Part shown: positions 1 to 41,643 of the stretch, one piece after another
Layout of the letters: each line of letters begins with the position of its first letter
Position numbering within the stretch: position 1 is the first letter of the stretch
Assembly: GCA_021842405.1 (NCBI GenBank)
Contig: JAKBZR010000021.1
Span: 1-41,643 of the forward strand
Origin: a bacterium
Lineage (GTDB): Bacteria; Armatimonadota; Chthonomonadetes; Chthonomonadales; JAMCWF01
Reading direction: 5' to 3'
DNA: 41,643 nucleotides
Notes under the pieces: model-generated
The model's database searches: none
What the model saw: the letters and a program-made list of their open reading frames with translations, nothing else
Told to the model about the DNA's origin: nothing
Made by a program: the position numbers and the translations under genes

Positions 1-566
1 TGTACTCTCTTGGTCAGCTTGGGTGAAACGATTGGTTCGATCAATCGAAGGTGTAACTTGTCGGTCGAGACCACCTGTATCGTTGCAGTTGTGCTGAATT
101 GGGCCAGACCGGTTGTGGGGAGCGCTTCAAGCTGCAATTCTAATCCGGGGCGGATTAATCGGAAATAGGGTTGACGGCTGATAGCCAACCGTTTTCTTTT
201 CTTGGCGGTTTCGCGGATGGTCTCGCCCAGCAGTTCCAGCTCAAATGGTTTAAAGAGGATGGCATCCGCACCGCCCGTTACCGCCTGGAATCGAACCACT
301 TCACTTTCGTATGCGGTCATCATAATGATGAGAGCATTCGGTTGAGCGGCCCGAAAAGCGGTGATGAGCCTTAAGCCATCGGTATCCGGAAGCCGTAAGT
401 CAACCAAGATACCATCATATCGGTATAGGATCGCCTTAGTAAGGGCATCCAAACCGGTTGAAGCGATATCACTGGCCATACCGGATTGGCGGAGCGCTAC
501 TTCAAGTACGCGTGCGAAATGGGGCTCATCTTCAACGATCAAATAACCTCGTTTCGGTTTCAGCAT
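1..566 (-). CDS. Response regulator with C-terminal YcgR/PilZ-N-like segment (partial)
   Basis: An open frame starts at an ATG at 566 and runs off the left edge after 188 codons. Residues 1-120 form a receiver domain: acidic pair E12/D13, phosphoacceptor D56 in DLRLPD, the MMTAY switch threonine and the lysine of LFKPF. After a basic linker (KKRKR), a beta-rich stretch begins with RPGLELQLEALP, which resembles the start of the YcgR N-terminal domain (PilZ-N) that usually precedes a c-di-GMP-binding PilZ domain. Any PilZ domain would lie outside the window. A GAGGAT sequence precedes the start. The gene follows a histidine kinase and an NtrC-type regulator on the same strand, so it is probably a second output of that kinase. 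The receiver call is secure. The PilZ-N call is moderate because only its beginning is visible. Confidence 0.85.
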   Translation of the reverse strand, partial: MLKPKRGYLIVEDEPHFARVLEVALRQSGMASDIASTGLDALTKAILYRYDGILVDLRLPDTDGLRLITAFRAAQPNALIIMMTAYESEVVRFQAVTGGADAILFKPFELELLGETIRETAKKRKRLAISRQPYFRLIRPGLELQLEALPTTGLAQFSTTATIQVVSTDKLHLRLIEPIVSPKLTKRV

Positions 567-743
567 GTTATCCTCAATATATATGAACAAGGGAGAGGCC
601 CCGCTTATTCGATGTAAACTAATCCATTTCAGCCTAAATTAAACGGCCCCGGTCTTTGTATCACACATTGGTCCGACTCACCGGATACTACGCTAATCCG
701 AACCGATTATGATCGAACCGCCCGGCGGAGTGGAATTTCAGCT

Positions 744-1946
744 CTAGTCACCACTATAGTTTCGTATTATGGTTGGGAGCGCCTCTTCGGTGATTATCTC
801 GGCATCTTGATCGGATAGGGCGACCACCTTTTCGATCAAGTTTTCCAATTGGCGGACATTTCCGGGCCAGTTGTATTTCATCAGTGCATCCATGAAGCCA
901 GCCGACACCGTTTTGATTTGACGGTTGCTCTTCTGATTAAACCTCTGCAAGAAGTGTTCCACCATGTCAGGAATATCGCTTCGTCGCTCTCTTAATGGGG
1001 GAACAAATATCGAGACCACATCGAGGCGGTAGTAGAGGTCTTCCCTGAACGATCGGTCGGCCAGCGCCTTTTCCAAGTCTTTATTGGTGGCGGAGATAAT
1101 TCGCACATCCACCTGGATCGTTTTAGTGCCCCCAATGCGCTCGAACTCCCTCTCTTGGATCGCCCGAAGCAGCTTGACTTGCACCGACGGCGAAATTTCG
1201 GCAACCTCGTCCAGAAACAGGGTGCCCTCATGCGCCAACTCGAATCGGCCGACACGCATCGAATTGGCACCGGTAAAAGCGTTTTTTTCATGTCCGAAAA
1301 GCTCGCTTTCAAGCAAGGTTTCCGGTAGGGCAGCGCAGGCGACCGCGATAAACGGTTTGTTAGCCCTTGGGCCTTGATAGTGTAGGGCGCGCGCAATCAG
1401 CTCCTTTCCGGTACCGCTTTCACCGCGGATCAATACGGTTACCGTGCCCTCAGTCGCTCGTTTCAATGTTTGGTAGACCTCCTGCATCGCGGGGCTGGAG
1501 CCGATCATGCTATCGAAGCGATAGGTTCGTTGGGCATCAGCGGTGAGGCGACGATTAGCCGCTTTCAGCTCGCGATTTTCGAGTGCGTTTTTAATCGTTA
1601 AGCGCACCTCTTCCAAATCAAATGGTTTAGTGAGAAAATTGTAAGCGCCATTTCTCATCGCTTCTACGGTGGTACGAATGGTAGGATAAGCGGTAATGAC
1701 CAGCGCAGTGGCATCAGGGTGGATCTGTTTGACTCGGCAGAGCAGCTCGACCCCATTGATGTCTGGCATAATCATATCGGTGATGAGAACATCAATGATA
1801 TTAGTGCGGGCTAAATCGAGCGCTTTTTTGCCCGAATCCGAGAGCAGAACGTTGTAACCCTCCCTTACAAGCATGCCCTGAAGCACTCGGCAAATGTTCA
1901 ACTCATCGTCAACCACGAGTATCGTTTCGGTTGCTCTTGAGCTCAT
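744..1946 (-). CDS. NtrC-family sigma-54 response regulator lacking a DNA-binding domain
   Basis: About 400 residues. A receiver domain (D57 in ITDMIMPD) is followed by a sigma-54-interacting AAA+ domain with Walker A GESGTGKE, the LFLDE Walker B and the late WPGNVRQLENL motif. The family normally activates RNA polymerase carrying sigma-54 through ATP hydrolysis. Two things are odd. The sigma-54 contact loop reads NAFTGA instead of GAFTGA. The protein ends about 30 residues after the WPGNVRQL motif, so the usual C-terminal Fis-type helix-turn-helix is absent. A few characterised NtrC-like regulators lacking this domain act from solution. The start at 1946 is preferred over an upstream TTG at 1964 because GGAGAGGAAGG lies directly before it. 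The kinase gene lies upstream on the same strand, which suggests a cognate pair. Confidence 0.93.
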   Translation of the reverse strand: MSSRATETILVVDDELNICRVLQGMLVREGYNVLLSDSGKKALDLARTNIIDVLITDMIMPDINGVELLCRVKQIHPDATALVITAYPTIRTTVEAMRNGAYNFLTKPFDLEEVRLTIKNALENRELKAANRRLTADAQRTYRFDSMIGSSPAMQEVYQTLKRATEGTVTVLIRGESGTGKELIARALHYQGPRANKPFIAVACAALPETLLESELFGHEKNAFTGANSMRVGRFELAHEGTLFLDEVAEISPSVQVKLLRAIQEREFERIGGTKTIQVDVRIISATNKDLEKALADRSFREDLYYRLDVVSIFVPPLRERRSDIPDMVEHFLQRFNQKSNRQIKTVSAGFMDALMKYNWPGNVRQLENLIEKVVALSDQDAEIITEEALPTIIRNYSGD

Positions 1947-2248
1947 GATGGCCTTCCTCTCCAACTCTTAACCGTTGTTTCCGAGTTTAACTATAAATGA
2001 CAAAATAAGTCCGCTCACAATCTGGTTATAATCCGATTTAAGGCATTCAAACACGTTTCAGCTTTAAACTGGTTGCTGCGGAGTAGACCTTTTCGTTCAC
2101 AATCCACAAACGAGAACCTGTCTTCGTAACACCGACCCATTTATGAGGGCTGACGGAAGCGAGCCCCTACGCTTACCGGTTAAAACAGCGCGATTCACCC
2201 TCCTAAATCCTGCAGGTGCAATATACTTTTTCGGCATTTGGCCTAAAT
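1947..2248. other. Intergenic region between kinase and NtrC-type regulator genes
   Basis: About 300 bases separate the kinase stop from the regulator start. I see the ribosome binding site of the regulator at its left end. I find no convincing hairpin terminator, riboswitch or promoter with both hexamers. The gap is long enough for the regulator to have its own promoter. Confidence 0.5.
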
Positions 2249-4786
2249 TTAGTAGATATCGGGCATGGTATCCTGATCTGATACGGATACCGAGATATTC
2301 GTTTTCGATTCGAGATGGAAAAAAGGAGGTGATACCGGTAGTAGGATGCTGATGCTGCTACCCTCACCGACCACACTATCTATCTCAAGTGACCCATTGT
2401 GAGCTTCTACCACCTTTTGAACGATTGACAAACCCAAGCCGGAGCCTCTGGTTTTGGTGGTATAAAACGGTTTCGTGACGTTTTGAATCTTGTTGGGAGG
2501 AATTCCGCAACCGGTATCATAAAACCGTATTGCAATCCGATGAGTTTCGTTGAGATGGCAGCATATAATCGAAAGCTTTCCGCCATCCGGCATGGCCTGG
2601 ATCGCATTGAGTACCAGGTTCATTATTGCTCTTTCCATTTGGTCAACGTTTACTTCGATCGGAGCAATACCCGGCTCCTCATCGTAGGTGACGCACACGT
2701 TTGAATCATTTATCTCGGAAGCCATCATATGTAAAACGCGATGAACCAGTTTGCTTGGTTGAATGAGGGAGTAATTTCGAGCGGTCGGCTGAGCGAAATC
2801 GAGCATATCGGTGGCGATCTTGTTAAGCCGGTCCACCTCTTGTATGATCATCTGCACATATTCAGTCATCAGTGGATTCGATATGACTTCCTTTTCAAAT
2901 AATTGGGCGGCCCCGCGTATTGAGCTGAGGGGATTTCGGATATCGTGGGCTATCGTGGAAGCGAGCTGGCCGATGTCGGCTAATCGGCGCATTCGGTCCA
3001 TTTCATCCTTCATTCGGGTCTGCTCGGTCATATTTTCAAAAACTTCAACCGCTCCCAGCCGCTCGCCGTTATTTTCAATGAGCGGGGAGATTAACAGGCT
3101 GAGAGTAATCTCGTCTCGATGGTGAGGGTTAATGATGATATCATATTGATTAAGACGTTCGCCGGTCGCCAATACATGTCTCATTTTATCAATTAAAAGT
3201 GCTTCCTGCCATTCGGGCAAGTTGAACTTATGGACCAGTTCCGAGTAGGGGCGATCGCACACATCTTCAGCCGTTATGCCGGTTATTTCCTCGGCCGCTC
3301 GATTCCAGGTGGTGACGGTGCCATCCAACTTCACGCTTAAAACTCCGGCTGCCACCGAGTTGAGAAGGTTTTCGGTATAGTTGGCGAGCCGGTTTATTTC
3401 TTGATATCGGTGCCCCATCTCCTCATAAAGATAGGCTTTGTCCATCGCAATCGCGGCTTGGTTGACGAAAGCGGTGAGCAGATCAACGGTCTCGTTGGTG
3501 ATTGGCCGGCGTGAGGTGGGGTTATCGGCTAAGACCATCCCAATACTGACATTGTTAGCGACGACGGGAAGCAGAACGAAACTGTTGGAGCCTAAAGATC
3601 GCGCAAAGCCAATGGTTGGCTGAGTTGTCGTGCGCACGTCGGACTCGATAACCGGTATTTTTTTCAGAGCGGCCGTTCCTATGACTCCTTCACCCAATCT
3701 TACCGAATTATGACCGATTGCCTTGATCCTGTCGCCTCGTAGAATCCGTGGTATGTACCGATTAGTGTCTCGATCCAGCATGAAGATACAACAACGCTCA
3801 AAACCGACCACGTTGATGATGGCATCGGCAACTCGCTCTAATAAGGTGTTTAGATCGTAGGCTGAGAGAATCGATTGGGATAGATCGGATAGGGTGGAGA
3901 GTTGATCCACTTTCAGGCGCAGATCGGTATACAACTGCGAATTGCTGATGGCCAACGCTGCAATGTTGGCGAAAACTCTGAAAAGGCTCAAGTCGGATTC
4001 TTCAAAGTTACGAGCGGGACGCCGCCGCCGAATGCACAAGACGCCATGCAGCTTTTCTGTTTCGTCCTTGATCGGGACGACCATTGATGATCCGATTTCG
4101 GGCCGGATCGGCAAGCCTTCCAGCCGTGGATCGTGCTCGGCATCGTTGATCAACATGTGCTTGCCGGTTGCCGCCACTCGACCGGCGATTCCTTCACCAA
4201 TGCTGAGCCGTGTAACTGCTCTCAGCTCCTCGCTCAATCCGTAGCTGGCTTCAATGCGGAGATCTTGGGTATCCGGCAAATAGCGAAGGAGTGAGCAGGC
4301 TTGGGCGTCCATCAGGATCGAGGCCTTTTCGGTGATGAGTTGCAGGAGGGAGTTAATGTTAAGGTTATGGATGGCCTGATTGATATCGTAGATGGCGGAA
4401 AGCTCCGAAATACGCTGATCCGCCCTTTTCGTCGCCTCGGCTGCCTGGTCAATAAGAAAACGCTGATCCAGTGAGATCGCCAGGCAGGATAAGATCGCTT
4501 TAATGCCTGATAAGTCAGCGTTCGGTTGAGAATGAACGACGAGTTGAGCGGGTGATGAGTATCGGCAAGGAATGGTGAAAACTTGTGTGTTATCCGGTTG
4601 AGTAGCTGCGTTACCCGCATCGTTCTGAGGACTAATGGAGATGCGTTCGATACCCGGCTGCGAACTGGCGAAGTCGAGGATACAGCTCACCGTGTCGGTG
4701 GGGTCTGGACTCGAGGCCAACAACTCCACCGCGTGGCGGCTAATCCGGGCGAGGGCGCTATCCTCCTCTTGCCGATGTGCAGTCAT
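2249..4786 (-). CDS. Soluble sensor histidine kinase with GAF, GAF and PAS domains
   Basis: This is an 845-residue kinase without membrane segments, so it probably senses a cytoplasmic signal. Residues about 1-120 look like a degenerate GAF-type region. Two clear GAF domains follow (about 130-290 and 300-455), then a PAS domain (about 470-590). The HisKA helix contains the phosphoacceptor H614 in the motif AHDIRNPLSSI. The ATPase domain has an N-box (NLVLNAIQAMPDGG), a G1 box (DTGCGIPP), an F-box (TKPFYTTK) and a G2 box (GSGLGLSIV). This DHp/ATPase type is common in NtrB-like kinases that pair with NtrC-type regulators, which matches the gene order. A repeat element begins about 70 bases upstream of the start. 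Ligands of the GAF and PAS domains cannot be told from sequence. Confidence 0.95.
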   Translation of the reverse strand: MTAHRQEEDSALARISRHAVELLASSPDPTDTVSCILDFASSQPGIERISISPQNDAGNAATQPDNTQVFTIPCRYSSPAQLVVHSQPNADLSGIKAILSCLAISLDQRFLIDQAAEATKRADQRISELSAIYDINQAIHNLNINSLLQLITEKASILMDAQACSLLRYLPDTQDLRIEASYGLSEELRAVTRLSIGEGIAGRVAATGKHMLINDAEHDPRLEGLPIRPEIGSSMVVPIKDETEKLHGVLCIRRRRPARNFEESDLSLFRVFANIAALAISNSQLYTDLRLKVDQLSTLSDLSQSILSAYDLNTLLERVADAIINVVGFERCCIFMLDRDTNRYIPRILRGDRIKAIGHNSVRLGEGVIGTAALKKIPVIESDVRTTTQPTIGFARSLGSNSFVLLPVVANNVSIGMVLADNPTSRRPITNETVDLLTAFVNQAAIAMDKAYLYEEMGHRYQEINRLANYTENLLNSVAAGVLSVKLDGTVTTWNRAAEEITGITAEDVCDRPYSELVHKFNLPEWQEALLIDKMRHVLATGERLNQYDIIINPHHRDEITLSLLISPLIENNGERLGAVEVFENMTEQTRMKDEMDRMRRLADIGQLASTIAHDIRNPLSSIRGAAQLFEKEVISNPLMTEYVQMIIQEVDRLNKIATDMLDFAQPTARNYSLIQPSKLVHRVLHMMASEINDSNVCVTYDEEPGIAPIEVNVDQMERAIMNLVLNAIQAMPDGGKLSIICCHLNETHRIAIRFYDTGCGIPPNKIQNVTKPFYTTKTRGSGLGLSIVQKVVEAHNGSLEIDSVVGEGSSISILLPVSPPFFHLESKTNISVSVSDQDTMPDIY

Positions 4787-4858
4787 TTTTTATTATTCCG
4801 TAAACCGCATTAGTATCATTATATCACAATGCGAGTTGTAATCAAAGGAGCAAGGAAA

Positions 4859-5236
4859 GAGTTCAGTTCTCCGGGAATGATTTTCGTTCGCCCCCACCCC
4901 GGCCCTCCCCGCAAGCGGAGAGGGTGCCACTCATTTCTTCCCGCTTCCGATTCCCCCTCCGAACTCTGTACATGCCGGATACATGGGTAACACATGTTCG
5001 GAGACATGGGTAACACTCATAGTACAATTGGGCATGAGGAGGATACCGATCATGCCCTGGAAGGAATTGAGCGTTATGTCCCAGAGAAGTGAGTTCATCA
5101 AAGAGGCGGGAATGACGAAGCGGCAGGTTTCATCCCAATGTGTGTGTGGGGGCTACTCCCTCCCCGCAAGCGGGGAGGGAGTTGATTATTGCTATAGGGG
5201 TAAGAGTCTGCTGCCTAAATTACCCGCAAAACTGAA
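4859..5236 (-). repeat. Inverted-repeat (MITE-like) element, copy A, interrupted
   Basis: The left edge carries GAGTTCAGTTCTCCGGG, followed by a C-rich tract that matches the G-rich arm of other copies in reverse orientation. The other half, from about 5160 to 5236, contains the hairpin CTCCCTCCCC/GGGGAGGGAG and the conserved tail ending in CCTAAATTACCCG. Between the halves lie a fragment of an IS481-like element and a short REP-like piece. The element is non-coding and lies between the kinase gene and hisC. It abuts copy B head to head. Boundaries are approximate because of the internal insertion. Confidence 0.7.
4967..5110 (+). mobile_element. IS481-like insertion sequence remnant (left end only)
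   Basis: A TGTACATG end is followed by two copies of ACATGGGTAACAC, the arrangement I associate with ends of IS481-family elements. After AGGAGG comes an ATG at 5052 that opens MPWKELSVMSQRSEFIKEA, closely resembling the start of IS481-type DDE transposases (MPWKE..VM..R..F). The similarity stops near 5107, where the sequence changes to GCGGGAATGACGAAG, a REP-like piece also seen at 10466 and 40684. Only about 19 codons of transposase remain, with no catalytic domain, so the remnant is inactive. It sits inside repeat copy A. The family assignment rests on recall, not on a search. Confidence 0.65.
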
Positions 5237-5240
5237 GGAT

Positions 5241-5455
5241 GAGTTCAGTTCTCTGGGCGATTTTGGGGTGAGGAGTTGAATGTAAAAATACTCTCACTGT
5301 TTTAACACCTAACCCCCTGTCCCCCTTCCCGAGGCGGGAAGGGGGAACCGACGCGTAAATCGGTGCAGTAGGCGCTCCCCCTCTCCGTTTCGGAGAGGGG
5401 GATGGGGGGTGAGGTGGGCAACGTAAAAATTATTTATTCCCACAGAACTGAACTC
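5241..5455 (+). repeat. Inverted-repeat (MITE-like) element, copy B
   Basis: It begins with GAGTTCAGTTCTCTGGGCG and ends with AGAACTGAACTC, giving terminal inverted repeats of at least 12 bases. The interior holds two GC-rich hairpins, CCCCCTTCCC/GGGAAGGGGG near 5323-5346 and CCCCCTCTCC/GGAGAGGGGG near 5386-5403, then a G-rich run. It lies directly upstream of hisC and might end or modulate transcription there. Confidence 0.75.
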
Positions 5456-5534
5456 TTACTTTTAAAATACATTCACCCTCTACAAACCAACTTGTGGTAA
5501 AATGTACAAATCATCGAGGAGAGCCGCTGAGCCA

Positions 5535-6659
5535 ATGCACAGTACGCCACCACCCAAAGTAACCGACCGAATCAATCGCCTAATTCCATACCGCCCAGGG
5601 AAGCCGACTGATGAAGTCAAAAGAGAGCTGGGGCTCTCCGATGTCATCAAACTCGCATCCAACGAGAATTCGTTGGGTCCATCTCCGATGGCTCTGCAGG
5701 CCGTTCGCGAGAAGCTCTCGCTCATTCATAACTATCCAGATTCCGGTTGCTTCGAATTGTGCCAAAAAGTGGCAGATAAGCTCGATGTATCAAGGGAAAA
5801 TCTGGTGTTTGGTAACGGCTCCGATGATATCATTCACCTGTTGGGGGTTACCTATTTAGAGCCCGGCGATGAGGTAATAACGGGTGACCCATCGTTCGTC
5901 CGTTACGAGGCCGCCGCGATACTCAATCAAACGGTTTGCCATCTGGTTCCGTTGAGGAATTTTTCATTCGATCTGGACGCGATGGCAGCCCGAATCTCGG
6001 ATCGCACGCGAATTGTATTTATTGCAAACCCTAACAATCCAACCGGCACCATCGTAACGAAATCGGCGCTTGAAAAATTTATCGCTCGGCTGCCTGAACG
6101 TTCCATTTTAGTGCTGGACGAAGCCTACTATGAGTACGTTGAGAGCACCGACTATCCAAACGTCCTCGATTATGTAAGGGCGGGCTGTAACGTGGTTGCA
6201 TTAAGGACTTTCAGCAAAGCATACGGGTTGGCCGGCTTAAGAATCGGATATGCGATAGCGCGTCCAGAGATCGCTGAACACTTAAACCGGGTACGGGAGC
6301 CATTCAATGTGAATTTGGTGGCACAGATAGCCGCCGCCGCCGCGCTGGATGATAGCTCCCATTTGCAACGAACGCAAGAGGCAAACCGATTGGGCAAAAG
6401 ACAGCTTGCAGACGGTTTTCATCACTTGCACTTAAAATATTTGCCCACCGAAGCGAATTTTTATTGGGTGGATGTGGGCCGCGATTCAAGAGAGGTGTTT
6501 GACCACCTCTTGCGCGCCGGTGTGATCGTTCGCACGGGGGACATTTTCGGCGCTCCCAACTATATCCGTGTTACCATCGGGACTAAAGGTGAGAACGAAC
6601 GGTTCTTGAGAGGGTTGGAATCGATTCTTACCGGCAAGGTGGCGGGCGTTCCTTCGTAA
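5535..6659 (+). CDS. hisC: Histidinol-phosphate / aromatic amino acid aminotransferase
   Basis: A fold-type I PLP aminotransferase of 374 residues from this start. It shows the HisC signature KLASNENSLGPSP near the N-terminus, the NPNNPTGT loop, DEAYYEY, and the Schiff-base lysine K228 in TFSKAYGLAGLRIGY. HisC converts imidazole acetol phosphate to histidinol phosphate with glutamate. In many bacteria HisC homologues next to tyrA and aroA also transaminate phenylpyruvate or 4-hydroxyphenylpyruvate. The neighbours here are aroF, tyrA and aroA, with no other his gene, so an aromatic role is likely but inferred. An ATG at 5502 would add 11 residues. The ATG at 5535 is preferred because AGGAGAG precedes it and family similarity begins after it. 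Confidence 0.93.
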   Translation: MHSTPPPKVTDRINRLIPYRPGKPTDEVKRELGLSDVIKLASNENSLGPSPMALQAVREKLSLIHNYPDSGCFELCQKVADKLDVSRENLVFGNGSDDIIHLLGVTYLEPGDEVITGDPSFVRYEAAAILNQTVCHLVPLRNFSFDLDAMAARISDRTRIVFIANPNNPTGTIVTKSALEKFIARLPERSILVLDEAYYEYVESTDYPNVLDYVRAGCNVVALRTFSKAYGLAGLRIGYAIARPEIAEHLNRVREPFNVNLVAQIAAAAALDDSSHLQRTQEANRLGKRQLADGFHHLHLKYLPTEANFYWVDVGRDSREVFDHLLRAGVIVRTGDIFGAPNYIRVTIGTKGENERFLRGLESILTGKVAGVPS

Positions 6660-6877
6660 CATCATTTAGTGACCACCGGCTTGCAGATACCGATGCATGG
6701 GCTGGTTCATTGCCGCTATATCATTGAATACATAATGAAATAAATGGTTTAGGTGGATGATGGGCGCTTACTGTGAGGTCGGATCGGAGAAGGCTGAACG
6801 AGGAATTCGGAACGCAGCGGATAGCGCGGTTAAAATTTAGGTTGAATTCAGCATTTAGTAAAGAGAGAGGTTTTGGC

Positions 6878-7900
6878 ATGATCATCGTGATGGTTAAAGG
6901 GGCCACTAAAGAACAGATCAAGCATGTGGAGGATCGAATTGCGGAATGGGGATACGGTGCACATCCAATCTATGGAACGGAGCGAACCGTGATCGGTGCA
7001 GTAGGCGTTCCTGAAGCGGACAAAATGACCTACGTTGAGCAGCTCGAAAGCCTGCCTTATGTGGAGCAGGTGATTAGTGTGATGAGGCCATACAAGTTTG
7101 TCAGCCGCGAATACCACCCGGATGGCACAAGAGTGGATGTGCGAGGCGTTGAGATCGGCGGCAACAAGATCGCAATGATGGCAGGCCCATGCACTGTTGA
7201 GAGCTTTGAACAAACCTTAGCTTCCGCCAAAGCGGTTGCTAAGGAGGGAGCGCTGATACTGCGGGGCGGCGCCTATAAACCGAGCACATCGCCCTACTCA
7301 TTCCAAGGATTGGGTGAGGAGGGGTTGAAGATTCTGAAGGCGGTCTCAATGGAAACCGGCCAGCGGGTTATCACCGAGGTGATGGATCCTCGCAATGTGG
7401 AGCTGGTTTGCCAGTACGCCGATATTTTACAAATCGGCACCCGCAATATGCAGAACTATGACCTGCTTCGAGAGGTGGGGCGCGCTCATAAACCGGTGAT
7501 GCTCAAGCGAGGAATGTGGGCTAAAATTGAGGAGTGGCTGCAGGCGGCCGAGTATATTATGCTGGGTGGATGCACCGATTTAATGCTCTGCGAACGGGGC
7601 ATCCGAACTTTCGAGACGGCTACCCGCAACACCCTCGATCTGAGCGCGGTCCCAATGGTGAAGCAGCTCAGCCATTTGCCGGTGATCGTGGACCCAAGCC
7701 AAGGGACCGGCCGCTGGAGCCTCGTAGATGCGATGTCGAAGGCGGCGGTAGCATGTGGGGCGGACGGGCTGCTGATCGAAGTGCATCCCGATCCGGAGAA
7801 GGCATTGAAAGATGGCGCCCAGAGCCTCACAATTCCCAACTTCAAGAAACTGATGGAGGAGCTTCGCCCGATTGCCAAAGCGATCGGGCGGGAGCTTTAA
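6878..7900 (+). CDS. aroF: 3-deoxy-7-phosphoheptulonate (DAHP) synthase, type I beta
   Basis: The enzyme joins phosphoenolpyruvate and erythrose 4-phosphate in the first step of the shikimate pathway. From this ATG it has 340 residues, the length of Thermotoga-type DAHP synthases. Residues 1-70 form a ferredoxin-like regulatory domain (MIIVMVKGATKEQIKHV). The barrel contains GPCTVES, RGGAYKPSTSPYSFQGLG, KRGMWAKIEEWL, DPSQGTGRWSLV and the closing IEVHPDPEKALKDGAQS. The N-terminal domain is known in relatives to give feedback inhibition by tyrosine or phenylalanine. The start is placed at 6878 because GAGAGAGG precedes it. An in-frame GTG at 6773 would add an unrelated 35-residue extension. The gap of about 220 bases after hisC shows no clear terminator. 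Confidence 0.95.
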   Translation: MIIVMVKGATKEQIKHVEDRIAEWGYGAHPIYGTERTVIGAVGVPEADKMTYVEQLESLPYVEQVISVMRPYKFVSREYHPDGTRVDVRGVEIGGNKIAMMAGPCTVESFEQTLASAKAVAKEGALILRGGAYKPSTSPYSFQGLGEEGLKILKAVSMETGQRVITEVMDPRNVELVCQYADILQIGTRNMQNYDLLREVGRAHKPVMLKRGMWAKIEEWLQAAEYIMLGGCTDLMLCERGIRTFETATRNTLDLSAVPMVKQLSHLPVIVDPSQGTGRWSLVDAMSKAAVACGADGLLIEVHPDPEKALKDGAQSLTIPNFKKLMEELRPIAKAIGREL

Positions 7901-7905
7901 AGAAT

Positions 7906-8113
7906 GAGTTCAGTTCTCCGGGTAATTTAGGCAGCAGTCCCTCACTCCCTGTCTGCCGCCCGGCAGTCAACTCTTTTCCCAATCCTGTGAGAGTGCTGGG
8001 GGAAGAGATTGCTTTGCTTCGCTCTCAATGACACCCTCCTCCCTCCGTGGGGGAGGGTTGGGTTGGGGTGGGCGATTAATGCTACGACAAATCACTCCCA
8101 TAAAACTGAACTC
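7906..8113 (+). repeat. Inverted-repeat (MITE-like) element, copy C
   Basis: The copy starts six bases after the aroF stop codon with GAGTTCAGTTCTCCGGGTAA and ends with AAAACTGAACTC, 28 bases before the tyrA start. The interior has a stretch CCTCCTCCCTCC, a hairpin with GGGGGAGGG, then GGGTTGGGGTGGG, a run of four or more G-tracts that could form a G-quadruplex. It separates two genes of one pathway and may cause partial termination or RNA processing between them. Confidence 0.8.
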
Positions 8114-8141
8114 TTACAAGATTAAAGGATAGATCGTTAAC

Positions 8142-9026
8142 GTGAGCGGGAACGATATAATACCCTTTCGCCGAGTGGCGATTATCGGTGTCGGCCTAAT
8201 CGGCGGCTCGATTGGGTTGGCGCTGAAGACCAGACGACTCGCGCAGCAGGTTATCGGGATGACCAGTCGCGAGAAGACGGCACGGCTCGCTTTGGAAATG
8301 GGGGCGGTGGACGAGATCGCCGCATCCATACCGGAAGCGGTTCGAGGTGCGGACCTCATCATTCTAGGAACGCCGGTCGAGACCATTCTAAAGCATCTAG
8401 ACGCCGTTTCGACGGCAATTGACCGTTCAGATCATTTAGAATTTCCCATAATCACCGATGTGGGCAGCGCGAAGCAGAAAATTGTTGCGAAGGGTGACGC
8501 ATGCCTGCCGGGGATGTTTGTCGGCGGGCATCCGATGGCTGGCTCCGAAGAATCGGGAGTGGTTGCTGCCAACGTCGCCCTTTTTTTAGGAGCCACCTGG
8601 GTTTTCACCCAAACCGCTCAAACCAACCCCGAATCGCTGGATCGAATGATTGGATTTGCGCAGGCGTTGGGAGCAAGAACCCTCGTTTGCGATCCAATTG
8701 AACACGATCGGGCGGTGGCTGCGCTGAGTCATCTCCCGCATTTAAGCGCTTTTGCGCTGACACAGGTAGCTGATGAAATGGTGGCTGCCGGCCACGAGAT
8801 CATTCAGGCCGGCAGCTTTCGCGATACCACTCGGATCGCCCTTAGCTCACCGGCGCTCTGGAGCGAGATACTGATCCAAAATGCGGAGGAAGTGCTCTGC
8901 TCGCTCGACCGTATGGGTCGGTTCATTGATGAGCTGCGAGAGGCCATTTCCCTTCGTGATGAGGCGCGGCTGCAGCAGGCGATCAGCAAGGCGCGTCAGG
9001 CCAAGGAACGTTTCAGTCGTGACTGA
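8142..9026 (+). CDS. tyrA: Prephenate dehydrogenase
   Basis: A 294-residue NAD(P)-dependent enzyme that oxidatively decarboxylates prephenate to 4-hydroxyphenylpyruvate for tyrosine synthesis. The N-terminal Rossmann domain has VAIIGVGLIGGSIGLAL. Family motifs follow: the DVGSAKQ motif, GGHPMAGSEESG and, in the helical domain, HDRAVAALSHLPH. It ends about where the core enzyme ends, so there is no C-terminal ACT regulatory domain as seen in some Gram-positive TyrA proteins. The start is a GTG. The end overlaps the aroA start by 8 bases, indicating translational coupling. The product would be transaminated by the upstream HisC-like enzyme. Confidence 0.95.
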   Translation: MSGNDIIPFRRVAIIGVGLIGGSIGLALKTRRLAQQVIGMTSREKTARLALEMGAVDEIAASIPEAVRGADLIILGTPVETILKHLDAVSTAIDRSDHLEFPIITDVGSAKQKIVAKGDACLPGMFVGGHPMAGSEESGVVAANVALFLGATWVFTQTAQTNPESLDRMIGFAQALGARTLVCDPIEHDRAVAALSHLPHLSAFALTQVADEMVAAGHEIIQAGSFRDTTRIALSSPALWSEILIQNAEEVLCSLDRMGRFIDELREAISLRDEARLQQAISKARQAKERFSRD

Positions 9027-10335
9027 ATTTCGGCTCATTCTCCCGGTAAAGTCCCCCATCCATGCCGAAGTAAGCGTCCCCGGCTCAAAGAGCATTACCA
9101 ATCGAGCCTTGTTGTTGGCCGCGCTGTCGGACGGTGAAAGCTCCATTGAGGGCGCCCTCTTTTCGGATGATACCCGCATTATGATCAATGCCCTTCGAGC
9201 GCTCCATTTTCAAATTGAAGAAGATGAGAGCTCAAATCGGATAACGGTTTGCGGTGAAGGCGGCGATATTCCGGCCAAGAGCGCCGACCTATTTGTGGGA
9301 AATGCCGGCACCGCAGCGCGATTCTTATTGGCCGCCGCCGCCGGTGGACATGGAAGGTATCGCTTGGATGGAACGCCTCGGATGCGGGAAAGGCCGCTCG
9401 AAGATTTAACCAAGGCATTGCAAGCGCTGGGGGCCCGGGTCAGCTTCGAAGGGAAGACCGGCTTCATGCCGTTAACGATCGAGGCTTCCGGATTGAGAGG
9501 GGGACCGGTTGATTTGCGGGGCGATGTGAGCAGCCAGTTCTTGTCCGCCCTATTGATGGTTTCACCCTTGGCGGAAAAGCCGGTCGAGATTCGGATCACC
9601 GAGCCGTTGATTTCGGAACCCTATGTCGTTATGACGATGCGAATGATGTATGAACGGGGGATCGAGGTTGAGCGAACAGCACCGGATCATTTTATAATTC
9701 CTGCCGGGCGACACTATCAAAGCAGAGCTTATCCGGTGGAGCCCGACGCCTCGAGCGCCTCTTATTTTTTTGCGGCGGCTGCGCTGACCGGTGGTAAGGT
9801 GACCGTTAAGGGCTTTCCTATTGAACCTCTACAAGGTGATGTGGAATTTGTGGAGGTTTTACGGCGAATGGGCTGCCGAGTCAGTCGGAGTGAAGGTGAA
9901 ATAACGGTAATCGGCGCGGAAAAACTTCAGGGTGTGGACGTTGATATGAATCGAATTTCGGACACCGCGATCACGCTGGCCGCGATGGCGCCTTTCGCGA
10001 GCGGGTCAACGATGATTCGCAATGTCAGGCATATGCGCTTGCAAGAGACGGATCGGTTGCACGCGATTGCAGCCGAGTTGTCCCGACTCGGCGTTTCGGT
10101 GGAAGAGAAGGAGGATGGATTGACGATCCGCCCTGCCGAGAATATTCATCCGGCGACCGTTCGAACCTACAACGATCATCGAATTGCAATGAGCTTCGCC
10201 CTTATTGGTTTAAAGGTGGAAGGTATTCAGATCGCCGATTCCGACTGCGTCTCGAAAACGTTTCCCGACTACTTTGAGCTACTCGACCAGATTTGCCGGC
10301 CGGTCGGCGGCGGCTGCGAAAGGATGACTGGGTAG
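9019..10335 (+). CDS. aroA: 3-phosphoshikimate 1-carboxyvinyltransferase (EPSP synthase)
   Basis: The enzyme transfers enolpyruvyl from phosphoenolpyruvate to shikimate 3-phosphate. From the GTG at 9019 it has 438 residues, a normal length. Visible motifs are PGSKSITNRALLLAALSDG near the N-terminus, VGNAGTAARFL for PEP binding, DVSSQFLSALL, EPDASSASYF, LQETDRLHAIA and YNDHRIAMSFALIGL. The frame stays open upstream to 8881, but that part lies within tyrA and has no similarity to AroA, so the start is placed where the mature family sequence begins (VTEFRLILPVKSP). The 8-base overlap with tyrA suggests a shared transcript. The herbicide-sensitivity class cannot be fixed from these motifs alone. 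Confidence 0.95.
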   Translation: MTEFRLILPVKSPIHAEVSVPGSKSITNRALLLAALSDGESSIEGALFSDDTRIMINALRALHFQIEEDESSNRITVCGEGGDIPAKSADLFVGNAGTAARFLLAAAAGGHGRYRLDGTPRMRERPLEDLTKALQALGARVSFEGKTGFMPLTIEASGLRGGPVDLRGDVSSQFLSALLMVSPLAEKPVEIRITEPLISEPYVVMTMRMMYERGIEVERTAPDHFIIPAGRHYQSRAYPVEPDASSASYFFAAAALTGGKVTVKGFPIEPLQGDVEFVEVLRRMGCRVSRSEGEITVIGAEKLQGVDVDMNRISDTAITLAAMAPFASGSTMIRNVRHMRLQETDRLHAIAAELSRLGVSVEEKEDGLTIRPAENIHPATVRTYNDHRIAMSFALIGLKVEGIQIADSDCVSKTFPDYFELLDQICRPVGGGCERMTG

Positions 10336-10412
10336 GCGGTAAAACGGTGAAAATACCCGGCATTTCTAATGCTTGATTCTATCGGCGATGCCGTCACTTA
10401 ATCCAATGATTG

Positions 10413-10502
10413 AGCGAGCGTTCAAAGACTGGATTCCCGCATGGCTCCACTGGAGTGGAGCCATGCGGGAATGACGAAAACGGCGGACTTCAGCGAGCGT
10501 TC
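10413..10502. repeat. REP-like palindrome flanked by 11-base direct repeats
   Basis: A 17-base perfect inverted repeat (10433-10449 and 10456-10472, ATTCCCGCATGGCTCCA with its complement) has a 6-base centre, so the RNA would form a strong hairpin. The unit is flanked by the direct repeat AGCGAGCGTTC at 10413-10423 and 10492-10502. It lies between the convergent ends of aroA and the oxidoreductase gene and could act as a bidirectional terminator. Similar halves occur near 5108 and 40660. Confidence 0.8.
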
Positions 10503-10548
10503 CAATAGCTACTCAACAGTGAGGTTCTGCTCCATTTGATGGGCGGTT

Positions 10549-11574
10549 TCAACTTTCCGAGAGCGGCAGCTCCATCGTTTTACCGCTGTCAGCCGATCGC
10601 AAGCCGGCCTCCAATATCTCCTGAGCGTCCCGACTGACTGATGCGGAGCAAAAGCCTTCGATTGGCAATCCGTTTTCCAGGCAGTGGATGAAATATTCGG
10701 GGCCGGAGCGATAAGGAGCGGCGGTAGGCGGCGCTTCAATCGTTTCGGTATCCCGGTTCGGGCGCTGAATGAACAGTTGATTGTCCGATACGGCAATTGA
10801 TCCTTCCGCACAATAGACGATTGGGTTGGGAGAGGCGTAGTGCACCTTCTGAGTCCAGCTCGCCTCCGCAACCCCAAAAGCATGGGCGTATTTCATCACG
10901 ATCATCGCGTTGTCATCGGGAACCGGGTAATCCTTTAAAAAGACGCCGCGGAATCCGTTGACCGCTTGAGGCAGCCCCAAGAATCGAGCGCACATATCGG
11001 CCGAGTAGCAGCAATAGTCCATCAGGGCGCCGGCTCCGTTCTTCTCCTCATCGTAAAGCCAACCCCAAAACTCGGGCGTGCAACCGATCTCCTTCGGTCC
11101 GTTGTGAGCGGAGCGAAATTTGAAGTAATAAACCGGACCGATTTCGCCTTGCAGTAGCCGCCGCTCCAGCTCTTGAATGGCGGGCGACCAGGCGGTTGGC
11201 CAGTTGATCATCAACTGAATACCGGCTTTTTGAGCTGCTTTTACCATTCGGTTCGCCTGACTGAGTCGGGCCGACATGGGCTTTTCGCTGATTACATGGA
11301 TGCCTTTTGCGGCCGCCGCTTCAACGATATCGGCTGCGGTGCTGTTTTCCGAAGCGGCCTGGACGATGTCAAGCTCCTCTTTGGCCAACATCTCCTGCCA
11401 GCTCCCATAGGTTCGCTCGGCGCCTAACTCGTCGTGAGCGCGAGCCACCAGGTGCGGATGAGAATCGCCGACCGCCACCATTTTAACATTGGGCATCGCT
11501 TTCCAGTGGTGGAGCTCACCCCAAACGTGGTCGTGAACCAGTGATGCGATTCCGACCCGATAGGTTTTCGCCAT
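10549..11574 (-). CDS. Gfo/Idh/MocA family oxidoreductase
   Basis: A 341-residue NAD(P)-dependent dehydrogenase of the glucose-fructose oxidoreductase/inositol dehydrogenase family. The N-terminal Rossmann domain begins VGIASLVHDHVWGEL and contains the family motif SEKPMS (usually EKP) that carries the catalytic lysine. The C-terminal alpha/beta domain spans about residues 130-330 and includes GALMDYCCYSADMCARFLG, where family members usually have the G..D...H/Y arrangement. These enzymes oxidise sugars, cyclitols or their derivatives, and the substrate cannot be told from sequence. AAGGAGTG lies before the ATG. It is followed on the same strand by nothing related and converges with aroA. No sugar transporter or isomerase gene is next to it. 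Confidence 0.9.
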   Translation of the reverse strand: MAKTYRVGIASLVHDHVWGELHHWKAMPNVKMVAVGDSHPHLVARAHDELGAERTYGSWQEMLAKEELDIVQAASENSTAADIVEAAAAKGIHVISEKPMSARLSQANRMVKAAQKAGIQLMINWPTAWSPAIQELERRLLQGEIGPVYYFKFRSAHNGPKEIGCTPEFWGWLYDEEKNGAGALMDYCCYSADMCARFLGLPQAVNGFRGVFLKDYPVPDDNAMIVMKYAHAFGVAEASWTQKVHYASPNPIVYCAEGSIAVSDNQLFIQRPNRDTETIEAPPTAAPYRSGPEYFIHCLENGLPIEGFCSASVSRDAQEILEAGLRSADSGKTMELPLSES

Positions 11575-11611
11575 TTTTTCACTCCTTCATAGTAATAAAG
11601 AATTGTAATTG

Positions 11612-11941
11612 CTACCTTCGCGAGGGAGGAGGTCCGTCGGCCAGCAATCCGAAAATCGCGCCGACGAACGCTCCGAGGAAGCTACCCGGCCATATCCCTA
11701 CCCACAGTCCAAAGAATACCTCGCCAACTGAGAAGCGTGATTGCAGGACGGGACTGATGATCGCGCCGATGATCCCTCCAACGGCGCCGCCGGCAAAAAT
11801 CCCGATGAGGATGCCCCGTAAGACACGACCAGCCCAGCGATCAACCTCCATGATATGATGGATGTTCATCAGCGGCTTCCCGCAAAGCTCGCAAAATTCG
11901 CGGCCATCCACATTCTCGGCGCGGCAATGTTTGCAGATCAT
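11612..11941 (-). CDS. Zinc-ribbon protein with glycine-rich membrane segments
   Basis: A 109-residue protein. It opens with a zinc-ribbon pattern, ICKHC and FCELCGKPL, followed by an acidic linker and two hydrophobic stretches rich in small residues (about 42-66, GILIGIFAGGAVGGIIGAII, and about 77-100, FGLWVGIWPGSFLGAFVGAIFG). These resemble glycine-zipper membrane helices. The start is set at 11941 because this is where the zinc ribbon begins; the upstream open frame lies inside the YbjQ gene. The gap to that gene is 14 bases on the same strand, so the two are probably co-transcribed. Function is unknown. Such ribbon-plus-helix proteins are common as membrane-bound small proteins without an assigned role. 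Confidence 0.75.
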   Translation of the reverse strand: MICKHCRAENVDGREFCELCGKPLMNIHHIMEVDRWAGRVLRGILIGIFAGGAVGGIIGAIISPVLQSRFSVGEVFFGLWVGIWPGSFLGAFVGAIFGLLADGPPPSRR

Positions 11942-11955
11942 AATCTCGATTGAGA

Positions 11956-12294
11956 CTAAGGCGCGCCCGCCTCGATGGTCACGGCAGTGCCATAAGCCAG
12001 CACCTCCGTGATGCCAGGTCCCACTTCGGTTGCATCGTATCGCATGCCAATGACGGCGTTTGCGCCGCGCTCCTTGGCATGGACGATCATGTACTCCATC
12101 GCCTCCGCCCGCGCGACCTCGCACATTGAAACGTAGGCCTCAACCTGTCCCCCTACGATACCGCGCAGACCGGCCAGGATTTTACCGGCGATCCCACGTG
12201 TTCGAACGGTTACGCCGCGAACGATACCAAGGTTGCGGGTGATGCGAAAACCGTCAAAATCAAACGCGGTGGTTACCATAAGTTCATTCTGCAT
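11956..12294 (-). CDS. YbjQ/UPF0145-type heavy-metal-binding-domain protein
   Basis: A 112-residue protein matching the YbjQ family: the N-terminal TTAFDFDGFRITRNLGIVRGVTVRTR, the central GQVEAYVSMCEVARAEAMEYMI and the late GANAVIGMRYDATEV with a C-terminal AYGTAVTIE. The family forms ring-like oligomers and has been annotated as a heavy-metal-binding domain, but its physiological role is not established. The start is placed at 12294, where GAGAGGAG lies 6 bases upstream. An in-frame start at 12384 lacks such a site and family similarity. A zinc-ribbon membrane protein gene follows 14 bases later, so the pair may work together at the membrane. Confidence 0.88.
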   Translation of the reverse strand: MQNELMVTTAFDFDGFRITRNLGIVRGVTVRTRGIAGKILAGLRGIVGGQVEAYVSMCEVARAEAMEYMIVHAKERGANAVIGMRYDATEVGPGITEVLAYGTAVTIEAGAP

Positions 12295-12697
12295 CAGCGT
12301 CTCCTCTCGATGCGATTTCAGTGATTCCAGAAGCCAAAGCGGACTATCAATTAAAAATAACCTAGATTGTAGGGAATTCGACAATTAACGCGAGATTCCT
12401 CACTTTGCTGATCCAAACTCAAATTCATTTGCCATGTTTAGAACCAACCGATACTTGAGTGCCTGGTTAAGAGTATAATATCAGTGAAACATTGTCAATG
12501 ACCTAAATGAGAGTGCCCTTGTTGCCGAAGATAATGATGAATGAAATGCGGTAGGCGAAAGCGGGCATCGTTCAATAATGACCAGCCATTCAGTTTCTGC
12601 TCACCACTGGGGGACAAGCAGAGGCTCAATGCGCCAAGCTGGTTCGTATGGGTTTAGAAATAAAAATCAATTAGTGAGGCAAACGAATTCATCCGAT
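12295..12697. other. Intergenic region upstream of the exopolysaccharide operon
   Basis: About 400 bases between divergent genes. It is less GC-rich than the flanking genes and contains a TATAAT at 12474-12479 without a well-placed -35 hexamer. A short open frame begins at 12578 but has atypical composition and no convincing ribosome binding site. I see no tRNA or recognised riboswitch. Enhancer sites for a sigma-54 activator could lie here but none is recognisable. Confidence 0.5.
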
Positions 12698-12713
12698 TGG
12701 CACGGTTTGTGCA
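12698..12713 (+). promoter_or_regulatory. Candidate sigma-54 (-24/-12) promoter
   Basis: The sequence TGGCACGGTTTGTGCA has the invariant GG and GC separated by exactly 10 bases and matches the consensus TGGCACGNNNNTTGCW at all but one position (GTGC in place of TTGC). It faces the exopolysaccharide genes. A transcript would start near 12725, shortly before a small ORF at 12739 and about 170 bases before the wzz-like gene. The window also encodes an NtrC-type activator, which makes such a promoter plausible. Confidence 0.5.
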
Positions 12714-12738
12714 ATGAAAAGGAAGTAAGGAACATTTG

Positions 12739-12894
12739 TTGCTGCGGGCCATCGGTTACGTTATGTCCAAGCTATGGATTTCGCGAATGTGGCTAGAACG
12801 TTTGTCCGAGGCAGCCTTTAAGCAGGTTAGGAAACATTGCTTGTCAATAACGGATCATGGGAACCTTCTTCATCAGTATCGGGAGGTTGATTAA
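12739..12894 (+). CDS. Possible small leader ORF coupled to the Wzz-type gene
   Basis: An open frame of 51 codons begins at a TTG (12739) after AAGGA, or of 43 codons at an ATG (12763). It ends in TAA at 12892-12894, so that stop and the next ATG overlap as TAATG. The peptide is basic and contains an amphipathic-looking stretch, LWISRMWLERLSEAAFKQV. I recognise no family. The coupling to the next gene and its position right after the candidate sigma-54 promoter support it. Its shortness and weak start keep confidence low. Confidence 0.3.
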   Translation: MLRAIGYVMSKLWISRMWLERLSEAAFKQVRKHCLSITDHGNLLHQYREVD

Positions 12895-14390
12895 TGCGAG
12901 TATACGGGTCATCGCCCCTCTATAATTACGTCGAGCTGGTTTTTCGTGCCAAGAAGCTGTTTATCATTGCGGTGGTAATAGGGGTTCTCATATCCGGCAT
13001 AATGGCATATACCCGAGCCGGTATGTACACGGGAACCGCAATTCTCTTTCTTTCTGGCTACGGGCCAACCCAATCGGGCAGTGAGCACAACTTCAGCCTG
13101 ACCTCATCTAACAATATCGCCAGCAAACTGGAAATACTAAATATTGTAACGAAGGACCCCAACTTTTGGAACAGCGTCATTCGCGACCGCGGGATTGACC
13201 AGCGCTACCCCAAGATGTCGCTGACCATGCTGCGGCAGGAGGTGCGCAAAAGCTTTTCGTTTACCCGAGATCCGGAAGGAAACCTACTCGAGATAACCTG
13301 CCGGTGGAAGGATCCGTCGGTTCTGATTGATCTCATCAACTCGTTTTACACGCTTTTCGTGAGCAAAGTGGTGAACTACGAGACCGCTTCCGATACGACT
13401 GAGCGGATGTTGCTCGAATCGAACTACCATGATTACAATAACAAGATGCAGAAGATCGAGTCGGAAAAGCGGCAATATCTCTCACAGCACTTTTGGGAGC
13501 AGCCCTCCTTTATCGGGGCAAATATCGGCAACCTACAGAGCGATTTAAGCGCGCAGCGCCAGCAGAAAGCTCAGTTAAAGATGCTTCAGAGCCGACTGAG
13601 TGTTATCAACAAGCAGCTTGCGGTGGTTCCCAAGCAAATTGACATCCAGTACGTGGAGCGCCAAAATCCACAAATTGCGGCGCTTCAAACGCAACTCACC
13701 ACCTTGCAACAGCAAAAAAATCAGTTGCTGCAAATCTACACCCCAATCAATCCTAAAGTCGAATCGGTGCAACAACAGATCAATTTCGTCCAGCAGCAGC
13801 TTAAACAGGCCGCTTCGCCCGGCCAGTCGAGTACAAACCCGTCCGAAAGGACATACCAGTATAATCCGCAGTGGCAAACATTAAAGCAGGCTCAGTCCGA
13901 TACGCTGCAGGATCTCGCTACCGTTCAAGAAAGCCTGAATAATGTCAGCGGTCAAATTGTGAAGGATCAGGCAAAGGTGAAAGCGGTTCCAATGGAAGAG
14001 AAGCAGCTTCTGAATATTGATCGCGATTACTCGTTAATTGCAAGCATCCGCAACAATTTGCGCAGCCGGATGGAGATCGCCCGGATCAACGAAAGAACCG
14101 ACCGGATTTTGCATGCGAAATCCATATCAATGGCCGTTTCACCGCAGGCGGAGCCGATCAATGCGAGAGGTAAAGCGGTACTGCTCGTACTACTGGGTCC
14201 CATTTTAGGTTTGATTATTGCATTCTGTTTTGCGTTGGGGGCTGAGGCGCTGGACCACAGCCTCAGGACGCCGGTCGAGGTGGAAAAATACCTTGGCAAG
14301 CCAGTGCTGGCGGTCATTCCTAAAATTCAATCCGAACAACCGGAGCGGAAACGGCTGCCTGGTGCAACGAAACCAAGCATCAGCTCTTGA
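12894..14390 (+). CDS. Wzz/GNVR-type polysaccharide chain-length determinant
   Basis: A 498-residue inner-membrane protein with the polysaccharide co-polymerase layout: a short cytoplasmic N-terminus, a first membrane helix at about residues 20-39 (KKLFIIAVVIGVLISGIMAY), a large periplasmic region rich in glutamine-containing coiled coil (about 170-400), and a second helix at about 428-452 followed by RTPVEVEKYLGKPVLAVIPKI. Such proteins set polymer length in Wzy-dependent export and recruit a cytoplasmic ATPase. That ATPase is encoded by the next gene, so the two halves are separate, as in CpsC/CpsD systems. GGGAGG lies 7 bases before the start. The stop of a small upstream ORF overlaps this ATG. 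Confidence 0.93.
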   Translation: MRVYGSSPLYNYVELVFRAKKLFIIAVVIGVLISGIMAYTRAGMYTGTAILFLSGYGPTQSGSEHNFSLTSSNNIASKLEILNIVTKDPNFWNSVIRDRGIDQRYPKMSLTMLRQEVRKSFSFTRDPEGNLLEITCRWKDPSVLIDLINSFYTLFVSKVVNYETASDTTERMLLESNYHDYNNKMQKIESEKRQYLSQHFWEQPSFIGANIGNLQSDLSAQRQQKAQLKMLQSRLSVINKQLAVVPKQIDIQYVERQNPQIAALQTQLTTLQQQKNQLLQIYTPINPKVESVQQQINFVQQQLKQAASPGQSSTNPSERTYQYNPQWQTLKQAQSDTLQDLATVQESLNNVSGQIVKDQAKVKAVPMEEKQLLNIDRDYSLIASIRNNLRSRMEIARINERTDRILHAKSISMAVSPQAEPINARGKAVLLVLLGPILGLIIAFCFALGAEALDHSLRTPVEVEKYLGKPVLAVIPKIQSEQPERKRLPGATKPSISS

Positions 14391-14424
14391 CCGGTCAGCG
14401 ATGTAATATCTAGTGGAGTAGAAG

Positions 14425-15159
14425 ATGTCTCAGATAGACGACATTGAAAATGAGGGCAACCTGGTCCGAATAAGCGATCTGGATGTCCACACCGTCCCAA
14501 ATGGGAAGAACGGCTTTTCTCGGAACGGGAAATGGTTGGTGCCAGAAGAATACGCCCGGCTGCATGCCGATATCGAGCAGGCATCCAGTCCGGCCCGCTG
14601 CTTCGTGGTGGGCGTTACCAGCGCTGTCTACGGAGAGGGAAAAACCACCGTCGCCCTAAATTTAGCGGGAACAATGGCGCGAAACTCATCCCAGCGGGTC
14701 GCGCTCGTGGATTTCAACTTGCGGAATTGGGATCTCCAGTCGAGACTCAATATGCCGGTTCGAACTGGATTGGTGGATATCCTGGAAGGGAGTGAAGATG
14801 ATTTGTCCGCCATTATGCAGCGAACTGACCTGGACAATCTCACCATCATACCGGCAGGCCGTGCGGCAACCAACCCAGCGCGGCTCGTAAGGTCTCAACG
14901 GCTAGGTGAGGTGATCAACACCTTGAAGCTCTCCAACGACTTTATCGTTCTAGATCTGGCTCCGGTGTTGCCAGTTGCCGACACGAAGTCAATTGCCCGG
15001 CATCTGGATGGGATCATTATGGTGGTTCGTGCTGCGGTAACACCCCGTGAGATCGTGTCGCGCGCTATTGATACGGTTGGCCGGGATAAAGTGATGGGCG
15101 TCGTATTGAACGGTGTTGTAACGTCAATGCCCAAATGGCTGCAGCGGTATTTCTCGTAA
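14425..15159 (+). CDS. CpsD/CapB-type BY-kinase-like ATPase
   Basis: A 244-residue P-loop ATPase of the bacterial tyrosine kinase type that partners Wzz-like membrane proteins. Walker A is YGEGKTT (K73). Walker A-prime is VALVDFNLRN (D96), compared with the usual DADLRRP. Walker B is IVLDLAP (D177), compared with the usual IDTPP. The three catalytic positions are kept but their surroundings are unusual. The C-terminus ends KWLQRYFS and has no tyrosine cluster, so the classic autophosphorylation tail is missing. It may act as an ATP-dependent regulator of chain length without that tail. The gene follows the Wzz-type gene by 34 bases, and its end overlaps the next gene by 25 bases. Confidence 0.88.
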   Translation: MSQIDDIENEGNLVRISDLDVHTVPNGKNGFSRNGKWLVPEEYARLHADIEQASSPARCFVVGVTSAVYGEGKTTVALNLAGTMARNSSQRVALVDFNLRNWDLQSRLNMPVRTGLVDILEGSEDDLSAIMQRTDLDNLTIIPAGRAATNPARLVRSQRLGEVINTLKLSNDFIVLDLAPVLPVADTKSIARHLDGIIMVVRAAVTPREIVSRAIDTVGRDKVMGVVLNGVVTSMPKWLQRYFS

Positions 15160-16394
15160 TCGGGTGGGAAACGCTCTATCTCGTACCTAACGTTTCCCTC
15201 TACCTCTTTTTTTTGGCCAGCAGTCTATACCTTTTGACGATTGCCGTTGCCGCCACCAGGCATCAAGCCTCACCGTCTCCTGTTACGACTCCTCGATACC
15301 GTTTTTGCTGTTTGATTCCGGCTCATAATGAAGCTCTGTTGATTAAGGAGGTAATCAAAGGCTTTATCACGGTTGAGCGCGATGGCCATCAGCTCGATAT
15401 CGTCGTCATCGCTGATAATTGCAACGATGATACGGCCATTATTGCAGAGAAAGCGGGTGCGAGGGTCATTCGCCGTCTGGATCCGAGCAGGCGCGGCAAG
15501 GGATATGCGCTGGAGTGGGCGGTAAAGCGACTTGAAAATGAAAAGGCCGGTTATGATGCCTACATCGTGATGGATGCCGATTCATTTCTCTCACCCAACT
15601 ATCTCTCGGTAATGGCGCGAGAGTTGGCTGCCGGCCATACCGTTATTCAGTGTAACTACCAGGTGCTGAATTCACTGGCATCGTGGCGCACCCGACTGAT
15701 GACCTGCGCATTAACCTTGGTGCACTATACCAAACCGTTGGGGCGATCGCGGCTCGGCTTATCGGACGGCTTGAAGGGAAATGGAATGTGCTTTACGGCC
15801 GACATTCTAAAGGAGATTCCGTGGTCAGGTAGTTCAATTACGGAGGATATTGATTACACCATTCGGCTTTGCGCAGCCGGAAAAGCGGTTGCTTTTACGC
15901 CGGATGCGTGGGTGAAGGCGCAGATGCCGGCTACGGCAATGGAATCCGCCTCACAACGCCGCCGGTGGGAGAGCGGGCGGTTTTCACTGATGGCCCGGCA
16001 CGCAATGCCGATGCTTCGAAAAGGGATCCGGGATCGAAATGGGATTTTAGTGGATCGAGCGATCGATCTGATAATCCCGCCATTCAGTGAAATGCTGGCG
16101 GCGCCTCTAATTATGGCCGTTGCGAATGCTATTTTGGGAATCTGGCTGAAAATAACGGTTGCGAAATGGATGGCGATAATTTGGGGATCGGTATTGCTGG
16201 TGCAGATTGTGTACTTGGTCATTGGATTGAAGGTTGGGAAGGTTCAGTGGCCGATATGGAGCGCGCTGCTTTTTGCTCCGATCTATGTAGTTTGGAAGTT
16301 CGCGCTGTATCTTACGATTTTCCTTTCGAAATCGGTAACCGGCTGGCAGCGCACCGAGCGACGCCCGCTTGAAACCAAAGATCCGACTTTATGA
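15135..16394 (+). CDS. Processive-type family 2 glycosyltransferase (membrane)
   Basis: A 419-residue GT-A enzyme with an N-terminal hydrophobic stretch (about 14-40) and several C-terminal membrane helices (about 315-405). Catalytic signatures are IPAHNE, D94 in VIADNCNDD, the DAD motif at 147-149, the TED motif at 236-238 and QRRRW at 274-278. The combination D, D, TED and Q..RW is typical of processive enzymes such as cellulose and hyaluronan synthases. It therefore may polymerise or extend a beta-linked chain at the membrane, although non-processive relatives exist. It lacks a PilZ domain. The start lies inside the previous gene and has no clear ribosome binding site, so translation is probably coupled. 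Substrate is unknown. Confidence 0.9.
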   Translation: MAAAVFLVIGWETLYLVPNVSLYLFFLASSLYLLTIAVAATRHQASPSPVTTPRYRFCCLIPAHNEALLIKEVIKGFITVERDGHQLDIVVIADNCNDDTAIIAEKAGARVIRRLDPSRRGKGYALEWAVKRLENEKAGYDAYIVMDADSFLSPNYLSVMARELAAGHTVIQCNYQVLNSLASWRTRLMTCALTLVHYTKPLGRSRLGLSDGLKGNGMCFTADILKEIPWSGSSITEDIDYTIRLCAAGKAVAFTPDAWVKAQMPATAMESASQRRRWESGRFSLMARHAMPMLRKGIRDRNGILVDRAIDLIIPPFSEMLAAPLIMAVANAILGIWLKITVAKWMAIIWGSVLLVQIVYLVIGLKVGKVQWPIWSALLFAPIYVVWKFALYLTIFLSKSVTGWQRTERRPLETKDPTL

Positions 16395-16457
16395 GGATGC
16401 ACGCTCATTCCGGATCATCGAGATGGACGATATTCCGCTGTGGATTAAGATTCTGAA

Positions 16458-17858
16458 ATGAGAAATACGGTTGCGATATTAGGAGTACCGATTGACGATT
16501 TAACGTTGGATGAGACCTTAGGTCGCATTCGAGAGTTTATCCAATCGGGTCGGTTTCATCAGGTGGCGACCGCCAACACCGATTTTCTGGTGAGGGCGAT
16601 GGCGGATGATGGACTACGACTGATACTCCGGCAAGCCGATATGGTGTTGGCCGACGGGATGCCGGTGGTGTGGGCCTCCCGATTGATGGGGACTCCTCTG
16701 CGCGGGCGGGTAACCGGATCCGATCTGGTGCCGCGTCTGGCCACAATCAGCGCAGCGGCGGGCTATCGGATATTTATGCTTGGCGCGCGACCGGAGGTTG
16801 CACAGGCGGCCAAATATCGTTTGGAGAAGGATAATCCGGGTATCTTGATCGTCGGTTGTCTATCGCCGCCGTTAGCAGGGCCGCTGGAGATGAACAATAC
16901 CGAGATATTGGCGGCAGTTGAAGCGGCGCACCCCGATATCCTATTGGTAGCCTTTGGGAATCCTAAGCAGGAGAAATGGATTTGGATGCACCGAGATCGG
17001 TTGAAGGTGCCGGTTTGCATCGGGGTGGGCGGCACTTTTGATTTTATAGCGGGAGCTTCCCGAAGGGCGCCGGCGTGGATGCAAAGGAGCGGATTCGAGT
17101 GGCTTCACCGCTTGATCCAAAACCCTGCTCGACTCTGGCGCCGATACGGTACCGACATCGTGAAATTCACGCTGTTTCTGGCCAATCAGATGGCTGCCAT
17201 TCAGCGGCCGAGAAGCCGGCAAGAGGATCGAGTGATTTGCACAAAAATCGAGAATTTCTGCTTGATCTCCCTGGTGGGAAGGTTGTCGGGTGCCAGCCTG
17301 GAAAAGATCAGGTCGGAATGCGATCAAGCGATCAATGATGGGCTGGAGGTTGTTTTCGATTTTCATCAGGCTGATGGGCTCGATTGCTCCGCTTTCGGCA
17401 CTTTAATCAATTTAAATAAGCGAGCCTCATTTAAAGGCAAAACGATACGGCTCGTCGGGGGTCATCGTGCTTTCAACCGGATGCTGCGGCTGTTCCAGGC
17501 CGACCAGCTCTTTGAGAGGTATCCTACGCTGGCGGAGGCCTTAGCCGATGGCGAAAGATCGGCAGCCGGTATAACCGTTGACCAATACGATGAACGCTTA
17601 GTCGTTCGTTTGAGTTGGAGGCGAGGGGGAGATGTGCTTAATGATCTGAGGCGTACGTTGGCCTCGCTTCCGCCGAAAGTGCATGAAGTCATCGTAAATA
17701 TGGAGGAGCTTCATTTTACTGATATTGGTTTGTTGGGCGCGGTTCGTGAGGCATCGGTTCGTAACGGTGTGCGGATTCGCCTTCAGCCCAGTCAAGAAAT
17801 TAGAGGAGAGCTTCAGCGAACTGGGCAGGAACATCTTTTCGATATTCTTACCGCCTGA
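16458..17858 (+). CDS. WecG/TagA/CpsF glycosyltransferase fused to two STAS domains
   Basis: A 466-residue fusion. Residues 1-245 are a GT26 (WecG/TagA/CpsF) transferase, with TANTDFLVRAM, LADGMPVVWASR, GVGGTFDFIAGASRRAP and the WLHRLIQNPARLWRRY tail. Such enzymes add N-acetylmannosaminuronate, N-acetylmannosamine or similar sugars to a lipid carrier. Residues about 260-365 and 372-466 each resemble STAS domains of anti-sigma-factor antagonists. The first has D309-C-S311 where SpoIIAA has DSSG, so the phosphorylatable serine is kept. The second has TDIGLLG with G424 at that position, so it cannot be phosphorylated there. STAS domains normally bind serine kinase or sensor partners, which suggests regulated activity or localisation. 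None of those partners is encoded nearby. The fused architecture is unusual. Confidence 0.9.
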   Translation: MRNTVAILGVPIDDLTLDETLGRIREFIQSGRFHQVATANTDFLVRAMADDGLRLILRQADMVLADGMPVVWASRLMGTPLRGRVTGSDLVPRLATISAAAGYRIFMLGARPEVAQAAKYRLEKDNPGILIVGCLSPPLAGPLEMNNTEILAAVEAAHPDILLVAFGNPKQEKWIWMHRDRLKVPVCIGVGGTFDFIAGASRRAPAWMQRSGFEWLHRLIQNPARLWRRYGTDIVKFTLFLANQMAAIQRPRSRQEDRVICTKIENFCLISLVGRLSGASLEKIRSECDQAINDGLEVVFDFHQADGLDCSAFGTLINLNKRASFKGKTIRLVGGHRAFNRMLRLFQADQLFERYPTLAEALADGERSAAGITVDQYDERLVVRLSWRRGGDVLNDLRRTLASLPPKVHEVIVNMEELHFTDIGLLGAVREASVRNGVRIRLQPSQEIRGELQRTGQEHLFDILTA

Positions 17859-17879
17859 TCGGTTACAGGAGATCACGAT

Positions 17880-18017
17880 ATGAGGTTTGAACTACCGGTC
17901 CTATTTGGTTTGGTCGCTGCCGGCCTTTTTATTAAGCGCTGGGAGACCAAGCATCATATTGCTTTAATGGTATTCATCGCACTGTGGATCGCCTTCAGCT
18001 ACTGGAAGGGGCATTGA
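17880..18017 (+). CDS. Small membrane peptide (45 residues)
   Basis: An open frame with a strong ribosome binding site, AGGAG 8 bases before the ATG. It encodes a 45-residue peptide with two hydrophobic segments (about 5-18, LPVLFGLVAAGLFI, and 27-41, IALMVFIALWIAFSY) joined by the charged turn KRWETKHH. Its TGA overlaps the ATG of the acyltransferase as TGATG, showing translational coupling. I recognise no family. Position suggests a small membrane subunit of the polysaccharide machinery, perhaps anchoring the transferase or acyltransferase. Confidence 0.65.
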   Translation: MRFELPVLFGLVAAGLFIKRWETKHHIALMVFIALWIAFSYWKGH

Positions 18018-18637
18018 TGGGCGTGCCATGGATCGGAAAATCGGTACCCAGCGCGGTTGATCTTTCACACCGACCGATAAAGCGGTGGGGGAGCGTCTTG
18101 TTGGAAGATTTGGAGGGTCTGCACCCGCGCTTGCGGCTGTTGGCGCTGATTGAAATATTACTCCCGCATTTTGCCTTCAACCGGTTAAGGACCTCAATGT
18201 ACCGAATGGCTGGTTTTCGTATCGGCAGGGGAACGATGGTGCTTGGGCATCTGGAATGCAGCGGGCAGGGGCGGATATGGGAAAAGCTGGTCGTCGGCGA
18301 GCGATGTCAGTTGACATCTCCCCTCTATCTGGATTTGATGGACCGCGTGACGATTGGAGATGACGTGGCGGTTGCCCACCATGTCAAACTGATCACTACC
18401 AACCATCAAATAGGACCAGCTCATCACCGGTGCGGAGCGATGCAGTGTACGCCGATCGTTATCGAAAACGGTGTTTGGATTGGAGCGGCGGCGATCATAT
18501 TGCCCGGAGTAACGGTTGGGGCCGGCTCGGTGGTGGCGGCGGGAGCGGTTGTAACGAAGGCTGTTGAGCCGAACACATTGGTTGGCGGTGTGCCGGCACG
18601 CCTGATACGGCAGTTGCCTACCGAGAGTTCAGTTTAG
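18017..18637 (+). CDS. Hexapeptide-repeat O-acetyltransferase
   Basis: A 206-residue left-handed beta-helix acyltransferase of the WcaF/NodL/LacA group. Hexapeptide turns are visible as VTIGDDVAVAHHV, IENGVWIGAAAIILPGVTVGAGSVVAAGAVVTKAV, with the closing EPNTLVGGVPARLIRQL. The conserved catalytic histidine is probably in the TTNHQIG stretch. These enzymes acetylate sugars in polysaccharides with acetyl-CoA. The start is placed at 18017, overlapping the stop of the small membrane peptide gene, rather than at 17984 inside it. Acetylation of the polymer repeat unit is the probable job here. Confidence 0.9.
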   Translation: MGVPWIGKSVPSAVDLSHRPIKRWGSVLLEDLEGLHPRLRLLALIEILLPHFAFNRLRTSMYRMAGFRIGRGTMVLGHLECSGQGRIWEKLVVGERCQLTSPLYLDLMDRVTIGDDVAVAHHVKLITTNHQIGPAHHRCGAMQCTPIVIENGVWIGAAAIILPGVTVGAGSVVAAGAVVTKAVEPNTLVGGVPARLIRQLPTESSV

Positions 18638-18672
18638 CATTGATGTAACCTGTGATTGAAGTGTAAAGGTTA

Positions 18673-20868
18673 ATGAGTAAGTCATCCTCTTCATCCATCG
18701 GAATGCACACCGGCTTGAAAATAGCAGCCGTCGCGTTTTTACTGGCGCTTTCAAGCTGCGGGCGGTTGATAAATGCGGCTCAACGGGAGATTCGGGTCGT
18801 TTCACACCCACCAGTGGCGAGCTCTGATCTGGTCATATACAACGGCAATCTGGCAGCGGGATGGGCGGACTGGTCTTGGGCGCCGCATAATTTTCACAGC
18901 AGGTCGGAGCTATTCGGCGGTCAACCTTGCTTGGAGATGACACCTGGACACTATCAGGGTCTCTACTTTCACCGGAATCCCTTTTCAATTAATGGGTACA
19001 CCGGCGTTGTGTTTTACATCAATGGAGGAATTACCGGAGGGCAGGCATTAAACATTGCGGCGGTGGATGCGAATAAGAAGGTGCTTCGGCAAGTCGCTCT
19101 TGCTCAATTTATAACCGATGGGAAAGTGCCGAAGAACAAATGGGCCTTTGTATATGTGCCGTTTAGCCGCTTAATAAAGCCCGGCTCTGAAATATCTGGA
19201 TTGGTGATCCAAGAGGCGGCCGGCTTAAATCAGCCCCCGGTCTACTTTGCCGATATTCGGGTATTGGGGACAAAGTTACCGGTCCGAAAGTCCTATTTGA
19301 TTGATATTAATACGACCAAGGATCGCCACTGGATCAACCCTTACATCTATGGCATGGCAAATGCATCCACTCAAATGATGCGGCAACTTCATATCACCGT
19401 AAATCGGTGGGGAGGCAACCCGAGCACCACCTATAACTGGGTGAAAGGGAACTGCTGGAATGCGGGCAGAGATTGGTATTTTCGCAACGGGGACTATGGG
19501 CATACCTCGCCGAAAGACCGCCTCCCCTCTGGCGTTGCCGATCAGTTCGTGTCAGCCAACAAAGCGAATGGGGTCGCTTCACTCATAACGATTCCTACCA
19601 TCGGCTACGTTGCACGCAACGACAATAACGGCACCGAATCGGTTGGAGTGCCTTCACAAGGCGGTGCTCCGATCGCCCCTGGATCGGAGGCAATAGCTGG
19701 TTACAATCCAGCCATCAATCAGCAAAGGGTGTATGTGAGGTCTTTTGCGCGGAAACCGGGCGCGCTCCAATATCCTCCTTCGCCGAACACACATGCCGTC
19801 TATCAAGATGAATGGGTTTATCATCTGGTGAAAAAGTTTGGTGATGCGGCACATGGTGGCGTCAAGTTTTACGCGATGGATAATGAGCCGGATTTGTGGG
19901 ACAGCGAGCATACCGATATTCATCCGGTGCGGATGAGCTATGATGAGATGCTGGCGAATTTTTTGGAGTATGCCACTGCGGTGAAATCAGTTGATCCTAC
20001 TGCAATGGTAACCGGGCCGGTGCTCTCCGGCTGGACCGCTTACTGGTACTCTTCCCGTGATCGAGGCAACGATAACTTCAGGACGCAGGCGGATCGAAAA
20101 GCGCACGGAGGGGTTCCATTCTTAAAGTGGTGGCTGGGGCAGGTTCATCGCCATGACATCCGAACCGGAAAACGGACGCTGGATGTGCTGGATATCCACT
20201 ACTATCCTCAGGAGAACGGTGTGTATGCCGGCCGCACCGATCCTCAAACCGATGCGCTTCGGATCCGCAGTACCCGCAGTTTGTGGGACCCTACCTATAT
20301 TGATGAGTCGTGGATCAACGATGATGTAGATTTGATTCCCAGAATGAAGAGGTGGATCGCGGAGGAATATCCAGGAACGAAATTGGGGATTACGGAGTGG
20401 AATTGGGGAGCGGACGGCACGATGAACGGAGCGCTGGCAATTGCCGAAGTGCTGGGCATCTTGGGACGTGAAGGCGTCTACCTTGCGAACTATTGGACCT
20501 CTCCAGGAATGGGGTCGCCCGGCGCCTACGCCTTTAAAATGTATCGTAACGTGGATGGAAACGGCAAGGGATTCGGGAACCTCTCCGTATTTGCCCATTC
20601 CAGCGCACCGGGCGATATATCTTGTTTTGCCAGTATTGATAGCAAAACAAAGGAGTTAGTGGCGATCATCATTAATACACGGCCTGACGTGTCCATCAAA
20701 ACTTCGCTGAGGATCGCCGGCGGAGTCTATCATAGGGTAAGTATTTATCGGTATAGTTCCGATCATTTAGGGGGGATACAACAGCTTCCTTCCAAGTCAG
20801 TAAACGGACCGATGAGCGTGTGGATATTTCCTCCCTATTCGATTACAATGCTGCGATTCAGGTCTTGA
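18673..20868 (+). CDS. Glycoside hydrolase family 44-like lipoprotein
   Basis: A 731-residue secreted protein. The N-terminus is a lipoprotein signal (GLKIAAVAFLLALSSC, lipobox LSSC). A beta-sandwich-like region precedes the catalytic barrel, which begins near residue 210. GH44 signatures are visible: NRWGGNPSTTYNW, NAGRDWYFRNGDY, the acid/base E405 in MDNEPDLWDSE and the nucleophile E575 in GITEWNWGADGTMNGA. GH44 enzymes cut beta-1,4-linked glucans, xyloglucan or related chains. A lipid-anchored glycanase inside a polysaccharide operon probably trims or edits the polymer, as the GH8 enzyme BcsZ does in cellulose operons. That comparison is inference. The gene follows the acyltransferase by 35 bases. 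Confidence 0.88.
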   Translation: MSKSSSSSIGMHTGLKIAAVAFLLALSSCGRLINAAQREIRVVSHPPVASSDLVIYNGNLAAGWADWSWAPHNFHSRSELFGGQPCLEMTPGHYQGLYFHRNPFSINGYTGVVFYINGGITGGQALNIAAVDANKKVLRQVALAQFITDGKVPKNKWAFVYVPFSRLIKPGSEISGLVIQEAAGLNQPPVYFADIRVLGTKLPVRKSYLIDINTTKDRHWINPYIYGMANASTQMMRQLHITVNRWGGNPSTTYNWVKGNCWNAGRDWYFRNGDYGHTSPKDRLPSGVADQFVSANKANGVASLITIPTIGYVARNDNNGTESVGVPSQGGAPIAPGSEAIAGYNPAINQQRVYVRSFARKPGALQYPPSPNTHAVYQDEWVYHLVKKFGDAAHGGVKFYAMDNEPDLWDSEHTDIHPVRMSYDEMLANFLEYATAVKSVDPTAMVTGPVLSGWTAYWYSSRDRGNDNFRTQADRKAHGGVPFLKWWLGQVHRHDIRTGKRTLDVLDIHYYPQENGVYAGRTDPQTDALRIRSTRSLWDPTYIDESWINDDVDLIPRMKRWIAEEYPGTKLGITEWNWGADGTMNGALAIAEVLGILGREGVYLANYWTSPGMGSPGAYAFKMYRNVDGNGKGFGNLSVFAHSSAPGDISCFASIDSKTKELVAIIINTRPDVSIKTSLRIAGGVYHRVSIYRYSSDHLGGIQQLPSKSVNGPMSVWIFPPYSITMLRFRS

Positions 20869-20889
20869 GACAAGGAGTGAATTCGTCTG

Positions 20890-22437
20890 ATGGTTGATTT
20901 TTCACCTTCAGTTCAAGATATAGTTTCCCGCCAAAAAGCACAGCGATTTCTGCTGTTTTGGATTTTTGTCGCCACCTGCTGCGTCGTCTTTTTTGTGTCT
21001 GGCGCCGTCATGCATTGGACCACGCTGGGCGGGCCGATGGCGGCGTTGTTGGCGTTATCCGCATTCATCATATTTGCCATTCCAGTGATCATCTGGAACT
21101 GGCCAATCGCCGGCCTATATATCTTGATTGCAGGAGCCGCCATTATAGATAATGCGGTACCCACCCAACCTCCGATTATCACCGGTTGGATCCCCCTTTA
21201 CTTGAATATCGCCAATGCGATTGGGTTTTTTGCCCACACCCATCCGATAGGCGGCATCAAGGCGACACCGGCCGAGCTGATCATGGGTTGGACGTTCCTT
21301 TGCTGGCTGGTTCGCAGTATTGTTCACCGCGATTTAAAGTTCGAGCCGGGAATGTTCTATATTTGGATTATTTTTTGGATTTTGAATGTTTTCCGGGCAT
21401 TCTTGTATGGATTAGTAACAGGAGGCCAATTTTTAACGGCCTTATGGGAAATTCGGGCGGAATGTTATTTCGTGGCGGCCTATTTTATGGCATCCAACCT
21501 CATCACCGATCGTCGTCAGCTTAAGGTTTTACTGTGGATATCGGTGTTGGGGATCGGGTTGATGGGGATATTGGGTACCGCGAAATATATCAGATATGGC
21601 CCTTCCGTCAGTCATCAAGGGATAATGAGCCATGAGGACAGCCTCTTTTTCAACATTATTTTCTTGGTTGTACTGGTGCTAGGATTGGCTAAAACGGAAC
21701 CATGGATACTATTTGCGGCGCTGGCATTAATGCCGACCGCATTAATAGCCGATTTGGAAAACCACCGCCGGGCTGGAATTGCTGCCTTTGCGGTGGCCGT
21801 GATTCCGGTGTTGATGATGCTGGCGGTGTCCCTAAAAAAGCGGAGGAGATCGGTTATCACTTTCATCATCGGATTCGCGGTGTTTTCGATCTTTTATCTG
21901 GTTGCATTTTGGAACGCACCCGGCGCTCTGGCGATGCCGGCGCGCGCCTTTCGGTCGAAATATGGCAGTCCTAGCTCACGGGATGTCATGTCCGATAACT
22001 ACCGCTTAGCTGAAAACGCTAATTTGAACTTTACCCGCAATTTAAATTTGTGGTGGGGGTACGGGTATGGGAAACCTTATGCAACGCCGAATCCTATGCC
22101 ATACATACCGGATCCGCTTCAGCTCATTATTCCCCATAATGGAATACTTTGGATGTGGATGCGGTTGGGAACGGTTGGATTCTATTGTTTTTGGATGATG
22201 ATCGCCTTGGCCCTGGTGCGGGGGGCATCCACAATACGAGATATGGATGATCCGCTGGTTCAGAGTTTTGGGATAATATGTATTGCAATGATATTGATGC
22301 TGATCATCTACGGTCAGTACGATACCCAGTTTGCCGTTTACCGAAGTATGTACTATAGCGGAGCACTATTAGGGGTATTGGCGGTTTTGGGTAAGCTTAA
22401 GAAACCGCAGGAGCCTGAGGTGGAATCGGCAGGATAG
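20890..22437 (+). CDS. Wzy/O-antigen ligase-like membrane protein
   Basis: A 515-residue protein with about ten or more hydrophobic segments. The layout, with helices in pairs and a long loop between about 345 and 410 (APGALAMPARAFRSKYGSPSS to IPHNGILWMWMRLG), matches O-antigen polymerases and ligases of the Wzy_C type. The conserved H-N-G motif in that loop (IPHNGI) is typical. Its role would be polymerisation of repeat units on the outer face of the inner membrane, together with the Wzz-type protein. AAGGAGTG lies 9 bases before the ATG. Polymerase and ligase cannot be told apart from sequence, but a Wzz-type partner in the same operon favours polymerase. Confidence 0.85.
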   Translation: MVDFSPSVQDIVSRQKAQRFLLFWIFVATCCVVFFVSGAVMHWTTLGGPMAALLALSAFIIFAIPVIIWNWPIAGLYILIAGAAIIDNAVPTQPPIITGWIPLYLNIANAIGFFAHTHPIGGIKATPAELIMGWTFLCWLVRSIVHRDLKFEPGMFYIWIIFWILNVFRAFLYGLVTGGQFLTALWEIRAECYFVAAYFMASNLITDRRQLKVLLWISVLGIGLMGILGTAKYIRYGPSVSHQGIMSHEDSLFFNIIFLVVLVLGLAKTEPWILFAALALMPTALIADLENHRRAGIAAFAVAVIPVLMMLAVSLKKRRRSVITFIIGFAVFSIFYLVAFWNAPGALAMPARAFRSKYGSPSSRDVMSDNYRLAENANLNFTRNLNLWWGYGYGKPYATPNPMPYIPDPLQLIIPHNGILWMWMRLGTVGFYCFWMMIALALVRGASTIRDMDDPLVQSFGIICIAMILMLIIYGQYDTQFAVYRSMYYSGALLGVLAVLGKLKKPQEPEVESAG

Positions 22438-22445
22438 CGACGGTG

Positions 22446-23423
22446 ATGCGAAGAGCAGTTGACGATAAGGTTTTTCAAACTGAGGAAAAGACGCCCGTAT
22501 CCAGTGAGAAGGCTTGTCCTCTGATATCCGTAATCATCGCAACCAGAAATCGCGAGAGTGACCTTATTTATTGTCTAACTAATATTGCAAAGCAGTCATA
22601 TAATCATTATGAGGTTATCGTTGTTGATCAAAGTGAGGATAAAGAATCCATCGAGAGGGTGAGCAAAACACTAGGAGGGCCGCCTTGGCTGATCGCAATA
22701 AATTCCGAAGTAATTGGTAAGAGCAACGCCCTCAATTACGCATTCATGCGCTCAAAAGGTGAATTGCTTGCGTTTACCGATGATGATTGTGTGGTGCCGC
22801 CAAGTTGGTTGAGCCAAATCAGCGATATTTTTACGAATGGATCTGAGGTGGACATCGTAGTTGGACCGGTACATGCCGGAAAAAATATAGGGAATGGCAG
22901 CAGCGCGCTGTACACACCTTGCACCTATTTCAGCGAGCGCCGATACGTTAGTCTGGGTGAGCAGGCGGGGATGGGCGCAAATTTTGCGATGCGGCGCCGG
23001 TTTTTTGATTTATCGGGCGGATTTGATGTATTGTTGGGACCAGGTGCGCCGTTTTACGCAGCGGAAGAGGGAGATCTGGTGTATCGCTGTCAATTATTGG
23101 GCGCAAAAGTTTTACGCGATCCATCTATAACCGTAGTTCACCAGGCATGGAGAAATCGGAGCCAATGGGGGCAGGTGCTTTACGCTTACGGGGTGGGTGA
23201 CGCCGCGTTTTGGATGAAGCACTTCCGCAGCGGTGATATGAGGATGGGGCTTCGATCGCTGAAACACATAATGTATATTTTCGCTAGATTATTATGGCGC
23301 ATAATGTGCAATAAGCCGCATCAAGAAGAATATTATTTGCATGGATATTGGAATGGGTATAAATCGAGTCTCAAATATCATGTATATAAAAGAAATCGTT
23401 TATATGTATCCAAGAATGCTTGA
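22446..23423 (+). CDS. Family 2 glycosyltransferase
   Basis: A 325-residue GT-A transferase. It contains PLISVIIATRNRESDL, DQSED for nucleotide-sugar binding and the metal-binding TDDDCVVPPSWL. A later GGFDVLLGPGAPFYAAEEGDLVYRC supplies the acidic acceptor-side residues. It probably adds one sugar to the lipid-linked repeat unit in the cytoplasm. ATG at 22446 is preferred over the GTG three bases upstream. The C-terminal part, after about 23240, becomes noticeably AT-rich and leads into the AT-rich next gene. No membrane helix is evident, but a hydrophobic stretch near the C-terminus may touch the membrane. Confidence 0.9.
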   Translation: MRRAVDDKVFQTEEKTPVSSEKACPLISVIIATRNRESDLIYCLTNIAKQSYNHYEVIVVDQSEDKESIERVSKTLGGPPWLIAINSEVIGKSNALNYAFMRSKGELLAFTDDDCVVPPSWLSQISDIFTNGSEVDIVVGPVHAGKNIGNGSSALYTPCTYFSERRYVSLGEQAGMGANFAMRRRFFDLSGGFDVLLGPGAPFYAAEEGDLVYRCQLLGAKVLRDPSITVVHQAWRNRSQWGQVLYAYGVGDAAFWMKHFRSGDMRMGLRSLKHIMYIFARLLWRIMCNKPHQEEYYLHGYWNGYKSSLKYHVYKRNRLYVSKNA

Positions 23424-23464
23424 CATTCGTCAAATTATTGAATTATTGATGTAGGTGAATTTTA

Positions 23465-24868
23465 ATGGATCGCATCAAGAGTCTTAAACCATATTTTAAA
23501 ATATCTGATATGAACTCAAGGCAAAAAGTAATTATAATTGGGTCATACTGCCTCAGCTCGATCATAATTTTATACTTCATGTTGGCGCGAGGGCCTTATG
23601 ATTATAACAGTTATTTAGTCGCCGGATGGGCATTGCGGGAAGGCGAGCCTAGCGCTATATACTCCAGTATAGACACGCCGAATTCGAACGGAAACTATTA
23701 TATTATAAATAATAATAAGTCTTGGCAAAGTATTGTAGACAGGGATTTAAAGAAGAATACGAGCGTGCCCGCATATCTCTATCCGCCGCCTTGCGCGGTC
23801 TTGTTTATATCATTTACTTACATAAATAGGATAATCGGGATACTGGCTTGGCGATTTCTATGCTTGATTGCATATATGTTAGGTATTATTTTATTGCTAT
23901 CGTTGCTCCAAATAAATATTAATAAAGTTGTCTTTCATATCTTATTTGTATTAACGATAATATCGCCGCCTATTCTTTTCGCTTTAGATTTGGGGCAGCT
24001 TACACCGTTGATATTTTTGTCCATTGCAGGAGGATTATGGTTTATTTCTAATGATTATCAAAACGAATCTGGAATCTGCCTTGCAATTGGCACAGTGCTT
24101 AAAATTACACCGATTATATTCATGCCTTGGCTAATTGCCAGAAAAAAATACAAGGCAATAAAAAGTTATTGCATTTCAATATTGCTAATTGGTTTAATAA
24201 CCATCCCTATAACCGGATTTAATTTAAATTTAGATTATATTCATCATGTGATACCAATCTTGTCCCGTGGTGTAAATATGCGCAGTAATGTATCATTCGA
24301 ATCGATATTGGCAAATAAATTACATATCGGTGATCCGATAAAAGGTGAAATATTGCCAAACAATCATGAATTATATATTTTAAAGAATATTTTCTATGCA
24401 ATAATCGTCCTCGTTACCGTTACGGTATTGATATACGGCTGGAAAATCGTTAGTTTCCTTAGTCTAATAAATGAATACAGCTTAATCAATGTCGTAGCTT
24501 TACTGCTGTCGCCGATTACTTGGGGGCATCATTTAATGCTTGTTTGGGTATCAATTATTCCGCTGTTATGTGTATTTAATATAAAAGATAATAAATATCT
24601 ATTGGCATCCACTATTTTGAGCTATATTTTAATTATCCAAGATCAAGGCTTGCCTGGCACATTATTCAATAACAATATGGGAACGATACTGTCTTTTGTT
24701 GGTCTTTTAATACTGTGGATTGTAATGTTAATAGTTGTATGGATGCCGAGACGAAACCTTAAGTCGCGATTATCATCGCAATTATCCTTTCACGGCAAGG
24801 AAGGGACATATCAACCTTTAGATTATCGGTCATCATCCCAACCTATAATCGGCGGAAAGGTCTACTAG
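23465..24868 (+). CDS. GT87-like polyprenol-phosphate glycosyltransferase (AT-rich)
   Basis: A 467-residue protein with about ten hydrophobic segments. An early GPYDYNSYLVAGWALREGEPSAIYS matches the N-terminal pattern of DUF2029/GT87 enzymes (D..Y..A......G...Y), and a second YLYPPPCAVLFI fits the YPP motif. Relatives transfer mannose or other sugars from polyprenyl phosphate on the outer face of the membrane. The gene is far more AT-rich than its neighbours, with long runs of ATT, ATA and AAT codons, suggesting recent transfer. AGGTG lies before the ATG. The C-terminal 25 or so codons overlap, in another frame, the start of a decayed GT2 gene, so the natural end may have been altered. Confidence 0.75.
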   Translation: MDRIKSLKPYFKISDMNSRQKVIIIGSYCLSSIIILYFMLARGPYDYNSYLVAGWALREGEPSAIYSSIDTPNSNGNYYIINNNKSWQSIVDRDLKKNTSVPAYLYPPPCAVLFISFTYINRIIGILAWRFLCLIAYMLGIILLLSLLQININKVVFHILFVLTIISPPILFALDLGQLTPLIFLSIAGGLWFISNDYQNESGICLAIGTVLKITPIIFMPWLIARKKYKAIKSYCISILLIGLITIPITGFNLNLDYIHHVIPILSRGVNMRSNVSFESILANKLHIGDPIKGEILPNNHELYILKNIFYAIIVLVTVTVLIYGWKIVSFLSLINEYSLINVVALLLSPITWGHHLMLVWVSIIPLLCVFNIKDNKYLLASTILSYILIIQDQGLPGTLFNNNMGTILSFVGLLILWIVMLIVVWMPRRNLKSRLSSQLSFHGKEGTYQPLDYRSSSQPIIGGKVY

Positions 24869-25111
24869 TCGCTCTGGAGGCGCTGGCCCGCAAATCGTTG
24901 CCGCCGACCGAATTTGAAGTCATTGTTGTTTCGGACGGATCAACCGACGGAACCGACGAGATGATTGGGGAATGGTCTCTCCCTTTCGCTGCCGCTTGCT
25001 GCAACAGGCGAACGCCGGGCCGACAACCTTTACAGCGAAAATTTCTCGGTGTGAAAGGATCTGTTCTTGAAGGCGGGCGGCTTCGACAAGCGGTTTGTGC
25101 GTCAGGGTTCA
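24790..25111 (+). pseudogene. Decayed family 2 glycosyltransferase
   Basis: A normal GT2 start is readable in the frame from 24790: FRLSVIIPTYNRRKGLLVALEAL, then FEVIVVSDGSTDGTDEMI. Shortly after, similarity jumps to another frame, RLLQQANAGP, and then to NLYSENFSV, a TGA, and KDLFLKAGGFDKRF. About half of a usual GT2 is missing between these parts, and the catalytic DD region is gone. So it has at least one frameshift, one stop and one or more deletions. Composition returns to that of the other operon genes. It probably was the last gene of the polysaccharide operon. Confidence 0.75.
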
Positions 25112-25122
25112 TAATGCGTCAC

Positions 25123-25995
25123 TCAATGTTTTGATAAAGCCTCGCGGACCAATTTCGGTATATCGTGGGTGGTCTCCGCTACCGGCACACCCGCGTTTTC
25201 CAGCGCCTCAACCTTTGCCTGGGCCGTTCCGCTGGTGCCCGAGATGATGGCGCCCGCATGCCCCATCCGCTTGCCGGGAGGCGCCGTTCGACCACTGATA
25301 AAACCGATAACCGGCTTGGAAAGTTGTGGAATGATTTTAGCCGCCGTCTCCTCATCGGAGCCGCCGATCTCGCCCACCATCACGATGACTTTGGTTTGCG
25401 GATCGGTATCAAACAACGGCAGTAGGTCGCTGAAGGTTGACCCCAACATCGGATCGCCGCCGATCCCGACGCAGGTGGATTGCCCCAATCCGGAACGGGT
25501 CAGCTCGTCTACGATCTCATAGGTGAGAGTGCCGCTGCGAGAAATCAAACCAACCGTCCCCGGCATGAAGACATCGCTGGGTAGTATTCCCACCTTACAT
25601 TCACCGGGCGAAATTAATCCTGGACAATTGGGGCCGATCAGCCGTGTTTTGCCGGCACGTATGAAACGGCAGACCCGAATCATCTCGCTGGTCGGTATCC
25701 CCTCGGTGATTGCAACCACCAGATCAAGCCCGGCCGCATTCGCCTCCAGGATGGCGTCGGCGGCATAAGGTGCCGGCACAAAGATAACCGAGGCGTTGGC
25801 TCCGGTCGCCTCTTTGGCCTCTTTTACCGTGTTGAAAACAGGAGCGCCTTCCACATTATCTACCGTTTTCCTCATGGTTGTGCCGGCAACCACCTTCGTC
25901 CCATAAGCAACCATTTGGGCGGTATGAAAGCTGCCTTCCCGCCCGGTAATTCCCTGAACGATGAGCTTAGTATCTTTGTTTACGAGAATGCTCAT
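25123..25995 (-). CDS. sucD: Succinyl-CoA synthetase alpha subunit
   Basis: A 290-residue protein that carries the phosphohistidine in the citric acid cycle ligase, H246 in GHAGAIISG. Other landmarks are LIVQGITGREGSFHTAQM, GPNCPGLISPGECKVGILP, the SRSGTLTYE phosphate loop and GIGGDPMLGS. The enzyme works as a complex with SucC, the beta subunit, but no sucC gene lies in the window. GGAAGGG precedes the ATG. The gene follows the aldolase gene on the same strand after about 50 bases and converges with the decayed GT2. The beta subunit must be encoded elsewhere or the chromosome region was rearranged. Confidence 0.96.
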   Translation of the reverse strand: MSILVNKDTKLIVQGITGREGSFHTAQMVAYGTKVVAGTTMRKTVDNVEGAPVFNTVKEAKEATGANASVIFVPAPYAADAILEANAAGLDLVVAITEGIPTSEMIRVCRFIRAGKTRLIGPNCPGLISPGECKVGILPSDVFMPGTVGLISRSGTLTYEIVDELTRSGLGQSTCVGIGGDPMLGSTFSDLLPLFDTDPQTKVIVMVGEIGGSDEETAAKIIPQLSKPVIGFISGRTAPPGKRMGHAGAIISGTSGTAQAKVEALENAGVPVAETTHDIPKLVREALSKH

Positions 25996-26045
25996 TTTCC
26001 CTTCCTATCGTTGAAATGATATCTAAATTAGGTACGCCGAACGAT

Positions 26046-26939
26046 CTATTTTATAAGCGGCGGAGCTTTACCATTGGAGCCGACCAGTCTAAAAATAGCC
26101 TTGACGGCAGGCTTCACATCTTCCCGGATTTTACACGGGCATCGGGCAAGATCTATGGTGTCGCGCTCTCCTTTTCCGATCTCATCCACCGCCTTGCGCA
26201 GCGCGCGGATGTAGACGGCGCGGATCTCCGCATCAATATTGAGCTTTGTAATGCCAGCCTCCACCGCTTGCTTCACCGTATCCTCCGGCACTCCACTGCC
26301 GCCGTGCAGTGCCAGCGGTATTCCGATCGCCTCCGCAATTTCACGAATGCGCGGTACATCCACCAGTGCGATCGGCATCGAGCATCCGTGAATGCTGCCC
26401 ACTGCCGGCGCCAGGATATCAATTCCGGTCTCCTGCACGAATTGAACGGCCGTAGCTGCATCGGTCAGATGGCGGGCTATTTCGATTCGTGCCTCGTCCA
26501 CGTTTTTGAAATCACCGATAAATCCGATAATTCCAAGCTCCGCCTCCACCGAAGCCCCATAGGGGCGAGCCATCTTCACCACCCGGCGGGTCATTTCCAC
26601 GTTATCTTTGAATGGCAATGCGGAGCCGTCATACATCACCGAGGTAAACCCGTGATCCAGCGCGCCCTGGATCAAGTTGATATCGGTGGCATGATCGAGA
26701 TGGATCGAGACGGGGATTGGCACCTCCTCGGCAAGACTGCGGATCGCCGACACCAGCAGCTTGAACCCCCACGATACGATCACCTCGGACCAGAGCTGCA
26801 GGATAACGGGAGCACTTTCTTCACTGGCCGCCTCAATCACAAGTTGAATTTGATCAATGCTGTAAGGTTCAAACCCAACGACCGCGTAGTGGTTCTTTCG
26901 GGCATGTTGCAACATCGCTGCAGTGTTTATAAGTGGCAA
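26046..26939 (-). CDS. Class II fructose-bisphosphate or tagatose-type aldolase
   Basis: A 297-residue metal-dependent aldolase. Zinc ligands are H83 in HLDHATD, H184 in SIHGC and H212 in LHGGSGVP. D82 is the catalytic aspartate, and the phosphate-binding stretch GGSG...NIDAEIR is intact. The loop DGSALPFKDN differs from the usual DGSHLPFEEN at one position. Family members cleave fructose 1,6-bisphosphate or tagatose 1,6-bisphosphate. Similarity is close to both kinds, so I give no symbol. The start is a TTG at 26939 with GGAGG 7 bases upstream. It lies 12 bases after the esterase-like gene and about 50 bases before sucD, so the three probably form one operon. Confidence 0.9.
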   Translation of the reverse strand: MPLINTAAMLQHARKNHYAVVGFEPYSIDQIQLVIEAASEESAPVILQLWSEVIVSWGFKLLVSAIRSLAEEVPIPVSIHLDHATDINLIQGALDHGFTSVMYDGSALPFKDNVEMTRRVVKMARPYGASVEAELGIIGFIGDFKNVDEARIEIARHLTDAATAVQFVQETGIDILAPAVGSIHGCSMPIALVDVPRIREIAEAIGIPLALHGGSGVPEDTVKQAVEAGITKLNIDAEIRAVYIRALRKAVDEIGKGERDTIDLARCPCKIREDVKPAVKAIFRLVGSNGKAPPLIK

Positions 26940-26951
26940 ATCCGATCCTCC

Positions 26952-28850
26952 TCAGTTTACAAAGCTTAATCGTGCCGCCGAATTAATTGTGAGCGGTTTT
27001 TGACTGATTAATAGACGATTCGAACAATTTATGTCCTTGTAATGTTTGCGAACGAGGCGCCATTCACCCGGATTGCACTGGTAGAGGTGCAGCGGCTTTG
27101 GTGACAGCAGTAACGCCGCCATTTTCAAATCCCCAAATCTCAGGATGCCGGGCACAAACAGCCGATCCTGATACGACTTCTCATTACGAACCTTAAAAAA
27201 CTCCATATCTACCGCCAAGCTGCGTACCCTCTCAGAAACGATCGCAGCGGCCAACAAAACCAGGGCGCCGGTGCCGCCAATTCCAATGAGATCAACCGGG
27301 CGGTGAACCCTTCGTGAGAGCCCTTCGATCGCATTCGTGATCACTGTTACGTGGCGGATCGTCTGGGTTCGGTTATAGGTGGTGAAAAATACATCCTGCT
27401 CGTCCTTATCAGTATCGCACAAACCAACCGGTAGCAGTAACCGCTTCGGCGCAATGATCTCGGGATCCTTTAAATCTAGCGCTAAATCTCCTTCCGGATA
27501 GACCAGCATCAGGCTGTTTGGGCAGGCGTCATGAGAAATTTTGCCCGTTTCGAAATACCCACCTACAAACCGCTCCCCGTCCCACGCTTTAATGGGGCCG
27601 CTATTCTTCCCGGCAGGCAGTTCGCACATCCAATCATGGTAACGATATGCGAAAAGATGCTGGAAAGCGGTCCTATATAAGCGCTTGGCCTTATTATCCA
27701 GCGGGGTATCACTGCCGATTGGGCTCGGTAAGCCCTTGCTGATCGCTATTTTCAACGATCGTTTCAATTTTACGGCCGAAAGGGGGTGTTTTCCGATGAA
27801 ATTTTGTTTGGTACATTGCAATTTCCCGACTGGCTCGATGCAATGAGGCATTTCCGCCGCGTCATCGTTCTCAATTCCTTGCAGCCAACGTTGAAACCAG
27901 CGATAAGCCGCCATTCGGCTCACATGGTTGTAGTTGTGCTCATAGTTGAATTGGAGCCAGTCGAACTTCTCTTCCGCACCCAGTAACTGGTAAATTTTCT
28001 GAATGGCAGGTCCCTCGATAACCGGCGTATTGCATGTCCAGTCTCCGGTTGCAGCGATGAGTCGCATCGGCTTCGGTGCAAAAAGAGCTGCGATTTCGAC
28101 GTTGCTGGTATCCAGCCTTAATCCAGGCGCATTCTCACAAATGCAGCCCCCTTGCATATGCGCTGACACCATATTTACCGGCACCATCGCTTGAATGCGC
28201 TCATCAACGGCAGCCAACATCAGCGATTGAGATGCTCCTCCAGAAGCCCCGGTCAGCCCAATCCGGGAAGAATCCACCTCCGGCCTCGATGAGAGATAGT
28301 CCAGCACTCGCTGGCTGTTCCAGGTTTGAAACCCCATTAAACTAACGCCCCAAAGCTGGTCGCCGGCATCAATTTCAAGGCGATGTGGCATCTGGCTAGA
28401 GTCGTTGTAGCCAACCATATCGTAGAGCAGCGCCACAAAGCCCAGCCGTGCAAAATTGGCACCGATTGCGAGATGGCTGCATCCGCCGGCGGCCGGGGGA
28501 TGTCCCGGTGCAGCCTCTGCGACATCGGGGTCATCCTGGAGCCGACCCAGCGGCCAGTGACCGTGCGGGATTAAGATGGCGGGATGAGGATGGGATGTGT
28601 CTTGTGGCAAATAGAGATTGGCCCCAATAAAGAACCGGGGCCAAGTCTCAACGAGTATGTTTTCAATAGAGTAATCCACCTGCTCGATTCGATCTATGAC
28701 TCGAACGGGTGGAATCATCACATTGGCTTGGGCAGGCCATAATCCCAGACTCACTCGAATCTGCTCGATCAGGTATTTACGCCGGATTTGCCAATTGCCA
28801 CTCGAATCGGGAAGTTCAGGTTCAAAGGGGGTATCGAGCGATCTGGTCAA
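26952..28850 (-). CDS. Alpha/beta hydrolase, acetyl xylan esterase-like, long
   Basis: A 632-residue protein. Residues about 85-340 form an alpha/beta hydrolase with the nucleophile S203 in the elbow GASGGASQS, a DWTCNT stretch that may supply the acid, and a late HNYNHVSR that may supply the histidine. Similar proteins are called acetyl xylan esterases. No signal peptide is visible, so it is probably cytoplasmic. The C-terminal half (about 380-632) looks like a second, degenerate hydrolase-type domain with GIGGTGALVLLAAAIV. The start is a TTG at 28850 with a weak ribosome binding site, and no ATG or GTG lies between the preceding in-frame stop and it. The gene leads into the aldolase. Substrate unknown. 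Confidence 0.75.
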   Translation of the reverse strand: MTRSLDTPFEPELPDSSGNWQIRRKYLIEQIRVSLGLWPAQANVMIPPVRVIDRIEQVDYSIENILVETWPRFFIGANLYLPQDTSHPHPAILIPHGHWPLGRLQDDPDVAEAAPGHPPAAGGCSHLAIGANFARLGFVALLYDMVGYNDSSQMPHRLEIDAGDQLWGVSLMGFQTWNSQRVLDYLSSRPEVDSSRIGLTGASGGASQSLMLAAVDERIQAMVPVNMVSAHMQGGCICENAPGLRLDTSNVEIAALFAPKPMRLIAATGDWTCNTPVIEGPAIQKIYQLLGAEEKFDWLQFNYEHNYNHVSRMAAYRWFQRWLQGIENDDAAEMPHCIEPVGKLQCTKQNFIGKHPLSAVKLKRSLKIAISKGLPSPIGSDTPLDNKAKRLYRTAFQHLFAYRYHDWMCELPAGKNSGPIKAWDGERFVGGYFETGKISHDACPNSLMLVYPEGDLALDLKDPEIIAPKRLLLPVGLCDTDKDEQDVFFTTYNRTQTIRHVTVITNAIEGLSRRVHRPVDLIGIGGTGALVLLAAAIVSERVRSLAVDMEFFKVRNEKSYQDRLFVPGILRFGDLKMAALLLSPKPLHLYQCNPGEWRLVRKHYKDINCSNRLLISQKPLTINSAARLSFVN

Positions 28851-28963
28851 CTTACAACACCCACCGGTGCCCCTCTGGATGGCTCACGAACTACCAACCC
28901 CCACCTTCTAGTAATTGTTTGACTGCCTCGGTTGCTGCGAAAGAGTGGTAATATACCGATCTG

Positions 28964-31441
28964 TCATGCAACTCCAGCCGGCTCTTCCAGCGGTGGCAGC
29001 CCCAAGTCGGAGCTGGCTGCCACTACGAAGATGACCTTCTCATCTTTCACTTCGGCCCGGATGGTGTCGCCGGCATGGAAAGTTCCCTTCAGCACCTCTT
29101 CGGCCAATGGATCTTCAACCAACCGTTGGATAGCCCGTCGAAGCGGCCGCGCCCCGTAATTCGGGTCGAAACCTTCTCGCGCGAGGAGATCCTTTGCTTC
29201 CTGCGAAAGCTCCAGTTCCATTCCTTGAGATTGAACCTGCTTTGACACCCGATTGATCATCAAATCAACGATTTGGTAGATATCGCTCGATGTGAGGGCA
29301 TGAAATACAATCACCTCATCAATTCGGTTCAGGAATTCGGGCCTGAAAACCTTCTTCATCTCATCCATCACACGCCCCTTCATGGCCTCGTAAGCTCGGG
29401 CATCCTCATCTACTTTTTGGGGTGAGCGGAATCCCATATTGGCTTCACGATTAATCAGCCGAGCACCGATATTGCTGGTCATTATGATGACCGTGTTTTT
29501 AAAGTCAATCACCCGTCCTTGAGAATCGGTCAGCCTTCCATCTTCAGCGACCTGCAGCAAGATGTTAAAGACTTCCGGGTGCGCCTTCTCAATTTCATCC
29601 AGCAAAATGACGGAATACGGATTGCGGCGTACCGCTTCGGTAAGCTGGCCACCCTCTTCATATCCCACGTAACCGGGCGGTGCCCCCACCAGCCGAGAAA
29701 CCGCAAATCGCTCCATATACTCGGACATATCTATCCGGATTAGGCTGTTTTCGTTGTCAAAAAGAACGGCTGCCAATGCCCGCGCCAGCTCAGTTTTGCC
29801 CACGCCGGTCGGTCCCAAGAAGATAAAGGTGCCCATTGGTCTCTTGGGGTCTTTCATGCCCGACCTTGCGCGCCGCACCGCCTTCGAAACCGCTACGATC
29901 GCCTCTTGCTGGCCGATCACCCACTGATGGAGATCATCTTCCATATGCAGCAACTTAGCGGTCTCCGCTTCAACCATTCGGCTTACTGGAATGCCGGTCC
30001 AGCTTTGTACGATCTTGGCCACCTCATCTTCATCAACCACCCGTTGAAAGGAGTTGATTTTGATCTCCCAATCGGCCTTCATCTCGGCGATGGATTGGTC
30101 CAGTAGTTGCTGGCGCTTCTGCAGTTCAGTTGCTTTTTCATATTCCGCATCACCGGTTCGAGACTGCATCTCTCGCTCCAGCATGTCGCGATCTTGCTTC
30201 GCCTGCCTTAAATCACGTGGGAGTAGCGAGAATTGGAGCCTTACTCGAGAAGCCGCTTCATCAATGACATCAATTGCCTTGTCGGGCAGAAAACGGTCGG
30301 TTATATATCGGTCAGCCAATCGAGCGGCTGCACCGAGGGCTTCGTCCGTAATTCGGACGCTGTGATGCAATTCATATCGCTCCCTCAAGCCCTTCAGTAT
30401 CTCGATGCACTCCTCTACCGTCGGTTCCGTAACTTTCACTGGTTGAAATCGCCGTTGAAGCGCAGCATCCCGCTCGATATATTTTCGGAACTCATCGTGG
30501 GTGGTCGCCCCGATGCACTGAAGCTCACCCCGTGCCAGAGCGGGCTTCATGATGTTGCTGGCGTCAATCGCGCCTTCGGCTGCCCCTGCTCCCACGACGG
30601 TGTGCAGCTCATCAATGAAGAGGATAACTTCACCTTTTGCCTTGCGAACCTCCTCTAATACCCGCTTCATTCGCTCTTCAAATTCGCCCCGGTATTTGGT
30701 GCCGGCCACCAATCCGGCCAAATCGAGGCCGACGATTCGCCGATCGCGAAGCGTGTCGGGGATATCATTGATAACAATTCGTTGTGCCAGACCCTCCGCG
30801 ATGGCCGTTTTTCCAACGCCGGGTTCACCCAACAGGCAGGGGTTGTTTTTGGTGCGCCGCGAGAGAATTTGAATAACCCGCTCGATTTCTTCATGCCGGC
30901 CAATAACCGGATCCAGCTTGTCGTTGCGAGCCATCTCGGTCAAGTCACGGCCGAACTCGTCCAGAGTCGGCGTTCCCGACCGGCGTGGGCGAGGGTTTTG
31001 AGTGCTATCGTTGTCGTGCAACGCAAGGACTTCCCTTCTGGTACGTTCCAGATCCACACCCAATTTGCTAAGAACGCGGCCAGCCAGACCTTCTCCTTCT
31101 CGAATCAACCCCAACAGCAGATGCTCGGTACCGATGTAATTGTCATTGAGCTGGCGCGCTTCATCATAGGCCAGATCGATTACCCGTTTTGCCCGAGGCG
31201 TTAATTGCATATCTTGACCGAGGCGACCGTCGCCCCGGGTTACTTGCCGTTCGATTTCGGAACGAATACGACCCAAACTTACACCCAATCGGTCCAAAAT
31301 GCGGGCCGCTACGCTATCGTTTTCCCGCACTAAGCCCAGTAACAGGTGCTCCGTAGAGACATAGTTTTCACCTAGCCGCCCCGCCTCTTCCTGGGCAAAA
31401 AAGACAACTCGTCGAGCTCGTTCCGTAAATCGTTGCCACAT
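28964..31441 (-). CDS. clpC: ATP-dependent Clp protease ATP-binding subunit ClpC
   Basis: An 825-residue Hsp100 unfoldase that feeds ClpP. The N-terminal double Clp-N repeat spans about 1-145. AAA1 has [16 protein letters not shown] (K211) and the [15 protein letters not shown] Walker B. The middle domain includes a UVR-like stretch ([15 protein letters not shown]), the docking site for McsA/McsB in relatives. AAA2 has [14 protein letters not shown], with a ClpP-contact loop ANMGF. GGGAGG lies before the ATG. The mcsB gene is upstream on the same strand but 366 bases away, so clpC may have its own promoter. No ctsR gene is next to it. No ClpP gene is in the window. Confidence 0.97.
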
Positions 31442-31807
31442 TGTTAACCTCCCGCCACGCGCCCTACCACCACTGGCCTATTTTGCCTCCATTCGATACC
31501 AGTTAAGGGCTGCAGCAGCATTCTCTTCATATTTCCAGCTTGGTTTAGAAACGCAACTTGCTCCGGACATCCAACCAGAACACCCCCTCAATCTAAACGC
31601 TGTACTCAATCAGTGCAGGAATGGACTATTCACTTCCCAGCACAACCTGCATCCACCGAAATTATCGGGAACCACCGCATATCTGCTTAATAAATTGTAG
31701 CGAGCAACCGATTATAATTGCTTTGCCTTAGTACCTGCTGCCGATCATATTGACTTGGACTAATCTCATGCTACCTCAAAACATCTCTATTTACTACCAA
31801 AATCAAC
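31442..31807. other. Intergenic region between mcsB and clpC
   Basis: 366 bases. On the minus strand there is a TATAAT hexamer near 31710 without a good -35 box. I see neither a CIRCE palindrome nor the tandem CtsR-type heptads that usually govern clpC. A 28-codon open frame ends 2 bases before the clpC start, but its ribosome binding site is weak. Regulation of clpC here seems to differ from the Firmicutes pattern. Confidence 0.5.
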
Positions 31808-32884
31808 TCAAGCACCTTGAATTCGGATTGCCGTCGTTTGTGCCCACTTTCGTATCGATTCTAACTGTGTCCTATCATCTAAAGCTACGATTCTGTGATG
31901 CTTTTTATTTCTCATAGTTATCCCCGAAGTAACGATCGCGAACAGATGATCGCATTCGGTTAAATCACCCGCTACAAGCCTTGCCGCAACGGCCCACCGG
32001 TAGCTCGATAGATAGGATGCCGCCTCGATCAAATTCACACCATTCCCACTGATCTGTTCCACCGCCCGTAACGCCTCCTCCTTCAATGCGGCCTGTTTGA
32101 CCGGGCTGCTTAAGATCATTTCCCGAGCCTTCTGCTCCTGTGCGATCATATAACCGAGTGCCGATTCGATGCGAGCCACGATCTCTTGCTCGTCTGAGCC
32201 GGCGCTGCTCCGGTTTGATATCTGGTAAATACCGCCAATCGCCCCGCTGCCCTCACCGTAAACGCCGCGTACTGAGCATCCCACCACCTGTGCGGCCATC
32301 ATCGCATCGCTTAATCGTTTCGTTGAAGCCAACCCCGGTAGGTGAATCATCGCGCTAACCCGAATCCCAGCTCCGGCATTGGAAGGCGACGCGGTTAAAT
32401 AGCCGTAGTCTCTATCCCAAGCTAACTGCATATTCCGGGCCAATTCATCGGTGAAACGCTTCGCCCGCTGAACAGCCAACCCGATTTGCAGTCCGGGTAG
32501 TATGGCCTGCACCCGATAGTGATCCTCTTCATTGATCAATAGTGAAAGGCTGCCATCGCTTGAAATCAACAAAAAGGAGCCGCTCCGGTTGAAATCCATC
32601 TGTGGGGGTAGCAGCCGATGCTCGATATAGGTCTTACAGCCCCGTTCATCCAGCGATGCGATCTCGACTGCCTGACCCCCTCGAAAAAAATCGGATTCTT
32701 GAAAGTAGGCAATCACTTCGCTGGCCAAAGCGTTGCGCTGCTCATCATTCAGGCGATGCGGAAATGGAGTGCCGACGTGATTGCGGGCGACGCGGCACCG
32801 CGTCGAGATGACGATCTCTTGGTGGGGATGACATCCCGATTCGAATGAGCTACACGCGGCAAGCTCTTTGTTCAGTATCGTCAG
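31808..32884 (-). CDS. mcsB: Protein arginine kinase McsB (non-canonical start)
   Basis: A phosphagen-kinase-like protein arginine kinase that marks substrates for ClpCP. Residues conserved in the family run through the whole frame: EIVISTRCRVARN (nucleotide binding), PFPHRLND, a central SSDGSLSLLINEEDHYRVQ and the late SAMIHLPGL and VRGVYGEGSGAIGGIYQISN. The first stretch lies upstream of the only TTG (32728), so translation must start earlier. In that frame, back to a TAA at 32900-32902, there is no ATG, GTG or TTG. A CTG at 32884, 5 bases after GAGGA, or a CTG at 32875, gives 358 or 355 residues, the usual length. A sequencing indel or frameshift is possible. The gene overlaps mcsA. Confidence 0.88.
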   Translation of the reverse strand: MTILNKELAACSSFESGCHPHQEIVISTRCRVARNHVGTPFPHRLNDEQRNALASEVIAYFQESDFFRGGQAVEIASLDERGCKTYIEHRLLPPQMDFNRSGSFLLISSDGSLSLLINEEDHYRVQAILPGLQIGLAVQRAKRFTDELARNMQLAWDRDYGYLTASPSNAGAGIRVSAMIHLPGLASTKRLSDAMMAAQVVGCSVRGVYGEGSGAIGGIYQISNRSSAGSDEQEIVARIESALGYMIAQEQKAREMILSSPVKQAALKEEALRAVEQISGNGVNLIEAASYLSSYRWAVAARLVAGDLTECDHLFAIVTSGITMRNKKHHRIVALDDRTQLESIRKWAQTTAIRIQGA

Positions 32885-33215
32885 CGTATTCCTCGGGATT
32901 TAAGCTTGGTATTAAAAGCGGGCGGAAAGTGCTGTAGCAGACTGGGCAGCCCAATAATTCTTCACGGCTCAACTGGTTCCAGGTGCTTCCACAAAGCGGG
33001 CATTCCATATCTTCCAATGCGACGGCTCTTCGATTGCTGCTCTCGACCAGTCGGAGCCTTTCTATGAGCGAAATGGCCAGTACCGAAAGTGATGGAACCT
33101 TCAGTTTCAGCTCTGACAGGAGACATTGGTGGCAAAAGGAGGTATCGGCCGTCCCATCGTCCAATGTAAAATCAGCCGGCTTATTGCATCGGAAACATTG
33201 GTAAGAACTTTTCAT
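32850..33215 (-). CDS. mcsA: McsA-like zinc-finger activator of McsB
   Basis: A 121-residue protein with two zinc-finger pairs: C7/C10 with C28/C31, and C72/C75 with C90/C93 in CPLCGSTW and GCPVCYSTF, which match the McsA consensus. It activates McsB and adapts ClpC in relatives. It is shorter than usual and ends soon after the second finger pair, so the C-terminal UVR domain that binds ClpC is missing or very short. The mcsB frame overlaps its 3' end, and ilvE ends 12 bases upstream, so all three are probably on one transcript. Confidence 0.85.
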   Translation of the reverse strand: MKSSYQCFRCNKPADFTLDDGTADTSFCHQCLLSELKLKVPSLSVLAISLIERLRLVESSNRRAVALEDMECPLCGSTWNQLSREELLGCPVCYSTFRPLLIPSLNPEEYADDTEQRACRV

Positions 33216-33227
33216 TGCTCGCAGCGC

Positions 33228-34091
33228 TTAGGAACGGTGGGTGGCCTCATGAAAGAGCTGGAGGAGCCGCCGGGTTATCGGCCCCGGCTTGCCGCCGCTG
33301 ATTTTTCGACCGTCGAGCTGCACCATTGGGATCACTTCAGCCGCGGTGCCGGTTAGGAACGCTTCATCGGCATTGTAAACGTCGTACAAAGAGAGACACT
33401 CCTCATGACACTCAATCCCCGCCTTTTTTGCCTCTTGCATTACCACGTCTCGGGTGATGCCGGGCAGCGCCCCTTCCGTCGTCGGAGGCGTGAGCAGTGC
33501 TCCATCTCTTACGATGAACAGGTTATCGCCGGTTGCCTCCGCCACATTTCCGGCCAGATTGAGCATCAGCGCCTCGCCGGCCCCAACCCGGTTCGCCTCC
33601 ATTTTAGCCAGGATATTGTTGATGTAGCGGCCCAGCGACTTGATCTGGGGGTCAATGCACTGCTTCGGTGGCACGCGGGTGGATGCCGTAATCACGTCCA
33701 GGCCGTTCTCATAAGCGCTGGCCGGATAAAGCCGGATTTGTTCGGTGGATATGACGACGGTGGATGATACATCAATATGCTTGGGGTCTAACCCCAACCC
33801 AACCCCCCGGGACACGGTCAATCGGATATAAGCACTGGAGACCTGGTTGGTAGCCACCGTCTCCAGCACCGCCGCTTTCATCGCGTCGCGCGTGATGTTT
33901 ATCTCGATACCCAACGCTTGCGCCGATCGGTAGAGCCGCTTCAGGTGCGCATCCAACATAAAGACGGACCCGCTGTATACCCTCAGCCCTTCAAATATCC
34001 CGTCACCATATAAAAAACCGTGATCGTATATCGCAATGGAGGCATCTGACTTTTCAACGAGATGACCGTTTAGATAGACGTATGGGGGCAT
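33228..34091 (-). CDS. ilvE: Branched-chain amino acid aminotransferase-like (fold type IV)
   Basis: A 287-residue fold-type IV PLP enzyme. It contains YDHGFLYGDGIFEGLRVY, RLYRSAQAL, the Schiff-base lysine in IKSLGRYINNILAKMEA, the phosphate-binding VAEATGDNLFIV and the closing LTGTAAEVIPMVQLDGR. The family includes branched-chain aminotransferases, D-alanine aminotransferases and aminodeoxychorismate lyases; the TGTAAEV and EGLR motifs favour IlvE. The start is at an ATG (34091) 5 bases after GGAGG. A GTG two codons earlier lies too close to that site. It precedes mcsA by 12 bases, an unusual partner for a biosynthetic aminotransferase. Confidence 0.88.
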   Translation of the reverse strand: MPPYVYLNGHLVEKSDASIAIYDHGFLYGDGIFEGLRVYSGSVFMLDAHLKRLYRSAQALGIEINITRDAMKAAVLETVATNQVSSAYIRLTVSRGVGLGLDPKHIDVSSTVVISTEQIRLYPASAYENGLDVITASTRVPPKQCIDPQIKSLGRYINNILAKMEANRVGAGEALMLNLAGNVAEATGDNLFIVRDGALLTPPTTEGALPGITRDVVMQEAKKAGIECHEECLSLYDVYNADEAFLTGTAAEVIPMVQLDGRKISGGKPGPITRRLLQLFHEATHRS

Positions 34092-34169
34092 GTCCACCTC
34101 CTCAAAGTTGGTGCAAGTATACCCGATGCCGGTTGTAGAGGCAAATTGGGTGGGGGTAATGCGAGCGTT

Positions 34170-37100
34170 TTATGGCTTGTTGGAGTTGGATATTCCATAT
34201 TTCACCTCCCGCCGATCCAATCGCTCGATCATTTGAGCGATCTGCGCTCTTCGGCGCATGATCGGCCGTGGACTGGACGTGAAGCGGGTGGTGTCCACTG
34301 AAATATCGGGCGGAACCGCCAGCAGTTGTCTCGCCCGCGCCAGCTCCCGATCCAACTGAGCGCTCTTGTTGCCCAACGCGGACAATTGATCCACTCGCTG
34401 CTTCAGCATCCAGAGATACTCGTAATCCTCCATTCCATCCCGTAAATTTTCCCACCGGGTTGAAGAGATCGGCCCGGTAAGGGTCGGCTTGGATGGCCGA
34501 TTCGGATCCTGATCGGGAGGATAGAGGAACCGCCCGTCGCCGTTTCCCCATCGCCCAATGGCTCCATTCGGCTTGTAATCACCATAGACGTAACTTTCGG
34601 GGTCTTTCCATGGGTTTTGCACTTTCGGTGGTGGATAGAGCGCCGGGCTGGTCCAATAAGTCGTATCCCAAATAAGGATACCCTGTACGCCGTACTGCCA
34701 AGACTGCCACGGCCATAATCGCAACTGGACTCCGGGATGATCTATGAACTCACCCAAATAGGGCGCCTTCGGACCGGTGCAGATGTACCACCAAACCTCA
34801 TCGCCGGCTTTCTTTTCTTTTGCCGCCAGTTGCGGAGTCCAGTAAGGCGTTAAGGCGCACCAGATATCCACATTTCCCGGCAAAGCTCCGGCCGGTTGCT
34901 TGGTTAATAGCCTCTTGATGAGCGGCGCCGCCCGGTGTATCTGTTGCATCCCCTTTACTACAAAGGGAAAGTCTTGCGGACTGGGCTCATCGTACCAGTA
35001 GACATAGGCCTTGTTCAGCCAGCCCTTTTGTTCCAAATGCTGCTGCAAGGCTGAAAGGTACTCTCGGAACAATCGCTCATACTCAAGCGTTCCCTGCTTG
35101 AAGCCGTCCAGGGTGCCGGGTGTATAATCGGGATAACGGCCGCCGCCCATCCCTTCGATCGGCAGGACGAACCCATTGAAGCGCATCTCATCCAAATATT
35201 TGTGCGCCTGCCGATCAAATGCGCTGAAATGGAGAACCGGCGTAATTTGATCACCCGATCCGGTGAAGGTCAGGCGGATCGGATCATAGGGCGCGAAATT
35301 ATAGGGGGAGATGCGGTGGCGGGCGAAATTATCCATCGTTTTCTTCCACACCAACCGCTTTTCGGCGTCGGTTTGAAGATGAAAATACTGGTTGATCATT
35401 CCGGCGTCCACGCCCAAGCCACTACGAAGATGGGAGCGTTTTGGCAGCGAAAATGCGTAGACCTTGACTTTTAGGGGTATCACCTCTGACCCCACGCTGG
35501 TTTGCAACCGAATATCCCCTTGATAGAGGCCGGCCGGTTGATCCCTCTCGGTGTGAACGGTTATCCAGAACGGCTGATTCCGGTTGGCCTGCAGCAAGAG
35601 AGGCATCTCCAAAGGCGGCAGTGGATCGGGATATTTCCCGGTAACGCAGGAGTTGTCGGTTGGCACCGTTACCTGAACGTAGGCGACCCTTTTCACCGAA
35701 ATTTGGCTCGCTTTAATTCTATAATGCTTGAAAACGAGATCGCTTACCCGAAATCCGGTAAGCCGTACCGTCCGTTTCGGTTTGAGCACCAATTGAGCAT
35801 CCTCATACTCATTGCCGGCCAGCGAAATGAAGATTCCGTTGGCGTGCGCGGTCGGCAACAATCGCTTTCGCCCTATCTTCCAGCCGCTTCCGCAAGTCCA
35901 TAAGCCCAGCGATTTGGGGCCGGGCAGCTTTTCCCCATAGCTTGAATCATCCAGTATCGAGAGTGTGACTTGAGCGGCGCCTTGGTAGACGATCGTCCTC
36001 CCGCTCAAGACCTGTACCTTGATGGTATGCGCTCCAGGCTTCTCCAGTTTAAACGGCACCGTCAATAAGGAGCTTTTGTCAGGATCAACTCGAACCGATA
36101 ATTTTCCGACCGCTCCCCTGTCCGGTGCCACCTCACATATCAGCCACTTGCTTTTATTGGAATGATTGGTAAGCATAAGGCTGACCTTGCCGATCGCGCC
36201 CGATTGAATTTGCTCTATCTTTGCACTAATGACAGGGGAACTGTTTTTTATCTCCACGAATTGGGTATGCCCGATCACGTCCGGCGGATCTCCGGCCAAT
36301 CGGGACCGATATTGGTAGGCATCCACCTCCAGCATTCCGCCACCGTCCTTGGGAGGGCGATTCAGGCGTATTTCTATCGTCTTCGCAGGAAAGAGGGTGT
36401 TCGGAATTTTGAAGCTCTGACGCCCCACCGCGTCCATTCGGCCCAATGAGGTCCATTCTAGGCCGTCACGGCTTGCGGATATGAGAAGCTGTCCGGCATC
36501 CCGATAGTTCACCTCGACGGTAACCTCACCGCTCTCCTGCTCATACTTCCCTACCGCATGTCGGTATATGACTTCCGTGCCATCCAAAAATATCCACCGG
36601 TTACTGTTAAAACCAGCCGTGGCGCGCATCAATGAACGATTCACATTGGACCCGAGCCAGTTGTAATCCGGCGAGTCGGTGTAGACACCTTTAGCAATCT
36701 GCTCACCTTCGCCCAATACAACGCCGCCATCGTGTCGGTTTACCACTTCGATCGGAATCAGCTTAATCACCTTAAATTGGGTGGCGCCGTCCAAATCCCA
36801 CTGCCCCAATCGCACGAAATTCTGGTTACCGGCGTCGGTGAGTCGAAAAATGTAGCTGTTGTGGTGCCAGCCCTCGGCGGGGACGAAATCGCGATTTACC
36901 GAGCCGGCGCCCCCCACCACGATACCGTTGCCACCTTTTGGATTACGGGTTGTGTAGTCAAACCGATAGATTTCACCCTCGGTCAACGGTTGGGTTACCG
37001 CCAGCCAGGCCGGGCTGTTGGTTGAGTTTCCGATCACCTCCAGAATGGCCTTTCCATCCCGGCTCGACAGAGTCTTGCCCTCGCCGCCGCTAACGTGCCA

Positions 37101-37241
37101 TCCCGTCGGTAATATCCGCCCGACCGAAGTCGCGGCGGGAGCTAGCAGGTTCTTACCCAACGCCGGATATGCAGCCGTTATCATAACGATAATCGCCAGT
37201 AATGGAGCAGCGCTGCACTTTTTGTTCGACTTTTTCGCCAT
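34170..37241 (-). CDS. Large secreted DUF4091 (glycoside hydrolase-like) protein
   Basis: A 1023-residue protein with a signal peptide (SAAPLLAIIVMITAAYPALG). Residues about 30-170 form a carbohydrate-module-like beta domain (GWHVSGGEGKTLSS), and about 180-320 another (galactose-binding or discoidin-like). Middle beta domains follow. The C-terminal region from about 600 is barrel-like, with WYDEPSPQDFPFV and the DUF4091 signature RWENLRDGMEDYEYLWML near residue 930-950. DUF4091 proteins are thought to act on carbohydrates but no activity is assigned here. GAGGTG lies before the ATG. No sugar-uptake gene is next to it. The gene ends about 80 bases before ilvE. Confidence 0.85.
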   Translation of the reverse strand: MAKKSNKKCSAAPLLAIIVMITAAYPALGKNLLAPAATSVGRILPTGWHVSGGEGKTLSSRDGKAILEVIGNSTNSPAWLAVTQPLTEGEIYRFDYTTRNPKGGNGIVVGGAGSVNRDFVPAEGWHHNSYIFRLTDAGNQNFVRLGQWDLDGATQFKVIKLIPIEVVNRHDGGVVLGEGEQIAKGVYTDSPDYNWLGSNVNRSLMRATAGFNSNRWIFLDGTEVIYRHAVGKYEQESGEVTVEVNYRDAGQLLISASRDGLEWTSLGRMDAVGRQSFKIPNTLFPAKTIEIRLNRPPKDGGGMLEVDAYQYRSRLAGDPPDVIGHTQFVEIKNSSPVISAKIEQIQSGAIGKVSLMLTNHSNKSKWLICEVAPDRGAVGKLSVRVDPDKSSLLTVPFKLEKPGAHTIKVQVLSGRTIVYQGAAQVTLSILDDSSYGEKLPGPKSLGLWTCGSGWKIGRKRLLPTAHANGIFISLAGNEYEDAQLVLKPKRTVRLTGFRVSDLVFKHYRIKASQISVKRVAYVQVTVPTDNSCVTGKYPDPLPPLEMPLLLQANRNQPFWITVHTERDQPAGLYQGDIRLQTSVGSEVIPLKVKVYAFSLPKRSHLRSGLGVDAGMINQYFHLQTDAEKRLVWKKTMDNFARHRISPYNFAPYDPIRLTFTGSGDQITPVLHFSAFDRQAHKYLDEMRFNGFVLPIEGMGGGRYPDYTPGTLDGFKQGTLEYERLFREYLSALQQHLEQKGWLNKAYVYWYDEPSPQDFPFVVKGMQQIHRAAPLIKRLLTKQPAGALPGNVDIWCALTPYWTPQLAAKEKKAGDEVWWYICTGPKAPYLGEFIDHPGVQLRLWPWQSWQYGVQGILIWDTTYWTSPALYPPPKVQNPWKDPESYVYGDYKPNGAIGRWGNGDGRFLYPPDQDPNRPSKPTLTGPISSTRWENLRDGMEDYEYLWMLKQRVDQLSALGNKSAQLDRELARARQLLAVPPDISVDTTRFTSSPRPIMRRRAQIAQMIERLDRREVKYGISNSNKP

Positions 37242-37362
37242 CGAATTTCACCTCGTTACAATGAATTAGTTCGAGCCGCACACACTTTGTATCTATCGTC
37301 ACATCCATCTCGGAATTGACGGCCGTTTTTTTCAGCATACGCATCGAAGATTTTTTGAGGTA

Positions 37363-38076
37363 TTACCGCTCAATGAGATAGACTTTCAAAGCAATAATGA
37401 GCCCGCCGATCCCAACGATAGTCCAGGTTATCGCAAATATAATGGGTGGCAAAGGGATGTAGTGGGAGAGCAAAACAGCGTCGTTTTGTACCCGATAACC
37501 GTTCGATGTTAGTAGCAGAACTCTGAGATCATACGCCGTATTCAGGCAGCACTGCACGCCCAGGAATACGGCGATCCACCCAGCCATCCCTTCCGGTAAA
37601 ATCAAGCCTGCTCCGCCGATGAAAAAGGCAAGGGCGGAACCGGCCAGCAAGCCGGTAAAATCGCCGTTGATCGGCCGGATGAAAAATGCCGTCTCGCAGA
37701 AGAGCAGCGTAGCCAGGATTAACAGTAACTTTTTACCGTTCACGCGGCGAGTTATCAGTAACAGACCGGCTCCAAACAGGGCCGAACCGATATATCCGGC
37801 CGGATAGATCAGCAGCGGAATTCCGCCACTGCTGATGGTCACCCCGCTGCCGTTTTGAAAAACATCAACCTTTTGAACTGATCCGCCCGAAATGATGGTG
37901 GCCACCACATGGCCTCCTTCGTGGATCATCGTGGTAAAAAGGCGCATGGGGTAGGCGATGTATCGTCCGTCCGTCGTGTAGCTCAAGAGGATGCTGGCGA
38001 CCGTTATTACCAACAATCGAGCCACCGCGACACGCCGCGGCACTTGAGGGGGCAGGGGTTTAAGTGGTCGCTTCAC
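37363..38076 (-). CDS. M50-like membrane metalloprotease
   Basis: A 237-residue membrane protein with about six hydrophobic segments. The zinc motif HEGGH (H52, E53, H56) lies in the second segment (MRLFTTMIHEGGHVVATIISGG), followed by a GIPLLIYPAGYIGSALFGAGLLL stretch, as in peptidase M50B/YtkA-like small proteins. The third zinc ligand (usually NPDG or similar) is not evident. It starts at a GTG with a weak ribosome binding site. A cytoplasmic tail KRPLKPLPPQVPRR precedes the first helix. Substrate and partner are unknown; membrane proteases of this kind usually cut transmembrane helices. Its neighbours on the same strand are tsaD upstream, across a repeat, and DUF4091 downstream. Confidence 0.8.
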   Translation of the reverse strand: MKRPLKPLPPQVPRRVAVARLLVITVASILLSYTTDGRYIAYPMRLFTTMIHEGGHVVATIISGGSVQKVDVFQNGSGVTISSGGIPLLIYPAGYIGSALFGAGLLLITRRVNGKKLLLILATLLFCETAFFIRPINGDFTGLLAGSALAFFIGGAGLILPEGMAGWIAVFLGVQCCLNTAYDLRVLLLTSNGYRVQNDAVLLSHYIPLPPIIFAITWTIVGIGGLIIALKVYLIER

Positions 38077-38158
38077 CGGAGTTTGAGTGAAAATCGTTAG
38101 GTGATTGCGTTTCGTATTGTTGAGAATGATACAATGTCACCGTTTTAATTCACCGAAA

Positions 38159-38282
38159 GAGTTCAGTTCTCTGGGCAATTTAGGTAGCAGGCTCTTACCC
38201 GTGCCGCAATTATCAACTCCCTCTCCCCTCGGGGGAGGGCTGGGGTGGGGGGTACGAAAATCCCTCCCATAAAACTGAACTC
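38159..38282 (+). repeat. Inverted-repeat (MITE-like) element, copy D
   Basis: The shortest intact copy, 124 bases, with GAGTTCAGTTCTCTGGGCAA at one end and ATAAAACTGAACTC at the other. The interior has the hairpin CCCTCTCCCC/GGGGGAGGG followed by GGGCTGGGGTGGGGGG, a run of G-tracts with quadruplex potential. The bases after its right end, TTAC, supply the TAA stop codon of tsaD, which is read on the other strand. Confidence 0.8.
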
Positions 38283-39299
38283 TTACAATTCAACCGTCTC
38301 CAAATGGGGGATAGGTTCGCCGGCCATCGTGTCGAGCTGGATGGCATCCCGCTCTCCAGCCATTAACCTGACTGCGCCGGCTGCCGCTATCATAGCTGCG
38401 TTATCGGTGCATAGTATGGGCGCAGGGGTCACGCACCGCACCCCCGCTTGTTTCCCGCGGCCAATTAACTGTCTCTTCAACTCCTGGTTTGCAGCTACGC
38501 CGCCCGCCACGCACAGCGTATTCACCCCCACCGTCTTCACGGCCCGAAAAGCCTTTTCAACCAGCACCTCAACGATGGCGGCCTGAAGCGAGGCCGCAAT
38601 ATCCTCAACCGGCGTTTTACCCTGATCCTCTGCTAAAAATCGGATGAGGGACGTCTTAAGCCCGGAAAAGCTGAATTCAAGCCCCTCATCACGTAATGGC
38701 CGAGGAAACGCTATCCGATCGGGCAAGCCGAAGTTAGCCGATGTACCGATCGCCGGTCCGCCGGGATATGGCAACCCCATCGCTCGCGCGCACTTATCGA
38801 AGCACTCGCCGGCCGCATCATCGCGCGTTCTCCCCAATGAAAAGCGCTCCCGCCGATTTTGAACTAATACGAGCTCGGTATGGCCGCCGGAAACCAGCAG
38901 GCAGACAAAAGGAAATTCGATATCAGGCTCCGCCAGCCATGCCGAAGCGATATGGCCATCCAGGTGATGGACCCCAACCAGCGGAACTCCCAAAACCCAG
39001 GCGAGCGACTTTACCCCGCAAACCCCAACCAGGAGTGAGCCCAACAGTCCCGGCCGATTGGTAACCGCGATGCCATCAATTTCGGTCAACTCTAGTCCGG
39101 CCTGTTCCAACGCCTCGATGATAACCGGTAACAGACGCTCGATGTGTTGGCGCGATGCGAGCTCCGGCACCACGCCTCCCCATCGCTGATGCAAGGGAAT
39201 CTGGCTGGCAACGATATTTGATCGAATGGTGATTCCGTCGGTCACGATGGCGGCCGACGTTTCGTCACAGCTCGTTTCGATCCCGAGTATATTCATCAT
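38283..39299 (-). CDS. tsaD: tRNA N6-adenosine threonylcarbamoyltransferase TsaD
   Basis: A 338-residue ASKHA-fold enzyme that transfers threonylcarbamoyl to adenosine 37 of tRNAs reading ANN codons. It contains ILGIETSCDETSAAIV, the metal ligands H112 and H116 in VGVHHLDGHI, LVSGGHTELVLV and the late GGVAANQELKRQL. Length is normal. The start overlaps the end of rimI by 35 bases. Its TAA is formed within the end region of a repeat element (38283-38285), so the reading frame ends right at the element's edge. No TsaB or TsaE gene is in the window. Confidence 0.96.
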   Translation of the reverse strand: MMNILGIETSCDETSAAIVTDGITIRSNIVASQIPLHQRWGGVVPELASRQHIERLLPVIIEALEQAGLELTEIDGIAVTNRPGLLGSLLVGVCGVKSLAWVLGVPLVGVHHLDGHIASAWLAEPDIEFPFVCLLVSGGHTELVLVQNRRERFSLGRTRDDAAGECFDKCARAMGLPYPGGPAIGTSANFGLPDRIAFPRPLRDEGLEFSFSGLKTSLIRFLAEDQGKTPVEDIAASLQAAIVEVLVEKAFRAVKTVGVNTLCVAGGVAANQELKRQLIGRGKQAGVRCVTPAPILCTDNAAMIAAAGAVRLMAGERDAIQLDTMAGEPIPHLETVEL

Positions 39300-39813
39300 A
39301 GGCTAGATATATCTCATGTTGGCGCTGATCAAGGAGTTTTAAATAGGCGGGGTTGCGTAAATTCTCGGCCCACATCACCAGCGCATCTTCTTGATTGTCA
39401 CTGTAATAGTGACGCCTTACTCCGATCTCTCGAAACAGATACTTTCGATAAAGATTTTGGGCGGTGAGGTTGGTTTTCCTTACTTCAAGCGTCGCCCGCT
39501 CCGCCCCAAGCTCGACCGCTCGATGCAAAAGCTCATTAAACAGTCGCTCTCCAACTTTCTGCCGCCGAAACTGTGGGTCTACGGCCAGCGTCGTGATGTG
39601 AGCTTCGTCCATGATCACCCACATACCAGTATAGCCAACCACCTGGCAATCCAATTTCGCTACCAGGTAACAGGCGGAGCAGTTGCCCAGCTCGTTATAA
39701 TAGGCATCCTCATGCCAAGGTGTGGCGTAGCACCGACGCTCAATGTCATTGACCTCCGGCACATCGCTGCGCCGCATCACATCAATCACATACGGGTATA
39801 CGCGTATCGCCAT
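39265..39813 (-). CDS. rimI: RimI-type ribosomal protein N-acetyltransferase
   Basis: A 182-residue GNAT-fold acetyltransferase. Motif A is ITTLAVDPQFRRQKVGERL, for acetyl-CoA binding, with an acidic residue before it. The C-terminal LEVRKTNLTAQNLYRKYLF fits the RimI pattern, which acetylates the N-terminal alanine of ribosomal protein S18 in Escherichia coli. The family is often encoded with tsaB and tsaD, and here it overlaps tsaD by 35 bases. The N-terminus MAIRVYPYVIDVM is longer than the E. coli protein by a few residues. The substrate cannot be fixed from sequence. Confidence 0.9.
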   Translation of the reverse strand: MAIRVYPYVIDVMRRSDVPEVNDIERRCYATPWHEDAYYNELGNCSACYLVAKLDCQVVGYTGMWVIMDEAHITTLAVDPQFRRQKVGERLFNELLHRAVELGAERATLEVRKTNLTAQNLYRKYLFREIGVRRHYYSDNQEDALVMWAENLRNPAYLKLLDQRQHEIYLAYDEYTRDRNEL

Positions 39814-39890
39814 TTCGATGCCTCACCATCGTTAGCGGAATTTAGGGTGAAGTCTATCACACCATCGTAATCAAGTCAATACGCACGAAG

Positions 39891-40025
39891 GAGTTCAGTT
39901 CTATGGACAATTTAAGCAGGAGGCTCTTATCCCCACCGCAATTATCAACTCCCTCCCCCCTTGGGGTGGGGGTCAAGGCACACCGTCTTGCAACACCCGC
40001 CTAAATCGCCCGGAGAACTGAACTC
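39891..40025 (+). repeat. Inverted-repeat (MITE-like) element, copy E
   Basis: It begins GAGTTCAGTTCTATGGACAA and ends AGAACTGAACTC. Unlike copies C and D, both ends are of the same type (CTCCGGGCGATTTAGG in reverse at the right end), so the element has longer inverted ends. A hairpin CCCTCCCC/GGGGTGGGGG is inside. It lies about 80 bases upstream of rimI. Confidence 0.75.
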
Positions 40026-40080
40026 ATTCCCGTCGTCGCCCACGACGAACCAATGGCCGGATATTGGCAATCCCTAAATC

Positions 40081-40189
40081 GTCTGAACCACGATTTACGT
40101 GATTAAAGGATGGCCAGGAATGAAACGGGAAGATGCCTTGAAGATCAAAATCCTGGTAATCCCTAAATCATGCAAATCCCGGTTCAGAC
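40081..40189. repeat. Imperfect 45-base inverted repeat with TCTGAACC ends
   Basis: The left arm (40081-40126) begins GTCTGAACCACGATTTACGT; the right arm (40143-40189), read in reverse, begins GTCTGAACCGGGATTTGCAT. The arms match along most of their length, with a centre of about 16 bases. It is non-coding and belongs to another repeat family than those on each side. Confidence 0.65.
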
Positions 40190-40190
40190 A

Positions 40191-40305
40191 AGGTGGTTGC
40201 TGAAAAAGCCACTGAAGCCCGCTCTTTCGTCATTCCCGCGAACGCGGGAATCCAGTCCATCTTTACCGACCGAAATGAGCGACCCGGCAAGCCGCTAGGC
40301 AGGGG
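40191..40305 (+). repeat. REP-containing repeat unit, copy 1
   Basis: A unit of about 115 bases that starts AGGTGGTTGCTGAAAAAGCC, contains the 20-base palindrome ATTCCCGCGAACGCGGGAAT (40232-40251) and ends near GGCAAGCCGCTAGGCAGGG. About 105 bases recur almost unchanged from 40433. It seems to be one half of the larger element at 40431-40734. Confidence 0.75.
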
Positions 40306-40399
40306 GTGGATTGTGGTATTACTCCGGCGATGTTATAGCGTAATTCTCCTAATCTCACTGCTCCTGCTTGTCGTCGTCGCCCACAACGCATCGGCCCCC

Positions 40400-40432
40400 A
40401 AACCCTAAAGGTTTTTAAAACCTTTAGGGTTT
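40400..40432. repeat. AT-rich perfect palindrome
   Basis: A 16-base inverted repeat (AAACCCTAAAGGTTTT and its complement) around a single central T. It overlaps by two bases the left end of the next repeat. It could be read as a terminator-like hairpin on either strand, but no gene ends next to it. Confidence 0.75.
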
Positions 40433-40734
40433 AGGTGGTTGTTGAAAAAGCCACTGAAGCCCGCTCTTTCGTCATTCCCGCGAACGCGGGAATCCAGTCC
40501 ATCTTTACCGATCGAAATGAGCGACCTGGCAAGCCGCGCGAGCGGAACAATTCCCCATTGGTAATAATCAGATTGCTTCGTCGCTTTGCGACATCTCGCA
40601 ATGGCAGGTGAACATCCGCATCCCGGCAAGCCGCTAGGCAGGGAACTGGATTCCCGCCATCCACTCCACTGGAGTGGAGCCATGCGGGAATGACGAAGTG
40701 GCAGGATACACCGACTTTTTCAACAACCACTTAA
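40431..40734. mobile_element. Non-autonomous element with 20-base terminal inverted repeats
   Basis: A 304-base segment bounded by TTAGGTGGTTGTTGAAAAAG and its complement at the right end (one mismatch). It contains no coding frame for a transposase. REP-like palindromes lie in both arms: GCGAACGC type at 40474-40493, and the ATTCCCGC...GCGGGAAT type near 40648-40692. This is the layout of a MITE whose transposase is elsewhere. Confidence 0.65.
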
Positions 40735-40737
40735 GGG

Positions 40738-40909
40738 GGAGGGCAAGGGTGGGGATACATCCAATATTGTCGTAAATCGCATCATCTCCCGGCACCCTCT
40801 TCAAGTTTGGGGAGGAGGAATATGGGAACACGTAGCTCCCTCCCCCCTCGTGGGGGAGGGCTGGGGTGGGGGGCGAACGAAAATCATTCCCACAAAACTG
40901 AGATATTAC
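40738..40909 (+). repeat. Inverted-repeat (MITE-like) element, copy F (degraded)
   Basis: The part from about 40838 shows the hairpin CCCTCCCCCC/GGGGGAGGG, the G-rich arm and the tail AACGAAAATCATTCCCA, then AAAACTGAGATATTAC, a mutated form of the AAAACTGAACTCTTAC end. A second G-rich run, GGGGGAGGGCAAGGGTGGGG, lies at about 40736-40756. The left end is not recognisable. Confidence 0.6.
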
Positions 40910-40914
40910 CCCGC

Positions 40915-40943
40915 TTGGCAGTTGATGGCGGATGTGATATGAT
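40915..40943 (+). promoter_or_regulatory. Sigma-70-type promoter for the beta-propeller lipoprotein
   Basis: TTGGCA (40915-40920) and TATGAT (40938-40943) are separated by exactly 17 bases. A transcript would start near 40950, about 40 bases before the start codon, and AAGGAGG (40972-40978) lies between. It sits just downstream of a repeat copy. Confidence 0.65.
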
Positions 40944-40987
40944 TCACCATTGCGAGATAATTTCACCTTTTAAGGAGGGCGTAACTT

Positions 40988-41643
40988 GTGCTGAATCATA
41001 AGAAAAGCATCATACTCTGCTGTTTGGTAATCGGGTGGTTCGGCTTGCTGATTGGTTGCGGCAGAAGTTCCGTCAATGCAAAGGCACCGGCAGGCGCGAG
41101 CACCATGAATGCTTCGGCAGAAGTGAAAAATAGGGGCGGATTGCAGCCCGGTGCTCCCTGGCCGATGTTCCACGACAATGTGCGCCACACCGGGTTGAGT
41201 CCTTATGTCGGCTCTCAGACCGGCAGCCTGAAATGGAAGTTCCAAACGGGGGGTAAGATCTTCGGCTCATCACCGGTGATCGGTTCAGACGGCACCGTCT
41301 ATATCGGGTCAGGGGATGACTACCTTTACGCCCTCAACCCGGACGGCAGCCTGAGGTGGAGGTTCAAAACGGGGGATTGGATCTCCTCCTCACCGGTGAT
41401 CGGCGCGGATGGCACCGTCTACGTTGGGTCATTGGACGATTACCTTTACGCCCTCAACCCGGACGGCGGCCTGAAGTGGAAGTTCAAAACGGAGAATTTG
41501 ATCGAATCCTCACCGGCGATCGGCGCGGATGGCACCGTCTACGTTGGGTCATTGGACGATTACCTTTACGCCCTCAACCCGGACGGCAGCCTGAAGTGGA
41601 AGCTCAAAACGGGGTTTTGGATCGAATCCTCCTCACCGGCGAT
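40988..41643 (+). CDS. PQQ-type beta-propeller lipoprotein (partial)
   Basis: An open frame from a GTG with AAGGAGG 9 bases upstream that runs off the right edge after 218 codons. The N-terminus is a lipoprotein signal (SIILCCLVIGWFGLLIGC, lipobox LIGC). After WPMFHDNVRHTGLS, typical of PQQ-like beta-propeller proteins, come tandem 40-residue blades of the kind SSPVIGADGTVYVGSLDDYLYALNPDGSLKWKF. At least three full blades and part of a fourth are present, some identical over 60 bases at DNA level. Such proteins are surface-anchored scaffolds or enzymes; no catalytic domain is visible yet. A TCC insertion adds a serine to the last blade. Confidence 0.88.
   Translation, partial: MLNHKKSIILCCLVIGWFGLLIGCGRSSVNAKAPAGASTMNASAEVKNRGGLQPGAPWPMFHDNVRHTGLSPYVGSQTGSLKWKFQTGGKIFGSSPVIGSDGTVYIGSGDDYLYALNPDGSLRWRFKTGDWISSSPVIGADGTVYVGSLDDYLYALNPDGGLKWKFKTENLIESSPAIGADGTVYVGSLDDYLYALNPDGSLKWKLKTGFWIESSSPA

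Follow-up and report, generated by a model that had tools for sequence, protein, structure and literature searches.

Partner switching is known chiefly as a means of controlling sigma factors. In SypA/SypE of Vibrio fischeri and HmpV/HmpU/HmpW of Nostoc, a STAS protein that is under the control of a serine kinase and phosphatase governs polysaccharide-dependent traits (PMC10120452, PMC8256260). The STAS protein SpoIIAA is phosphorylated at Ser57 in B. sphaericus and at Ser58 in B. subtilis (PMC3517971), and SypA, per its mutagenesis primers, carries the sequence D-S56-S57-G, with the acceptor S56 directly after the aspartate (PMC10120452). Anabaena all4160, mentioned in a review, is a glycosyltransferase with an N-terminal STAS domain whose gene is grouped with those for heterocyst envelope polysaccharide (PMC8256260, PMC4390870), so there is precedent for joining a STAS domain to a polysaccharide transferase.

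Among glycosyltransferases of family GT26, TagA has the catalytic residues Asp65, Thr37, and Arg221 and a C-terminal appendage with two roles, membrane binding and completion of the active site (PMC6493773). The activity of TagA is governed by a dimer-monomer and membrane equilibrium that involves this C-terminal end of the protein (PMC6493773). Here we describe a protein which combines a GT26 enzyme with a pair of STAS domains, found in a 41,643-nucleotide contig (JAKBZR010000021.1, hereafter the window) of a Chthonomonadales bacterium (Armatimonadota).

Results

A single open reading frame on the plus strand of the window (16458..17858) encodes a protein of 466 aa, which had originally been predicted from its sequence to be a WecG-type glycosyltransferase fused to two STAS domains. 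The fusion of a GT26 enzyme to two STAS folds is genuine, as Pfam, AlphaFold, Foldseek, and hhalign all bear out. The catalytic domain spans residues 60-230 (16635..17147, plus strand), and the protein scored above the cut-off for both GT26 models, PF03808 (E 2.7e-63, 213 bits against a cut-off of 27.4) and TIGR00696 (154 bits against 69). Foldseek matched the enzyme part to TagA, and alignment to the TagA structure 7mpk placed D66, T38, and R225 at TagA D65, T37, and R221; this catalytic Asp, catalytic Thr, and appendage Arg are invariant across 40 relatives. The likeness to TagA/TarA and WecG thus covers the catalytic fold, these residues, and the C-terminal appendage, which occupies about residues 199-250 (17052..17207, plus strand) and ends in a long helix (residues 223-248), as judged from the TagA alignment, the secondary structure of the model, and the role described for TagA (PMC6493773). 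TagA stops after the appendage, whereas the window protein continues with two STAS domains; given this correspondence, the STAS pair lies directly behind the appendage that in TagA serves the active site and the membrane.

STAS repeat 1 (residues 262-361; 17241..17540, plus strand) was retrieved by PF01740 (E 2.4e-14, 53 bits against a cut-off of 22.6). STAS repeat 2 (about residues 372-466; 17571..17855, plus strand) is degenerate and falls under the Pfam threshold, and its assignment comes from profile-profile comparison with repeat 1 (hhalign probability 99.7) and from the model; in relatives, the second STAS stretch does score in Pfam. The AlphaFold model (mean pLDDT 90.9, pTM 0.90) contains the STAS order of strands and helices twice, with both repeats confidently modelled, and Foldseek matched the STAS part to TM1442, SpoIIAA, and RsbV. 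The structural prediction, proposed originally as a check that could have overturned the STAS assignment, therefore upholds it for both C-terminal parts.

Genes on the plus strand at 12894-24868 form a Wzy-type exopolysaccharide locus, in which the fusion gene stands between a GT2 glycosyltransferase gene and an acetyltransferase gene. Upstream are genes for a PCP/Wzz-like polysaccharide chain-length determinant (12894..14390; TIGR03007 E 2.4e-32, under the equivalog cut-off), a BY-kinase-like ATPase of CpsD/Wzc type (14425..15159; TIGR01007, PF13614), and the EpsU-like GT2 glycosyltransferase (15135..16394; PF13641, and NF041865 with E 1.1e-91, under the equivalog cut-off). Downstream are genes for the hexapeptide acetyltransferase (17984..18637; PF00132), an EpsB-like GH44 glycoside hydrolase (18673..20868; PF12891 E 9.7e-63, and NF041873 with E 3.1e-120, under the cut-off), a Wzy-like O-antigen ligase/polymerase (20890..22437; Wzy_C, PF04932), a second GT2 glycosyltransferase (22443..23423; PF00535), and a GT87 glycosyltransferase (23465..24868; PF09594), all on the plus strand. 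The same gene order recurs in several Chthonomonadales genomes. The presence of EpsU-like and EpsB-like genes beside a GT26 enzyme resembles the Myxococcus-type EpsA, EpsU, and EpsB set, but the window matches all of these far under the equivalog cut-offs, with the GT26 protein reaching 181.5 bits against the 500 bits of the EpsA equivalog NF041872. The EpsA model spans 265 positions, leaving no room for a STAS domain behind the GT26 part, whereas the window protein carries two.

Elsewhere in the window, a gene for a ClpC-like ATPase adjoins one for an ATP:guanido phosphotransferase-like protein (31808-32728) in an McsB-ClpC-like arrangement (28964-32728). A long frame at 26016-26969 that yielded no family match overlaps, on the opposite strand, the minus-strand gene for a class II fructose-bisphosphate aldolase (26046-26939) and is most likely a spurious ORF.

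The original prediction placed the SpoIIAA phosphorylation site at S311 of repeat 1 and at G424 of repeat 2, and proposed that serine phosphorylation could switch sugar transfer. In repeat 1 the relevant residues are D309-C310-S311 (17382..17390, plus strand) and in repeat 2 D422-I423-G424 (17721..17729, plus strand). C310 aligns with chain position 57 of 1h4x and 1h4y (counted from the printed alignment), and S311 is the counterpart of the supporting residue Ser57 of SypA, the neighbour of the acceptor. Since the acceptor serine of SpoIIAA and SypA comes directly after the conserved aspartate, the equivalent positions in the window protein, as the structure alignment, SypA, and the relatives agree for repeat 1 and the alignment of relatives for repeat 2, are C310 and I423, one residue before those proposed. 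With Cys310 and Ile423 at the acceptor positions, neither repeat can be phosphorylated there on a hydroxyl group. The STAS fold and the aspartate ahead of the acceptor position are shared with SpoIIAA and RsbV, but the window STAS domains are fused to an enzyme, have no Ser or Thr right after that aspartate, and score under the cut-offs of TIGR00377 (39.9 against 53.45) and TIGR02886 (28.3 against 114.75). S311 itself varies within the same order, being A, G, Q, E, or H in relatives. Phosphorylation of S311 was rejected on the alignment register and this lack of conservation.

The asked-for search for GT26-STAS fusions across genomes returned them from four phyla. In a scan of bacterial and archaeal genomes, one or more STAS regions followed the GT26 part in nearly all of the best 80 loci. 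The architecture is present in Chthonomonadales (Armatimonadota), Chloroflexota, and Verrucomicrobiota, usually with two repeats, and in Acidobacteriota with one degenerate repeat; no relatives were found in viral contigs. Family-strength matches occurred in 18 of the 291 Armatimonadota genomes, 16 of them in the window's order. A GT26-domain tree built by a quick method set the fused proteins apart from the unfused Armatimonadota sequences used and placed the window protein with Chthonomonadales, adjoining Acidobacteriota. As the unfused sequences in this tree came from Armatimonadota alone, that the fusion arose only once is likely rather than proven. The architecture had been put forward as one not known as described, and we likewise found no description of GT26-STAS proteins in the open-access literature that we searched, but the window protein is not unique.

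Across these groups, the aspartate of repeat 1 (D309) was present in 40/40 aligned proteins. The residue after it was Ser in 18/18 Chloroflexota and 13/13 Verrucomicrobiota proteins but in only 3/9 from Chthonomonadales, an order in which Cys, Ala, and Gly are seen as well. At the acceptor position of repeat 2, Ser was found in 17/18 Chloroflexota proteins (with the Asp mostly lost), 13/13 from Verrucomicrobiota, and 1/9 from Chthonomonadales. None of the 22 Acidobacteriota proteins has the Asp or the acceptor Ser (Ser 0/22). As judged from these alignments, the phospho-site is mostly or wholly lost in Chthonomonadales and Acidobacteriota. An acceptor Ser is also common among STAS domains that are not known to be phosphorylated.

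The loss of the acceptor Ser from both repeats, together with the sub-threshold Pfam score of repeat 2, raises the possibility that the STAS pair in the window's lineage is a functionless, decaying remnant. The within-group ratio of pairwise identity in the two STAS repeats to that in the GT part was 0.48 and 0.33 in Chthonomonadales, the lowest of three groups (0.62 and 0.57 in Chloroflexota, 0.56 and 0.57 in Verrucomicrobiota), which fits a relaxed constraint on the STAS pair. Against decay, the pair is kept without frameshift in most fusion-bearing Chthonomonadales genomes, D309, G314, L316, L319, R322, and A323 are still invariant in that order, and the model is confident across both repeats; we regard a functionless remnant as rather unlikely.

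The usual gene order in Chloroflexota is EpsU-like GT2, sugar-phosphate transferase, GT26-STAS-STAS, a nucleotidyltransferase/sugar-transferase fusion, a solo STAS protein, a GAF-SpoIIE phosphatase, and an RsbW-like kinase, followed in most loci by a receiver gene. The RsbW-like genes escaped a simple kinase motif search, and the counts come from sequence searches. Among the 24 Chloroflexota loci with at least 6 kb of downstream sequence, 20 had a complete STAS-SpoIIE-RsbW module downstream, on the same strand and at near-constant spacing, so that kinase, phosphatase, and a STAS protein with the acceptor Ser are encoded in one locus. Over the same downstream length, the module was found in none of the control loci (0/10 Chthonomonadales, 0/21 Acidobacteriota), nor was one found near a single-STAS fusion from another Armatimonadota family. 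In two Viridilinea loci (L107 and L111) an RsbW-like kinase gene lies downstream of the GT26-STAS-STAS gene, with solo STAS and SpoIIE genes undetected nearby; these are natural cases in which to ask whether the fused repeats are the substrate of the kinase. Two other Chloroflexota loci (L078 and L079) had no module component downstream; close relatives of the kinase lie elsewhere in the L078 genome, the one of this pair that was checked.

The nucleotidyltransferase/sugar-transferase fusion, in which a nucleotidyltransferase, a hexapeptide region, and a bacterial sugar-transferase domain (PF02397) form one protein (L055:9493-11121 and its Chloroflexota equivalents), immediately follows GT26-STAS in almost every Chloroflexota locus. 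One Armatimonadota genome has a comparable gene behind its single-STAS fusion (L134:7482-9080).

In Verrucomicrobiota an adjacent module was seen in only 1/17 loci (L090), where it consists of an upstream solo STAS protein, a fused RsbW-SpoIIE protein, and a receiver. The fused protein (L090:5481-7283) carries the RsbW-like kinase domain and the SpoIIE phosphatase domain in one chain, and other Verrucomicrobiota genomes also contain frames of 595-656 aa that score high for PF13581. Because a single-protein kinase probe was too weak for this phylum (it missed the L090 kinase), PF13581 was chosen for the genome-level comparison. The matches fall into two score classes, with scores above 60 bits in 10/12 fusion-bearing Verrucomicrobiota genomes versus 2/12 fusion-bearing Chthonomonadales genomes, in both of which the matches lie within frames of at least 866 aa. 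The contrast gives a Fisher p of 0.003, a significance that is overstated because the calculation ignores shared ancestry and the lineages are not independent data points.

These neighbourhoods also bear on the possibility that the STAS pair is a static element for dimerisation or membrane seating, with the Chloroflexota switch genes controlling a sigma factor or operon expression through the solo STAS protein only. The solo STAS protein is present in most modules, the pTM of the window model suggests a fixed domain arrangement, and the dimer-monomer and membrane equilibrium of TagA involves exactly this end of the protein (PMC6493773). A static role leaves unaccounted for the acceptor Ser that every Chloroflexota protein keeps in its fused repeat (18/18) and the two loci with a kinase alone beside the GT-STAS gene, and we consider it doubtful.

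The original prediction also called for RsbW/SpoIIAB-like kinases to be sought in the window's genome, and none were detected. Neither PF13581 nor the kinase probe found an RsbW-like kinase in this genome, which is 97% complete, and the absence is firm to that extent; all PF13581 matches lie in histidine kinases. No SpoIIE-type phosphatase was found in the same 97%-complete genome. Two SpoIIE-family matches were set aside since, as read from their sequences, they look like eukaryotic-type PP2C proteins; one of the two genes adjoins a Hanks-type kinase gene. The genome also encodes a stand-alone STAS protein with an intact D-S-A-G site (L129:5284-5670, on G000:C81), with no kinase or phosphatase gene adjacent to it.

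Could a stress kinase of the window organism nevertheless phosphorylate S311 and so switch sugar transfer? The STAS fold of repeat 1 is authentic, S311 adjoins the acceptor position, and a Hanks-type kinase and PP2C genes are at hand. Yet S311 is not the acceptor position, it varies even within the order, and the RsbW-like kinase and SpoIIE-type phosphatase went undetected, making such a switch highly improbable. The combination originally named as telling against the idea, no kinase partner and no conservation of S311, is what we found in the window's lineage, but it does not hold family-wide once the correct residue is used. Similarly, the proposal of a link between the enzyme and partner switching through the STAS pair finds support in relatives (acceptor Ser in 18/18 and module in 20/24 in Chloroflexota) but not in the window protein, where the acceptor is lost and no kinase was found.

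Discussion

We favor, by a modest margin of confidence, a model in which the family consists of GT26 enzymes with a STAS docking pair, partner-switched in Chloroflexota and probably Verrucomicrobiota, and phospho-independent in the window's lineage. Within a Wzy-type exopolysaccharide pathway, the gene product would serve as the GT26 glycosyltransferase, probably adding the second sugar onto an undecaprenyl-diphosphate-linked sugar. The STAS pair, attached behind the helical appendage, would act as a protein-docking module for a presumptive partner. In Chloroflexota, and probably Verrucomicrobiota, an RsbW-type kinase would bind the STAS repeats and phosphorylate the Ser that follows the conserved Asp, the phosphate would be taken off again by a SpoIIE-type phosphatase, and the bound or free state of the STAS domains may alter transferase activity or membrane recruitment. 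Sequence and model establish the domains and folds, the operon, where the Ser is kept or lost, and the switch genes that adjoin the fusion in relatives; we infer the action of the kinase on the GT-STAS protein, the direction of this control, the docking partner, and the sugar. The window's lineage would have lost the kinase along with the acceptor residues and kept the pair, under weaker constraint, as a phosphorylation-independent docking part. For the window protein, such docking and decay are both plausible, and the data separate the two poorly.

Relatives give strong indirect support to the STAS pair as a putative link between the enzyme and partner switching. Several points tell against the favored model: in most Chloroflexota loci the solo STAS protein could be the only kinase substrate, with the GT-STAS protein a bystander; the acceptor Ser is common also among STAS domains that are not known to be phosphorylated; the adjacent module is scarce in Verrucomicrobiota; and the lineages compared are not independent. 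We hold it to be an even call whether GT26-STAS-STAS proteins are a direct covalent output of Rsb-type switching, in place of a sigma factor, with Chthonomonadales and Acidobacteriota having since dropped the phospho-control.

Within the literature searched, what appears new is the link between GT26-STAS proteins and a complete partner-switching module encoded next to them. In SypA and HmpV the STAS domain is a separate protein, whereas here it is part of the glycosyltransferase. The STAS domain of all4160 is N-terminal as cited, unlike the C-terminal pair of the window protein, and the passages cited describe no link of all4160 to a kinase.

The direct STAS target of SypA and HmpV is still sought, and the GT26-STAS family points to a transferase as a possible direct target. 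The fusion, with kinase and phosphatase genes adjacent in Chloroflexota, makes this question testable with purified proteins. The comparisons suggest that the building of sugar chains may be directly switchable by stress-type signalling, and the family shows how the link to a switch can be lost while the fusion persists.
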